This document shows, in pieces, positions 1-64,000 of a stretch of DNA of 64,000 nucleotides (position 1 is the first letter of the stretch; every line of letters begins with the position of its first letter). A program made the translations under genes and the position numbers. The stretch comes from an uncultured Alphaproteobacteria bacterium (GTDB lineage Bacteria > Pseudomonadota > Alphaproteobacteria > Rhodobacterales > Rhodobacteraceae), in the NCBI GenBank assembly GCA_902584635.1, contig CACIAQ010000003.1, positions 28,882 to 92,881 on the forward strand, read 5' to 3'. The notes below the pieces were generated by a model. The model saw only the letters and a list, made by a program, of their open reading frames with translations, did not search any database and was not told the origin of the DNA.

Positions 1-1
1 C

Positions 2-805
2 CTATACGAAAATGGATTTAATAAAAATTTTGCTTACGGTCAAAAGTTCTGGGCTGACGAGTATCGTCTAAATGAAAAGATTGCTAATTACAAGAAACCC
101 TTTGTAGCTTTCATGCAAGGTTTCACGATGGGTGGAGGTGTCGGTGTTTCATGCCACGGTAGTCATAGGATTGTAGGGGAAACAAGCAAAATAGCAATGC
201 CTGAATGTAGCATTGGTTTAGTTCCCGACGTTGGAGGCTCTTTTCTTCTTGCAAAACTACCTGGAAATATAGGTACTTTTTTGGGTGTAACTGGAAAGAG
301 GATGAAAGCAAGTGATGCTATTTATTGTGGTTTCGCTGATTACTTCATACCAGAAACAAAGTGGGAGGATCTAAAAGAAAAGCTTTTTGATACTGGAAAT
401 ATTGATTGGATAAAGAAATTTCATGGAAGTACAGAGGCCTCGGAAATAGAAAACTCCTTTTCACAAATTTCAGAGGCTATGGTCGACGTATCAACTGAGA
501 ATATAGAGTCAAGATTACAGCACCCATTTTTTGAAAAGGACTTGAGAGCATTAAGATTTAACTCCCCTATTTCAGTTGCCTATACAATAATGATGCTAAA
601 GATGGAAAGGGTTCGCAATAATATTTCAGACGCCCTTGATGCAGAATATAGTTTTACCGCTCGATCACAAGAATTTGGAGACTTCCAAGAGGGAATAAGA
701 GCAGCTGTTATCGATAAGGACCGAACTCCGTTATGGAAAAATAAAAATCTAGGCGAAGTTTCAGACGAAGACCTCAAACCATTTTTTCAGACTATTCACC
801 GTTAA
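2..805 (+). CDS. 3-hydroxyisobutyryl-CoA hydrolase / enoyl-CoA hydratase family, 5' truncated by the window edge
   Basis: The frame is open from nt 2 (LYENGFNKNF...YKKPFVAFMQGFTMGGGVGVSCHGSHRI...PECSIGLVPDVGGS), a crotonase-fold motif typical of HIBYL-CoA hydrolases; it is followed by a 3-hydroxyisobutyrate dehydrogenase. Confidence 0.85.
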   Translation, partial: LYENGFNKNFAYGQKFWADEYRLNEKIANYKKPFVAFMQGFTMGGGVGVSCHGSHRIVGETSKIAMPECSIGLVPDVGGSFLLAKLPGNIGTFLGVTGKRMKASDAIYCGFADYFIPETKWEDLKEKLFDTGNIDWIKKFHGSTEASEIENSFSQISEAMVDVSTENIESRLQHPFFEKDLRALRFNSPISVAYTIMMLKMERVRNNISDALDAEYSFTARSQEFGDFQEGIRAAVIDKDRTPLWKNKNLGEVSDEDLKPFFQTIHR

Positions 806-823
806 ACTAAGGAGCACATTTAC

Positions 824-1681
824 ATGAAAATAGGATTTATAGGGCTTGGGAACATGGGTGCACCCATGGCAAGGAATTTAATTAAAGCTGGTCATGAGTT
901 GTTAGGTTTTGACGTCGCTCCAACCAATGTCGAAGATATTACTCAAGACTCCATTGCTAAAATAGCAAAAGAATGCAGTATTATTTTTTCTATGTTGCCT
1001 GATGGAAATGTTTTGAGAAATGTATATGAGGAGCTCATACCCTTGTGCAACTCTAAAACAATACTTGTCGATTGTTCAACAGTGGATGTGGAAAGTGCTT
1101 TGCACGTATCAAGAGAGGCTGAAAAAAACTCAATAGAGGTGATAGATGCGCCTGTATCTGGTGGCGTTGTAGGTGCAGAAAATGGCACGCTGACATTTAT
1201 GGTTGGGGGAGAAAAAGATGCTTATGACCAAATAGAACCATATTTTGCAATAATGGGACAGAAATCAGTTCTATGTGGAGGGCCAGGAGCTGGTCAGTCG
1301 GCAAAAATTTGTAATAATATGATTTTGGGAATTTCAATGATAGGAGTGTGCGAAGCTTTTAATTTGGCTCAAAAACTAAATCTAAATTGGAGTCGATTAT
1401 TTGACGTTGTATCAACATCCTCAGGATCTTGCTGGTCAGTAAATACATATTGCCCGGCTCCTGCTGTGGGGCCAGAAAGTCCTGCAGACAGAGACTATAA
1501 ACCTGGTTTCGCAGCCGATTTGATGTTAAAAGATCTTAAACTTTCTCAAGAAGCTGCTAGAGCAGTATCTGCCCCTACAGAATTGGGCAAGCACGCGACC
1601 GAAATATATGAAACTTTCATTTCTGAGGGTGGCAAGGGTATGGATTTTTCTGCTATTTTACCCTATCTCGCAAAAAAATAG
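824..1681 (+). CDS. mmsB: 3-hydroxyisobutyrate dehydrogenase
   Basis: MKIGFIGLGNMGAPMARNL Rossmann motif, DAPVSGGVVGAENGTLTFMVGG, and KICNNMILGISMIGVCEAF. Confidence 0.9.
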   Translation: MKIGFIGLGNMGAPMARNLIKAGHELLGFDVAPTNVEDITQDSIAKIAKECSIIFSMLPDGNVLRNVYEELIPLCNSKTILVDCSTVDVESALHVSREAEKNSIEVIDAPVSGGVVGAENGTLTFMVGGEKDAYDQIEPYFAIMGQKSVLCGGPGAGQSAKICNNMILGISMIGVCEAFNLAQKLNLNWSRLFDVVSTSSGSCWSVNTYCPAPAVGPESPADRDYKPGFAADLMLKDLKLSQEAARAVSAPTELGKHATEIYETFISEGGKGMDFSAILPYLAKK

Positions 1682-1733
1682 TTTTATATTTGAACTTAAA
1701 TATCATAGCATTAAAGAAAAATAGGAATACAAA

Positions 1734-2711
1734 ATGAAAACTCGGATAACAGAATTATTCAACATTCAACACCCCATAATCCAGGGTGGTATGCACTATG
1801 TAGGATTTGCCGAACTCGCATCGGCTGTTTCAAATGCTGGTGGCTTAGGCATTATAACAGGGCTAACTCAAAAGACCCCCAATGATCTTGCAAAAGAGAT
1901 AACTCGATGCCATGAAATGACAGATAAACCCTTCGGAGTGAATTTAACATTTCTCCCAACTGTAGCGGCTCCTGATTATCCTGGATATATTGATGCTATT
2001 ATAGATGGAGGAATTAAGATCGTAGAGACCGCAGGAAGGAATCCCCAACCTTACATGGAACATTTAAAAAAGGCCGACATAAAAGTTATCCACAAATGTA
2101 CTTCTGTTAGGCACTCACTCAAAGCTGAAGCTATAGGATGTGATGCTGTGTCCGTCGATGGATTTGAATGCGGAGGACATCCTGGTGAGGACGATATGCC
2201 AAATATGATTTTACTTCCCAGAGCAGCTGAGGAATTGAAAATCCCATTTGTAGCTTCAGGAGGAATGGCAGACGCACGAAGCTTAGTTGCGTCACTTGCT
2301 ATGGGAGCGGATGGAATGAATATGGGAACAAGATTTATGGCTACTAAGGAAGCTCCATGTCACGAAAGAGTAAAAGAGGCAATAATTAATGCCACAGAAT
2401 TAGATACGAGGCTTGTTATGCGTCCACTGAGAAATACAGAAAGAGTATTAAATAATTCTGCAGTAGAAAAGTTACTGGAAAAAGAAAAAGAGCTAGGTTC
2501 TAATATTAAATTCGAAGACATTATGGATGAGGTGGCAGGTGTATATCCTAAAGTAATGCTTGATGGAGAAATGGAAGCAGGGGCGTGGTCATGCGGAATG
2601 GTAGTTGGTCTGATTAATGATATACCCAGCTGTAAAGAACTTATAGACGGAATAATGAGTGAAGCTGACAGCTTAATTACAAAAAGACTTGAAGGTATGC
2701 TTTCTGCATAA
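1734..2711 (+). CDS. Nitronate monooxygenase / 2-nitropropane dioxygenase family
   Basis: PIIQGGMHYVGFAELASAVSNAGGLGIITG and GCDAVSVDGFECGGHPGEDD motifs. Confidence 0.85.
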   Translation: MKTRITELFNIQHPIIQGGMHYVGFAELASAVSNAGGLGIITGLTQKTPNDLAKEITRCHEMTDKPFGVNLTFLPTVAAPDYPGYIDAIIDGGIKIVETAGRNPQPYMEHLKKADIKVIHKCTSVRHSLKAEAIGCDAVSVDGFECGGHPGEDDMPNMILLPRAAEELKIPFVASGGMADARSLVASLAMGADGMNMGTRFMATKEAPCHERVKEAIINATELDTRLVMRPLRNTERVLNNSAVEKLLEKEKELGSNIKFEDIMDEVAGVYPKVMLDGEMEAGAWSCGMVVGLINDIPSCKELIDGIMSEADSLITKRLEGMLSA

Positions 2712-2722
2712 AATTTTTTAAT

Positions 2723-3484
2723 TTATTGAGTGTTTTTTTGTTTCATAAATTTTAGTTGGCGTTCTAAGTACTGAGACTCAAGTGTTGTCTTGATACGTGA
2801 ATTGAAACTTTGGATGTTCACGCTGTCCATTACTATGTCATTTATAGAGAGTTTCATGCCTCTTACAGCTTCAGGCGATAACTCTTTACATTGCGCAATA
2901 AAATCTTGTGCTCTTTCAATGACATTTTCTCCTTCGGTTATTATCTCATCAAAAAATCCAACATTTTTGAGTTCTTTTTCTGACATTTTTTTTGCTGTGA
3001 GTAATAATCTCCTGGTAGCACTTGCTCCGAAAATATTTAAAAATCTTTTTATTCCAGTTGGGTGATAATGTATTCCAATCTTTGCTGGAGGCACCATAAT
3101 TTCAATGTTTGAAACGGAAATTCTAAAATCGCAGGCACAGGCAATTTCTACACCTCCACCATATGCGCTCCCATTTAACGCACACACTGTAGGGAGAGGA
3201 AAGTTTTGAATAGCATCACATAATTTTGACATGTCATTTGATTGTAACTCTTGATCTTTTTTATTTTTTCCAATTATTGAAATTATCTCTGAAAAGTCGG
3301 CTCCCGAGCAAAAAACGTCACCCCTTCCAGAAATTATCAGTGCATAAATATCTGATTTAGCCTCCTTATCAAGAATATCTCTTATCGATGCCATATCTTC
3401 CGATTTAAGAGCATTCTTGGTTTTTGGAGAGTTTAAAAACAAAAAACCAATATGCTCTCTTTTAATAAATTCTAACGATTCCAT
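2723..3484 (-). CDS. Enoyl-CoA hydratase/isomerase family protein
   Basis: Crotonase fold: ALIISGRGDVFCSGADFSE, ALNGSAYGGGVEIACACDFRI. Confidence 0.8.
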   Translation of the reverse strand: MESLEFIKREHIGFLFLNSPKTKNALKSEDMASIRDILDKEAKSDIYALIISGRGDVFCSGADFSEIISIIGKNKKDQELQSNDMSKLCDAIQNFPLPTVCALNGSAYGGGVEIACACDFRISVSNIEIMVPPAKIGIHYHPTGIKRFLNIFGASATRRLLLTAKKMSEKELKNVGFFDEIITEGENVIERAQDFIAQCKELSPEAVRGMKLSINDIVMDSVNIQSFNSRIKTTLESQYLERQLKFMKQKNTQ

Positions 3485-3546
3485 TTTCTCTCTCTCAATC
3501 GCTTTATCAATTCAAAAATCACTTCTGCTAGTATGCAAATCTTATA

Positions 3547-4260
3547 TTAACTCGTATTTTTATCGTGGGTCTCATTAGGAAGTAATTTATAAGAAAAATT
3601 GGACCAAAAACTTTTATTTTTATAAAAATCAGTTTGTCCATTTTCACTAAACAAGACCACATCACCTCCTAAGTATTTAACGTCCCTTGGATCATGACTT
3701 ACAAGTATGATTGAAAGATTGTTTTTTCTTGATACACGTAATAACAACGAAAGTATCTCATTCTTTAATTCAAAATCAAGAGCAGCGAATGGTTCATCAA
3801 GAAGTAATATGGGCTTTTTCCTTATTAAAGAGCGCGCAATAGCTGCACGACTTCTTTGGCCTCCTGAAATGTTTTGAGGAAGTCTGTCCCTTTCTTTGTA
3901 TAACCCTACAAGATCTAAGATCTCATTCACTACATGAGAATTTTGCAAGTCCATTTTCGCTTTTGCTCCCAATCCTAAAAGTATATTTCTAGATACAGTA
4001 AGATGTGGAAAAAGATTATTTTCCTGAAAGAGTAAATCAAAAGGTCTGTCCTTTGGTTCTATTTTAGTAATTGATTTATCGTCATAAATCAAATCCCCGT
4101 TAATAATTGGTAAAAATCCTGCAAGCCCTAACAGAACGGAACTCTTTCCGCTTCCAGAAGGGCCAAAAAGGCTGAGATGATTACCGATCTCAACACTAAA
4201 ATCACATTGAACAGCAAAGCCTCCATTTTTAATCTGACATTTGGTTGCGCTTAAAGACAT
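3547..4260 (-). CDS. thiQ: Thiamine ABC transporter ATP-binding protein
   Basis: Walker A GPSGSGKSS, signature NISGGQRSRAAIARSL, Walker B PILLLDEPFAALD; located downstream of the thiB/thiP-like genes and the TPP riboswitch. Confidence 0.8.
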   Translation of the reverse strand: MSLSATKCQIKNGGFAVQCDFSVEIGNHLSLFGPSGSGKSSVLLGLAGFLPIINGDLIYDDKSITKIEPKDRPFDLLFQENNLFPHLTVSRNILLGLGAKAKMDLQNSHVVNEILDLVGLYKERDRLPQNISGGQRSRAAIARSLIRKKPILLLDEPFAALDFELKNEILSLLLRVSRKNNLSIILVSHDPRDVKYLGGDVVLFSENGQTDFYKNKSFWSNFSYKLLPNETHDKNTS

Positions 4261-5762
4261 TTAAATTACCATTTTCTATTAACCAAAAAGAAATGAAGGC
4301 CATTAGCAAAAGTAGCATTGCAACAAAGTAGGCTTCATCCATCCTGTAACTACCGATCAACCTATAAAGGTACATCGGTAAAGTACCAATATCAGTGCCG
4401 GAGAAAAGAACTATAACACCTAAATCTCCGATCGACAGAGCAAACACCAAAGCACATGAAAATTTAATATTTTTTTTAAGTAATGGAACATAAAACTGTG
4501 CTAATTCGCTTGTTCTTGGCACACCAATTATATTCATAAGCTTTCCGTATCTGGCTTTTATTTTTTTAAACCCTGGCAATAGAATTGCCATAGATATTGG
4601 GATCATTAAGACACCGTTAGTAAATCCAGTCAATAATAAGGCGTTTGCGGAGAGATCAATATGTTCAAATAAGAGTAGAAAAAGCGCTGTTCCAAAAACA
4701 AGTGGAGACACACATATAATACTGAAGGACCCTACCTCAAATAATGTCTTCAAGAACTTTTGTTTTTCGTCGACAATCAGTAAGCAGATTGGTAATGAAA
4801 AAGTTAAGTTTATAAAAGTAGCTAGCAAAGCGACTAAAATTGAGTTCATTGCAGGCAAAATAAGATTATCTGTAGGTATTGAAATATTTGCTAGTCCTTT
4901 AGAAATTATTATGAGAATTGGTAAAAAAATGAATGAAACAAAAAGAACAATAAAAAAATAATCGAGCCAATGTGTAAGTAACGTTTTAGGCGCACGTATA
5001 TCGTTTTTCAATATAAGGGTCTGTTCAATAAACATGTTGCCTGTAAACTTGGTTGATAGAATTAATAAAAGAGACAGTAATATTAATTGCAAAGTTGACA
5101 GCCTAGCAGCTGCAGCTAAATCTCCCTCGAATATTATTGTCTGATATATTGCCAATTCCACCGTCGTAGCACTCGGCCCTCCCCCCAACACTAAAGCAAT
5201 TGAGAAGGTCAATGAACAATATAAAAAAAATGATTGTAAAAATGCTTGGTGCTATTTTTACTAACATCGGAAGTTCTATATATTTGAAAAACGCATGTGT
5301 GTTGAAACCGAGTTGTTTAGCTAGCCTATCATGCTCCGTTGGAATCATAGACCAACCAGAAATAAGTAATCGCACAGCGAACGGCAAATTTATGAGAATG
5401 TGGGCAGTCAAGATCCCAATTAACCCATATATAGAAAATTTTTCAAACCCTAAAAAACTAACAAACTGGTTCATAATTCCGTTGATACCAAAAACATTAA
5501 TTACAGCTAAAATAACGACCAATATTGGTAGAACAAAGAGTATACCAATAACAGAGATAATCTGATTTTTGCAAAAGAACTCATTTCTATAGATTGCTCT
5601 AGAGATCGGAATTGCAAGCAATAGGGATAAAGTGGCAGACAGGAACGCCTGGCTCAAAGTGAAAATTATGACTTGTGCCTCATAAGCAGTAATAAATGTA
5701 TTATATATGGAATTGAGTGTAAGAACCACTATTGACCCGATCCCAGCAAACAGAAGTCCCAA
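4229..5762 (-). pseudogene. thiP: Thiamine ABC transporter permease ThiP, split in two frames (possible frameshift at an A8/T8 tract)
   Basis: ORFs 5103-5762 and 4229-5212 together form one ~510 aa two-domain permease; LGGGPSATTVELAIYQTI lies in the second frame. Removing one T from the homopolymer near 5223-5230 joins the frames as FIIFLYCSLTFSIALVLGGGPSATT. Confidence 0.7.
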
Positions 5763-5785
5763 GAAGCATATAAATCCAAATAGCT

Positions 5786-6778
5786 TTATTTTCTTAATCC
5801 CCTCTTCCAGACTTCAATAGCTAGGTCTTTTAAAGAACTAGCCATATTTGGGTCCAAATAAATTGGTTCTATTGCGCCTAAACCTTCCTTGAATGCAGCA
5901 GGAAGCTCTATATCTGGTTGCTTTGCAGGGTACATCCAATTTGTAGTCGGTATTATAGATTGGGCTTCACTTGAAGTCATAAACGCGAGAAAGTCAGCTG
6001 CTAACTGCTTTTTTTCTGATTTCTGTAAAATGGCACCCACTTCAATTTGCATCAAATGACCTTCATCAAATATTGCTGCTACTTTAGTGTTATCATTCTC
6101 TGCGACTATATGATACGCCGGCGAAGTTGTATACGATAGTACACCATCCACCTCTCCTTCAATAAATAGGCCATAGGCTTCTGACCACCCCGGTGTCACA
6201 GTTATTACGTTATCGGCTAGTTGGCGCCAAAAAGTTTCGCTCTCAACATTATACAGTTTCTCAATCCATAGAACTAAACCTAAACCAGGCGTTGAGCTTC
6301 TAGGATCTTGAATAGCAATTTTAAGATCTGAATTTGCAAGCTCTTCAAATGACTTTGGAATGTTTGTTGTTTTACGTTTATCAAAAACAAAAGAAAAATA
6401 TCCCCAATCAAAAGGCATGAATGTATCATCTTCCCAAGCAATAGGAAGATCTAAGCTTATGTTCAACTTGTGAGGGCTGAATAGTCTAGAGTCCTTTGCA
6501 GATTGCAGTAAATTAGTGTCCAAGCCAACCACAACGTCAGCTTTCGTTTTATTTCCTTCTAAACGTAATTTTGCTAAAAGAGCTGCACCATCTCCGGCGG
6601 TCACAAACTTTAAGTCGCAATCGCAAATATTTTCAAAAGCTTTTTCTATCTGAGGCCCTGGTCCCCAATCCGAATTAAAACTATCATATGTGTAAACAAC
6701 CAAATTTTGCCTATCCTCAGAGTGCAACACAGAGGTAAAAAACAATAATCCGGTAAATATGGTTATAATTAATTTCAT
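5786..6778 (-). CDS. thiB: Thiamine ABC transporter substrate-binding protein
   Basis: Signal peptide, LVVYTYDSFNSDWGPGPQIEKAFE, and TPGLGLVLWI; preceded by a TPP riboswitch. Confidence 0.85.
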   Translation of the reverse strand: MKLIITIFTGLLFFTSVLHSEDRQNLVVYTYDSFNSDWGPGPQIEKAFENICDCDLKFVTAGDGAALLAKLRLEGNKTKADVVVGLDTNLLQSAKDSRLFSPHKLNISLDLPIAWEDDTFMPFDWGYFSFVFDKRKTTNIPKSFEELANSDLKIAIQDPRSSTPGLGLVLWIEKLYNVESETFWRQLADNVITVTPGWSEAYGLFIEGEVDGVLSYTTSPAYHIVAENDNTKVAAIFDEGHLMQIEVGAILQKSEKKQLAADFLAFMTSSEAQSIIPTTNWMYPAKQPDIELPAAFKEGLGAIEPIYLDPNMASSLKDLAIEVWKRGLRK

Positions 6779-6819
6779 ACTAAACTCCTTATCATATTTC
6801 TCAGGCGCCTAGCAAAAAT

Positions 6820-6902
6820 CTAAACACCTTTCCTACGCCGGTACTAACCGGTTCAGGTTCAACGGGTCTGTTAAACATCTCAGCCATAAGGCACCCCGAG
6901 GT
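6820..6902 (-). promoter_or_regulatory. TPP riboswitch (THI element) upstream of thiBPQ
   Basis: Reverse strand reads CTCGGGGTGCC..GGCTGAGATG..AGACCCGTTGAACCTGAACCGGTTAGTACCGGCGTAGGAAAGGTG, matching the conserved TPP aptamer segments. Confidence 0.92.
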
Positions 6903-7086
6903 ATTTAAATGTTACAATTATAAAAATAGTTTTTCAACATCATTTAGCTAATTTTTTGGACAGAAATTGTATAAACGAATTTGCTTAAAACTTTTTGATA
7001 GGTTAAAAATAAATTTGCTAAATATTTACTTTCTAGTAATAACCTATTAGGCATGGATTTCAATTTTATACGAGGTTGACAATAAT

Positions 7087-7497
7087 ATGAGCTTTTTATC
7101 ATCTCCATACATGAGCTCCTTTGTTGGATTTGATAGCCTTTTTGATGAAATTGAACGCATGTCTTCTGTAAAACAGTCCACATACCCCGCCTACGATATT
7201 AAAAAGCTGTCAAATAACAGTTTTATAATTGTTTTGGCACTCGCTGGCTTCAGTTCCAACGATCTTATTATAGAGGCAACATCAAGTGAATTGGTGGTTT
7301 GTGGCAATGGTGATAAGGATACACAACATGAATATATTCATAAGGGAATAGCTAAACGAGCGTTTACTAAAACCTTTAGATTAGCTAACAATGTAAGAGT
7401 CAACGGAGCTGAGTTTAAAGATGGGCTATTATCTATACATCTCTACAGGGAAGAGCCAAAAAAAGAAACTCCCCAGAAGATCTCTATAAAATCATAA
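7087..7497 (+). CDS. Small heat shock protein, Hsp20/IbpA family
   Basis: YPAYDIKKLSNNSFIIVLALAGFSSNDL... HKGIAKRAFTKTFRLANNV... GLLSIHLYRE alpha-crystallin domain. Confidence 0.9.
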   Translation: MSFLSSPYMSSFVGFDSLFDEIERMSSVKQSTYPAYDIKKLSNNSFIIVLALAGFSSNDLIIEATSSELVVCGNGDKDTQHEYIHKGIAKRAFTKTFRLANNVRVNGAEFKDGLLSIHLYREEPKKETPQKISIKS

Positions 7498-7566
7498 GAC
7501 ACTTATTAAAAGACTAGATAATTGAAAAATGACCAAAACAAGAAAAGTATAGACAAAAAACGTCTC

Positions 7567-7689
7567 ATGAATAAGACATTGTCTAAAAAAAGCAATTCGA
7601 TTCAGGATAAAGTAATGAACTTGCGGTTGTCGAGACAAATTGATAAATCACGATTTGAAGCTGCATTTAAAACTCTCTTAAAAAAGTGA
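7567..7689 (+). CDS. Short basic hypothetical protein
   Basis: ATG-initiated 40 aa reading MNKTLSKKSNSIQDKVMNLRLSRQIDKSRFEAAFKTLLKK; no recognisable family. Confidence 0.3.
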   Translation: MNKTLSKKSNSIQDKVMNLRLSRQIDKSRFEAAFKTLLKK

Positions 7690-7700
7690 TATATTGAGAT

Positions 7701-9200
7701 TTAAATGATACGTTTTAACATTTTCCTCGCGCTGTAAGATAAATCTTCCAAATTTTGACCAGTATAAATATTTCTTGATATCTCTTTTCCCAGTTCGACA
7801 CCCCATTGATCAAAACTATTAATTCCCCATAGCAAGCCACATACAATAGTAGCGTTTTCATACAGCGAAACTAGTTTACCTAAAGACTCTGCGTTGGTTC
7901 TATCCCAAGTTATAAGGGTAGACGGCCTATTGCCTGTCATATTTCTATACTTTTCTTTATGTGCCTTTTTTCCCGTAATGAGGGCTTCTGCTTGTGCGAT
8001 AGCGTTTACAACTAACCTTGAATGGGGGTCTAAATCTTTTTTATTTTGACCAACTACATTCTTACCCGCAAATGGAACTAAGAACTCCACAGGAATTTTT
8101 TCTATTCCTTGATGAAGTAACTGAAAAAAACTGTGTTGAGACTCGGTTCCGATCTCCCCGAAAACTAAAGGTGCTGCAGGCAACTCTAGCTCTTTACCTA
8201 GAGCATCTATACTTTTCCCGTTGCTCTCCATTTCTACTTGCTGAAACCAAGCTGGAAAAAATTTCAGCCCATTCTCATAAGGAACAAGTGCGATGGTTTG
8301 AAGATTTAGGACGTTTCTGTTCCATATTCGTGTCAGCCCAAGAATATAGGGTAAATTTAGTTCAAGCTCTTCTTCCAAAAAATGCTTGTCCATTTTATAG
8401 GCTCCTGCAAGAAGCTGTTTGTATACATCTATACCCAGAGACGCAACTAAGCCCAAACCAAAATGCGACCACATTGAAAATCTACCCCCTACCCCATTAG
8501 GCACGTGAAAAATTGCATGCTCTTTAAGACCGGCTTCCAACGCTTTTTCTGGAAATGATGTGACTGCCACCACATGCTCATTTAGACCCAATCCCTCGTT
8601 ATTGAGCAAAGTTTTGACAAAGCTTAAGTTAACTAATGTTTCTTCTGTAGAAAATGACTTGGAATTGAAGATAAAGAATGTTTCTTTGATATCTTTCGTT
8701 TTTAGAGTGTTTTCAAGGTTTGTGAAATCTAAATTCGATATGTTAATTAGGGAAGGCCCCTTACTTTGGTGCTCTAGAGCATGATAAACCATTTTTATGC
8801 CAAGGTCCGATCCCCCTATTCCCACGTTAATTAGGTTCTTTATTTTCTTTTGTTTTAGAAAAGATATGAAGGACTTATACCTGTTGGTTTTATCTACTAC
8901 TGAGTTTGAATTTCGTTCAAGAAAATGGGTTACAAACCTATTTTCAGTAACATTCAAAAAAGAACCCTCAAAAAGCTTCTTTTTTTTATCTTTAATGTCT
9001 ATAGCCTCTCCAAGCATTTTAAGTTTGGCAAATTGCTCAGAGGAAATAAGCTGCCTAGTTATATCAAGTGATATATCCTCAAAAGAAAAAGTGAATGCCT
9101 TCTGTCTGTCTGGATTTTGGAGTTCGTTGGCGATAACAAACTCCGACTTTTTTTCTTTTTCTAAAATATCCCTAAAGTATTTGTTTTCGTTCAGTTGCAT
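7701..9200 (-). CDS. pgi: Glucose-6-phosphate isomerase
   Basis: INVGIGGSDLGIKMV, FNSKSFSTEET, GGRFSMWSHFGL, NSFDQWGVELGKEI. Confidence 0.93.
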   Translation of the reverse strand: MQLNENKYFRDILEKEKKSEFVIANELQNPDRQKAFTFSFEDISLDITRQLISSEQFAKLKMLGEAIDIKDKKKKLFEGSFLNVTENRFVTHFLERNSNSVVDKTNRYKSFISFLKQKKIKNLINVGIGGSDLGIKMVYHALEHQSKGPSLINISNLDFTNLENTLKTKDIKETFFIFNSKSFSTEETLVNLSFVKTLLNNEGLGLNEHVVAVTSFPEKALEAGLKEHAIFHVPNGVGGRFSMWSHFGLGLVASLGIDVYKQLLAGAYKMDKHFLEEELELNLPYILGLTRIWNRNVLNLQTIALVPYENGLKFFPAWFQQVEMESNGKSIDALGKELELPAAPLVFGEIGTESQHSFFQLLHQGIEKIPVEFLVPFAGKNVVGQNKKDLDPHSRLVVNAIAQAEALITGKKAHKEKYRNMTGNRPSTLITWDRTNAESLGKLVSLYENATIVCGLLWGINSFDQWGVELGKEISRNIYTGQNLEDLSYSARKMLKRII

Positions 9201-9272
9201 TTTTTCACGATAGCTTGAGCGTAGTTCCGAATAGTATCTGATGCCATAACAAAGTAATTAAGTCCAATTTTT

Positions 9273-10220
9273 TTAATACGATTTATTTTTTTCTTTATCC
9301 CCAATTACCATAAAAAGATAAACACCTAACAAAACAATGAATAATGAGATTAAATGATATACGAATAACCGCTCCCCTAGCAAAAGCACTCCCAGGATCG
9401 CTGCGAAGATAGGTAGAAAATTAATAAATAACCCTGCTTTAGATGCTCCAACTAGCTCAACCCCTCTTATAAAAAAAATCTGAGCTAGAAAAGAGGGGAC
9501 AAAAGCGATGTAAAGTATAGTAAGCCAAGCAGTACTTGTAGCAGGAACCTGAATGAGCCCTATATAGAATTCTATAATCAGTAGTGGAATAGAAAATATC
9601 AAGGCACTCAGTGAGAAATAAGTCATGAGTACAATAGGATCAATTACCGGTTTGTTTTTCAATCCGAGGGTAAAGCCAGAATAGAAAAAACAGGCACATA
9701 GCATCACTAAATCTCCATAATTAAAAGATAATAAAATCACTCTCTTATATTCGCCTTGGCTTACCACTACTAGAACGCCAAAAAATGCTATTATTAGCCC
9801 AGTAAACTTCGTAATGTTAACCGCCTCCTTGAACATAATTACAGACCCAACTAATATTATTGCAGGCATGATGCCTTGAATAATACCTAAGTTTATTGCT
9901 GTTGTATTCTGAGCAGCTATATAAAACAATGCATTAAACCCAGTAAGCCCAAGTGAGCCCATCAAGCAAAGCCAAACGAGTTTCCCACTAATTAAATTAA
10001 AAGACAAAATTAATTTCTTATTTAAAAATAAGATTAAAAAAATTGAAATAATGAACCATCGCAAAAACACTACAACCATGGGCGAAATTTCACCGGTTGA
10101 CATCCTTCCTGCGACCGTGTTGCCAGCCCAACCTAGCATTGCTAAGCAAAGCAAGATAATACCATTTTTAAAAATAAAAGAATATACTGGGTAACCCACT
10201 AAGCGACTTTCTTTAGTCAA
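9273..10220 (-). CDS. EamA/DMT superfamily transporter
   Basis: About 10 TM helices, two EamA repeats (AMLGWAGNTVAGR; FLAQIFFIRGVELVGASKAGLFINFLPIFAAILGVLLLGE). Confidence 0.85.
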   Translation of the reverse strand: MTKESRLVGYPVYSFIFKNGIILLCLAMLGWAGNTVAGRMSTGEISPMVVVFLRWFIISIFLILFLNKKLILSFNLISGKLVWLCLMGSLGLTGFNALFYIAAQNTTAINLGIIQGIMPAIILVGSVIMFKEAVNITKFTGLIIAFFGVLVVVSQGEYKRVILLSFNYGDLVMLCACFFYSGFTLGLKNKPVIDPIVLMTYFSLSALIFSIPLLIIEFYIGLIQVPATSTAWLTILYIAFVPSFLAQIFFIRGVELVGASKAGLFINFLPIFAAILGVLLLGERLFVYHLISLFIVLLGVYLFMVIGDKEKNKSY

Positions 10221-10227
10221 AAAAAAA

Positions 10228-10304
10228 TGGTGACCCCGGTACGATTCGAACGTACGACCTACTGATTAGAAGTCAGTTGCTCTATCCAGCTGAGCTACGG
10301 GGCC
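10228..10304 (-). tRNA. tRNA-Arg (anticodon TCT)
   Basis: Reverse strand GGCCCCGTAGCTCAGCTGGATAGAGCAACTGACTTCTAATCAGTAGGTCGTACGTTCGAATCGTACCGGGGTCACCA folds as a cloverleaf. Confidence 0.95.
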
Positions 10305-10407
10305 ACATCGTGCAATAGGTACCATATGAAAGGTTCGTAGTAAATTTAAATTTGATCAAATTTGTTTGGGGAGCTGGCTAGAGGGCCTACTAATTTACAA
10401 AACGCGA

Positions 10408-10731
10408 CTAATGTGTCCATGGTCTTTTTCTTTTGTAATCGAAGTTGTCACCATAACCATTTTTTCTGATGTTCATCTTTTTTTCAGTGCCCTCATCGAT
10501 AAAAAACAAAAGATTGTTTTTCATCGCGTATTGTGTTGCCTCTTCCTTTGTAGCAAATTTTAATTTTATTTGGCTGCTAGTGTCGCTGGATCCGACCCAA
10601 CTCATAACTGGGTCTATAGATTTTTGATCGTTATTCTCAAACTCTAAAAACCATTGGTCTGCATTGCCGGTCCCCGACTGCATAGCAGTCTTGGATGATT
10701 TAAAAATTCGTACTACCATAAAATTCCACAA
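10408..10731 (-). CDS. ETC complex I subunit (NDUFS4-like) family protein
   Basis: VVRIFKSSKTAMQSG...WFLEFE...DPVMSWVGSSDTSSQIKLKFATKEEATQYAMKN...KRKRPWTH. Confidence 0.85.
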   Translation of the reverse strand: MWNFMVVRIFKSSKTAMQSGTGNADQWFLEFENNDQKSIDPVMSWVGSSDTSSQIKLKFATKEEATQYAMKNNLLFFIDEGTEKKMNIRKNGYGDNFDYKRKRPWTH

Positions 10732-10826
10732 AAACGGTTTAAATTTGTTAAATGATATTATATTTAATTAAAGCAGTTTTAAACATTAAAATCACATAGC
10801 GGTTATAAAAAAATTATGTATAAAGT

Positions 10827-12869
10827 TTGGACGATATGAATGAGTTGACTATTGAAAAAAGTGATTTGAGTGTTGTATCGGATTTTAAACCAGCAGGTGA
10901 CCAGCCCACTGCGATTGTCGAGTTGGTTAAAGGTTTAAACAAAGGCGAGAAGAACCAAGTTTTACTGGGGGCCACAGGCACAGGAAAAACTTTTACAATG
11001 GCCAAAATTATTGAGGCTACACAACGCCCTGCACTCATTCTTGCTCCTAATAAAACTTTGGCAGGTCAACTTTTTGGCGAATTTCAAAAATTTTTTCCTG
11101 ATAATGCCGTAGAATATTTTGTTTCATATTACGACTACTATCAGCCGGAGGCTTATGTTCCAAGATCTGACACCTACATCGAAAAAGAAGCTCAAATAAA
11201 TGAACAAATTGATAGAATGCGGCATTCAGCGACAAGATCTTTGTTGGAAAGAAAAGACGTAGTCATTGTTGCATCGGTATCCTGCATATACGGAATAGGT
11301 TCCGTTGAAACCTATAGCTCTATGACACAAAGTTTCAATAAAGGAGGTACTTTTAATCAAAGGCAAGTAGTTAAAAACTTGGTTGAGCAACAGTATCGGA
11401 GAAATGACAAGAATTTTCAAAGAGGGAACTTTCGAGTTCGTGGTGACACGCTAGATGTATGGCCTGCTCATTTAGAAGATAGAGCATGGAGATTCTCGTT
11501 CTTTGGAGATGCCCTAGAAAAAATTGTCGAGTTTGATCCATTAACTGGTAAAAAGCTTGAGGAACTATCAAGTGCCAAAATCTATGCAAATTCGCATTAT
11601 GTGACCCCCAGACCTACACTTCAACAGGCAATAAAGAATATAAAAGCAGAACTGGTATTGAGACTTAAACAACTAAATAATGAAAACAAGCTTCTAGAAG
11701 CACAACGTTTAGAACAAAGAACTAACTTCGACTTAGAAATGATAGAGGCAACAGGCATGTGTAATGGTATCGAAAACTACTCAAGATATCTTACAGGTAG
11801 AAAGCCTGGAGAACCACCCCCTACTCTTTTTGAATATATTCCTGATAATGCAATCGTATTTGCTGATGAAAGCCATGTAAGCATCCCACAACTTGGAGGT
11901 ATGTTTAAAGGAGATTTCAGAAGGAAGAGTACTCTTTCGGAGTATGGTTTTAGACTTCCTTCGTGCACCGACAATAGACCATTAAAGTTTGAGGAATGGG
12001 ACGCAATGAGGCCCCATACTATTTACGTATCAGCAACTCCTGGCGCGTGGGAACTAGATCAAACAAAGGGTGTTTTTACAGAGCAAATTATCAGGCCGAC
12101 CGGCCTAATTGACCCTAAAATAGAAGTTAGACCTACGGACGCCCAAATAGATGATTTGATAGAGGAAGTAAATAAGGTGACAAAAAGAAACCTTAGAACG
12201 CTGTGTACTGTGCTTACGAAAAAAATGGCTGAAGATCTTACCGAATATCTTCATGAAAAGGGAATTAGAGTTAGATACATGCACTCTGATATTGATACTT
12301 TAGAAAGGTTAGAAATTCTTCGTGATTTACGAATAGGCACTTTTGATGTTTTGGTGGGGATTAATCTTTTAAGAGAGGGATTAGACATTCCAGAATGTGG
12401 ATTAGTTGCAATATTAGATGCTGACAAAGAAGGATTTTTGCGTTCTGAAACCTCATTAGTGCAAACAATTGGAAGGGCAGCCAGAAATATTGACGGAAAG
12501 GTCCTAATGTATGCTGACACAATCACGAAAAGCATGCAGAAAGCAATAGACGAAACTGATAGACGCCGTGATAAACAAAAAAAGTACAATGTTGAGAACA
12601 GCATAACGCCTAAAACGATCGTGAAAAATGTTAACGATATATTGGAGGGTCTCTATAAAGGGGACACTGATCAAGCTAGAGTAACGGCTGAGTTGGAAAA
12701 GACACCTAGGATTGGTCATAATCTATCCAGTCATCTGGAGGATTTAAAATCGCAAATGCTTAAGGCTGCGGAAAATCTTGAGTTTGAAGAAGCAGCTAAA
12801 TTAAGAGATCAAATACATAAATTTGAAAAGACGGAATTAGAAATAAAAAAAGATCCCTTTGCGAGATAA
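10827..12869 (+). CDS. uvrB: Excinuclease ABC subunit B
   Basis: FKPAGDQPTAIVELVKGL, LLGATGTGKTFTMAK, YYDYYQPEAYVP, DADKEGFLRSETSLVQTIGRAARN, C-terminal UVR motif. Confidence 0.96.
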   Translation: MDDMNELTIEKSDLSVVSDFKPAGDQPTAIVELVKGLNKGEKNQVLLGATGTGKTFTMAKIIEATQRPALILAPNKTLAGQLFGEFQKFFPDNAVEYFVSYYDYYQPEAYVPRSDTYIEKEAQINEQIDRMRHSATRSLLERKDVVIVASVSCIYGIGSVETYSSMTQSFNKGGTFNQRQVVKNLVEQQYRRNDKNFQRGNFRVRGDTLDVWPAHLEDRAWRFSFFGDALEKIVEFDPLTGKKLEELSSAKIYANSHYVTPRPTLQQAIKNIKAELVLRLKQLNNENKLLEAQRLEQRTNFDLEMIEATGMCNGIENYSRYLTGRKPGEPPPTLFEYIPDNAIVFADESHVSIPQLGGMFKGDFRRKSTLSEYGFRLPSCTDNRPLKFEEWDAMRPHTIYVSATPGAWELDQTKGVFTEQIIRPTGLIDPKIEVRPTDAQIDDLIEEVNKVTKRNLRTLCTVLTKKMAEDLTEYLHEKGIRVRYMHSDIDTLERLEILRDLRIGTFDVLVGINLLREGLDIPECGLVAILDADKEGFLRSETSLVQTIGRAARNIDGKVLMYADTITKSMQKAIDETDRRRDKQKKYNVENSITPKTIVKNVNDILEGLYKGDTDQARVTAELEKTPRIGHNLSSHLEDLKSQMLKAAENLEFEEAAKLRDQIHKFEKTELEIKKDPFAR

Positions 12870-12872
12870 ATA

Positions 12873-13292
12873 CTAGGTTTCACCTGCTAAATTTATTGTT
12901 AAAACTCCTGCAATTTTCCACAGATCATCATATTTTTCTAAAATATAGTCATATATCTCCAAGCGGCCGTCATAGGATTGGAATAAAACTCTTTGAATAG
13001 ATTTATCGCCGAGGTCTTGAAATTTTGTGAATTTAAAGCTCTTCGGTCTCCATATAATAGGGTATCCATTCTTAACCATCAAACCAAAAACTTCAGGGTT
13101 TGAGAACTGTGCTTGAATGTTGGGCGCCGCAAATGTATATGCTTTTTCGATATTATTTTCCTTGAAAGCCTCAATCTGTGAACTTATGGTATTACGTACC
13201 ATTTCACTTTCATCAGCAAAAACTAATGTGCTCAATAGAGAAATAAATAATGCGATGATCCACACTTTTTTTATAAAAAGACCTAACCTCAT
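12873..13292 (-). CDS. DUF4864-like exported protein
   Basis: Signal peptide; VRNTISSQIEAFKENNIEKAYTFAAPNIQAQF...NGYPIIWRPKSFKF. Confidence 0.6.
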   Translation of the reverse strand: MRLGLFIKKVWIIALFISLLSTLVFADESEMVRNTISSQIEAFKENNIEKAYTFAAPNIQAQFSNPEVFGLMVKNGYPIIWRPKSFKFTKFQDLGDKSIQRVLFQSYDGRLEIYDYILEKYDDLWKIAGVLTINLAGET

Positions 13293-13328
13293 TGTAACAC
13301 CTCATTCAACTTTTCTACTGTTTTTTCT

Positions 13329-14855
13329 TTACCTAGGAGAGCAAAAAAAACTGCCTAGCCTAGGACCACTTTGACTTCCTAATAGAACTTCATATATCAA
13401 TTTGAACCAATCTCTATTGTTTTCAAACCCATTTGTTTTACCTACATCTAAAATAATTTGCTGAATTTCACTCGCATCCCAGTTATCATTTAATTCCTCT
13501 AGATTGTTTATTAGCTTAACCAAAGGGATTCTCTCATCAGCAGAAGGTTTCTTAAAAACCAACTTGGATTCTAGAAAATCATGAAAATAATTTATGGCAT
13601 TTTGCATAGCCCCAATCATTGTGGGATTCATGGGATCACCTTTTTCATTTACATACTTTCTTACAAATGAAAGGAGTGTTTCTATACTTGTTGATCCAGT
13701 TGCCCCGGCTAAGTTCATTAGCAAAGAAAAGGAAACAAGTAATTCTGAGCGAGGAGGATTGGCTCGATGAAGGTGCCAAACAGGGTTTTGATATTTATCC
13801 TCCTCGCTCTGTTGGTGATAAACTTCTAAAAACTTATGGTAATCATCAACAGCTCTTGGAATGGAATCAAAATAAAGTCTTTTTGCTGTCTTTGGCTTTT
13901 GAAACATAAAAAGGCTCAAAGAGTCCTTTGACCCATATCTTAACCACTCTTCAACTGACAAACCGTTACCTTTTGATTTTGAAATTTTTTGTCCTTGGTC
14001 ATCAAGGAATAACTCATAAAAAAACTGGTACGGCGCTTTTCTTCCTAGTACCCTGCATATTTTTGATGCTAGGTTTGCCGATGGAATTAAGTCTTTACCA
14101 TACATTTCATAATCTACGGACAATGCGAACCATCTCATTGCCCAATCGGCTTTCCATTGTAGCTTCACATTTCCATCTGTTACTGGAGTTTTAACTTTTT
14201 TCCCGTCAACATCTTTATAAACTATTGAATGTGTTTTGGTATCAATTTCAAGGGTTGGAACTTGCAAAACTTTACCAGACTTTCTACTTATCGGTAAAAA
14301 AGGCGAGTATGTTACTTTTCTTTCTGATCCAAGAGAAGGTAAAATTATTTCCATAATATCATTATATTTGACTAGTACTTGTACTAACGCTTCGTTGAAA
14401 ACACCTGTAGTGTAACATTCAGTAGACGAAATAAACTCATAGTCGAACTTAAAACCATCAAGAAACTCGCATAATTTACTATTATTGTGTTCAGCAAAGC
14501 TTGTATGGGTACCAAAGGGATCGGTTACCTTGGAAAGGGGTAAATCTAAATCTCGTTTTACTAACTCTTTATTCGGAATATTGTCAGGAACTTTTCGAAG
14601 ACCATCCAAATCATCTGAAAAACACAAGAGATTAGTTTTAACTCCATATAGTTTTTCAAAAGAATGCCTAACCATTGAGGTTCTCATTACCTCACCAAAC
14701 GTTCCAATATGAGGTAATCCAGATGGACCATACCCAGTCTGAAAAGTAACGTTATATTTATTTTCATTGATATTTTGCAAATATTTATTGAGACTAACTG
14801 CTTCTTGTACAGGCCAAACTTTAATATTATTGGGCATATTTTCCATAAGGTCCAC
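13329..14855 (-). CDS. lysS: Lysyl-tRNA synthetase, class I
   Basis: FQTGYGPSGLPHIGTFGEVMRTSMV (HIGH-type) and KISKSKGNGLSVEEWL (KMSKS-type), class I LysRS architecture. Confidence 0.88.
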   Translation of the reverse strand: MDLMENMPNNIKVWPVQEAVSLNKYLQNINENKYNVTFQTGYGPSGLPHIGTFGEVMRTSMVRHSFEKLYGVKTNLLCFSDDLDGLRKVPDNIPNKELVKRDLDLPLSKVTDPFGTHTSFAEHNNSKLCEFLDGFKFDYEFISSTECYTTGVFNEALVQVLVKYNDIMEIILPSLGSERKVTYSPFLPISRKSGKVLQVPTLEIDTKTHSIVYKDVDGKKVKTPVTDGNVKLQWKADWAMRWFALSVDYEMYGKDLIPSANLASKICRVLGRKAPYQFFYELFLDDQGQKISKSKGNGLSVEEWLRYGSKDSLSLFMFQKPKTAKRLYFDSIPRAVDDYHKFLEVYHQQSEEDKYQNPVWHLHRANPPRSELLVSFSLLMNLAGATGSTSIETLLSFVRKYVNEKGDPMNPTMIGAMQNAINYFHDFLESKLVFKKPSADERIPLVKLINNLEELNDNWDASEIQQIILDVGKTNGFENNRDWFKLIYEVLLGSQSGPRLGSFFCSPR

Positions 14856-14946
14856 TAATCCACATCAAACGAAATAAAAATATAAATGTTGTTCACATAG
14901 AGTGAGATCCGTATAATATAAAACATAAAGAATTGCTAGTATTTAA

Positions 14947-15375
14947 ATGGATATAAATTCAAGTACAACAATATTGAGCCCCCAAGATGCATTGGTAGCT
15001 ATTATGATAGCAGAGGGGACGTCACACAAAGGTGTAACAAAAATAGAATTCGCTTCGATTATTAAGATTGTTGAGCATTTGCCAATATTTAAAGATTATG
15101 ATGTATCCCGTGTAAAAACTATAGCCGAGACTGTATATGATATATTTGAAGAAGAAGATGGGCTAGATGCGCTTTTTGGTTTGATAAAAGTCTCTCTTCC
15201 TGAGCATCTTTTCGAAACAGCGTATGCATTAGCTTGTGATGTCGCTGCAGCAGATGGACGCCTTAAGGAAATTGAACTCCAGTTATTAAGAGAGATTAGA
15301 TATGAATTAAACATTGATCGACTTCACGGAGCGGCTATAGAACGGGGTGCAAGAGCTAGGCATCTTACTATTTAA
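14947..15375 (+). CDS. TerB-family tellurite-resistance-like protein
   Basis: ALVAIMIAEGTSHKGVTKIEF...ALACDVAAADGRLKEIELQLLREIRYELNID. Confidence 0.75.
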   Translation: MDINSSTTILSPQDALVAIMIAEGTSHKGVTKIEFASIIKIVEHLPIFKDYDVSRVKTIAETVYDIFEEEDGLDALFGLIKVSLPEHLFETAYALACDVAAADGRLKEIELQLLREIRYELNIDRLHGAAIERGARARHLTI

Positions 15376-15385
15376 AATCAGATGT

Positions 15386-16831
15386 CTAAATGCTATCTAT
15401 TATTTTTCGAATTATTTGTCTTTCTTGAATTATAGCTCTCGAAAGCCAAGCTTTCGATCCTTTTGGTCTTTCGAAGTTGTTACTTGAATTTTCTTTTCTT
15501 TTATCCAAATCGGCTGAGAAAATTGCAAATGCCATTACTGGAATATCTTTTTTACATACGTATCCAGCTAAACCACGAATGTAATGCATAGTTCCCGATT
15601 TACCTCTAACCGTTATATTACCGATTGAGTTAACTTTCCCCTTTGATGTATAGATTGATAAATGTTTTAAAACTGGAAGAAGGCTTTTTTGAACTTTCTC
15701 TTTCATTAAAAATTTTCTAAAGTCTTCTGCTGTTGAAAAACTACCTTCGGACAATCCGCTATGATTCAAGAATAAAGAATTTTGCTTTCCGATTATCTTT
15801 CTAAACCATCTAGTCATTAGCATAGCAGATTGGTCAAGGTCATAAAGATCTGGCGAAATCGCTTTACTCGCAACAAGTCCGAATGACTCGGTAACCATAT
15901 TTTTGGAGTATTTCATAGCGTTTTGCAGGATTTTCTTATTATTATTAGAATAATGTGTACACAGTAATTTACTTTTATTAGGTGTTTTTTTTCTTTTCAT
16001 ATTCCCAATCTTAACACCTCGCTCATTAAAAAGTTGTCTCAAGACTTCGGTAGCATAATAAGAACTCAGTCGAACTGGTAGCCATCGAGAACCTTTTTTA
16101 CCTAATATTCTTGTGTTCACTGACCACTTTTCCTCAAATTTATTCTTATCAAGCTCATAATTATACACAGGGCCTTTTTCGTTTTCTAAATCAATTATAA
16201 TGTTTGTTACTCGCGCAGTATTTTTTAAGCCTGGCGCAATTAATGAAGTTTTATATTTCGCCTTTTCCAAACGTTTCCACTCGAATAAAATACGATTCTC
16301 ATTAAGGTTAATTGCTCCTATACCTGGATTATATGCATATTGAGGAAGTTGATTTCTATTTATATAATTAATATCAGGGAGAAAGGTATTATCATAAAAC
16401 AGATCTCCGTCTACTTTTGTTAAACCCAATTTTTTTACAGCATTAATAAAAACTGAAAGGTCGTCGGTCTTGAGAGTAGGATCTCCATAACCTTTGAGAT
16501 ATAAGTCTCCGTACAGCACTGTGTCTTTTATAACGCCATCAACTAACAGTTCAGTTTTAAATCGCCTAAATTGGTTAATATGAGTTAGATAATAAGATGC
16601 TGTCACCATTTTAGTAACTGAAGCAATTGGTAACCTCAGTTTTTCATTATGTCGTCCAATAAACTTATTTGATCTTAAATCTACTGCCATAAAACTTGTA
16701 TTATTTTCAAATCCGGATTTTTTAATCAAATTTGTGAAAATATTTGTTGGTTTTGCAAAAGCGTTTAAGCGCATAATACCTGTAAACGCTAAGAAAGCGC
16801 TAAACTTAATAAATTCTCTTTTTCTAATCAT
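15386..16831 (-). CDS. dacB: D-alanyl-D-alanine carboxypeptidase/endopeptidase (PBP4, DacB-like)
   Basis: LPIASVTKMVTASY (SxxK), NHSGLSEGS (SxN-like), GKSGTMHYIRGLAGYV (KTG-like). Confidence 0.85.
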   Translation of the reverse strand: MIRKREFIKFSAFLAFTGIMRLNAFAKPTNIFTNLIKKSGFENNTSFMAVDLRSNKFIGRHNEKLRLPIASVTKMVTASYYLTHINQFRRFKTELLVDGVIKDTVLYGDLYLKGYGDPTLKTDDLSVFINAVKKLGLTKVDGDLFYDNTFLPDINYINRNQLPQYAYNPGIGAINLNENRILFEWKRLEKAKYKTSLIAPGLKNTARVTNIIIDLENEKGPVYNYELDKNKFEEKWSVNTRILGKKGSRWLPVRLSSYYATEVLRQLFNERGVKIGNMKRKKTPNKSKLLCTHYSNNNKKILQNAMKYSKNMVTESFGLVASKAISPDLYDLDQSAMLMTRWFRKIIGKQNSLFLNHSGLSEGSFSTAEDFRKFLMKEKVQKSLLPVLKHLSIYTSKGKVNSIGNITVRGKSGTMHYIRGLAGYVCKKDIPVMAFAIFSADLDKRKENSSNNFERPKGSKAWLSRAIIQERQIIRKIIDSI

Positions 16832-17426
16832 TTAATCTTAAATCGGTTGAAGATAAGTTGACTTTTTTTGAGTCTACTATGCACCAAACTGGAGGTTTCA
16901 AAAACTGCAATTGGACAGATTGGCTACTTTTAAGTCGGAAAGCTCTATACTTTTGAGCAAAAGTTGACGAGTTAACTAATGATCGATTTCTTCCTCTTGC
17001 TATCACGGCGATCCTGACATTACACGCTACCCAATGCCAGTTTTTCCAAAGATGAAAATGAATAATATTATCTTCTCCCATGACCCAGATAAATTTAATA
17101 TGTCTGTTCCTTTGTTGAAGAAACTTCAAAACTTGAAAGCTGTAATGAAAGTTATTCCTCAATTCTATTGAAGAGAGTTTTATTTTTGGGGATTTTACCA
17201 ATTTTTTTGTTTTTGTGACCCTTTCGGCAAAATTTAATGGGTCAGCTTTTTTAAGAGGATTTTGTTTTGCATAAACCCAGTATATTTGTCCTAAGTCAAA
17301 CATTTTTAAGGCTACTTCGCTAATATGCACGTGACCTGAGTGCGGAGGACTAAATGATCCTCCTAACAACCCCACAGGCCTTCTATAGCTAATGTTGCCA
17401 GGAAGAGACTTCGGTACTAATTGCAA
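16824..17426 (-). CDS. nadD: Nicotinate-nucleotide adenylyltransferase
   Basis: VGLLGGSFSPPHSGHVHISEVAL, KFIWVMGEDN, LSSTDLR (ISSTxIR-like). Confidence 0.88.
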   Translation of the reverse strand: MQLVPKSLPGNISYRRPVGLLGGSFSPPHSGHVHISEVALKMFDLGQIYWVYAKQNPLKKADPLNFAERVTKTKKLVKSPKIKLSSIELRNNFHYSFQVLKFLQQRNRHIKFIWVMGEDNIIHFHLWKNWHWVACNVRIAVIARGRNRSLVNSSTFAQKYRAFRLKSSQSVQLQFLKPPVWCIVDSKKVNLSSTDLRLND

Positions 17427-17490
17427 ATCTTTTTACTCCCTCAATAAAAAACATATGACAAAACATGAATACTATTATAGCAATTGGAAC

Positions 17491-19158
17491 ATGAGTTCAT
17501 ATCAATATATATTTACATTAAAAGAATTGACCAAAACATTTTCAAATGGAAAAAAATGCTTTGAAAATATAACCTTATCATTTTTACCTGGCGTAAAAAT
17601 TGGGCTTGTAGGGGTGAACGGTGCAGGAAAATCGACTCTTTTAGAAATAATGGCGGGAATAGAAAAAGAATTTAGTGGTGAGGCTTACCCTGCTCAAGGA
17701 GTAAAGGTTGGTTACCTTCCACAAGAACCGAAGCTTGATCAGAGCAAAACTGTAAGAGAGAATATTTTGGAATCAGTATCCGCCAAAAAATCGCTCCTTG
17801 ACCAATTTAACAATATAGCGACATCGCTAGCAGATGACTTCTCTGATGAAAAAATGGAAGAAATGACAAAACTTCAGGATAAAATTGACTCACTGCAGAT
17901 TTGGGATATAGACTCAAAAATTGATATGGCTATGGGGGCCCTAAGATGTCCTGATGACTCCGCGGTAGTTTCCACGTTATCTGGGGGAGAAATTAGAAGA
18001 GTTTCTTTATGCAAATTACTCCTGGAAGAGCCTGATTTACTTTTACTCGATGAACCTACCAATCATTTAGATGCCGAAACAGTGGGTTGGCTCCAACAAC
18101 ACTTAATAGCTTATAAGGGTACTATATTAATTGTGACTCATGATAGATATTTTTTAGATCAAATCACCGGATGGATACTGGAACTGGATAGAGGAAAAAG
18201 TTTTCCTTTTGAAGGAAATTATTCTGATTGGTTGGAAAATAAAAGTACAAGGCTAAAATTAGAAGAAAAGACTGAAAAAACTAAAAATACTATTCTGAAA
18301 AAAGAGCTGGATTGGATCAGACAAGGGGCTAAAGCTAGGCAAGCTAAACAAAAAGCCAGAATCACCGCTTATTTGGATCTATTGAACGAGGATAAAAAAG
18401 AAAAAATATCGACCTCACAAATTATTATTCCTAACGGCCAGCGCTTGGGCACAAAAGTAATTGACGCTGAAAAAATAACAAAAATGTTTGATAATAAAAT
18501 GTTGTTTGAAGATTTTAGTTTTTCTATACCTCCAGGTGCAATTGTCGGGGTGGTGGGTGCAAATGGCTCTGGAAAATCAACTCTTTTAAAAATTATTACA
18601 GGAGAAGAGTCTCTTACCAGCGGTCAAATTAATATTGGAGATACTGTCGAGTTGAGCTACGTAGATCAGAGTAGAGATAAGCTAGACGACGCAAAAAATG
18701 TATGGGAGGAAATTTCAGACAGCCTAGATGTTATTAAGTTAGGCGATTTAGAAGTAAACTCTAGGGCATACGTTGGAGCATTTAATTTTAAGGGTCCTGA
18801 CCAACAGAAGCGTGTTGGGCAATTGTCAGGTGGAGAGCGTAACAGAGTACATCTAGCAAGGTTACTTAAATCAGGAGGAAACGTGTTGTTATTAGATGAA
18901 CCCACTAATGATCTCGACATTGAAACATTGCGCGCTCTTGAAGATGCTGTTCTTGAATTCGCCGGCTGTGTAATAGTTGTATCACATGATAGGTTTTTTA
19001 TGGATAGGCTTTGCACTCACATCCTAAGCTTTGAGGGAGAAAGCAATATGACGTTTTTTGAAGGTAACTTTAACGATTATGAAGAGGATAAAAAAAGAAG
19101 ATTAGGTGAGGCTGCTGTAATTCCACAGAGAGTAAAATATAGAAAATTCTCAACTTGA
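17491..19158 (+). CDS. ABC-F family ATP-binding protein (Uup-like); internal start chosen from ORF 17392-19158
   Basis: Two ABC domains: GVNGAGKSTLLEIMAG / LSGGEIRRVSL / LLLDEPTNHLD and GANGSGKSTLLKIITG / LSGGERNRVHLARLL / LLLDEPTNDLD. Confidence 0.9.
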   Translation: MSSYQYIFTLKELTKTFSNGKKCFENITLSFLPGVKIGLVGVNGAGKSTLLEIMAGIEKEFSGEAYPAQGVKVGYLPQEPKLDQSKTVRENILESVSAKKSLLDQFNNIATSLADDFSDEKMEEMTKLQDKIDSLQIWDIDSKIDMAMGALRCPDDSAVVSTLSGGEIRRVSLCKLLLEEPDLLLLDEPTNHLDAETVGWLQQHLIAYKGTILIVTHDRYFLDQITGWILELDRGKSFPFEGNYSDWLENKSTRLKLEEKTEKTKNTILKKELDWIRQGAKARQAKQKARITAYLDLLNEDKKEKISTSQIIIPNGQRLGTKVIDAEKITKMFDNKMLFEDFSFSIPPGAIVGVVGANGSGKSTLLKIITGEESLTSGQINIGDTVELSYVDQSRDKLDDAKNVWEEISDSLDVIKLGDLEVNSRAYVGAFNFKGPDQQKRVGQLSGGERNRVHLARLLKSGGNVLLLDEPTNDLDIETLRALEDAVLEFAGCVIVVSHDRFFMDRLCTHILSFEGESNMTFFEGNFNDYEEDKKRRLGEAAVIPQRVKYRKFST

Positions 19159-20502
19159 TCGAAAATTTTGAATTTTTTGTATTAAGGGGAAAAGCTTTTT
19201 CATGTCTGGTCCGTAGCTCTTCCCAGTAAGAAAATTACGCAAAGGCATAAATAGATTTTTACCTTTCCTTCCGGTTAAATTTTTTAACTCTTCAGTTAAT
19301 ATTTGCCAACTATCGCGTTCACGCGGATATTCGTCAATCAAGCCGATAGCTACTTTAATAAATTGTCTATCTTCTGGGGCAACTATAGGATTTTTAGCTC
19401 CCTCTTTACACAGACGCCAGATATCCACTAAATCTTCCTTAGTGTTAACATTATCTTTTGCCATTATCCAAAAATCTTCTCTTATTTCATTAGGAACACC
19501 GATAAACCCTAGATATTCAGAAATCTGACCAATATCGAACTTCGATAGTATTTTGCGAGAAATGACTTCTAAGGCTTCTTTCTCAAATCTAACGGGAGCT
19601 GTACTAAACTTACTTAATTCAAATTTTCGAGCTAATTCACAAATATTTTTATCTACATCTACTCCATCTCCAGTTCCCAAAGAAACTAATTTTGAAAAAA
19701 TTGCTCCAGGCTCTATCCCCGCTTCTTTTAAACTTTTTATTGACAGACCACCAGCTCTCTTAGAAAAATTTTCTCCAGAGCTATCTACTATTAAAGAATG
19801 ATGACCAAAAACTGGTACATGCGAAGATAAATTTTTAAAAATTTCTATTTGAACTGCCGTATTAGTTAAATGGTCAATGCCTCTTACTACATCAGTAACA
19901 CCAAAGTCTGTATCATCTATCACTGATGCCATCGTGTAGAGGAACTGGCCATTTCCTTTAACCAAAATAGGGTCTGATACAACAGAAGTTCGTACTTTTA
20001 TTTCGCCAGCGATTTCATCTTCCCACGTTACGGTCTCACCACTTAATAAAAAACGCCAATGACTTTCAGTTTTGTCTCTCAAAAGATTTCTTTCTTCCGG
20101 CTGTAATTTTAAAGCAGATCTATCGTATACTGGGGGGAGCCCCTGATTTTGCTGTTTTTTCCTTTTTAGCTCCAACTCAAGCGAAGTCTCAAAACACTCA
20201 TAAACTAAGCTTTTATCTTTTAATTCAGTCAAGACTTCCCTATATCTATCTATTCGAAGAGATTGTTGTTCAATTTTGTCCCAATCAATACCCAACCATT
20301 CAAGATCTCTCTTTATCTGATCAATGAAATGCTGGGTAGATCTTTCCTTGTCCGTATCATCCAATCTTAAGATGAACTCCCCCCCCACTTTTTTAGCTTG
20401 CAAATAATTTAATAGAGCAGTTCTGATATTTCCTATGTGGAGATATCCAGTTGGAGAGGGTGCAAATCTTAGAACTCTTTTTGTCAAATCTAGTCTTTCC
20501 AA
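19150..20502 (-). CDS. gltX: Glutamyl-tRNA synthetase
   Basis: VLRFAPSPTGYLHIGNIRTALLNYL, FILRLDDTDKERS, FSKRAGGLSI. Confidence 0.93.
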   Translation of the reverse strand: MERLDLTKRVLRFAPSPTGYLHIGNIRTALLNYLQAKKVGGEFILRLDDTDKERSTQHFIDQIKRDLEWLGIDWDKIEQQSLRIDRYREVLTELKDKSLVYECFETSLELELKRKKQQNQGLPPVYDRSALKLQPEERNLLRDKTESHWRFLLSGETVTWEDEIAGEIKVRTSVVSDPILVKGNGQFLYTMASVIDDTDFGVTDVVRGIDHLTNTAVQIEIFKNLSSHVPVFGHHSLIVDSSGENFSKRAGGLSIKSLKEAGIEPGAIFSKLVSLGTGDGVDVDKNICELARKFELSKFSTAPVRFEKEALEVISRKILSKFDIGQISEYLGFIGVPNEIREDFWIMAKDNVNTKEDLVDIWRLCKEGAKNPIVAPEDRQFIKVAIGLIDEYPRERDSWQILTEELKNLTGRKGKNLFMPLRNFLTGKSYGPDMKKLFPLIQKIQNFRSS

Positions 20503-22160
20503 TGGTTGACTATAGGGATACGCCTACCGAGAGCAAATGGTCTTTTTGATATTTTAGGTCCCGGACAAGCTTGATATCTTTTGTATTCGCTCAGATGTAG
20601 AAGATCTTTAACTTTTAAAACTATTTTTTCTGAAAACCCTTTTTCAATAACTTCGTTAACAGAAAGATCGTCCTCAATAAGGGACTCCAAAATGGAATCG
20701 AGTTCATCGTAATTCGGTAGAGAGTCTGTATCTTTTTGATCGAAGGCCAACTCAGCAGATGGCTCTTTCAATATAATATTATCTGGTATAGGTTTTTTTA
20801 CTGAGAAATTATTTGTTTTAGAAGTAGAATTTCTCCATTTGCTAAGTTCATATACTTTTGTCTTGTAAACATCTTTAAGTGGATTGTAAGCTCCCGCCAT
20901 ATCTCCATAAATAGTTGAATAACCAACCGCAATCTCGGACTTATTTCCAGTGGATAAAAGTAAGTGCTTTTCTTTATTTGAAAAGGCCATCAATAAAACG
21001 GCCCTAATTCGAGATTGTATATTCTCTTCAGTAACATCTCTACTTTTACCTTGGAACAAGGGAGCCAAATGCTGATCCACTTTATCTATTATCTCTTGAA
21101 TAGTTATTAATTCAAAATTAATATCAAGATTTTTTGACAGTTGTTGTGCATCATCTAAAGACGACTTCGAATTAAATTTTGATGGCAATCCCAAACAAAC
21201 TACGTTGTCAGAACCCAACGCATCCACTGCCATTGCTGCTACAAGAGCACTATCAATTCCTCCTGACAAGCCAATAACAACTTTTTGGAAATTAGATTTC
21301 AAAACATAATCTCTTAAGCCTAGTACGATCGCGTTGTAATCCTGGCTTATACTGGAACCAATTTCTTCTAAAGAGTTTGGTAGTGGACTCCATCCGTCCA
21401 TTCTCTTTTCAAAAGTAATCTGTAGCGTTTTCTCTTGAAACTGAGGGAACTGGCAGACAATAGCGCCGTTTTTATCATATATAAAAGAGCCCCCATCAAA
21501 TACTAAATCATCTTGCCCTCCAACAAGATTTAAATAGATGATAGAAAGGTCGGACTCTTTACATCGCTCTTTAATTATTTTCTGTCTTTTACATAGCTTA
21601 TTGGATTCATAAGGTGAACCATTTGGGATAATTATGATATCAGCTCCTAACTCTTTTAGTCTGCAAATAATATCTGGGTGCCAGGCGTCTTCACATATTG
21701 GAAACCCAATCTTTAAAGCTCCAATATCCAAGAGCTCCAATTCATGTCCAGAGACAAAAAATCTTTTCTCGTCAAAAACATCATAGTTTGGTAAGTGAGA
21801 CTTTTTGCTGACTATTTTTATAGTTCCCCTGTATATAGAAATAAATGCATTATAAATTTTTCCATCCAAAATCCATGGGGCTCCAACTAGAATTCTGACT
21901 TTAAGATTTATCGTTTTACGCGCAATATTTTGAATTTGCAAAGATATATTTTCTAAAAAAGACCTCTTATTAACAAGATCTAGGGGTTGGTATCCACTAA
22001 CAAACATTTCCGGAAAAATAATTAGATCTGATCTTTTTTTTTCAGCCTCGTTAGCTTTAACCAACACATATTCTGAGTTAGACTGTATTCGTCCAACTGT
22101 AGAGTTAGACTGGGCTAATGAAATTTTAAGTCGAGCGAGACTCATCGACAAACCGTCCAA
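20490..22160 (-). CDS. nadE: NAD+ synthase, glutamine-hydrolysing
   Basis: N-terminal nitrilase domain (LIIFPEMFVSGYQPLDL, FPICEDAWHPDI) and C-terminal VVIGLSGGIDSALVAAMAVDALG. Confidence 0.93.
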   Translation of the reverse strand: MDGLSMSLARLKISLAQSNSTVGRIQSNSEYVLVKANEAEKKRSDLIIFPEMFVSGYQPLDLVNKRSFLENISLQIQNIARKTINLKVRILVGAPWILDGKIYNAFISIYRGTIKIVSKKSHLPNYDVFDEKRFFVSGHELELLDIGALKIGFPICEDAWHPDIICRLKELGADIIIIPNGSPYESNKLCKRQKIIKERCKESDLSIIYLNLVGGQDDLVFDGGSFIYDKNGAIVCQFPQFQEKTLQITFEKRMDGWSPLPNSLEEIGSSISQDYNAIVLGLRDYVLKSNFQKVVIGLSGGIDSALVAAMAVDALGSDNVVCLGLPSKFNSKSSLDDAQQLSKNLDINFELITIQEIIDKVDQHLAPLFQGKSRDVTEENIQSRIRAVLLMAFSNKEKHLLLSTGNKSEIAVGYSTIYGDMAGAYNPLKDVYKTKVYELSKWRNSTSKTNNFSVKKPIPDNIILKEPSAELAFDQKDTDSLPNYDELDSILESLIEDDLSVNEVIEKGFSEKIVLKVKDLLHLSEYKRYQACPGPKISKRPFALGRRIPIVNHWKD

Positions 22161-22236
22161 AATAAATTTGCTGTTTTCTTAATTTTAGTTAAAATATCAG
22201 CCTAAGTCTATCTAGTTTTGATGATGTTCAGACGTA

Positions 22237-23724
22237 TTGAATACTTTCTTCAAGTTAGAAATCAAAACTTTAAAGTTAGAAATGTATTTGGAGGTTTTGT
22301 TGGAGATTAGTATTAAAAAGTTATGGTTGATCTTTGTTATCGTTTTAATTTGGCTACATCCCTTAACATCTTTAGCTCAGGATCAAGTGAAACAATATGA
22401 CGAGGGTAGTGTTTACGAAGGATCATTTAAAAATGGTCTTAGAAATGGTTTGGGCAAGTATACTATGCCAGATGGCTTTACATATGAAGGAGAGTGGAAA
22501 GACGACCAAATACAAGGAAAGGGAGTAGCTAGATACCCAACAGGTCAAATTTATGAAGGATCTTTTAAGCAAGGTGTCCCTAATGGAGAAGGAACAATGA
22601 CTTTTTCTGATGGAACGAAATATAAAGGGATCTGGCTAGATGGCAAAATGGAAGGAGATGGAATTCTCACTATGAATGACGGGTCAGTATTTAAGGGAAA
22701 ATTTTCCAATAATAATCGCAACGGTTATGGAGAAATGAATTATTCTGATGGCTCAACTTTTAAAGGCAATTGGAAAGATAATGAAAAGCAGGGCAACGGA
22801 ATATTAATTTACGCAGATGAAGCTACATATGAAGGCAACTGGGAAAATGGCTTTCAGCAGGGATTCGGCAAACTAACTACAGCGGATGGAGTGATTCTAG
22901 AGGGTGAGTGGAAAAACGGTAAAATCAATGGAATTGGAAAACTTATACAGTCAAATGGCGATAGATATGAAGGCACTTTAGTAGATTGGAAGAGAAATGG
23001 TAAAGGGGTATCAATTTATACTACAGGTGAAAAGTATGATGGTAGTTTTAAAAATGATCTAAGAGATGGGCAAGGAATTCTAACTGGACCAGATGGTTTC
23101 AGGTATGAAGGAAATTGGTCGCTTGGCAAAATGAACGGAAAGGGTAAAATTACTTACTCCTCAGGGTCGATATACGAAGGAACTTTTAAGGACAATCAAC
23201 CAAATGGGAAAGGTAAAATCAGTTTCAGCGATGGTGGCTCCTATGAGGGATCATGGAATAATGGAGTTATTGAAGGAAACGGTATTGCTAAATACGCTAA
23301 TGGATTAATATATGAAGGTAATTTTTCTAGGGGTAAAAATAATGGTTTTGGAAAAATGACTTATTCGGACGGTTACATCTATAAAGGAAATTGGAAAAAC
23401 GGGATACAAGAGGGTGAAGGTGAGGAAATATTTCCAAACGGAACAGTATATAAAGGCACATTCAAAAATAATCAACGACATGGCAAGGGAATAATGAAAA
23501 TGGATAATGGCTTCTCATATTCTGGAGACTGGAACTCAGGAGAAATGAGTGGGAAAGGGGTTGCTACTTATGCCAACGGAGATAAATATGAAGGCTACTT
23601 TCTTAATGGTAAGCGAGAAGGTAAAGGTGTAATGATTTTCCAAGATGGAAAGAAAATAGACACCATTTGGAAAGACGGTAAAGAGCTAAAAACTTCTACA
23701 GGTAATACTGATAGTAGTAACTAG
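22237..23724 (+). CDS. Exported MORN-repeat protein (~18 repeats); start may be internal (~22285)
   Basis: Hydrophobic signal (IKKLWLIFVIVLIWLHPLTSLAQ) followed by about 18 tandem ~23 aa YEGxWKxGxxxGxGxxxxxxG units. Confidence 0.9.
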   Translation: MNTFFKLEIKTLKLEMYLEVLLEISIKKLWLIFVIVLIWLHPLTSLAQDQVKQYDEGSVYEGSFKNGLRNGLGKYTMPDGFTYEGEWKDDQIQGKGVARYPTGQIYEGSFKQGVPNGEGTMTFSDGTKYKGIWLDGKMEGDGILTMNDGSVFKGKFSNNNRNGYGEMNYSDGSTFKGNWKDNEKQGNGILIYADEATYEGNWENGFQQGFGKLTTADGVILEGEWKNGKINGIGKLIQSNGDRYEGTLVDWKRNGKGVSIYTTGEKYDGSFKNDLRDGQGILTGPDGFRYEGNWSLGKMNGKGKITYSSGSIYEGTFKDNQPNGKGKISFSDGGSYEGSWNNGVIEGNGIAKYANGLIYEGNFSRGKNNGFGKMTYSDGYIYKGNWKNGIQEGEGEEIFPNGTVYKGTFKNNQRHGKGIMKMDNGFSYSGDWNSGEMSGKGVATYANGDKYEGYFLNGKREGKGVMIFQDGKKIDTIWKDGKELKTSTGNTDSSN

Positions 23725-23783
23725 TTTTTATTTGAAAGTTGATTATTTTTAATAAATCAATATAAGTTATAAAAATTTGATAG

Positions 23784-24833
<1,050 letters not shown>

Positions 24834-24853
24834 AACCTCAGATACAAATATAA

Positions 24854-25714
24854 ATGGCTAAAAAGTCCAAACCCCATAGATCTAATTCGTGGAGCGTACT
24901 AGCTACCACATCGGTTTTTATATGTCTTACATTTATTTTTATTTTGTGGAGGATAGACAACACTAGGACGGAACTTATTAGAACACAAATTATTGGATTT
25001 GTCGCTCCGCTAACAACGCCGTTGAATTATCCGATTAAAGTTATAGGTGACCTTGTCACATATTTTGAAATTTACTCGTCACTTTTAGAAGAGAATAAAG
25101 AACTGAAAAGAGATCTTCAGTATATGACAGGTTGGAAAGAAAAAGCCTTACAGTTAGAACAGAAAAATGCACAGCTAAGAGCCCTTAATAATGTAAAACT
25201 GAGTGAAGATCTTATATGGGTAACAGGAGAATTAATGGCTGACAGTGGAAGCCCCTTTTATCAATCAGGAGTTATAAATATTGGATTAAAAGATGGGATA
25301 AAAAATGGTTCTGCAGCGGTCGATGGACTTGGACTTGTTGGTCGAATTGCTGGCGTTGGACAAAACGTTTCGAGAGTATTATTCCTGACAGATATTTCCT
25401 CTGCAATCCCGATAAAGATAAGAAGAGTTAACCAAAAAGGTCTTTTGATTGGAGACAACAGTCAATGGCCTCTATTAGAGTTTATTGAGGAAAAAGCGCT
25501 TATTAATGTTGGTGATAGGGTTTTTACATCAGGTGATGGTAATGTATTCCCGTCGGATATTCTTGTAGGAAATATTTTCATAGATAATAAAAAAAAATTA
25601 AGGGTAAAGCCGGTTGCTAATTTTGAATCTTTGGAGTTTCTTCGAATTTTGAATACTAGAAAAATAGTTGCTGACTGGACAGAAACTGACTTGGTAGGAA
25701 TGGAGAATTTTTAA
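24854..25714 (+). CDS. mreC: Rod shape-determining protein MreC
   Basis: Position after mreB; TM segment plus coiled coil, GLVGRIAGVGQNVSRVLFLTDISSAIPIKI. Confidence 0.9.
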   Translation: MAKKSKPHRSNSWSVLATTSVFICLTFIFILWRIDNTRTELIRTQIIGFVAPLTTPLNYPIKVIGDLVTYFEIYSSLLEENKELKRDLQYMTGWKEKALQLEQKNAQLRALNNVKLSEDLIWVTGELMADSGSPFYQSGVINIGLKDGIKNGSAAVDGLGLVGRIAGVGQNVSRVLFLTDISSAIPIKIRRVNQKGLLIGDNSQWPLLEFIEEKALINVGDRVFTSGDGNVFPSDILVGNIFIDNKKKLRVKPVANFESLEFLRILNTRKIVADWTETDLVGMENF

Positions 25715-25723
25715 TATTTTAAA

Positions 25724-26224
25724 ATGTATTTTTATCAATCGAGCTTTTTAAATTATATCTTTGTTTTTGCAGTAGGGCTTATATTTATTATAACCCCTAC
25801 TGCACTAACAACTATGAGCATTAATAACACAAACTCCTTCTACCCAGATCTTTTTTTGTGCTTTATTTTCTCTTCAGCTTTAAATAAACCAAAGTCAATT
25901 AACTTATATTTAATCTTGTTCCTTTTACTTTTTTCAGACATTTTACATATGAAGCCAATAGGCCTACTTTCAATTCTTTTATTAACATCCATTTTAGCTA
26001 TACAGCGTTACCAACTGCAAATAGAGAGTTCATCATTCTACATTCATTACTTAATATTTTTTATTGTCGTTTCTTGTGTTCAGCTACTTAACCTGTTACT
26101 GCACCACATATTTTTTATCCCAATACCCAGCTTGTTTACAGTTCTCAATCAAACAATTTTTACATTAATGTGTTATCCTCTATTTGATTCACCGTATAAA
26201 ATATTAAGAGCACAAAAAAGATAA
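25724..26224 (+). CDS. mreD: Rod shape-determining protein MreD
   Basis: Position between mreC and mrdA; small polytopic membrane protein. Confidence 0.75.
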   Translation: MYFYQSSFLNYIFVFAVGLIFIITPTALTTMSINNTNSFYPDLFLCFIFSSALNKPKSINLYLILFLLLFSDILHMKPIGLLSILLLTSILAIQRYQLQIESSSFYIHYLIFFIVVSCVQLLNLLLHHIFFIPIPSLFTVLNQTIFTLMCYPLFDSPYKILRAQKR

Positions 26225-28161
26225 TGTCAAAATTCAAGGAAAATAATTTAAAGTCAAAGCTGGTCAATCGGATAAACAGAAGGATAATAGTTTCCGGCTT
26301 ATTGAAAGCAAGCGCAGTAGCACTGTTAGGCTGGCATATTAGGAAACTTCAGATTGAGGACTCTGAGGATTATAAGCTATTAGCTGATGCCAACAGAGTT
26401 AACCTTAGACTTATTCCCCCTTCGAGAGGCCTTATTTTCGATAGATTGGGAAGACCAATAGCCGTGAACGAACAAAATTACAGGGTAGTTTTCATAAGAG
26501 AACAAACTAATAATCCTCGAAACGTATTGGCGAGACTTTCCAATATCATAGATTTAGATTTAAAAATTCAAGACAAGCTTTTGCAAGATATGAAAAAAAG
26601 AAGTTCCTTTATACCAATAACCGTCGCCGAAAACCTTACTTGGGACGACTTTGCAAGAATATCAGTAAATTTGCCCAGCCTTCCGGGCATAATTCCGGAG
26701 GTAGGATTGACGCGGCATTATAAGGAATACGAAACCTACGCCCACGTAGTTGGATATGTCGGTCCTATATCCGACAAAGATCTTAAATCTGCAAAAAAAG
26801 TTGACCCAGTTCTTCAAATTCCAAAGTTCCAAATAGGAAAAGTAGGGATAGAGAAAAAGCTTGAGAAGCATTTAAGGGGGAGAGCAGGAGTTAGTAAAGT
26901 AGAGGTTAATGCGTCGGGCCGAGTAATGAGGGAGCTAAATAGAACACAAGGTAAGTCTGGAGAAAATATAAACTTAACCATAGAGACTAATCTTCAGAAG
27001 TTCACTTCAGAAAGATTGAAGGGAATGAGTGCGTCCGCAGTCCTAGTAGATATAGAGAGTGGGGATATATTGTCATTAGTTTCGACCCCAAGCTATAATC
27101 CAAATAACTTTGTACTAGGCATCTCACAATCTAATTGGAACGCTTTACTTAATGATGAAAGAAAACCTCTTTTGAATAAAGCGACTTCTGGAGCATACCC
27201 CCCAGGCTCAACATTTAAAATGATAGTAGCAGCGGCAGCACTGGAACTAGGTCTTATCGGACTCAATGATAAAATATTTTGTCCAGGATTCTATGAATTA
27301 GGCAGCAGAAAATTTCACTGTTGGCTAAAAGGCGGGCATGGGAAACTGACACTTCAAGAAGCTATTCAGAAGTCTTGTGACGTCTACTTTTATGAACTTT
27401 CTCGTAAAGTTGGGGTAAAAAGAATAGGAGCGATGGCAAGGCTACTGGGCCTTGGTCAATCTTACGACCTACCATTGACCGGTCTAAGTAAGGGACTTAT
27501 GCCCTCAAAAAAATGGAAGAAGGAAAGGATGGGGACCAGTTGGCTGGTAGGAGATACCCTCAATGTAGGTATCGGGCAAGGATTTAGCTTAGCAACACCT
27601 TTGCAGTTAGCCGTTATGACGGCAAGACTTGCTTCTGGGAGACAGATAACCCCAAACCTCATCAGAGCTCCCAATACTACTCCAACTCAACCCAAGCCAC
27701 TTTCAATAAAAGTAAACACCCTAAGTGCTATTAGAAAGGGAATGTTTGATGTTTTAAATGAAAAAGATGGTACAGCTTTTAAATTTAGATCGACTGATGA
27801 AAACTCATTAATTGCAGGTAAAACAGGTACATCTCAAGTTAGAAAAATAACACGAGAGGAGCGTGAGAAAGGTGTGATTAAGAACGAAGATTTACCTTGG
27901 AAAATGAGAGACCATGCTCTTTTCACCTGCTTTGCTCCATATAAAAAACCTAAATACGCTCTCAGTGTGGTAGTTGAGCATGGTGGGAGTGGTTCTAAGG
28001 TAGCCGCCCCGATCGCACGAGATATAATGCTCTTTCAACTGTATGGTGGAATTCCCCCCTTAACAGCTTATCCAGAAACACAAAAATTAGAAGTGCGTAG
28101 TAGACTATTAGACATAGCAAAAAAAATAAATCTAAGTGCTAACATCGACCTTAATATTTAA
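26224..28161 (+). CDS. mrdA: Penicillin-binding protein 2
   Basis: PPSRGLIFDRLGRPIAVN, ATSGAYPPGSTFKMIVAAAALE, GKTGTSQV. Confidence 0.93.
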   Translation: MSKFKENNLKSKLVNRINRRIIVSGLLKASAVALLGWHIRKLQIEDSEDYKLLADANRVNLRLIPPSRGLIFDRLGRPIAVNEQNYRVVFIREQTNNPRNVLARLSNIIDLDLKIQDKLLQDMKKRSSFIPITVAENLTWDDFARISVNLPSLPGIIPEVGLTRHYKEYETYAHVVGYVGPISDKDLKSAKKVDPVLQIPKFQIGKVGIEKKLEKHLRGRAGVSKVEVNASGRVMRELNRTQGKSGENINLTIETNLQKFTSERLKGMSASAVLVDIESGDILSLVSTPSYNPNNFVLGISQSNWNALLNDERKPLLNKATSGAYPPGSTFKMIVAAAALELGLIGLNDKIFCPGFYELGSRKFHCWLKGGHGKLTLQEAIQKSCDVYFYELSRKVGVKRIGAMARLLGLGQSYDLPLTGLSKGLMPSKKWKKERMGTSWLVGDTLNVGIGQGFSLATPLQLAVMTARLASGRQITPNLIRAPNTTPTQPKPLSIKVNTLSAIRKGMFDVLNEKDGTAFKFRSTDENSLIAGKTGTSQVRKITREEREKGVIKNEDLPWKMRDHALFTCFAPYKKPKYALSVVVEHGGSGSKVAAPIARDIMLFQLYGGIPPLTAYPETQKLEVRSRLLDIAKKINLSANIDLNI

Positions 28162-28162
28162 G

Positions 28163-29275
28163 ATGAGCTTTTTTATTAAACTTATATATATTAACTGGCC
28201 ACTTCAAATCCTGGTTCTGGCAACTGCCTTATTTGGCTTTTTAATGTTGTATTCTGTCAGTGGTGGGAGTTGGGATCCATGGACTAAACCTCAGATGACT
28301 CGATTTTTTATCAGCTTCCTTTTAATCTTCGTTATGTCCGCAATTAGTATTTCCTTTTGGCAAAAGATATCTCCTTTCAGCTATATTTTAGGTTTAGCAT
28401 TATTAATTGCAGTTTATTTTTTCGGTGAAACAGGAATGGGCGCAAAAAGGTGGTTAGATTTAAAAGTAATAAAATTACAGCCATCAGAAGCGTTCAAAAT
28501 ATCAATAGTTATGACCCTTGCTTATTATTATCATAAGCTTCCTGTAAGTAAGGTGTCACATCCCTTTTACGTTTTGGTCCCGCTTTTATTAATCATAATT
28601 CCAGCTTTTATAGTTTTTCGGCAACCAGATCTCGGAACAGCCTTAGTTATTATTCTTATAGGCATTTTTGTTATGTTCATTGCCGGGGTACATTTTGGAT
28701 ATTTTTTATTTGGAGGAATTAGCTTCTTAGCATTATTGTTTGTATTATTTAAGAGTCGTGGCACAGAGTGGCAACTATTACGAGACTATCATTTCAAAAG
28801 GATAGATACCTTTTTAGATCCATCAACAGATCCACTAGGGTCAGGTTATCATATAACACAGTCAAAAATTGCTTTGGGTTCAGGAGGTCTTTTCGGGAAG
28901 GGTTATATGCAAGGATCACAAAGTCAGCTTAATTTCCTACCTGAAAAACATACTGATTTTATTTTCACTACACTAGCTGAGGAGTTTGGGTTTTTTGGTA
29001 CAATTGGTCTTCTTATAATTTATAGCCTCATCGTTTTTCTATGTATTTATTCAGCACTAGCCACTACGAACAAATATTCTCGTTTATTGATAACCGGTCT
29101 ATGCATGACTTTTTTTACTTATTTCTCGATAAACATCGCAATGGTAATGGGCCTATTACCTGTTGTGGGGATACCTCTGCCATTAGTTTCCTATGGAGGA
29201 TCTTCTATGATTGTAGTCATGTTGAGCTTTGGGCTCATCCAAAGCGCTTATGTGCATAAAAATAATAGGTTTTGA
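28163..29275 (+). CDS. rodA: Rod shape-determining protein RodA (start taken at ATG 28163 inside the longer ORF)
   Basis: SEDS family: GMGAKRWLDLKVIKLQPSEAFKI, FRQPDLGTALVI, NFLPEKHTDFIFTTLAEEFGF. Confidence 0.93.
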   Translation: MSFFIKLIYINWPLQILVLATALFGFLMLYSVSGGSWDPWTKPQMTRFFISFLLIFVMSAISISFWQKISPFSYILGLALLIAVYFFGETGMGAKRWLDLKVIKLQPSEAFKISIVMTLAYYYHKLPVSKVSHPFYVLVPLLLIIIPAFIVFRQPDLGTALVIILIGIFVMFIAGVHFGYFLFGGISFLALLFVLFKSRGTEWQLLRDYHFKRIDTFLDPSTDPLGSGYHITQSKIALGSGGLFGKGYMQGSQSQLNFLPEKHTDFIFTTLAEEFGFFGTIGLLIIYSLIVFLCIYSALATTNKYSRLLITGLCMTFFTYFSINIAMVMGLLPVVGIPLPLVSYGGSSMIVVMLSFGLIQSAYVHKNNRF

Positions 29276-29276
29276 T

Positions 29277-30209
29277 TTGAATATTTTTGTTTCAACCGGA
29301 CCTAGAATAGCAGAATATAAGAAAGTTCTGTTAGATGAAATCAAAGATCAATCTTTAGACTGCACCCTTATCGAAGACATATCAAAGACTAGTGATATAA
29401 ACGCAATAATATATTCTGATGATAGTGACATATCCGACTTTTCCATTTTTTCAGATGAAACCATAATATTTTCAATATTTGCTGGTGTTGAAAAAACACT
29501 CCTGAATAAAACTATCAGGCAACCATTGGTAAGATTAATTGATGTTGAAATGACAGAGTGTATGGCCGAATGGTGTGTCGCTCATGTATTGAGGTATCAT
29601 CTTGATCTAGATAAATTTATTAAGCCAATAAAAAACGAATGGGTAACCTATGGCAAAGAAAGGTTACTTGCAACTCAAGTTGATATTGGAATACTAGGTC
29701 TCGGAACATTGGGCTCAGCCACTGCTAATAAGTTTAAGAAACTCGATTTTAATGTAACAGGTTGGTCTGCAACTGAAAAAAAAATAAGTGGAGTAAATTC
29801 ATTAGTAGGGCAAGAAGGTTTAAGAAAAATTTTATCAACCTCCGATTATTTAATTCTTCTATTACCACTTACAGAGAAAACAAAAACCATTATAAATTCA
29901 GCCTCACTCAAAATTGTTAAGAACGGAGCAGTATTGATCAATGCTGGTAGAGGTGGCCTAATTGAAGATAATGACCTTCTTAAAGCACTTGATAGTGGAA
30001 AAATATCTGGGTGCACGTTAGACGTGTTTAACGAAGAACCGCTACCACATGAGCATCCTTTTTGGTTCCACGATAAAGTAACGATTACCCCTCATATCTC
30101 TGCTCCAACTCGATTGGAAAGCTCTATTAAGTCTATCCTAGCAAACATCAGCAGGATAAAAGAAGGGTTACAACCCATCGGATTGGTGACGAAAGAGCGT
30201 TTCTATTAA
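29277..30209 (+). CDS. Glyoxylate/hydroxypyruvate reductase, D-2-hydroxyacid dehydrogenase family
   Basis: DIGILGLGTLGSATANKF, INAGRGGLIEDNDLLKAL, SGCTLDVFNEEPLPHEHPFW; probable TTG start. Confidence 0.88.
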   Translation: MNIFVSTGPRIAEYKKVLLDEIKDQSLDCTLIEDISKTSDINAIIYSDDSDISDFSIFSDETIIFSIFAGVEKTLLNKTIRQPLVRLIDVEMTECMAEWCVAHVLRYHLDLDKFIKPIKNEWVTYGKERLLATQVDIGILGLGTLGSATANKFKKLDFNVTGWSATEKKISGVNSLVGQEGLRKILSTSDYLILLLPLTEKTKTIINSASLKIVKNGAVLINAGRGGLIEDNDLLKALDSGKISGCTLDVFNEEPLPHEHPFWFHDKVTITPHISAPTRLESSIKSILANISRIKEGLQPIGLVTKERFY

Positions 30210-31900
30210 AAAAGAATAATTCCTAAAACTACTAGTAGCACAATAGCAATGAATAGAACCATAGTACCTGAGGTAAGTATTCTTGTCATAACACCTTCCG
30301 GCCCAGATACCCGATATACTTTATCTAAAAACAACTGCAAAGATTTGTTGAAAAGTTTTAATCCTTTTTGTTCTACTATCTCGAGAAATAATAAAAGCTT
30401 AAGTATGAAAAAGGGTAGAAACACGCGATAGGTCCAATCAAAATCAAGATTTATTGAGCGTGTCTCAGAAGGCAGTTGCCTAAGTTTGCTCAAAATAATG
30501 AAAGCTAAAATAGCAAAACACAATAGTTGCAACTGCGTTAAAATGTGTTCAAACGTATATGGATTATATTTAACTTCAAAAGGCATAAGTGCGTACAAAT
30601 TGTTTGGAAACACCCCTATAAAGATACAAACGATTGCTGTTAACCCCATTGCAAGTAACATGTTTATAGGTGCTTCATTTGGTCTTTTGCCTGAATCATG
30701 ATGAAAAAAAGTAAAATAGGGAACTTTTATCCCAGAATGAGATAAAACACCAGCTGACGCAAAAACAAGAATTAACCAAATAAATTGATAGTGTTCTTTT
30801 CCTGCTCCACTCATAATAAGCGATTTACTGACAAATCCAGAAAATAGGGGGAAAGCCGATATCGATGCCGCTCCAATAAGGCAAAAGATTGCTGTTAGAG
30901 GCATAGTCCTGTATAAACCTCCTAACTCCGATGCTCTTGAAGTACCCGTTCTAAAAAGAACGGCACCAACACTCATAAAGAGTAGAGCTTTATACAAAAT
31001 ATGAGAGAAGGCGTGCGCCGCAGTGCCATTTAGGGCTAACTCCGTTCCTATACCTACACCAACAACCATAAAACCAAGTTGATTATTGAGGCTGTATGCT
31101 AATACCTTTCTCAAATCATTCTCTACCTCTGCAAAGAAAATAGGAAATACGGTCATAGCAGCGCCAATATAAATCAGAAGTTCCGTTCCTGGAAATCCTC
31201 GTGCCAACGCGTAAACTGCAAGTTTTGTGGTGAAAGCAGAAAGTATTACAGTGCCTGTTACAGTGGCAGACGGATAGCTGTCTTGGAGCCAATTATGCAA
31301 AAATGGGAAAGCACACTTTATGCCGAACGCAACAAAAATAAAAGCTGTAGCCAAACTATTTAGATCCATTTTTATAAAAGATATTGATCCAGTCTCAAAA
31401 TAAAAAAGAGCAACCCCAAAAAGCAAAACAACTCCTGATAAAACTTGAATAATAAGATACCGCATTCCAGAGTGGTAAGCGCCTTCGGTTTTTCGAGCCC
31501 AAATCAAGAAAACAGATGATATAGCTGTAAGCTCCCAATAAACAAAAAGCGTTATAAGGTCCCCGGCGAAAACAGCTCCTATAGCTGCTCCTGAATAAAT
31601 AAGAGCTATAAAGGGCTGAGTACTTTCTCGAAGATGGAATGCGAATAAATTTCCTAAAAAAGCAGCTATACAAAAAATAATTCCAAATACGGTCGAAAGC
31701 TTATCTACTCTCATAAAGTTCAGTTTATGGTCCAAAAATTGGACCTTAAATCCCTCATCCCAGTCCCCATTAAGTAAAACTAATAGTGCTATCACAGGGA
31801 CTACGCAGACGAATGAAGACTTAAAAACCCCTTTGGGTATAAAGATTGATACTAGTCCTCCTATCAAAAAGTAAAATGGGAGAGGAAGTGTTGCTAACAT
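30206..31900 (-). CDS. Na+/H+ antiporter MrpD/NuoL-like subunit
   Basis: Polytopic; FVYWELTAISSVFLIWARKTEGAYHSGMRYLIIQVLSG, RKVLAYSLNNQLGFMVVGVG. Confidence 0.85.
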   Translation of the reverse strand: MLATLPLPFYFLIGGLVSIFIPKGVFKSSFVCVVPVIALLVLLNGDWDEGFKVQFLDHKLNFMRVDKLSTVFGIIFCIAAFLGNLFAFHLRESTQPFIALIYSGAAIGAVFAGDLITLFVYWELTAISSVFLIWARKTEGAYHSGMRYLIIQVLSGVVLLFGVALFYFETGSISFIKMDLNSLATAFIFVAFGIKCAFPFLHNWLQDSYPSATVTGTVILSAFTTKLAVYALARGFPGTELLIYIGAAMTVFPIFFAEVENDLRKVLAYSLNNQLGFMVVGVGIGTELALNGTAAHAFSHILYKALLFMSVGAVLFRTGTSRASELGGLYRTMPLTAIFCLIGAASISAFPLFSGFVSKSLIMSGAGKEHYQFIWLILVFASAGVLSHSGIKVPYFTFFHHDSGKRPNEAPINMLLAMGLTAIVCIFIGVFPNNLYALMPFEVKYNPYTFEHILTQLQLLCFAILAFIILSKLRQLPSETRSINLDFDWTYRVFLPFFILKLLLFLEIVEQKGLKLFNKSLQLFLDKVYRVSGPEGVMTRILTSGTMVLFIAIVLLVVLGIILF

Positions 31901-32191
31901 TTACTTTTCCTCCATGCCTGGATAATCTTCACTGTCCACTGCTTTTTTGGCATAGAAATTTTCTGGTCTACCCAAAAGTAACCTTAGTAATCGTGATCCA
32001 AATATTATAATTGAAAACATTATAAAACCATAAATGCTATAAAAATTATAAGTACTCTCAATTTCAAAATAGACATATCTCTTAACAAAAAAATCTGTCA
32101 AGAATAAGCAAAAACACAGAATAAAGAATGCAACCAGTAGAGCTCGAAGTCGGCTAGCTTTCTCAAAAAATATTAATGGGTTAAATTTCAT
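31901..32191 (-). CDS. Small membrane protein within the Mrp operon
   Basis: 96 aa with 2 TM segments, tightly packed in the operon. Confidence 0.6.
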   Translation of the reverse strand: MKFNPLIFFEKASRLRALLVAFFILCFCLFLTDFFVKRYVYFEIESTYNFYSIYGFIMFSIIIFGSRLLRLLLGRPENFYAKKAVDSEDYPGMEEK

Positions 32192-32199
32192 TTACCTAC

Positions 32200-33672
32200 C
32201 TAGCTCACTAAACCATAATTAATCATAAAATCTCTTATATAGCCAACGTAAAAAAACAAAAGGAATGAGATACTAGCTGTTATTGCGGGCGGTAGCCAAA
32301 CAAGTGCGCTCGGTTCTTTGAAACTTTTGATTTCGGTCTGGACTGTAGGGTTAAGATAAAAGCCCTTTGCAATTAATGGCAAAAGATAAGCGATATTCAA
32401 GAGGGAACTTGTTAATAGGACTAAAACCACAAATTGTTTGTCTGCCTCAAGAGATGCCAATATTAAAAACCATTTTGCCCAGGACCCACCGATCGGAGGA
32501 AGCCCTATTATAGATATGGCACCTATAAGAAAACTTAAAAACGTAATTGGCATCACCGTTCCCAATCCCTGCATATCACTTATATTTGTTTTCTTGGTTG
32601 CTACATAAATAGAACCGGCGCACATAAATAAAGTGATTTTCCCAAACGCATGGGTGACTATTTGTAGAGCTCCACCTAAAACGCCCAGACTATTCGCAAG
32701 AGAGAAAGCAAGCACAACATAAGCCAATTGACTTATTGTAGAATAAGCCAGTCGAGCTTTTAAATTATCTTTAGTCATAGCTATCAGAGAAGCAAATAAA
32801 ATTGAAAAACAAGCTACCCAGGTTAGCCAATCTGTTGCCCCAGATACTGACAAACTCTCAACCCCAAATATGTAAACACCTACTTTAAGAACTGTAAAAA
32901 CTCCCGCTTTAACCACAGCAACAGCATGCAGCAAAGCACTAACAGGTGTGGGCGCGACCATTGCAGCGGGTAGCCACCTATGGAACGGAAATAAAGCTGC
33001 TTTCCCGATCCCAAAAGCAAATAAACCGACAAGAAATGTTAATTCTAGTGATCCAAAGGAGCCATTTAATATTCCACCTTTTACAAAATCCAACGTACCA
33101 ACAGAAAAATAAATCCAAATTATTCCTAGCAACTGGAGACCAATTGACGTTCCTAATAGTATTGATAGGTAAACTCTTGCCCCTCTCAATGCTTCAGTCG
33201 AACCCTTATGGGCAACTAATGGAAAAGTAATTAGAGTAAGTATTTCATAGAATAGAAATAAGGTGAAAAGATTACCTGAGAATGAGATCCCCATAACACT
33301 GGCTATTGACACAGAAAAAAAGAAAAAGAACCTCGAATGGTTTTTCTCCTTTGCTCCTCTCATATATCCAATCGCGTAAATATGAGTCAGTATCCAAAGC
33401 CCTGAGGCCAACAATGAAAATATAATACCTAGAGGCTCAATATGAAAGGAAATATCAATCCCTGGCATTATAGTTGACAGCTTATATTGTGTTGCCTGTC
33501 CATCAAAGCCGAGAAAAATGTTTACACTAAAATAAAACGTTATCAGTGCGCTTAACAAAGTAACAGTATCCCTGACGTTTGGTTTTTTATTAAGAATTAA
33601 ATTTAACCCGCCTGCTAATGCCGGAGTAAAAACTGTTAAAAATATCAAAAACTCTACCGGCATAAAATACAC
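32200..33672 (-). CDS. Na+/H+ antiporter MrpD/A-like subunit
   Basis: Polytopic; LHAVAVVKAGVFTVLKV, KARLAYSTISQLAYVVLAF. Confidence 0.85.
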   Translation of the reverse strand: MYFMPVEFLIFLTVFTPALAGGLNLILNKKPNVRDTVTLLSALITFYFSVNIFLGFDGQATQYKLSTIMPGIDISFHIEPLGIIFSLLASGLWILTHIYAIGYMRGAKEKNHSRFFFFFSVSIASVMGISFSGNLFTLFLFYEILTLITFPLVAHKGSTEALRGARVYLSILLGTSIGLQLLGIIWIYFSVGTLDFVKGGILNGSFGSLELTFLVGLFAFGIGKAALFPFHRWLPAAMVAPTPVSALLHAVAVVKAGVFTVLKVGVYIFGVESLSVSGATDWLTWVACFSILFASLIAMTKDNLKARLAYSTISQLAYVVLAFSLANSLGVLGGALQIVTHAFGKITLFMCAGSIYVATKKTNISDMQGLGTVMPITFLSFLIGAISIIGLPPIGGSWAKWFLILASLEADKQFVVLVLLTSSLLNIAYLLPLIAKGFYLNPTVQTEIKSFKEPSALVWLPPAITASISFLLFFYVGYIRDFMINYGLVS

Positions 33673-33673
33673 C

Positions 33674-35173
33674 CTACTTAAAAAGAATTTCTGTGGCCAT
33701 GTTAGCTACATCCACAGTTAAACTAGTATTAATACCTAGAAAAATACAAAATAAAGCGAGTATCCATATAGGCATTAATATAAGAGCTCCTACTTCACTG
33801 TAAGACTCTGAACTATCTGAAAAGTATAAAACTTCAATTATCTTCCAAATATAGATAACTGCGAAGAGCGACGATGCGATAATGAGAACTGCTACTAACC
33901 AATACCCGGTTTCAAGTGCTGCTTCTAAAAGTAGCCATTTGCTAATAAAACCAGCCGTACCAGGCACGCCAATCAAGCTTAACCCCCCAATTACGAAAGC
34001 ACCTGAGGTAAACGGCATAGATTTTCCCAGACCTCTCAAACTTTTAATATATACATTTTTTGTATTAAGCATAAAAGCACCTAGCGACATAAATAGTGCT
34101 GCTTTAGTGAATCCATGATTAACCATATGCACTAATGAAGATGCAAGACCTTTTTGACTCATTAACGATAATCCAAGGAGCATATATCCTATTTGTGCCA
34201 GGCTAGAATAAGCGAGTAGCTTCTTCAAGTTCTGTTTGAAAATGGCAATGACTGATGCCGCAATCATTGCGATTACTGCAAGAGGCATTAAAAGGAGAAA
34301 AAAGAGCTCATTGACAAAGTTATCTTCATAATTGAACACAGAAAATACAAATCGGATTAGAACATAAAGTGCAACTTTGGTCGCAGTTGCAGCCAAAAAG
34401 CAGGTAACTACTGTAGGTGCAAAGGTATAAGCGTTAGGCAACCAAACATGAAGAGGAACCATAGCAAGCTTAAGTCCCATCCCTACAACAATAAAGGCGA
34501 ATCCCGCTTGAATAGTTCTGTTATCACCTAATTGGCTAACTCTTTCCGCGATGTCGATCATATTTAGAGATCCAGTCGCCATGTATATATACCCAATGCC
34601 AATTACAAAAAAAGTTGCACCAATAGTGCCCATTATTAGATAATTAAAGGACGCGGAGAGTGCCCTTCTATCAAGAAAGGCCCCCTGCGCTACCAAAACA
34701 TAGGTGGACAAACTTGAAATCTCTAAAAAGACAAAAACGTTAAAAATATCTGCTGTTGCTACTACACCTAACAAACCGGTAAGGCATAAAAGAAAGCAGG
34801 AGTAGAACAAAGTATGTTTTTCTTCAGGAATTTCTGCGTAAAGTGAAGAATACGAAAAGATCAGAACAATTGCACTTATAATCGATATGAGGAATAATAA
34901 TATAGCGTTGGCTGCGTCTATTCTGTATTCAATTCCGATTGGTGGTATCCATCCGCCAAGGTAATAGGTGAGAACGCTGCCGTCACTAACAGCTTGTACC
35001 AGTAAGATTGATATAAATAGACACGCTAAAGTACCTACAAAGCTTAGCAACCAAGACAATGTCTTATTGTTAAGTACAACCAATATAGGTGCTATCAACA
35101 TTGGAGTAATCACCTGTAAAATTGGTAAATGATTAACCAACTCTAAAGTGCCCTGTTTAATTTCTGAAGCCAT
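33674..35173 (-). CDS. mrpD: Na+/H+ antiporter subunit D
   Basis: FVFLEISSLSTYVLVAQG, MGLKLAMVPLHVWLPNAYTFAPT, KKLLAYSSLAQIGYMLLGL. Confidence 0.85.
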   Translation of the reverse strand: MASEIKQGTLELVNHLPILQVITPMLIAPILVVLNNKTLSWLLSFVGTLACLFISILLVQAVSDGSVLTYYLGGWIPPIGIEYRIDAANAILLFLISIISAIVLIFSYSSLYAEIPEEKHTLFYSCFLLCLTGLLGVVATADIFNVFVFLEISSLSTYVLVAQGAFLDRRALSASFNYLIMGTIGATFFVIGIGYIYMATGSLNMIDIAERVSQLGDNRTIQAGFAFIVVGMGLKLAMVPLHVWLPNAYTFAPTVVTCFLAATATKVALYVLIRFVFSVFNYEDNFVNELFFLLLMPLAVIAMIAASVIAIFKQNLKKLLAYSSLAQIGYMLLGLSLMSQKGLASSLVHMVNHGFTKAALFMSLGAFMLNTKNVYIKSLRGLGKSMPFTSGAFVIGGLSLIGVPGTAGFISKWLLLEAALETGYWLVAVLIIASSLFAVIYIWKIIEVLYFSDSSESYSEVGALILMPIWILALFCIFLGINTSLTVDVANMATEILFK

Positions 35174-35598
35174 TAACTATTGGTCTCCAAGACATTATTT
35201 CTATTGTATTTCTTTAGGTCTTTTTGATCCATTTTTTGTATATCATCTTCTTCAACCGTGTCATACTCTTCTCTAATTTTTATTATTAAAGCTAAACCTA
35301 AAGCAGTAGTGGCAATACCAACAACAATTGCGGTAAGAATAAGAACATGTGGAAGCGGGTTAGAATATATAACTGCAGAATCATCAGCGGACTTATCAAG
35401 CAGAATTGGTGCCGTACCACCCTTCATTTTCCCTATTGATATATAAAACATAAAAACTGATGTTTGGAAAATATTTAATCCCACAATCTTCTTGATCAGA
35501 TTCCCTCTTGAAACAACTATAAAGAGACCCGAGAGCATGAGTATAATGAATAACCAGTAAGGCAAGTGCCCATATATGAAGCTAAAATTACTGTCCAT
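35173..35598 (-). CDS. mrpC: Na+/H+ antiporter subunit C (NuoK-like)
   Basis: GHLPYWLFIILMLSGLFIVVSRGNLIKKIVGLNIFQTSVFMFYIS, PHVLILTAIVVGIATTALGLAL. Confidence 0.85.
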   Translation of the reverse strand: MDSNFSFIYGHLPYWLFIILMLSGLFIVVSRGNLIKKIVGLNIFQTSVFMFYISIGKMKGGTAPILLDKSADDSAVIYSNPLPHVLILTAIVVGIATTALGLALIIKIREEYDTVEEDDIQKMDQKDLKKYNRNNVLETNS

Positions 35599-35601
35599 GG
35601 C

Positions 35602-36078
35602 TTACCACTCTTTATCGTCTAAATGCGGAGTGCGACCAGCAAAGCTATAATAGATGGCAATCATTACAAAAGTCACTGTTATCCCAACACCCAGCTCAAC
35701 CAATATGATACCATAATGTTGCCCATGTTTTGGGTGTTCGGGGCTAATTGCGTGATAGTTTAAAAATTCAAATCCAAAGATAATTGAGAAAAAACCCGTT
35801 AGTGCGTATAGTAATACTCCCACCGCTGCCGCCTTCTGTGCAAACCAAATAGGCATGACTTTTTGTACATTCTCTAGGCCCATGACTATACCATAAAGGA
35901 TAAATGCAGCCGCGATGATAACACCGGCTTGGAAACCTCCTCCAGGAGAGTAATCTCCATGAAATTGCACATACAGTCCGAACAAAACGATAACTCCGAC
36001 CATAAATTTTGTAATAACTTTTAAAATTAAATGATGTTTCATAGTCTCACTCTTTATGTTTTCTTCCTTTGAGACCAC
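35602..36078 (-). CDS. mrpB: Na+/H+ antiporter subunit B (MnhB-related)
   Basis: GLYVQFHGDYSPGGGFQAGVIIAAAFILYG. Confidence 0.85.
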   Translation of the reverse strand: MVSKEENIKSETMKHHLILKVITKFMVGVIVLFGLYVQFHGDYSPGGGFQAGVIIAAAFILYGIVMGLENVQKVMPIWFAQKAAAVGVLLYALTGFFSIIFGFEFLNYHAISPEHPKHGQHYGIILVELGVGITVTFVMIAIYYSFAGRTPHLDDKEW

Positions 36079-36550
36079 TTAATAATAGGATGACTCCGAG
36101 ACCTGCTGTCAGTACAACCACCGTTTCGCCTAGCGTATCATATCCTCTATAACTGGCCAATATACCTGTTACGACATTTGGTATTCCCATATCTTCATAA
36201 GTGATACTCAGATACGTGGATCCAAGATGTAATTGAGCAGGTGAGTCAAAAGCTCCAAAATTCGGCATATCAAGAGTTCCATAAATTAGCAAAACACCAA
36301 CAAGGCAAACAACTACAAGTGGTAATATAATAGGTCTCTTTGTCTCTTTCTGAACACGAACCGTGAGCGCCATTGTTGCAAGCATCAAAACAGTAGACAC
36401 TCCTGCCCCGACAGCGGCTTCTGTAAAGGCGACGTCGACCGCATCCATTACCACAAAAAGCATTGCAGAGACCAAGCTAAATGCGCCTGACAACATTATT
36501 ACTGCAAACAGATGCTTTAACGTCAATGCCATAATGGCGATGGTTACCAA
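36047..36550 (-). CDS. MrpA C-terminal-domain-like / hydrogenase subunit MbhD-type protein (DUF4040)
   Basis: VMDAVDVAFTEAAVGAGVSTVLMLATMAL; PNVVTGILASYRGYDTLGETVVVLTAGLGVILLL. Confidence 0.75.
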   Translation of the reverse strand: MVTIAIMALTLKHLFAVIMLSGAFSLVSAMLFVVMDAVDVAFTEAAVGAGVSTVLMLATMALTVRVQKETKRPIILPLVVVCLVGVLLIYGTLDMPNFGAFDSPAQLHLGSTYLSITYEDMGIPNVVTGILASYRGYDTLGETVVVLTAGLGVILLLSGLKGRKHKE

Positions 36551-36582
36551 AACTATGAAGAAACATATTATAATAAATAACT

Positions 36583-36897
36583 CTATTTTCTTTCCCCCTT
36601 CTTTTTTTTGTATCCAAGAGTAACAAATGCTGCATTAGCTATGGCATGCGAAGCAGTAGGTGAAGAAATAAAAATAAATATAGCTATAGCTAAAAGTTTA
36701 AAAAAGACCCATATGGTCGTGACATGGAACATCATTCCGAAAATTAAAAATAGCACGCCTCCTGTATCACTAATAGATGCGCCGTGAAGTCTTGACCAAA
36801 AATCAGGTAACCTTATTAAGCCCAAGCTTCCAGTTAAAAGCAAAAAAGATCCTAAGAGGATAAAAATCCAACTACATATTTCTATAAACAAACTCAT
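36583..36897 (-). CDS. mrpG: Na+/H+ antiporter subunit G
   Basis: LLTGSLGLIRLPDFWSRLHGASISDTGGVLFLIFGM. Confidence 0.85.
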   Translation of the reverse strand: MSLFIEICSWIFILLGSFLLLTGSLGLIRLPDFWSRLHGASISDTGGVLFLIFGMMFHVTTIWVFFKLLAIAIFIFISSPTASHAIANAAFVTLGYKKKKGERK

Positions 36898-37181
36898 TGC
36901 GCTTTCTTCCTACTCAAAGCTTTTTTGTCACCAATTTCTTTATATCTAAAGAATTTGAGAATTGCTATTGTGCCAATAAAATTTAGCAGCGCATATAATA
37001 AGGCAATATCGAGAAAATCGGGTCTGCCAAATAAAAAACCAACGACGCTTATCATTAGAACAGCTAGCGTGCCAAATGCATTTAACGCTAGAACTCTGTC
37101 ATATAATGTTGGGCCTAGGAATAATCGTATGAGTACCATTATAAATGAAATAAGGATTGAGATGGTTGCTACATAAAACAT
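36894..37181 (-). CDS. mrpF: Na+/H+ antiporter subunit F
   Basis: RLFLGPTLYDRVLALNAFGTLAVLMI...DIALLYALLNFIGTIAILKFF. Confidence 0.85.
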   Translation of the reverse strand: MFYVATISILISFIMVLIRLFLGPTLYDRVLALNAFGTLAVLMISVVGFLFGRPDFLDIALLYALLNFIGTIAILKFFRYKEIGDKKALSRKKAQ

Positions 37182-37184
37182 AAT

Positions 37185-37664
37185 TTATGAACCCTTTCTC
37201 TCGCATCTACTTACTCTCTTACCCATATCTTCTATTTCATCTTTAGTGCTACCAGAGAAATTTAGGGAGTGTACCAAAAGACTGTTTTTCTCAGTCTCAA
37301 CTGTTATAGTCCCTGGAGTAAGTGTTATAGAGTTTGCGAATATTACCTGAGCCGCTTCACTTTTAGGAGATAAGGGTACATCAAACATATTTTGTTTAAT
37401 CTTTATTTGTGGACTTAATATTGTCTTAGTCACTGCAATATTAGACTTCAATATTTCCTTTATGAGCCAAAAGCAATAAGTGACAAAGCTTAATAAATTC
37501 ATTTGGAACTTAATAGGGGTTTCATCAAATATGCGCATACGTTGTAGTATATATAAGACGATCAAAACTGATATAACACCAAAAGATAACAACAGAAAAT
37601 CAAAATGCCCTGAAAAGGAAATCCAAATCAGACCATATAAGATTGCTAATACAAAGATTTTCAA
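37185..37664 (-). CDS. mrpE: Na+/H+ antiporter subunit E
   Basis: LIKEILKSNIAVTKTILSPQ...FANSITLTPGTITVE. Confidence 0.85.
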   Translation of the reverse strand: MKIFVLAILYGLIWISFSGHFDFLLLSFGVISVLIVLYILQRMRIFDETPIKFQMNLLSFVTYCFWLIKEILKSNIAVTKTILSPQIKIKQNMFDVPLSPKSEAAQVIFANSITLTPGTITVETEKNSLLVHSLNFSGSTKDEIEDMGKRVSRCERKGS

Positions 37665-37756
37665 AATAATTTTGACCTATTTAAAAATAAAGGAATGCCG
37701 TAAACATATATTTAAATTATTAATAATAAATAAGTAAATTAAAACAAGAGATTTAT

Positions 37757-38602
37757 ATGAATAATACTGAACTCGCTGATCATACAATTGAACTAAATGA
37801 TCTCAAAATCTCAAATAAGCACCCATTGACACTTATTTCTGGTCCATGCCAGCTTGAAAGCCTCGAGCATGCTATGATGATCGCCGAAAAATTAATAGAA
37901 ATCTGTGACCGTAATGCTATCAACTTTGTCTTTAAATCGTCATTTGACAAGGCCAACCGAACTTCACATTTATCAAAGCGTGGTCTTGGAATTGACGAAA
38001 GTCTTAAAATCTTTCAAAAATTGAAGAGCAGTCTAAATATCTCCACATTGACAGACATACACACACCCGAACAATGCGAGCTTGTAGCAAAGGAGGTTGA
38101 TATTCTGCAAATACCTGCTTTTCTATGCCGACAGACGGATTTAATTATCGCAGCAAGTAAAACAAATAAACCCGTCAATATAAAGAAGGGGCAATTTATA
38201 TCCCCCCCTGAGATGCAGCAGGTGGCTGAAAAATTCATGTCTACAGGTAACGAAAATTTACTCCTTTGTGAAAGAGGCACTACCTTTGGCTACAATGATT
38301 TGGTTTGCGACATGCGTTCCCTAGAAATTCTTAGAAAAAGTGGGTTCCCAACCATTTTAGATATTACTCATTCTATTCAACAACCAGGAGGAAAAGGATC
38401 AGAGAGTGGTGGCTCAAGAGAGTTCATTGAAACTTTAGCAAAAGCGGGTACAGCAGTTGGTATTGCGGGTGTGTTTATTGAGACCCATGAAAAACCTGAG
38501 ACAGCGCCCTCAGATGGTGCTTCTATGCTTCCTCTAGACCAATTATCAGCGTTATTAAGAAAAATCAAAGCAATTGATAATGTCGTAAAATCTTTTGACT
38601 GA
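37757..38602 (+). CDS. kdsA: 3-deoxy-8-phosphooctulonate synthase
   Basis: LISGPCQLESLEHAMMIAEKL, FKSSFDKANRTS, DITHSIQQPGG. Confidence 0.95.
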   Translation: MNNTELADHTIELNDLKISNKHPLTLISGPCQLESLEHAMMIAEKLIEICDRNAINFVFKSSFDKANRTSHLSKRGLGIDESLKIFQKLKSSLNISTLTDIHTPEQCELVAKEVDILQIPAFLCRQTDLIIAASKTNKPVNIKKGQFISPPEMQQVAEKFMSTGNENLLLCERGTTFGYNDLVCDMRSLEILRKSGFPTILDITHSIQQPGGKGSESGGSREFIETLAKAGTAVGIAGVFIETHEKPETAPSDGASMLPLDQLSALLRKIKAIDNVVKSFD

Positions 38603-38655
38603 GCTACAATTAATTTTCTTGAATCATATGCACTAAGATATTAAAACAGAACTGT

Positions 38656-38730
38656 TGGGGTGTAGCCAAGCGGTAAGGCAGCGGGTTTTGATCCCGTGTA
38701 CCGTAGGTTCGAATCCTACCACCCCAGCCA
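38656..38730 (+). tRNA. tRNA-Gln (anticodon TTG), apparent attachment locus of the downstream array
   Basis: TGGGGTGTAGCCAAGCGGTAAGGCAGCGGGTTTTGATCCCGTGTACCGTAGGTTCGAATCCTACCACCCCAGCCA; complete cloverleaf with encoded CCA. Confidence 0.97.
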
Positions 38731-38829
38731 TTTCTTAAATGCAATAATTTACCCTTTTTATTTACCTTTACCGTTTGTTGGATTGTTCCCAGTCTACTCT
38801 TGGGGTCTTGCCAATAATCTTCCTAATAT

Positions 38830-39759
38830 CTATTGTGTCACTATTTCTCTTAATATTTTGAGTAGCCAAAGGTGCAATGGACTTTTTGCATCACGAACAT
38901 GCCTCACTGCATGAATTTGAAATTCTCCGCCTTCAATTGGCAGATCTCTATATGCAATATCAAATTTCTGGCCATTATCTTCTGCTACTCTTTTTGGCAG
39001 AGTCACGACTAGATCGGAATTTTCCAATATTGATAACGCTGGAAAAAGTGATGGAACAATTGTTTGAATGTCTATTTTTAAGCCTTGAAGATCCAAAGCA
39101 TGATCTAATAAATTTTTAATTCGCCCATAAGGGGATATTAAAAGGTGTTTTTCTTTAGCGATTTTCTCAAGAGTTAGCTTTCCTTTAAATATGCTATGAT
39201 CTTTGCGAGCAGCTAAAACATAATGTTCGCTGTGAAGTTTTTCAGCAATATAGGTTTTTCTTCCTCGTATTGGAAAATTGAAGTAGCCAATTGAAAGATC
39301 GATTTGCCCCTGGGATAATGCGTGAATTGCTCCATCGCTGTGGAGTGGGAAGGCATGTATATTGATGTTTGGACTGACTAAACGTAGCTTAGCAACAAGT
39401 TTAGGAATGATGTTGGTTAATTCATAATCAAATGCACCGATCCGCAAATCTGTTGTTGCTGAATTTGGAAAAAATTGCTCTGATCCCTCAATTGTTTGTG
39501 AAATTAAGCGGATTATATTTTCAACTTTTGGTTCTAATTCGCGTGCAAGTGCCGTTGGCTCCAATCCATGAGCACGACGCAGAAATAACGGGTCCTTAAA
39601 TAGAATTCGAAGTCGCTTTAATGCGTGGCTGACAGCTGGTTGTGTTAACCCCATTTCTTTTGCTACTGCTGTGGCCTTTTTATGCCGCATTGTTCTAAGA
39701 AAAACGAGTAGCATTGTGCTATCAATTAGTCTGATATTAATGTCATTTATATCTGTCAT
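38830..39759 (-). CDS. LysR-family transcriptional regulator
   Basis: MLLVFLRTMRHKKATAVAKEMGLTQPAVSHALKRLRILFKDPLFLRRAHGLEPT. Confidence 0.9.
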   Translation of the reverse strand: MTDINDINIRLIDSTMLLVFLRTMRHKKATAVAKEMGLTQPAVSHALKRLRILFKDPLFLRRAHGLEPTALARELEPKVENIIRLISQTIEGSEQFFPNSATTDLRIGAFDYELTNIIPKLVAKLRLVSPNINIHAFPLHSDGAIHALSQGQIDLSIGYFNFPIRGRKTYIAEKLHSEHYVLAARKDHSIFKGKLTLEKIAKEKHLLISPYGRIKNLLDHALDLQGLKIDIQTIVPSLFPALSILENSDLVVTLPKRVAEDNGQKFDIAYRDLPIEGGEFQIHAVRHVRDAKSPLHLWLLKILREIVTQ

Positions 39760-39908
39760 ATACCTAATTCATTATATAAAAAGTCTGAAATGGTCTATTT
39801 TTTTTTAGTATTTGTATCAATTATCGACTCTAGAGAAGAATCCACGTCTAGATCGAGAAAAAGTTTTCTAGTTTTTAATAGTGCAATCGAGGAAAATGGA
39901 GAAAAAAG

Positions 39909-41153
39909 ATGTTTTTAAAAAAATTAATTCTGACAAGTGCCGTAGCTACCTTAATTTGCTCGGCGGCATTTGCTAAAGACTGTGGCCCTTCTGGACAGTC
40001 AATTCGAATTCTTGCTAGTGACTTCCCTGCTATACATGCTGTCGCTGGAACAGCTGAGGAAAATTGTGCAGCTAGCGCGTCAGAGTTCACACGGAATCAT
40101 ACAACAGAAGCCCGTCAAATAATGAATGCTGCTCTAACACCAAATCCAGCTGAGTATACTAGCGTTATTGTAGCAAATTCTACCCTAACACAGCTTATGA
40201 ACGATGGCTTAGTTCGTCCTCTTAATGATTTGGTTGAAAAATATGGAGCTGATCTACCAAAGAATCTAATGATTACGATTGATGACAACATCATGGCTGT
40301 TGCTTTCATGGCCAACTCACAACATCTATTCTCCCGTAAGGATATTCTTGAAAAAGCCGGCATAAATAGTATCCCTGGCACGTACAGTGAGATGATTGCC
40401 GCAGCCCAAGCTATTCGTAAAGCGGGTATCATGGAATATCCAATCGTTATGAATATGAAAACAGGATGGAATGTTGGTGAGTCGTTTAACCTAGTTTTCC
40501 TTGCGCATGGAGGTGAGTTCTTTAAGCCTGGTACCGCTGAACCTACTGTTAATAGTGCAGCCGGTATTGCAGCTTTAAACACGCTCAAGGCGTTAGTTGA
40601 ATATGCACACCCCGATCATTTAACACAGGCCTCCAATGAAACTCAGGCAATATGGGAAGCTGGAGACGCTGCACTAGGAATTATGTGGGGATCTCGAGGA
40701 TCGGTGATTTTGGATGATGAAGGGTCATCAGAACAAGTGACATCAAATACTGTTCTTTCTTCAGCTCCATCAGTTAAGCCAGGTGGTATACCCGGTGCGA
40801 CACTGTGGTGGGATGGTTTTACTATTTCGAAAAACGTATCGGATGCAGAAGCAGAAGCTACATTTGCCGCTCTGGCAAGCTCATTGAACTCGGATATGGT
40901 TGCCGCCAATAACGATGATGCAATTTGGTTGCTCGAAGGCTTTAAGCCGGGTGCGGCTGCGGAAGGCGTATCTGCGACTGCTAAAGGTGGTGCGGTTCCA
41001 TACCCAATGCTTCCACAAATTGGGTTGTTGCACAATGCGCTAGGCTCAGAGTTATCAGAGTTCCTTAAAGGTAACGAAAGTGCAGAAAAAGCCCTTGCAG
41101 ATGTCGAAGCAGCTTATGTGACAGCTGCAAAAGAAAAAGGATTTCTTCAGTAG
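39909..41153 (+). CDS. ABC transporter extracellular solute-binding protein (sugar/family 1 type)
   Basis: Signal peptide; LMNDGLVRPLNDLVEKYG, WWDGFTISKNV; followed by two permeases. Confidence 0.85.
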   Translation: MFLKKLILTSAVATLICSAAFAKDCGPSGQSIRILASDFPAIHAVAGTAEENCAASASEFTRNHTTEARQIMNAALTPNPAEYTSVIVANSTLTQLMNDGLVRPLNDLVEKYGADLPKNLMITIDDNIMAVAFMANSQHLFSRKDILEKAGINSIPGTYSEMIAAAQAIRKAGIMEYPIVMNMKTGWNVGESFNLVFLAHGGEFFKPGTAEPTVNSAAGIAALNTLKALVEYAHPDHLTQASNETQAIWEAGDAALGIMWGSRGSVILDDEGSSEQVTSNTVLSSAPSVKPGGIPGATLWWDGFTISKNVSDAEAEATFAALASSLNSDMVAANNDDAIWLLEGFKPGAAAEGVSATAKGGAVPYPMLPQIGLLHNALGSELSEFLKGNESAEKALADVEAAYVTAAKEKGFLQ

Positions 41154-41242
41154 GTTCGTTTAACTGGAGAGAACTTGGTGAGGGGGATCGTTAAAACTCC
41201 AGTCCCCCCCACCGTGTTTTTGTTTAAAAACGGATGTAAAGG

Positions 41243-42274
41243 GTGAAACACCGTACTTTTTTTTGGTTCATACTACCTACGCTTTCGGCAATGATTTTGT
41301 TCATTGCAATTCCTATAGGTTCCGCTTTTGTGCAATCTCTTTTTATACAGCATGACCAGGTATTAGTTTTGTCGAAAAATTGTGGTCCTTTTGGCTGTAG
41401 GGAGACAACTTCAGTGGATATCGAAGCAACCAAGGAGCTGCGTCAAGATTCACCGTTAGGTAAGTTTAATGGCATAGGTACTTATCTAAACCGCTCACAT
41501 CTAGCATTTGCTGAAGTTGGTAATGCTTGGGCAGTCTCACGGACCTTTAGTGGCTTCCTAAACGAAGTCTTAGATCTTCCTTTCTATGGTGCCTTAATGT
41601 TCACATTAACGTATACTGCCGTTGTTACGCCGTTGGTTTTGCTACTGGGTTTGGCAATTGCTATTGGGGTCAACGGCTTACCAAATATAATAAAGGGACC
41701 ATCCATATTTGTCTCACTTTTGCCGTTCCTAGTAACACCACTGGTTGGATCTTTGATTTTATTTTGGATGGTTGATGGAGATGGAATTATTGGGGCCACT
41801 ATTCAACTGATTTTCAATGATCCGGACCTAAGCCTCAAAGCTTCAACTGGGTTGACCTGGACTATGTTAATTGTCTACGGAATATGGCATACGCTCCCAT
41901 TTAGTTTTATAGTGTTTTATGCTGGTCTCCAAACTGTCCCAGTTGATACGCTAGAGGCTGCTGAGATTGACGGAGCTACAAAGTGGCAGTGCACAGTTTA
42001 CGTCGTAGTCCCCCACCTAGTACCATTGATTACCTTTGTTACATTGATGCTGTTGATGGATAACTTTAGAGTCTTTGAACCGATTGTAAGCTTTTCAGCT
42101 GAAGCACACGCTCGGTCACTTAGCTGGATCATTTTTAATGATCTTCGTGAGAGTGGAAACCCCCTTTATGGATCAGCTGGGGCAACATCGATTTTGACAA
42201 TTATTGGGGTAATCTTCCTGTTGACACCAGTTCTGATCCGTAATTGGCGAGATTTTAAGCTTAGGAGGCTATGA
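41243..42274 (+). CDS. ABC transporter permease (MalF-like)
   Basis: EAAEIDGATKWQCTVYVVVPHLVPLITFVTLM EAA loop. Confidence 0.88.
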   Translation: MKHRTFFWFILPTLSAMILFIAIPIGSAFVQSLFIQHDQVLVLSKNCGPFGCRETTSVDIEATKELRQDSPLGKFNGIGTYLNRSHLAFAEVGNAWAVSRTFSGFLNEVLDLPFYGALMFTLTYTAVVTPLVLLLGLAIAIGVNGLPNIIKGPSIFVSLLPFLVTPLVGSLILFWMVDGDGIIGATIQLIFNDPDLSLKASTGLTWTMLIVYGIWHTLPFSFIVFYAGLQTVPVDTLEAAEIDGATKWQCTVYVVVPHLVPLITFVTLMLLMDNFRVFEPIVSFSAEAHARSLSWIIFNDLRESGNPLYGSAGATSILTIIGVIFLLTPVLIRNWRDFKLRRL

Positions 42275-42284
42275 AACTACTATC

Positions 42285-43166
42285 ATGACAAGAACAGCAC
42301 GTACTCCTATCAAATTTTTTAGCGTCCTTTCATTTAGCCTAGTTGCTCTATGGCTGCTAATAGCTGCCTTCCCTTTCCTTTGGACATTCTGGGGTAGTTT
42401 CAAAGTTCAATCTGATTTTTTTTCAAAAGCAGATTGGATGTATGCACTTTGGGGAACTAACACCGCAAGAGAAACTGGTAATGCATTCACTGGCTCCGGG
42501 TATTACGGTGCCTGGATAATTGAAGGTTTCTGGAAGAATTTTCTTAACTCTGGGATAGTAGTGTTTTTTACTGTTATAATTTCTCTCACATTTGGAACAC
42601 TGGGTGGCTATGCTCTGGCACGTTCTGGATTTCGTTACGCTTTTTGGATATTGATGGCCGCTCTAGTTTTCCGTGCAATGCCACACATCACGTTAGTATC
42701 TGGGTATCTACTACCGTTTTTTGAATGGAATATTTGGGGGTATTTACCAACCACCATTATTGTACTAGTTGCGATGAACCAGCCATTTACCATTTGGATG
42801 TTACATTCATTCTTCCTAAACGTACCCAAAGATATGGATGAAAGTGCAATGATCGATGGTTGCACACGTTTTGAAGCATTTCGGTATGTTATTGTTCCCG
42901 TCATGTGGCCTGGGGTCATAACTACAGGGCTTTTTAGTTTTCTTTTAGCCTATAACGACTTCACAGTAACTGTAATGCTTCTCAGTGAAGAAAATGAGAC
43001 GATCATTCCCGCTATAAATAGCTTCCTTGGCACCACACAGGTTGAAGGTAAGGTAATGTATGCAGTAGCCGCCGTAGTCTCAGTAACGGCACCAATATTG
43101 GTGTTAATTCTGTTTTTTCAACGTCAAATTGTAAGTGGATTAACTGCTGGAGCGGTTAAGGGTTAG
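42285..43166 (+). CDS. ABC transporter permease (MalG-like)
   Basis: GGYALARSGFRYAF; MDESAMIDGCTRFEAFRYVIVPVMWPGVITTGLFSFLLAYNDF EAA loop. Confidence 0.88.
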   Translation: MTRTARTPIKFFSVLSFSLVALWLLIAAFPFLWTFWGSFKVQSDFFSKADWMYALWGTNTARETGNAFTGSGYYGAWIIEGFWKNFLNSGIVVFFTVIISLTFGTLGGYALARSGFRYAFWILMAALVFRAMPHITLVSGYLLPFFEWNIWGYLPTTIIVLVAMNQPFTIWMLHSFFLNVPKDMDESAMIDGCTRFEAFRYVIVPVMWPGVITTGLFSFLLAYNDFTVTVMLLSEENETIIPAINSFLGTTQVEGKVMYAVAAVVSVTAPILVLILFFQRQIVSGLTAGAVKG

Positions 43167-43170
43167 ATAA

Positions 43171-44241
43171 ATGAATAACAATAAAGTCAAGGATGACATA
43201 AACTCAACAAATAAAGAAATTATTGCAAAGCTCCGTAAAGCACAGGCCGATTTCACAGAGGTAGGTGTTCGGAATGCACTTAATGATTTATTGCTGACTG
43301 ACGCAGTTGTCCACATGCCATACCCGTTTGGCGATTTAGTAGGTCCGGACGACTTTTTTGATACTTGCTATGCGCCATTATTTGAGGCAATGCCAGATCT
43401 TGAGCGGCGGGACTGGATCGTAATCGGTGGACGGACTGAGCATGGTGATAACTGGATTGGGTGTGGTGGCCATTATGTTGGTACATTTGTTGGGCCTTGG
43501 CTTGATATTCCGCCAACTGGTCATTTGACACACATGAGGTTTCACGAATTTTACCGATTTGAACAAGGGCGAGCGGTAGAGGTTCAGGCACTCTGGGATA
43601 TTCCTGAGGTTATGATCCAGGCTAATGCTTGGCCAATGGCGCCTTCTTTGGGATTAGAGTTTTGTATTCCAGGTCCAGCTACTAACGATGGCTTAGTTTC
43701 AGGGCCTTGGGATGATAAACATTCTAATGCATCGTGTGACCTTGTTAAGACTATGCTTCAACATATGAAAAAACATCCTTCACAAGGTGATGTAGATATA
43801 ATGAAAATGCCCCACTTTTGGGATAACAGAGTTAACTGGTATGGGCCAGCTGGTATTGGGACTGCACGTGGAATTGCTGGCTTTAGAAACTGGCATCAAA
43901 TTCCATTTATTAATGCTATGCCAGACAGAGGAAAATATGTGGATGAAATAACATATCATTTTTTTGGTGATAAAGATTATGCTGCAGTCACTGGCTGGCC
44001 TAACATGATACAGACAATAACTAATGACGGTTGGATGGGAATAGCGCCAACAGGAAAACGTATAACAATGAAATCGCTTGATTTCTGGCGTATTGAAAGG
44101 GGTAAAATTCGTGAAAACTGGGTAATGGTAGATCTTTTAGATGTCTACAATCAACTAAATATTGATGTCTTTGCACGTATGAATGAATTCAATAAGGCCC
44201 GCATAAAAGGTAGATTATCTTTCCCAATAGGAGAGTATTAA
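43171..44241 (+). CDS. SnoaL-like (NTF2 fold) ester cyclase-type protein, tandem domain
   Basis: Repeated NTF2-like pattern: GHYVGTFVGPWLDIPPTGHLTHMRFHEFYRFEQGRAVEVQALWDIPEVM and GWMGIAPTGKRITMKSLDFWRIERGKIRENWVMVDLLDVYNQL. Confidence 0.75.
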   Translation: MNNNKVKDDINSTNKEIIAKLRKAQADFTEVGVRNALNDLLLTDAVVHMPYPFGDLVGPDDFFDTCYAPLFEAMPDLERRDWIVIGGRTEHGDNWIGCGGHYVGTFVGPWLDIPPTGHLTHMRFHEFYRFEQGRAVEVQALWDIPEVMIQANAWPMAPSLGLEFCIPGPATNDGLVSGPWDDKHSNASCDLVKTMLQHMKKHPSQGDVDIMKMPHFWDNRVNWYGPAGIGTARGIAGFRNWHQIPFINAMPDRGKYVDEITYHFFGDKDYAAVTGWPNMIQTITNDGWMGIAPTGKRITMKSLDFWRIERGKIRENWVMVDLLDVYNQLNIDVFARMNEFNKARIKGRLSFPIGEY

Positions 44242-44252
44242 ATGATGAGGCA

Positions 44253-45245
44253 TTGACCATGAAAGGATTCGATCCAAAATTTAGAAACTTTCCACACTAT
44301 ATTTTAGGTATAACAAAAGAAATTTGGGAAGAACGCAAAATTGCAAAGCTTAATGATTATTATGCAAATGATATAGTGGTGCGTTCACCTGCCTCAGTGG
44401 TAATTGGCAATGACAATGTCATTGCTGCAACCATGGCTACATTAGCAGAATTTCCCGATCGTACCTTGCTAGGAGAGGATGTGATCTGGTGTACTGCAGA
44501 GGGAGAAGGCATGCTTTCATCACACCGTCTAATATCTACTGCCACACACACATATCATGGCCTCTATGGAGCTCCATCAGGAAAATATCTACAATACCGA
44601 ATTATTGCTGACTGTCATGCTACTAATAATAAAATTGACGACGAATGGTTAATTCGTGATCAGGGTGCAATAGTTCGTCAATTGGGTTTAGATCCAAAAG
44701 ATTATGCAAGTAATCTTATCGAACGTGAAGGTGGTCCAAAAAAATGCATTAAACCTTATACGCCTGCAAATGATACCGTTGGCCCTTATTTAGGAAAAGG
44801 CAATACTAATATCTGGGGGCAACGCCTTGCCAGCACAATTGAAAAAATAATGCATTACGAGTTAGATACTATATTTAATGAATACGATCGCTCTGCTCAA
44901 CTGGAATATCCAGGAGGCATTACTACTCGCAGTTTTAAAGGAGCAGATAGTTTTTGGACTGGTCTCAGATCTAGCTTCCCACATGCAAAATTTAAAGTTC
45001 ACCATGTTATTGGGCGTGATGACAAAAACATGCCTCCTCGTGCTGCAGTTCGGTGGTCTCTTCATGGAAAACACGATGGATTTGGGGCATTCAGTGAGCC
45101 CACCGGTGCAGAAGTTTTTGTCCTTGGCATTACCCATGCAGAGTATGGAGAATTAATTCAAGGGGAACCAAAGATCAGACGTGAATGGACTCTATTTGAT
45201 GAGGTATCAATATGGAAACAAATACTAATGTATAAAAAGTATTAA
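44253..45245 (+). CDS. SnoaL-like (NTF2 fold) protein
   Basis: EERKIAKLNDYYANDIVVRSPASVVIGNDNVIAATMATLAEFPDRTLLGEDVIW; related to the preceding gene. Confidence 0.7.
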   Translation: MTMKGFDPKFRNFPHYILGITKEIWEERKIAKLNDYYANDIVVRSPASVVIGNDNVIAATMATLAEFPDRTLLGEDVIWCTAEGEGMLSSHRLISTATHTYHGLYGAPSGKYLQYRIIADCHATNNKIDDEWLIRDQGAIVRQLGLDPKDYASNLIEREGGPKKCIKPYTPANDTVGPYLGKGNTNIWGQRLASTIEKIMHYELDTIFNEYDRSAQLEYPGGITTRSFKGADSFWTGLRSSFPHAKFKVHHVIGRDDKNMPPRAAVRWSLHGKHDGFGAFSEPTGAEVFVLGITHAEYGELIQGEPKIRREWTLFDEVSIWKQILMYKKY

Positions 45246-45405
45246 ATAAGTAAATATAACATTGTGTAAGTTATTTCAGATTGTATTAAATGATTCTAGC
45301 GTTCATAGAGAACATATGAATATGGAGCGAACACGTTAAATCGCGATTTAATAGTATACAGTCACAGTCAAATGATGGAATTGTGTGGATTTTAGGAGAT
45401 AATTA

Positions 45406-45759
45406 TTGAGTAGAAATATTGTAAAAATTCTAGATAAAGGTTTTTCCGATATTTCTGCTGGCGAGAAAATGCTTATCTCTTCGCCAGAGAAAATTTCAGA
45501 GTTTATTTTTACGATACCCAGGGGTTCTTATTTAAGCATTAAAGAACTAAGGCGTGGACTAGCATTAAAAGCTGGGGCAGATAATACTTGTCCAGTAACA
45601 ACTGGGATATTTCTAAGAATGGCAATTGAACTGCATAAAGATGATGAAAATTTTCCTTACTGGAGAGTTGTTGATGAAAAACACCCTGTAGTGAAAAAGT
45701 TAAACCTTGATGAAAATCAAATTAAAAAGAGGAGAGTTGATGAGGGAATACCGTACTAA
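45406..45759 (+). CDS. MGMT/ATL-like DNA-binding-domain protein (tentative)
   Basis: IPRGSYLSIKELRRGLALKAGADNTCPVTTGIFLRMAIE...PYWRVVDEKHPVVKKL resembles MGMT-family TCPxTTGIF...PYWR proteins; TTG start. Confidence 0.45.
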   Translation: MSRNIVKILDKGFSDISAGEKMLISSPEKISEFIFTIPRGSYLSIKELRRGLALKAGADNTCPVTTGIFLRMAIELHKDDENFPYWRVVDEKHPVVKKLNLDENQIKKRRVDEGIPY

Positions 45760-45878
45760 GAAAAACCTACACAACCCCACAAATCGTTCACAACGAACCA
45801 TCGTCACAGTTTAGCATATTGTTGACTAGGGTAAACTTGATCGGCGATTTTTGCAGAAATGGATGTTGGTCACCTATT

Positions 45879-46049
45879 TTTGACAACACTTTTGACAACA
45901 GTTTTTGTGATTTTCCTGATAACGCATAAGAAACATGAGAAGGATAAGAACTATTTTAAAGGGTTATGAGAAAACTGATAACTCCTGATAACAATATCCA
46001 CGGGTTTTGATCCCGTGTACCGTAGGTTCGAATCCTACCACCCCAGCCA
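45879..46049 (+). repeat. Array repeat R1 (arm block + tRNA-Gln 3' 49 nt)
   Basis: TTTTGACAACACTTTTGACAACAG...CCTGATAAC...ACTATTTTAAAGGGTTATGAG..., then 49/49 nt identical to tRNA-Gln 38682-38730. Confidence 0.95.
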
Positions 46050-46075
46050 TTTCAGAAATCATTTCTTAAGTTTAT

Positions 46076-46564
46076 TTAAACGTCGAATACCGATACTTTT
46101 TTCATCATTACCTCTTGTACCCACTTAAGATCAGGTACTTGATCAACCTGCCAACCGGGAGGACAGGCAACTTTCTTTCCAGACCTTAATGAAAATAAAA
46201 AAGCTCTAAAATTTGTGACAATATACTTTTCTGTTCCGGATTGAGATCTTTCACCCTTAAACTCAGATGAAAATAGACCCACTAGTTTTCTTATAGACCC
46301 ATCATCTTTGAATTTGACCTTTTGATACAAATATCCTCTTATAACTTCCTCCGCGCTCTCTCCTGCTTCAACTTCGACTAACGAACCCAAAATTTTCTCA
46401 CTGCACTGTTGTAGAAATTCTGCGGAGATCTCATTGTAATGAACTGCAATTTCATCTGTATATTTTTTTATAATAACATTGAGCGGCGCTGAATAAAATA
46501 AGGACTCCCGAGCAGCATTTGCACAAAAAATACAAAGTATCCATCCTGGACAATGCAAGGCCAT
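46076..46564 (-). CDS. Hypothetical protein, sole gene of cassette R1-R2
   Basis: 162 aa ORF, only sizeable ORF between R1 and R2; no recognisable family. Confidence 0.55.
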   Translation of the reverse strand: MALHCPGWILCIFCANAARESLFYSAPLNVIIKKYTDEIAVHYNEISAEFLQQCSEKILGSLVEVEAGESAEEVIRGYLYQKVKFKDDGSIRKLVGLFSSEFKGERSQSGTEKYIVTNFRAFLFSLRSGKKVACPPGWQVDQVPDLKWVQEVMMKKVSVFDV

Positions 46565-46887
46565 CCAACTATCCTCTCTATTGACTTAAGTTCATAATAT
46601 GAACTAATCTGAAAAAAAAAAACAAAAACCTCACGTCAACTCTGTTTCAATTCATCAAATACAAATTCAATATTCTAAAAATTCTGAGTTGAGCAGTTTT
46701 TTTAGCTTCGTTTTTCTTTCTTGTTATGAGAAAGTAACGCGCTTTATTACAACAATCCGGATTTTTAAAAAGCTATAATTTCGAGATTTGTTTTAATCAA
46801 GAGATGAAACTTAGCAAATGATCGACCAAAACATGTGAATAACAATTTCAAAGACTTAAATATTTTCCTAAACACATTTTGGCTAAT

Positions 46888-47058
46888 TTTGACAACACTT
46901 TTGACAACAGTTTTCGTGATTTTCCTGATAACTTATCAGAAGCATCAGAAGGATAAGAACTATTTTAAAGAGTTATGAGAATCCTGATAACTCCTGATAA
47001 CAATATCCACGGGTTTTGATCCCGTGTACCGTAGGTTCGAATCCTGCCACCCCAGCCA
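46888..47058 (+). repeat. Array repeat R2
   Basis: Arm block + tRNA-Gln 3' part, 48/49 nt identical (CTACC to CTGCC). Confidence 0.95.
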
Positions 47059-47156
47059 TTTTCTTTAAGAAGTTAAGTTTGCTGGTTCCTTAGAATATTC
47101 TTCAGATTTTGAGAGCTATGAAATGTTTTTAAATAGGGATCACATCCCTTTTAAAA

Positions 47157-48098
47157 TCAATTAAATTTTATTACAAGTCGACCTCTGACCCCACCACTTT
47201 CAAATCGTTTATGTGCTTCCGACACTTGAGACGGACTAAATGTATCGGCCAACCTCAATGAAACTTTCTTTGCGTTTACAAGCTTCCTTAAATCATCCAA
47301 TTTTTCATACATGCAATCTTGAGTTCTTACCCATGTTTGCGTAAAATTTATATCACGCTCACCTGTCCCTTGATAACCTCTAACTGCGGTGAAAGAGCCT
47401 CCATTTTTGACTGCAGCAACTGCTTTTTCATTTAATAAAGCGCCGTCTGCTAAGCCGTCTACGCCCTCGGGAAACCGTTCCAATATATGTTTAATAAATT
47501 CTTCTCCTCTTGGAAGCGATAGATCTGCACCAAGTGATTTAATTAAATTTTGATCTTTTTCTGACGTATCTGCTATCACATATAGACCTAAAGTTTTTGC
47601 AATTTGGATCATATAACCACCGTAGGCTCCTGCAGAGCCAGTAACTGCTAACTTATCGCCTGAGTTCAAGTTCAAAAGTTCTAGAGAAAGCTTTGCCGTT
47701 AAGCCATTCATTGGTAAAGTACACGCTTCTTCAAAACTGACCCCTTCGGGAATTGGAACCACTGCTCCTGACTTTAGAGCAATTTGTTCGCGATATGCCC
47801 CGTGTTGACCATTTGGTACGACCATTGCCATGACCGCGTCGCCTTTTTTGAGATGAGTTTTGACGTTTTCTCCAATCTCCATTACTTTCCCAGAAACATC
47901 CATTCCCGGAACATATGGAGGATCATAAGGTTTTTGTCTTTCTGCTATACCTCCATTACGCGCTAAAATATCTGTAGGATTTATAGCTGCGCAAAACACC
48001 TGTACCAGTATCTCATCCGCCTCAGCTTTTACCTCAGGCACTTCAATAAGCTCTAGCACTTCAGGTCCGCCGTGCTTCATTAAACCAATCGCAAGCAT
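47157..48098 (-). CDS. NADP-dependent quinone oxidoreductase-type zinc-independent MDR alcohol dehydrogenase
   Basis: MKHGGPEVLELIEVPEVKAEADEILVQVFCAAINPTDILARNG, AVTGSAGAYGGYMIQIAKTLG. Confidence 0.85.
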   Translation of the reverse strand: MLAIGLMKHGGPEVLELIEVPEVKAEADEILVQVFCAAINPTDILARNGGIAERQKPYDPPYVPGMDVSGKVMEIGENVKTHLKKGDAVMAMVVPNGQHGAYREQIALKSGAVVPIPEGVSFEEACTLPMNGLTAKLSLELLNLNSGDKLAVTGSAGAYGGYMIQIAKTLGLYVIADTSEKDQNLIKSLGADLSLPRGEEFIKHILERFPEGVDGLADGALLNEKAVAAVKNGGSFTAVRGYQGTGERDINFTQTWVRTQDCMYEKLDDLRKLVNAKKVSLRLADTFSPSQVSEAHKRFESGGVRGRLVIKFN

Positions 48099-48164
48099 CT
48101 GTACCCCTTTGGTTACGATAGATAGTTGATTGATTTATGTTACACTATAAAAAGAGAATTTTAA

Positions 48165-48917
48165 ATGATGTTACCAGACGATCTTACCCCTGAGCAATTT
48201 AGTAAAAAACCAGCAGTCCTGAAAGCTCTTAACAATCCTCGTTCTCCGAGCAGTGTTTTGAATTATATGTGTGGCTGCGATATTAATAATCCTATTGATA
48301 GAAAAAGCCTTTTTTACGATGAAACAGTAGAACCACTATTAGGCATATGGTTTAGAAGTGGAACTGCTTTAGACGATATTTGCAAACCATTTTCATCTGT
48401 TATTCGCGAATTGAAAGCTGATCCACAAACTTTGGTGGAGGATAAATGGTTCACAATTGAGGGCCAGGTTGCTAGAGTGCTCTTAGCAGATCAACTATCT
48501 CGCTCATGTTTTCGAGGGACGGCTGAAGCTTTTTCGTATGACTACATTGGACGCGAGCTCGTTCGAGACCTAGTTGGTAGAGAGAAAGTCCAACAAACTT
48601 TAAAATTGCCTCCAGCACTACTGTATTTACTTCCCTGGGCTTTGGCCCATTCAGAAGAAATAGTCGACCTTGTTCGCGCATGCGAAATAATTGACATGGC
48701 AATTGGTGCTTATCCTAATTTCACTCTATTTGAAGGGAGAAATAAGAAGGCGGTCGATCAACATAGGCAGGTTTTAGAAAAATTTGGGCGTTACCCACAA
48801 AGAAATTCAGAGTTTGGAAGAGCTAATACCCCTGAAGAAGAAAAATGGCTCAATGATAAAGAGAATTTACCAATTTGGGCAGGTGGCAATCTTTCTTTTG
48901 ATCAAAAAATTAGATGA
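48165..48917 (+). CDS. DUF924 family protein
   Basis: LGIWFRSGTALDDICKPF...VARVLLADQLSRSCFRGTAEAFSYDYIGRELVRDL...HRQVLEKFGRYPQRN. Confidence 0.8.
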   Translation: MMLPDDLTPEQFSKKPAVLKALNNPRSPSSVLNYMCGCDINNPIDRKSLFYDETVEPLLGIWFRSGTALDDICKPFSSVIRELKADPQTLVEDKWFTIEGQVARVLLADQLSRSCFRGTAEAFSYDYIGRELVRDLVGREKVQQTLKLPPALLYLLPWALAHSEEIVDLVRACEIIDMAIGAYPNFTLFEGRNKKAVDQHRQVLEKFGRYPQRNSEFGRANTPEEEKWLNDKENLPIWAGGNLSFDQKIR

Positions 48918-48975
48918 GACGAAATTTATAAATCTTAGCTATATCTTTATTTTTATTATTCTATAAATTGAGCGA

Positions 48976-50370
48976 ATGCTTGAAACAAAATCTATTCCTG
49001 AAGAATTACAATTCTCAATAAAAGAAAAAGGGTATGACAAACTAACAACAGTTCAAAGCTTAGTGCTTGATCCTGGTAACAATGATAAAGATCTTCTGGT
49101 GAGCTCCCAAACAGGCTCTGGCAAAACACTTGCTTATGGGTTGTCAATATCGGTTGCTGGACTCAAAGAAATTCTGGGTTCAGATAACAAACTTAAAACC
49201 CTAATCGTTACCCCCACACGAGAATTAGCTTTACAGGTTTTTAATGAGTTAGCATGGCTATTTTCTAAGACTGCGATCAGAATCTCAACGGCGATCGGTG
49301 GGATGGACATAAAAAAAGAAAGAAAAAATATTTCAAAAGGAGTTGATCTTTTAATAGGAACACCAGGAAGGATTAATGACCATATACGGCGGAAAACTTT
49401 CCACTTAAATTATCTAAGATCGCTTGTCCTAGATGAAGCTGATGAAATGCTTGATTTGGGCTTTAAACAAGACTTAGATATGATTGTAAATCAAAGTCCT
49501 GCAAATAAGAGGGTACTTATGTTTTCAGCAACTATCCCAAAAAAAATATTGTCATTAGCATCAAAGTACCAAAAAAACGCAGTCAGAATTGAAGCTACTA
49601 GTCTCGGCAAAGCACACACTGATATTTCTTATGAAACATATTTTGTAAAAAAACATGATATTGAAAACGCAATATTCAACTTTCTCCGATTTCATGATGA
49701 TAAGACTATTATTATTTTTTGCTCTACTAGGAATGCTGTAACGCATATCTCTTCAAGAATATTAAATAGAGGTTTTACTGTTGTCTCCTTATATGGTGCT
49801 TTGAATCAATCAGAGAGGTTCAAGGCATTACAATCCATAAAAAATGGTAGGTGTAAGATATGTGTTGCGACAGACGTAGCAGCAAGAGGTATTGACCTGG
49901 TTAACCTGGATATAGTGATACATGCTGAACTCCCTCATAATCCAGAAACTTTAATACACAGAAGTGGGCGAACCGGGAGAGCTGGGAATAAGGGTCGAAG
50001 TATTCTTTTTTGTTCACCTGGCGAGAAAAGAAAATATGAAAAATTGATCGATTCTGCAAAGGTAAGACCGTTTATTAATAAATTTCTTTCACAAGAAGAA
50101 ATAGAACATAAAGATAATGAAAAGATCATAAACTACCTTTCAAGAAACAAAAAAAATAGTTCTAGTGAACTTAAGTTTGCTAATGAGCTATTATTGCGGT
50201 TTTCTAATGAAGATTTGGCCTTAGCGCTAATTGAAAATTTCAAAGGAAAACTACCTCCGATAGAGGAGGTAGAAAGTCTTGGCGAAGAACAAATTGTTCA
50301 AATGAAAAATGATCGAAAAAAAAAGAAAAGAAGCAACCAAAATTCCAGGCGTAACTTTAGAAAAAGATAG
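48976..50370 (+). CDS. DEAD-box ATP-dependent RNA helicase
   Basis: SSQTGSGKTLAYGL, PTRELALQ, LVLDEADEMLDLGF, FSATIP, VATDVAARGIDL, HRSGRTGRAGNKG. Confidence 0.95.
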   Translation: MLETKSIPEELQFSIKEKGYDKLTTVQSLVLDPGNNDKDLLVSSQTGSGKTLAYGLSISVAGLKEILGSDNKLKTLIVTPTRELALQVFNELAWLFSKTAIRISTAIGGMDIKKERKNISKGVDLLIGTPGRINDHIRRKTFHLNYLRSLVLDEADEMLDLGFKQDLDMIVNQSPANKRVLMFSATIPKKILSLASKYQKNAVRIEATSLGKAHTDISYETYFVKKHDIENAIFNFLRFHDDKTIIIFCSTRNAVTHISSRILNRGFTVVSLYGALNQSERFKALQSIKNGRCKICVATDVAARGIDLVNLDIVIHAELPHNPETLIHRSGRTGRAGNKGRSILFCSPGEKRKYEKLIDSAKVRPFINKFLSQEEIEHKDNEKIINYLSRNKKNSSSELKFANELLLRFSNEDLALALIENFKGKLPPIEEVESLGEEQIVQMKNDRKKKKRSNQNSRRNFRKR

Positions 50371-50375
50371 GAATA

Positions 50376-50545
50376 TTGACAACAATTTTGACAACACTTT
50401 TCGTGATTTTCCTGATAACGCATAAGAAACAAGAGAAACATAAGAACTATTTTAAAGGGTTATGAAAATGCTGATAACTCCTGATAACAATATCCACGGG
50501 TTTTGATCCCGTGTACCGTAGGTTCGAATCCTACCACCCCAGCCA
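50376..50545 (+). repeat. Array repeat R3
   Basis: TTGACAACAATTTTGACAACACTTTTCGTGATTTTCCTGATAACGCATAAG... and 49/49 nt of tRNA-Gln 3' part. Confidence 0.95.
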
Positions 50546-50709
50546 TACTAAATTTAAATTAAGATCCCACACAAAACTACCCGATACCAAGGTCCAAAAA
50601 ATATCTCAATATCAATACTGGGTGGGATATTGCTAAAAGTATTATCATATTGTTAAGACTAGTATATGCTTTTAAAAGCGCGAAGAAGATGAGAAAGGAA
50701 ATTTAAAAT

Positions 50710-51537
50710 ATGTCTAGAACTACAAAAATATCTGTGGGTTCCATTCAAGTAACAGCACTTCGAGATGGTGAGCTTTATCTCCCCAAAGAGGCTCTCGTTA
50801 ATTTAAGAGAGGAAGATGCAGCAATAATTAATGATAGTGAAAATAGTGAGCTTATATACGGTAACGTGAACGCATACTTGATACAAAGCGCTAATCGAAA
50901 TCTTTTAATTGACGCAGGATGCAGGGAATTGTTTGGGCCTACATGTGGCTTTCTTCAAGATGCTATAAAGGAGACTGGACTACAACTAAACGATATAACT
51001 GATTTGTTTTTCACGCATCTACATCCAGATCATATTGCTGGTGCAGTCAATACGGATGGAAAGGCTATTTTTGAAAATGCGGCATTACAAGTATTGGAAT
51101 CAGAACACGATTTTTGGACAAAAAATAACTTTGACCCCATCGAAGTAAACGGAGCTGATTGGTCAAACTTAGCAAGCGGTGTTTTAAACGCATATAATGA
51201 TAAAAAAGAAATAATTTCATTTACTAAAGATCTAATTCCTGGTGTTTCACTACTAAGCATTCCAGGGCATACTCCAGGCCACTCTGGATTTAGAGTTGAT
51301 AGTGATAATCAGGCTCTTGTTCATTTAGGGGATATAATCCATGCTCCTAATCTGCAACTTAATGATCCGAATGCTTCCACAATATTCGATATAGACGGTG
51401 GAGAAGCGCTGAACTCTAGGAAGAAAATGCTTGATATGGTTAGTACGGACAGAGTTATGTGTACGAGCGGACACACTTTAGAGCCAAAATTCGGATTTAT
51501 TGAGAAGCGTGGTACAGGTTTTAAATTTACAGCTTGA
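50710..51537 (+). CDS. MBL-fold metallo-hydrolase
   Basis: NRNLLIDAGCREL, DLFFTHLHPDHIAGAVN (THxHxDH), SIPGHTPGHSGFRV. Confidence 0.9.
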   Translation: MSRTTKISVGSIQVTALRDGELYLPKEALVNLREEDAAIINDSENSELIYGNVNAYLIQSANRNLLIDAGCRELFGPTCGFLQDAIKETGLQLNDITDLFFTHLHPDHIAGAVNTDGKAIFENAALQVLESEHDFWTKNNFDPIEVNGADWSNLASGVLNAYNDKKEIISFTKDLIPGVSLLSIPGHTPGHSGFRVDSDNQALVHLGDIIHAPNLQLNDPNASTIFDIDGGEALNSRKKMLDMVSTDRVMCTSGHTLEPKFGFIEKRGTGFKFTA

Positions 51538-51560
51538 AAGCTAAGAAATAATTTTCAAGC
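51532..51560. terminator. Possible bidirectional terminator between convergent genes
   Basis: Inverted repeat GCTTGAAA-N13-TTTCAAGC between convergent stop codons; weak stem without a clear U-tract. Confidence 0.3.
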
Positions 51561-51603
51561 AATAAACGCTTTCTGATAACAGTTATCGTTATTCTCTTTA
51601 TAA

Positions 51604-51996
51604 CTAAGCTGTATAATCGCTACATTTGTGTAAGTCAGCCTTTTTTACAGCCAGACTTCTTAATTTCATGTTTTTCTCAGATGATGGTGCGGTCATCAAA
51701 TCCAGAAAAGCCTGATGACTGGGATACCAGATCCCTAAAGCTTCATGAATTTTCTGATTACCGATAAGTGTAGCTGATGCCTCTGTTTGCCATAGAACTT
51801 TGCCTCCGACCTCAGCTAGAAGAATATTCAGTATTTCCATGTAGTCTTTATAAAGTTTGCCATTTGGAAACTCAGCTTCTGCGTTGTACTCATTAAGATT
51901 CAACATGATAATTGAACAATCTTTTGAAGTTCCAGCAATCTCTTTAAATTTTTCTATTTCTTCGATATTGACACTAGGTAGATCAGCCAAATTCAT
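51604..51996 (-). CDS. DUF1330 family protein
   Basis: IIMLNLNEYNAEAEFPNGKLYKDYMEILNILLAEVGGKVLWQTEASATLIG...IWYPSHQAFLDLMTAP. Confidence 0.7.
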   Translation of the reverse strand: MNLADLPSVNIEEIEKFKEIAGTSKDCSIIMLNLNEYNAEAEFPNGKLYKDYMEILNILLAEVGGKVLWQTEASATLIGNQKIHEALGIWYPSHQAFLDLMTAPSSEKNMKLRSLAVKKADLHKCSDYTA

Positions 51997-52047
51997 TCTC
52001 CATTAAAAGTAATTTTTTATTCATAGTCGTATTTTAAAAAGATATTT

Positions 52048-52218
52048 TTTGACAACACTTTTGACAACAGTTTTTGTGATTTTCCTGATAACACAAAAGA
52101 AGCATGATAAGCATAAAAACTATTTTAAAGGGTTATGAGTAAACTGATAACTCCTGATAACAATATCCACGGGTTTTGATCCCGTGTACCGTAGGTTCGA
52201 ATCCTACCACCCCAGCCA
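52048..52218 (+). repeat. Array repeat R4
   Basis: Arm block + 49/49 nt of tRNA-Gln 3' part. Confidence 0.95.
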
Positions 52219-52321
52219 CTCCCTTTATTAAAATAAAAACAAAGAAACCTCTCATGCTTATTGAAGAGCCGACAGCTAATCTATAAGTTAGAGGTATGTT
52301 GTTTTTAAAAAATATATCTTC

Positions 52322-54202
52322 ATGACAGACGACAAGATAGAACGAAAGATCGCCGTTATCTTTGCAACAGATGTTGTTGGGTATTCCAAACATATGGAGC
52401 GAGATGAGGATGAGACACTAAAAAGCTTCAGAGCCTGTAAAAAAATTCTTGAGAAGCTATTTGAAGAACACGGAGGAACAATTTTTAATACAGCTGGAGA
52501 CTCTGTATTAGCTGAGTTTCCCAGCGCAGTGTCTGCTGTGGTTTGTGCCTCTGAATTTCAGGAATTAATAAAAGAAAGAAATGATAACAGGCAAAGTCGT
52601 GTAAATCTCCAATTTCGTATAGGCATAAATATGGGTGATGTCGTTAAAGAGGATAGTAATCTTTATGGAGATGGTGTAAATATTGCGGCACGTTTAGAAG
52701 CACTTGCTCAACCAAATGGTATATGCCTTTCAAAGAGTATTTATGACTTGGTAAACAAAAAAACAAAGTTTCTTTTTAGTGACTTAGGAGAGCAAAAAGT
52801 AAAAGAAAACCTATTCCATGCTTTTGATTTGTTACTTGATCCTTCTCAAAAAAGAACGATAAAAAGTAGTGAAAATTCCTCCGTTCGAACCCTAGCTGCT
52901 ATCGCAACTTTGTTGGTTATAACGATCGGTGGATTAATCTACTTTTTCAGTTTCCAAACTGATCCACAAAAATTTGCAATGCGGATAGATACGTCAAAAG
53001 AAAATATTTTAGGGAAAACCTTATTAATTCTCCCTTTTGATAATGTGTCAGATAGTTCAGATATGGCGTCTATGAAAAAGAGCATTATAGACCACCTTAT
53101 CTCGTCTATTTCATCTACAGTTATGCTTAACATTGTTCCGAGACAGAAAAGCTATGTATTAAAAGAAAAATTTCAAACGGTGGAAGATTTGTATCGAGAG
53201 ACCGGAGCTAGTTTTATTTTGAGTGGTAGTGCACTCGGTTCGGAAGAAAACTTTAGAATAAGTTTGGAATTACTGGATGTTAGAAAAGAAAAAATCTTAT
53301 GGTCGGCAAATTATGAATTTTCTAAAAGTAATCTATTCTCCACATTAGATGAAATAGAATTTTCTGTTCGACGGATGATACTTTCTAAACTGACGATGGG
53401 AGAAGAAGCTACTCAATACTTAGAAAAACATTTTATTAATTCTGAAGATTTTTTAGAAATCCTCAGATTAAGAGTTGCTCTACTTAAAGAAGGAACATCA
53501 ATAGAAAGAAACCACTCTGAACCATTCCGGATGGTCTTGGAAAAAAATCCGGCCAGCTCAGGTGCTAACTATTTATATGCGAGAAGCTTGATCAGACAAC
53601 TTGGGGCATATAGAGAAAATAGTAATGTCGAAATAAAAGATATTTTCAAAGCAAATTCTAGAGCTCTTGAATTAGACCCAGGAAATGCTCCAGCTTATGC
53701 CTTTAAAGCCGCTTTAAAAAAAAGATATCAATTAAAATTTGATGAAACCTTGCTTAGAACAGCTTTGAGATATGGTGAGGATAATTATCTCGTTTTAGAG
53801 ACTGTTGCAGATGTCTACAGGCTGCAAGCAAAACCAGAAGAAGCGATAACTTATTATAAGCAAGCCCTTGAAGTTGCACCCTACGGTCCTTCAGCCTTGA
53901 AGTTAGCCCTCTTCGCGGCGTACTTGGAAGCCAATCGAATTAAAGATGCCAGAGAGCTTGCCAAAGAAATGATATCATCTGATAAGTTCCTAGAGTTTTG
54001 GGGACAGTTGTGTCTAATATATATCGAGGCCATCAATGGCGAAAAGATATCAAGTAGCCAAATGTATAAAGATTTTATAGAAAAAAATAAAATTTCACTA
54101 GAAGATCTGCTTCGAAAAATTGTAACAAGCCCTATGGCTAGAAGAGAGTATTGGGTAAGAGAAGAATTAATAAAGTCATTAAAGAGTATTGCTGGATCAT
54201 AG
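52322..54202 (+). CDS. Class III adenylate/guanylate cyclase with TM helix and TPR region
   Basis: KIAVIFATDVVGYSKHMERDEDETL, FNTAGDSVLAEF, FRIGINMGDVVKEDSNLYGDGVNIAARLEALAQPNGICLS; TM near aa 195; C-terminal TPR-like helices. Confidence 0.88.
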   Translation: MTDDKIERKIAVIFATDVVGYSKHMERDEDETLKSFRACKKILEKLFEEHGGTIFNTAGDSVLAEFPSAVSAVVCASEFQELIKERNDNRQSRVNLQFRIGINMGDVVKEDSNLYGDGVNIAARLEALAQPNGICLSKSIYDLVNKKTKFLFSDLGEQKVKENLFHAFDLLLDPSQKRTIKSSENSSVRTLAAIATLLVITIGGLIYFFSFQTDPQKFAMRIDTSKENILGKTLLILPFDNVSDSSDMASMKKSIIDHLISSISSTVMLNIVPRQKSYVLKEKFQTVEDLYRETGASFILSGSALGSEENFRISLELLDVRKEKILWSANYEFSKSNLFSTLDEIEFSVRRMILSKLTMGEEATQYLEKHFINSEDFLEILRLRVALLKEGTSIERNHSEPFRMVLEKNPASSGANYLYARSLIRQLGAYRENSNVEIKDIFKANSRALELDPGNAPAYAFKAALKKRYQLKFDETLLRTALRYGEDNYLVLETVADVYRLQAKPEEAITYYKQALEVAPYGPSALKLALFAAYLEANRIKDARELAKEMISSDKFLEFWGQLCLIYIEAINGEKISSSQMYKDFIEKNKISLEDLLRKIVTSPMARREYWVREELIKSLKSIAGS

Positions 54203-54258
54203 TTTTACGACTATGCAACATATAGTGGGCCTATATGCGCGAGCTTAAAATCAATATA

Positions 54259-54426
54259 TTTGACAACACTTTTGACAACATTTTTCGTGATTTTCCTGAT
54301 AACGCATAAGAAGCATGAGAACCATAAGGACTATTTTGAAGAGTTATAATAATCCTGATAACTCCTGATAACAATATCCACGTTTTTGATCCCATGTACC
54401 TTAGTTCCAATCCTACCAACCAGCCA
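54259..54426 (+). repeat. Array repeat R5 (degenerate)
   Basis: Arm block retained; tRNA part CGTTTTTGATCCCATGTACCTTAGTTCCAATCCTACCAACCAGCCA has substitutions and small deletions. Confidence 0.9.
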
Positions 54427-54528
54427 CATGCACACATAATTTATAACAAAATTTCCAGAGATTAATACCTATGCCAAACTGTATCTCGAGACACCACTCT
54501 TTATCGATTTTTATGTCGAATTAAATAC

Positions 54529-56163
54529 TTATTTTAACCAGCTAACCCATCTTGTTACTTCGTCAGGCTTAAGTATTTCAAATTTCATATCCCCTTTGTT
54601 AAGCAATACTAAATTAGGACTTTTGGGTCGTTGAACATCAGCAGAACACAAAGCATCCATGAGTCCATCGTCGTTTATGTCTATTAAGAGACTTTTATGA
54701 CAGTATGAATTCCAGGGGTGGCGGAACTCATCTTTGACCATTGAGCCCCAAACTTTTGGATTTTGCCATTCTGGTAGAGGCTTCAGAAAGATATTGTGAT
54801 CAACTAAGCGCAATTGTCCACCACTATTTTCGTATGCAATCCAGGCGGAACCAGAGTAATTTGGACCTACTACTGAGCTAATAATATCGGCATCGCCATC
54901 ATTATCGAAATCAAATGCAGTCATTTCAGGCACTGTAGAGAACATAAACTTTCCGTCCATAAGGGGTTCCAATTTTTGCTTTATGTAAAAAGTTCCTTTT
55001 CCGTCGCCTAGCAATAAAACCGTTCTTTGTCTTTTTGGGTTAGAGTATTTTTGCGAAGAATATTTTGCGTAAATAGGATTATAGTGATCCGCACTTACTA
55101 CCATGTCTAGGTTCCCATCATTGTTAAAATCTGCTGTAGTCATCGCAGAACCATTTACATTTGAACAAAGTTTCGCATTAAAGTTCCCATTTCCATCATT
55201 ATAATGGCAGACTACGCCTGCAAATTCGGTCGTTAGAATGTCGATATCACCGTCATTATCAATATCGCCAGCATCTGCGCCATGAGAAAACCCCATATAT
55301 ATTTTTCGTTTTTTGTCGGTGAGATAGCCAGTATGAAAACTTTGTTTCCATTTTCCCTGGCCATTTGAAATGAGAATATGATTAGGCCCTTTATAGCTAA
55401 ATTTTCCCTTTATATTTTGAACCTGTGCATTAGTAGGATAGATGTCGTCTATACCATCTCCATTAAAATCTTCTATAATAGCCCTAGCAGCGCTTGCTGC
55501 ATAACCTATGTTTCTATCGCCATCAAAATCAAAAATCTTGTTAACATTTAGTCTTTCAAACCTTTTTTCTTGTTTAATTACTTTGAACGGAATGAATGGT
55601 ACCCATAGAGCCGTTTGAAAAGATGCGCACCCCTCACGGCCTTCCTTAACCACGCTATGCCCAGACGTTCCGCCGGTACCACAACGGTGCCCTATTCCCA
55701 GCCCTATATAGTCCAGTAATCCATCACTATCCCAGTCACCCCAGGCAGAGCCTGCTTTATAAAAAACACCGCGATCACTATTTATTTTTCCTCGAAACCA
55801 TGAATTGCTTGGAAGAAGGTATTTCCCCGAATTTTCTTTCAGAGTTTTGTCAATATAATGTCCTGAAAGCGTAATACCTAAATTCTCAGCTCGGATTCTA
55901 AGTGACAGCCTTTTACTCTGTAACGTGGATTTTAGATCCTCAAGTTCACTGGCGTCGATCGCTCCGTCGAAAGTTGATCCCTGATCCATATAATAGTTAG
56001 TGATTGCATTTATGGTCTTTTTTCCTACTACACCATCACTTGGCCCAGCCTTATATCCAAGTTGATTAAGTATTTTTTGCGCCTCTAATACATTTGTAGA
56101 AGCCCAGATAGTGGACGCAGAAAGCAAAGCGCCGCAAAAAACCGAAAGCAATCTAAAACCCAA
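54529..56163 (-). CDS. Exported FG-GAP/VCBS-repeat protein with N-terminal peptidoglycan-binding-like domain
   Basis: Signal peptide, AQKILNQLGYKAGPSDGVVGKKTINAI (PGB-like), repeated DFNGDGIDDIYP / DIDNDGDIDILTTE / DFNNDGNLDMVVSAD / DFDNDGDADIISS / DINDDGLMDALCS. Confidence 0.85.
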   Translation of the reverse strand: MGFRLLSVFCGALLSASTIWASTNVLEAQKILNQLGYKAGPSDGVVGKKTINAITNYYMDQGSTFDGAIDASELEDLKSTLQSKRLSLRIRAENLGITLSGHYIDKTLKENSGKYLLPSNSWFRGKINSDRGVFYKAGSAWGDWDSDGLLDYIGLGIGHRCGTGGTSGHSVVKEGREGCASFQTALWVPFIPFKVIKQEKRFERLNVNKIFDFDGDRNIGYAASAARAIIEDFNGDGIDDIYPTNAQVQNIKGKFSYKGPNHILISNGQGKWKQSFHTGYLTDKKRKIYMGFSHGADAGDIDNDGDIDILTTEFAGVVCHYNDGNGNFNAKLCSNVNGSAMTTADFNNDGNLDMVVSADHYNPIYAKYSSQKYSNPKRQRTVLLLGDGKGTFYIKQKLEPLMDGKFMFSTVPEMTAFDFDNDGDADIISSVVGPNYSGSAWIAYENSGGQLRLVDHNIFLKPLPEWQNPKVWGSMVKDEFRHPWNSYCHKSLLIDINDDGLMDALCSADVQRPKSPNLVLLNKGDMKFEILKPDEVTRWVSWLK

Positions 56164-56217
56164 AGTGTTTTTTCTCCATTAAATTTTTTATTCTCCACCA
56201 CCCATTTAAACGATATT

Positions 56218-56380
56218 TTTTGAAAACACTATTGACAACATTTTTCGTGATTTTCCTGATAACTTATATGAACCATGAGAAGCATAAGAACTGTTATGAA
56301 GGGTTATGAGAATCCTGATAACAATATCCACGGGGGTTTGATCGCGTGTACCGTAGGTTCGAAACCTACCACCCCAGCCA
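56218..56380 (+). repeat. Array repeat R6 (degenerate, one 10-bp arm unit missing)
   Basis: Arm block with a single GAATCCTGATAACAATATCC before the core (other copies have two CCTGATAAC units), then CGGGGGTTTGATCGCGTGTACCGTAGGTTCGAAACCTACCACCCCAGCCA. Confidence 0.9.
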
Positions 56381-56543
56381 CTTCTTAAAAGCAGTTATTA
56401 ACTATTTTTTATTGATCCTTCTCGACTAGCAGATTGTTTTCATGCTACCGCTTTAATCTTGATATCAAGACTTCCTACAACACTTTGACATAAAGAGAAT
56501 TGATTTTTTAACACATTAATATTACGCTATTCATGTATTTAAT

Positions 56544-58064
56544 ATGACTATATTGGATAATAACTTAAGATTGGAAATAGTATATAATAGCACTCACTCT
56601 TTTAAGAAAATTGTAAATCTATTAAGATCAATTTTATTTTTCTTCTTTATTTCTTCCTTATCAAGTGTTTCAGCAAAACCTCCAATTTCTGCAGATGAGT
56701 TAATTAATTATCTAGACGGCAAAGAGAATTGGTATGGAGTATATATTGCCACAAAAAAACTAGGCTATGCTTATGAAAAATGGAAAAAAGAATTGTATGA
56801 AGGGGACCCCGTCCTCAAGGCAGAAGTAGGTTTTGTACTAAATACAGATTACTACAAAGCCTTTTTTGGGGACCAGTCAACTTTTTCTCTCAAAGGCGAT
56901 AAAAACCTGATATCCCAGTCAGTATACGAAAAATATGAAGATCATGATGAAAACGGCAAAAAGATAGGGTCCGATGAAAAGCAAACAAATGTCACAATAG
57001 AGGGGACAGACTATGTTGTTCAGACAATTAAGAACAAAGAGAGTACTGAAGTCCGGATACCTTTTTTCCCAATAGATATCAGGAAATATCATTTCGATGT
57101 ATTTATTTTAAATAGCGATTTTGCTAGTGAGTTAGGGACCACAAAATTCGTATCCGGAATTGATCTTGACAGAAATAAACCAGAATTCTCTATCATAAAA
57201 AAAATACATCGAAATAATATTTTGAAGAATGGTAAATTAATCCCTAAAACAAGCATTTTAGCTGTACAAGGCTTGAATACGCAGTTTGAAGTTGAAGCCT
57301 TGATGGAATATCAAGGATTGGAAGCAATACGGATGGAGATGCTAGGAAACTGGCTTTTAGTGCGTGAACCAGAGCAAAAGGCAAAAGACCCGGGGGAAAC
57401 CCTAAAACTTAAGGACATAGAAAACTTTCCTGTTGATCGAATAATTAGATATAAAGATATAAGTGAATTAAAGTTGAAAATCGATGGTATCGGAGCCGAA
57501 GAAATCATTGTGGGAAATGATAGACAGCAAATTCTATCATCAAGTAGCAACAGCATCGAAATTTTATTAAAAAAGAACTATCAGATCTCTAATTATCAAG
57601 AAGACAATATTCAATTGTATCTAGAGTCTACTGAAAACTTACCACTTAACTTACCAGAGCTAAAAAAAATAAATCCGATTGAAGACAATAATCTTTCAAA
57701 TCTCAAGAAAAGTGAGATCCTTAATCGTTTCGTTCACAATTTCATCGAATATACTGTGAGACCAGAGGGGCCGGAGTTAAGGGCAATAATCACAGAAAAA
57801 AAAGGTGACTGCAGCGAGTATGCTATCCTGATGACAGCTCTCGCTCGATTGAATGGTATACCTGCCAGAGAAGTGTCAGGGTATGCCTACACTGATGAAA
57901 ACAATTCCCCCTCCTTCGGGGCTCATGCTTGGGTTGAATTATATATCGATGGAAGCTGGAGAGAGTTTGACCCCACCTGGGATGAAACCAAACTTGGCAT
58001 CGAACATATTCTGTTTAAAGACGCAACCATGTTAGTTGGTGGTTCAATTGAAGTTTTGGATTAA
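56544..58064 (+). CDS. Exported transglutaminase-like domain protein
   Basis: Signal-like N-terminus; C-terminal KGDCSEYAILMTALARLNGIPAREVSGYAY...FGAHAWVELYIDGSWREFDPTW (Cys-His-Asp triad). Confidence 0.85.
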   Translation: MTILDNNLRLEIVYNSTHSFKKIVNLLRSILFFFFISSLSSVSAKPPISADELINYLDGKENWYGVYIATKKLGYAYEKWKKELYEGDPVLKAEVGFVLNTDYYKAFFGDQSTFSLKGDKNLISQSVYEKYEDHDENGKKIGSDEKQTNVTIEGTDYVVQTIKNKESTEVRIPFFPIDIRKYHFDVFILNSDFASELGTTKFVSGIDLDRNKPEFSIIKKIHRNNILKNGKLIPKTSILAVQGLNTQFEVEALMEYQGLEAIRMEMLGNWLLVREPEQKAKDPGETLKLKDIENFPVDRIIRYKDISELKLKIDGIGAEEIIVGNDRQQILSSSSNSIEILLKKNYQISNYQEDNIQLYLESTENLPLNLPELKKINPIEDNNLSNLKKSEILNRFVHNFIEYTVRPEGPELRAIITEKKGDCSEYAILMTALARLNGIPAREVSGYAYTDENNSPSFGAHAWVELYIDGSWREFDPTWDETKLGIEHILFKDATMLVGGSIEVLD

Positions 58065-58238
58065 ATCGCCATAAATAATTAGAAAAATAAAAATATCTAA
58101 TTCAATATTTCCTTCACCACTTTCCCGTTTTTATAAAATTTAGTACAACCGACGTTCTCTGTCATATCTCACATTTTAAACAAGGATTTGTCTATACAAT
58201 CACAATCAAGTGGTTCCCTTTTGTTTTTTTTGTAGTGT

Positions 58239-58549
58239 TTAATTTTGGTATATTATAATCCATTCTTTGAATCTGTTTATTTTATCTGGCGTCACGTAAA
58301 AAATATTACTTTCCCGTTCTTTCTTAATCATTTCGCAGTTTAACTTAAAGTATCCAATTACCGCAGAGCACATCTGATTAGACCATTTTCCATTTTTTTG
58401 GCCATTTAGGTAATGACCTTCCTCTTCAACTTCTTTCCACTGACCAACTTTCAAACCCTCTTTGTGAATACCACTTGCTTCTCTTTTATGACCCTACCTA
58501 GTGTAGATGACACTTTCATAAAATCCACGTAGAACGCCATCTTGAAAAT
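58239..58549 (-). pseudogene. Degraded YwqK/MORN-like fragment
   Basis: Reverse frame reads FQDGVLRGFYESVIYTR*GHKREASGIHKEGLKVGQWKEVEEEGHYLNGQKNGKWSNQMCS with an in-frame stop; abuts truncated repeat R7. Confidence 0.5.
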
Positions 58550-58550
58550 T

Positions 58551-58700
58551 AGTTTTCGTGATTTTCCTGATAACGCATACGAAGCATGAGAAAGATAAGA
58601 ACTATTTTAAAGGGTTATGAGAATCCTGATAACTCCTGATAACAATATCCATGGGTTTTGATCCCGTGTACAGTATGTTGGAATCCTACCACCCCAGCCA
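58551..58700 (+). repeat. Array repeat R7 (left part truncated)
   Basis: Starts at AGTTTTCGTGATTTTCCTGATAACGCATACGAAGC..., lacking the TTTTGACAACA pair; tRNA part with a few substitutions. Confidence 0.9.
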
Positions 58701-58878
58701 TCTCTAGAAAAAGACAATAACTATATTTTATTGGAAGAATAGCGTTATTGACTGCTACCTCGATTGATTCTTTAAATAGAAGTTTTTATCAACGTGACAA
58801 CACTTTGACAGTACTTTGTCTACCAGGTTTTTAATTCGTGGTTTAGACTAATACTGAATAGCAATTTTTGGGGAAAAC

Positions 58879-59190
58879 ATGAGTTTGACCTCATTAAAGT
58901 TTAAGAGCTCTGTGAGCGCCCTGGAGTATGTTGAAAAATATTTCACCACTAACCCTCTCAAAGAAACCAGGAGCTTTATAAGGATCATCAAAAAAATAAA
59001 TTTTGAAGATTCTAGCTTGCTGAAAATATTGTTGAGTATTTAAGAGACATGTGAGTAAGCTATTAAGAGCAACATTCTCAATTACTGATGAGCAAAAGAT
59101 GACAGATATCATGCAAGATAAGAATACTCGTTTGGAGATGATAAGACGTGAAATTAAACCAAAAACCAATAACAATTATATTGAGATATA
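58879..59190 (+). pseudogene. Small ORF pair, probably one decayed gene
   Basis: MSLTSLKFKSSVSALEYVEKYFTTNPLKETRSFIRIIKKINFEDSSLLKILLSI* then, in another frame, VSKLLRATFSITDEQKMTDIMQDKNTRLEMIRREIKPKTNNNYIEI*. Confidence 0.3.
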
Positions 59191-59191
59191 A

Positions 59192-60005
59192 ATGACTGAC
59201 TTTGATGATTTTAAGAATTTTGAAAAAGATGGATGGGAGGAACGTGCTTCAACATATGGTAATTGGGCTGTTACTAGCCAAATAGTACCAATCGCAGTTG
59301 AAGCTCTAAATTTATCTAATGACGATAATGTTTTAGAATTAGCATCTGGACCTGGTTACGGCACAAGTGAAATCTCAAAAAAAACAAAAAACGTTTTGGG
59401 GACAGATTTTGCTGCATCGATGGTCCAGGAAGCAAAAAATCTTTTTCCCACCTTGAAGTTCGAACAGGCAGACGCAGAAAATCTTAAGTTTGAAGATAAC
59501 AGCTTTGATAAGGTATTTTGTACTTTTGGAGTTCTTCACTTTGCTCATCCTGATAAAGCTATTAGTGAAGTACGACGAGTACTTAAAGCTAGAGGAATTT
59601 TTGTATTCACTGTTTGGGCGCCTGTGGAAGAGTCTCCTTTTTTTGGAATTCTTTCAGAAGTGATTAGCCAGCTCGGTAGCTTTGAAGTTGGTTTACCCGA
59701 CGCCCCCCCCAATAGATGATTTTAGCGACAAAGAAAGGGCATCAGTCAAGCTTTTGGCGCAAGGATTGGATATGATAAATTTTCAAGCTGAAGATAATGT
59801 CTTCGATACAGGAGCTTCTTCATCTAAGATGCCGACCGTATATAGAGAAGTTGGAGTTAGATCAAAGGGCTTGTTAGATGCTCAAGACCCAAAGAAGCTT
59901 CCTGAAATAGAAGAAGAACTGGTTTCCAGGTTTAAAAAATTCGAAGAAGCAGGAACCGTGAAAATGCCCTTCCCTTATAGAATAATAACTGCTAGAAAAA
60001 TTTGA
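59192..60005 (+). pseudogene. Class I SAM-dependent methyltransferase, split by an apparent frameshift at a C8 tract
   Basis: VLELASGPGYGTSEISKKTKNVLGTDFAASMVQEAK...FDKVFCTFGVLHFAHPDKAISEVRRVLK; frames 59192-59719 and 59682-60005 join as GLPDAPPIDDFSDKERAS if one C is removed at 59703-59710. Confidence 0.75.
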
Positions 60006-60171
60006 CAACTCTTTTGACAACAGTTTTCGTGATTTTCCTGATAACGCATAAGACGAATGAGAAGGATAGGAACTATTTTGAAGGGTTATGAGAATCCTGA
60101 TAACTCCTGATAACAATATCCACGGTTCTTGATCCCGTTTACCATAGGTTCGAATCCTACCACCCCAGCAA
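60001..60171 (+). repeat. Array repeat R8 (degenerate)
   Basis: TTTGACAACTCTTTTGACAACAGTTTTCGTGATTTTCCTGATAACGCATAAG..., tRNA part CGGTTCTTGATCCCGTTTACCATAGGTTCGAATCCTACCACCCCAGCAA. Confidence 0.92.
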
Positions 60172-60184
60172 CTTACCGAACGCG

Positions 60185-61798
60185 CTAGTAAATGACATCC
60201 CCATAAATACCATTGACATATCTATCTACTATTTCAAACTTTTGTATTTTACCTGATCCTGTTAAAGGAAAATCTGCAACCTTAACCCAAATAGACGGCG
60301 TTTTTTGGGCGGACATATGATTTCTTGCATGAGACCTTAGATCTTCCTTTTTCGGTGTGGTCTCTGACGTAAAGAAAGCAGCTATCACTTCGCCCCATTT
60401 TTCGTCTGGTAATCCAACTACTGCAACCTGCATAATGTCTGGATGAGCTACTAAAACAGCTTCAATCTCTGCAGGGAAATAATTTTCCCCCCCCCTAATA
60501 ATCATATCTTTAACCCTTCCAGTTATTGTTAGGAAACCATTTTTGTCCATGGCCCCAAGATCACCCGTATGTAACCAACCTTCATTATCAACCGTCTTTT
60601 GCGTAGCTTCGGGATTATCATTGTAACAAGACATTATAGCGTAAGAACGAGCACAAATTTCTCCTACTTCTCCTAGGGCCAAAACTTCATTGGTATCGGT
60701 TGATCTTATAGAGACTTCCGTTTTAGGGAGAGGTTGGCCAGCGGTCTGTGTTATTTGTTCAAATGTAGCTCCTATAGGATTAAGGCTTATCATTGGACTA
60801 TGCTCTGTTTGACCAAAAGCAGACAACAAATGACATCCAAGGCGCTCTCTTACTCTTGTCACTAATTCTGGTGGGACAGGAGCACCCCCAGTTGAAATCA
60901 CCTCAAGAGAGGACGTGTCCCTTGGTATTACCTTCAATGACTCAAGAAGATCAAACAACATAGTGGGAACAGCGAAGCATATTGTTACTTTTTGTTTTTC
61001 TATAAGCTTCGCAAATATATCTGCATTGAACTGTTTAATAAGAAGCATTTTACAAGCAGCAGTTAAGCAACCCAAAGTTCCTGTTGCGCATCCTGCTGTA
61101 TGAAAAAGTGGCATAAAGTTTGACCAAACAGATTCCTGTGAAATTTGTTTTCTTTCAACATAAATCTTCGCATTATTGAGCAAGCCTTTGTGCGTTAATA
61201 CTGCTCCTTTTGGAAAGCCCGTTGTACCGCTCGTATATTGTATTTGAGCGGGATCATCAGGAAATACTTTAACCCTTGTCTCATTTTCTTTTTTTATCGA
61301 GTATAGTTTACCTCTATCATAAAGGCCTGTTACTTCTCTTAATACTTTATTACCTTGAATAGCTTCCTTTGCTATCTCATCCATCTTATTGCCACGATAT
61401 TCCGGTATAAGAAAGAGCCCAACTGCCCCTGACTGTTCAATTACATAAGACAGTTCTTTTTGTTTAAATGAAGGATTAGCAGTTACAAGCACTAAGCCGG
61501 ACAAAGCACATGCATATTCCATAAAAACCCATTGCGGTATATTTGGAGCCCATACCACGACCTTCTCCCCTTTTTGGAACCGACTGGAGAGACTTACAGA
61601 GAGTTTTTTAGCTTCTAAAAATAATTCTTGGTAAGTCCATGATGAAGAAGCATCGCCTTTTTCATTGATATCAACCATGGCAACATTATCAGGAAAAGCG
61701 TTAGCAGTCTCCTGAAGAAAATCACCTATAGTAATGTCTCGTATATCAGCATCATCTTGTGCTGGAAAGTACGAATTCATTAGCTTGACTTCATACAT
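60185..61798 (-). CDS. AMP-dependent acyl-CoA synthetase/ligase (start set at 61798; the longer ORF runs into repeat R9)
   Basis: IQYTSGTTGFPKGAVLTHKGL, GWLHTGDLGAMDKNGFLTITGRVKDMIIRGGENYFPAEIE, PLTGSGKIQK. Confidence 0.9.
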   Translation of the reverse strand: MYEVKLMNSYFPAQDDADIRDITIGDFLQETANAFPDNVAMVDINEKGDASSSWTYQELFLEAKKLSVSLSSRFQKGEKVVVWAPNIPQWVFMEYACALSGLVLVTANPSFKQKELSYVIEQSGAVGLFLIPEYRGNKMDEIAKEAIQGNKVLREVTGLYDRGKLYSIKKENETRVKVFPDDPAQIQYTSGTTGFPKGAVLTHKGLLNNAKIYVERKQISQESVWSNFMPLFHTAGCATGTLGCLTAACKMLLIKQFNADIFAKLIEKQKVTICFAVPTMLFDLLESLKVIPRDTSSLEVISTGGAPVPPELVTRVRERLGCHLLSAFGQTEHSPMISLNPIGATFEQITQTAGQPLPKTEVSIRSTDTNEVLALGEVGEICARSYAIMSCYNDNPEATQKTVDNEGWLHTGDLGAMDKNGFLTITGRVKDMIIRGGENYFPAEIEAVLVAHPDIMQVAVVGLPDEKWGEVIAAFFTSETTPKKEDLRSHARNHMSAQKTPSIWVKVADFPLTGSGKIQKFEIVDRYVNGIYGDVIY

Positions 61799-61834
61799 TT
61801 TGCCGACTCCATTTATATCCTTAAAACTTAACTT

Positions 61835-61997
61835 TTTGACATCAGTTTTGACAACAGTTTTCGTGATTTTCCTGATCAAACATAAGAAGCATAAGAACTA
61901 TTTTAAAGGGTTATGAGAATCCTTATAACTCCTTATAACAATATCCACGGGTTTTTGATCCCGTGTACCGTAGGTTCAAATGCTACCACCCCAGCCA
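61835..61997 (+). repeat. Array repeat R9 (degenerate)
   Basis: TTTGACATCAGTTTTGACAACAGTTTTCGTGATTTTCCTGATCAAACATAAGAAGC...CCTTATAACTCCTTATAACAATATCCACGGGTTTTTGATCCCGTGTACCGTAGGTTCAAATGCTACCACCCCAGCCA. Confidence 0.92.
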
Positions 61998-62030
61998 TCG
62001 AAATAATCTTTCTGCAAAATGCAAATCATC

Positions 62031-63983
62031 TTAATTTTCTAAAGAATATCGATCTTTTCTAAATAGTGCCTTCTGGTATGGAGTAATCTTTTGCGGATCA
62101 ATCATGTATAGAAATATGTAAATCATATCCTCTGTAGCCTGCTCTAATTCACCCCCAGCAAATGGTGAGCTTCTAAGTTCTTCTATGAGCTCATCTATAG
62201 TATAATTGTTCTCATCAATAAAATTCTTCAAAATTACCTCAGCTTTTCCTTTATCTCCCGCAACAAATTCTGCAAAGGTTAGAAAAGTTGTTCCCCAAAG
62301 AACGCCGGCGCTTCCCCCTCCCGCTATCATTGAAAGACAAAGCTCTTTAGCCTCATCGAACATTTCGGTTTCAATATACGACTTCATAAGATAAATTTCT
62401 GTGGATATTGGTCCGAATGGAGCTATTTTAACCGCCTTCTTCAAATATCTAATTGCATCTGAAAAATTCGAAATAGAATATAAATTAGCCCCTATGAACA
62501 TAAGCGTTCGGTAGTTTTCGCTTCCTTTTTTTAGGCCTTTAAGTAAAGTCTGTTCAAACGCCATTTGGTTAATTCCCATAACGTAAGTTTCTACTGATGC
62601 TAGCAGGGGATAAACTATTGAATTATTGGGATCTAATTCTTTTGCCTTTAGAGTTGCGTCGTAAACTGTTTGGTAATCCTCAAAGGCTAGTTTATTTGAT
62701 AGGAATTTTAGGAACAGGGAGTCAGCATAATAGTACCAAGCCATAGAGTTTTTTGGATTTCTTTCAACCAGCGCTTTGAAAGGTTTCTCATAATCATCTG
62801 TAGCCCTGAAGCCTTCTTGAAACTGTAATGCCCTAAGGGAAAGTAATTCCTTATAATCTAATTTGTTTTCAAAATATTTTTCCAAGGAACCTGACAATAC
62901 TTTACCCATTGTCAAATGGATCTGAATTGCTCTTCTTAGCGAAGACTCAATTTGATCTTGTGCTGCAAACAAGTCAGTCAATAAATACTCTTTATTCGAA
63001 CTCCATATCGTAGAATTTGTTTTCAGGTCTAATAATTCTATATTGACTCTAAATTTATTCCCTGAGGTCAATATACTCCCATTTACAACAAAATTTATGC
63101 CCAGCTCATCTCTTAATTTTTCAGTAGAGTATTCCTTTTTTGAGATTAAATAGCTTCTTTGTGTCGATAAAATATTCAATATTGTTGTAGGAGAAATAGA
63201 TGATATCAAGTGATCAGTAATTCCTTCAGATAAATAGTCGAATTCATCTGAGCTACCAGTATTTCTAAAAGGTAGTATTAATAAAGACCTACCCGTAGCC
63301 TGCCCTTCTATTTGATCACTTTGCGAGGCAATAAGCATAGGTTGTTCTCTAATAGTACTAATATAAAAAAATACTACAATCAATAACGCAACTGCACCAG
63401 CTACAGAGATATACAAAGGTAAATTAAATCTCTTCCCCGTTTTTAAAGTACGTTTCTGATTATTGCCGATTAGAACATCGAAAGCATGAAATTGTTCATC
63501 CTTTACTTTTTGTTCACCCAAATCATTAAATACAAACTTTGTTTTGTTACTAACCAAATCGAAAACGCTCTTTGACAAACACACTCCGTTAGGTTGCGAA
63601 AGTGCTTCTAGTCTGGCAGCAATGTTTACTCCATCACCATAGAGATTATCACCCTCTTTCACCACATCGCCCATGTTGATCCCAATGCGGAACTTCATTT
63701 TTATAGATGAACTCGTATTATCGTTTCTTTCTTTCACAAGATTTTGAAACTCCGAAGCGCAAACAACTGCCGACACTGCGCTTGAAAATTCTGCCAAAAT
63801 AGAGTCTCCTGCAGTATTAAAGACTCTTCCATCATGCTCATCAAATAATTTTTCTAAGATCTTCCTGCAGGCTCTGAAACTTCTGAGCGTCTCATCCTCA
63901 TCTTTTTTCATATGCTGCGAATATCCAACAGCGTCCGCAACAAAGATAACAGCTATCTTACGATCTATCTCTTTTGGAGGCAC
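62031..63983 (-). CDS. Class III adenylate/guanylate cyclase with TM helix and TPR region; paralogue of 52322-54202
   Basis: KIAVIFVADAVGYSQHMKKDEDETLRSFRACRKILEKLF, FNTAGDSILAEF, FRIGINMGDVVKEGDNLYGDGVNIAARLEALSQPNGVCLS; C-terminal TPR-like. Confidence 0.88.
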   Translation of the reverse strand: MPPKEIDRKIAVIFVADAVGYSQHMKKDEDETLRSFRACRKILEKLFDEHDGRVFNTAGDSILAEFSSAVSAVVCASEFQNLVKERNDNTSSSIKMKFRIGINMGDVVKEGDNLYGDGVNIAARLEALSQPNGVCLSKSVFDLVSNKTKFVFNDLGEQKVKDEQFHAFDVLIGNNQKRTLKTGKRFNLPLYISVAGAVALLIVVFFYISTIREQPMLIASQSDQIEGQATGRSLLILPFRNTGSSDEFDYLSEGITDHLISSISPTTILNILSTQRSYLISKKEYSTEKLRDELGINFVVNGSILTSGNKFRVNIELLDLKTNSTIWSSNKEYLLTDLFAAQDQIESSLRRAIQIHLTMGKVLSGSLEKYFENKLDYKELLSLRALQFQEGFRATDDYEKPFKALVERNPKNSMAWYYYADSLFLKFLSNKLAFEDYQTVYDATLKAKELDPNNSIVYPLLASVETYVMGINQMAFEQTLLKGLKKGSENYRTLMFIGANLYSISNFSDAIRYLKKAVKIAPFGPISTEIYLMKSYIETEMFDEAKELCLSMIAGGGSAGVLWGTTFLTFAEFVAGDKGKAEVILKNFIDENNYTIDELIEELRSSPFAGGELEQATEDMIYIFLYMIDPQKITPYQKALFRKDRYSLEN

Positions 63984-64000
63984 AGGCTCTTCCCTACAGG

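Follow-up and report, generated by a model that had tools for sequence, protein, structure and literature searches.

Additive flexible genomic islands that carry repeats of a tRNA 3′ end have been reported at tRNA-Lys in Ca. Methylopumilus (PMC10872708), in Ca. Actinomarinales (PMC7771536) and in Alteromonas (PMC5217437), according to the portions of these papers available to us. In Dehalococcoides, islands stand in tandem at ssrA with direct repeats of its 3′ end, and 15 of them lack an integration module, for which reason it was proposed that they are cis-mobilizable elements (PMC3146451). Tycheposons, as the accessible text describes them, are cargo elements anchored at tRNA genes in marine bacteria and equipped with tyrosine recombinases (PMC10872708, PMC11389934).

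Here we describe an array of cassettes behind a tRNA-Gln gene in the window, by which we mean the whole 64,000-nucleotide stretch analysed; it forms the terminal part of contig C3 in an alphaproteobacterial genome of 2.0 Mb and 77.5% completeness. The 22 congeners compared, all incomplete genomes, are uncultured Alphaproteobacteria AG-... isolates, which from their names we take to be marine single cells, and Rickettsiales bacterium SP3058. In integrons, small cassettes stand in an ordered series, a recombination site closes each of them, and new ones enter mostly at one end. The array is likewise an ordered series of small site-ended cassettes but differs from integrons in its tRNA target and in having no integrase beside it, contig C3 yielding no Phage_integrase match. 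Like tycheposons, in so far as the available descriptions go, the units here are anchored at a tRNA gene; unlike them, they are mostly 0.4–7 kb and without a recombinase of their own, the exception being one unit of one congener.

Repeats and cassettes in the window

Downstream of tRNA-Gln(TTG), a profile search of the window found nine repeats of ~170 bp (Table 1), each composed of a 121-bp arm followed by 49 bp that run from CGGG to CCA. The arm is missing in the tRNA gene. Sequence comparison confirmed the original prediction that identity between the tRNA gene and the repeats starts at 38682 and continues to CCA, which ends at 38730. Scanning the window with CGGGTTTTGATCCCGT gave exact matches at 38682, 46001, 47010, 50497 and 52170 and matches with 1–2 mismatches at 58652, 60123 and 61949, compared to a mean of 0.03 matches in the shuffled window; repeats 5 and 6, both decayed, were found by the profile search beyond these matches.

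The original prediction also placed a perfect inverted repeat over the anticodon loop at 46000–46049. The inverted repeat is real, while that interval begins one base inside its 5′ arm; moreover, what had been described covers just the tRNA-derived portion of a ~170-bp repeat, which also has a 121-bp element-specific arm. The pattern CACGGG-N7-CCCGTG is perfect in four of the nine window repeats and decayed in the rest. We rejected the palindrome as significant alone, since 31 inverted repeats of 6 bp with a 7-bp loop occur in the window against ~23 expected from base composition. Rather, the signal comes from the recurrence of the core and from the 121-bp arm on every copy.

Table 1. Features of the array, in window coordinates
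Feature	Position	Strand	Basis and remarks
Intact tRNA-Gln(TTG), proposed integration target	38656..38730	+	ARAGORN; borders the array in 14 congener contigs too
49-bp block common to tRNA gene and repeats	38682..38730	+	Sequence comparison
Cassette F5, 7,149 bp	38731..45879	.	Cross-genome comparison; same ends in several congeners
Repeat 1, 121-bp arm and tRNA block; holds the predicted inverted repeat	45880..46049	+	Profile search
Perfect core CACGGG-TTTTGAT-CCCGTG, in repeat 1	45999..46017	+	Exact pattern scan
Cassette F10	46050..46888	.	tRNA-adjacent in G019; interior in G000 and G004
Repeat 2, perfect core from 47008	46889..47058	+	Profile search, pattern scan
Lost boundary (approximate place) between two cassettes separate in congeners	48919..48940	.	
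Repeat 3, perfect core from 50495	50376..50545	+	Profile search, pattern scan
Repeat 4, perfect core from 52168	52049..52218	+	Profile search, pattern scan
Repeat 5, core decayed	54260..54425	+	Profile search
Repeat 6, core decayed	56220..56380	+	Profile search
Second arm site, decayed (5 mismatches), 94 bp after CCA	56474..56492	+	
Repeat 7, core with one change	58538..58700	+	CGGGTTTTGATCCCGT scan, profile search
Second arm site, decayed (3 mismatches), 94 bp after CCA	58794..58812	+	
Repeat 8, core with two changes	60002..60169	+	CGGGTTTTGATCCCGT scan, profile search
Repeat 9, core with two changes	61836..61997	+	CGGGTTTTGATCCCGT scan, profile search

The cargo of cassette F5 includes a LysR regulator, an ABC transporter and SnoaL-like proteins, among others. 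The lost boundary in Table 1 was placed from partial matches of the unit at 47059–50375 to families F6 and F2. Related adenylate/guanylate cyclase proteins are present in two different window cassettes (52322–54202 and 62031–63983), and another relative is found in a G018 cassette. The start of contig C28 (1–341) matches the end of the F4 cassette, which has trehalose-phosphate synthase and phosphatase-like genes. A repeat and then the common right flank come next, and the window array probably has its distal end on C28.

Conservation of the core

All 15 tRNA genes have G at position −1 and 65 of the 67 array copies have A, as expected if, as had been proposed, the A is the element-borne base. 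The symmetric arms are also kept in other genomes, being perfect in 31 of the 67 array copies. Mismatches in the tRNA block increase with rank from the tRNA (Spearman 0.48 over 65 repeats that are not independent, one array beginning at an arm-less repeat rather than at the tRNA), an apparent age gradient that fits insertion at the tRNA end.

Most of the relatives read carry another anticodon stem-loop, for example GCGGT-TTTTGGT-ACCGT, and CGGG-TTTTGAT-CCCGTG is also found in one genome of another family. In the tRNA-Gln of the related genomes read, position 37 is mostly G and the anticodon stem is unlike that of this genus. The 3′ half of this genus's tRNA-Gln might have been replaced by incoming elements.

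Cassettes across congeners and the position of exchange

A 160-bp query matched 20 of the 22 congeners, G010 only via its tRNA gene, and arm-bearing repeats were present in 19 of 22. To delimit cassettes, neighbouring fetched stretches were merged, brought into one orientation and divided at each repeat. Individual cassettes are shared by up to eleven genomes, in which their ranks and neighbours differ. The right cassette end, at the arm start, is stable; left ends are stable in F5 and F10 and variable in F2, F6, F8 and F12, whose first 25–45 bp differ between genomes and whose arm end is constant. In 70 of 115 shared-cassette pairs with flank data, the cassettes resembled each other more closely than did the chromosomal sequence next to the tRNA, and many cassettes, not all, therefore look recently transferred. 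An empty site, with the array's right flank beside tRNA-Gln, was not found in other genera, where the loci spanned only ~3 kb.

Cassette F5 is tRNA-adjacent in G000, G003, G010 and G011, whereas G006 and G009 have it in the interior of the array. The sequence at its left junction is GGCAG/CGGG when tRNA-adjacent and ATCCA/CGGG when interior, and its right-side neighbours differ between genomes. Among the four genomes with tRNA-adjacent F5, identity upstream is 89–93%, with the first mismatch 29–48 bp before CGGG, and downstream it is ~99% in the six genome pairs, with bins mostly at 98–100%. This shift in identity, from about 91% to about 99% within the tRNA gene, puts the F5 left breakpoint there. 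Because base −1 is G in the tRNA genes and A in the array, the 5′ limit of exchange falls between 38681 and 38682. The comparison of cassette junctions between genomes thus supports an attachment core at the anticodon stem-loop, as had been predicted.

Rare shared alleles in repeat columns 1–100 follow the left cassette and those in columns 133–138 and 151–160 the right one, which is suggestive of a 3′ limit, in counts that ignore kinship and include several right-side cases that are junctions with the common chromosomal flank. Since the 49-bp block is nearly invariant, exchange cannot be placed inside it; exchange within the loop TTTTGAT (columns 126–132) would be compatible with these data. 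Three other approaches to crossover mapping were set aside. A maximum-likelihood fit by identity pointed to column 164 and was rejected because undecayed recent repeats bias the baseline; the same bias left pair identity among junctions with a common left or right cassette weak, and three-way breakpoint fits offered few clean cases.

Not every rearrangement uses the core. G006 carries F5 followed directly by F3, versus F5, F2 and F3 in G017, and the G006 junction matches the G017 F5 arm to column 64–67 and thereafter the G017 F2/F3 junction; of the 13 informative columns, one departs from this pattern. The break lies inside the arm, ~55 bp upstream of the core. The original prediction is partly supported. 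The G006 pattern is what a loss of F2 by homologous recombination between two arms would produce, and site-specific integration and homologous recombination probably both shape the array. Caution is warranted, as homologous recombination between att repeats can mimic site-specific cassette loss.

Arm sites and a candidate integrase

The arm consensus contains two copies of TTGACAAC and three of CTGATAAC. In five units a second pair, TTGACAACACTTTGACAAC, is found 94–96 bp after CCA, so that paired TTGACAAC arm sites lie on both sides of the core. With up to 3 mismatches, the second arm site has six matches in 1.12 Mb (both strands); five are at the fixed offset and the sixth falls outside the cassettes. 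The four copies with at most 1 mismatch are all in tRNA-adjacent units (G002, G007, G009 and G013). Near-intact second arm sites follow 4 of the 19 arm-less starts, 15 of which are true tRNA genes, versus 0 of 92 other starts (p = 6 × 10−4). No second arm site was found in F5, a cassette that is recently transferred by appearance, and the exact core and arm patterns had no match in viral contigs. In the attP of lambda-type arm-binding integrases, arm sites flank the core on both sides. By analogy, we infer that a circle formed from a cassette would place the arm pairs around the core.

A tyrosine integrase of 389 aa is encoded in the tRNA-adjacent unit on contig C8 of G009; it has the full set of catalytic motifs (R, K, HxxR, H and Y) and a sub-threshold match to an arm-binding domain. 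The unit also encodes a 101-aa protein resembling phage O-type replication initiators and, by our reading of its sequence, what appears to be a 665-aa flagellin-like protein. Two HTH proteins, one of them initiator-like, were noted in the same unit (reverse complement 3561–9947 of its stretch). The unit starts at the tRNA, reaches a canonical repeat arm and has an intact second arm site; it ends off-contig inside the next repeat, its right end being visible to column 52 only. Its left end aligns without gaps to that of the window cassette at 56381–58537 (96 of 130 positions identical; score 62, versus 8 for the best of 1000 shuffles). No other array unit read carries a tyrosine recombinase. 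No close homologue of the integrase was found in the other congeners searched, and it had no match in viral contigs or, in a search without a positive control, in 101 genomes of the family; phage integrase matches were all below 60% identity, ~30% in the best among the matches listed. Elsewhere in the window genome, on contig C24, the reading frame of an integrase is apparently split in two ORFs, probably a decayed island.

Discussion

We observed an array whose cassettes recur with the same ends, a 5′ limit of exchange, a defined arm geometry and an integrase-bearing unit. These data are best read as serial tRNA-targeted integration of mostly integrase-less cassettes, and it is likely that the repeat is an attachment site at which a tyrosine integrase inserts cassettes into the anticodon stem-loop of tRNA-Gln. 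A cassette circle would hold a P arm, with its paired TTGACAAC and three CTGATAAC, then the core CACGGG-TTTTGAT-CCCGTG, then the remainder of the tRNA 3′ half; in some circles a P′ arm would follow after another 94 bp. By exchange at the stem-loop, the tRNA would be rebuilt with the incoming 3′ half and the old 3′ half pushed downstream, joined to the cassette arm, and repeated insertion at the tRNA would produce the array. Cassettes without an integrase may be moved in trans by rare helpers such as the G009 element, and homologous recombination between repeats may also delete or shuffle them. That the G009 integrase acts on these sites, in trans and with exchange within the loop, is what we infer from the sequences. 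Counting against this reading, the integrase is found in one congener only, in a unit cut by the contig end, the apparently recent F5 is without the second arm site, the F2 loss broke in the arm instead of the core, and no circular cassette form was seen in the data. A more specific proposal, which we advance tentatively, is that non-autonomous cassettes with one-sided sites (P arm and anticodon core) pass among species of a marine genus with integrase supplied in trans by rare satellite-like helpers, loss of the P′ arm locking the insert in place.

The clean breakpoint in the arm that separates F5/F3 of G006 from G017, the decay of many repeats and the lack of an integrase both in the window array and on the contig that holds it would also be expected if old integrations founded the array and homologous recombination, among the 170-bp repeats and with imported stretches of array, is now the main process that shuffles it, the core being mostly a relic. 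Homologous import should leave scattered flank breakpoints, however, whereas the F5 left breakpoint lies inside the tRNA gene in four chromosomal backgrounds and F5 has differing right-side neighbours; we regard a relic core as possible but unlikely. It is doubtful, too, that XerC/D or another genomic integrase acts on the sites with the G009 integrase as cargo. XerC/D-sized recombinases are common in the genus, further integrases lie on other contigs of the window genome, and the restriction of the G009 integrase to one congener is in keeping with a cargo gene. Its unit, however, extends from the tRNA to the arm with an intact second arm site, and paired arm sites flanking a core are expected of an arm-binding integrase rather than of Xer. 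The intergenic position and stem-loop of the repeats could also suit a terminator or a tRNA-derived regulatory RNA whose place between cassettes is incidental, but the arm is missing in the tRNA gene, the boundaries of the moving units coincide with the repeats, and distal copies decay, unlike a conserved regulatory element, making such a role very improbable.

Like the Dehalococcoides islands, the units follow one another in tandem downstream of an RNA gene, with repeats of the gene's 3′ end between them; the Dehalococcoides system differs in its ssrA target, 20-bp repeat and serine recombinase (PMC3146451). The units also resemble cis-mobilizable elements and their accretion, as far as the portion of that report available to us describes them (PMC3146451), in being integrase-less, bounded by att sites and in tandem: att-like repeats flank them on both sides, and a recombinase gene is present only in the G009 C8 unit. 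As a difference from that concept, the arrays read contained no conjugative partner.

Gene exchange in small-genome marine bacteria happens, yet its moving parts are rarely visible. With cassettes whose ends are defined, a map of attP, a candidate for the integrase and rearrangements that arose naturally in some 20 species, the array makes trans-mobilisation of small tRNA-gene cargo directly testable. The closest counterpart is the additive island. There, as in the sections accessible to us, variable cassettes lie beside a tRNA, each with a tRNA 3′ repeat, and differ between close relatives; here, tRNA 3′ repeats bound each cassette beside an intact tRNA, and cassette content at the locus varies among close relatives. 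The repeats of additive islands are short, 20 bp in Methylopumilus (PMC10872708), and the text of those reports available to us does not describe such anatomy, whereas this array has a conserved 121-bp arm, a 49-bp block that extends as far as the anticodon stem, a second set of arm sites and, in one congener, a candidate integrase. The array is thus best read as a variant of the known additive genomic islands in which the anatomy of the site is unusually clear; new here are the second set of arm sites, which puts TTGACAAC pairs to either side of the core, and the integrase in the tRNA-adjacent unit of one congener.
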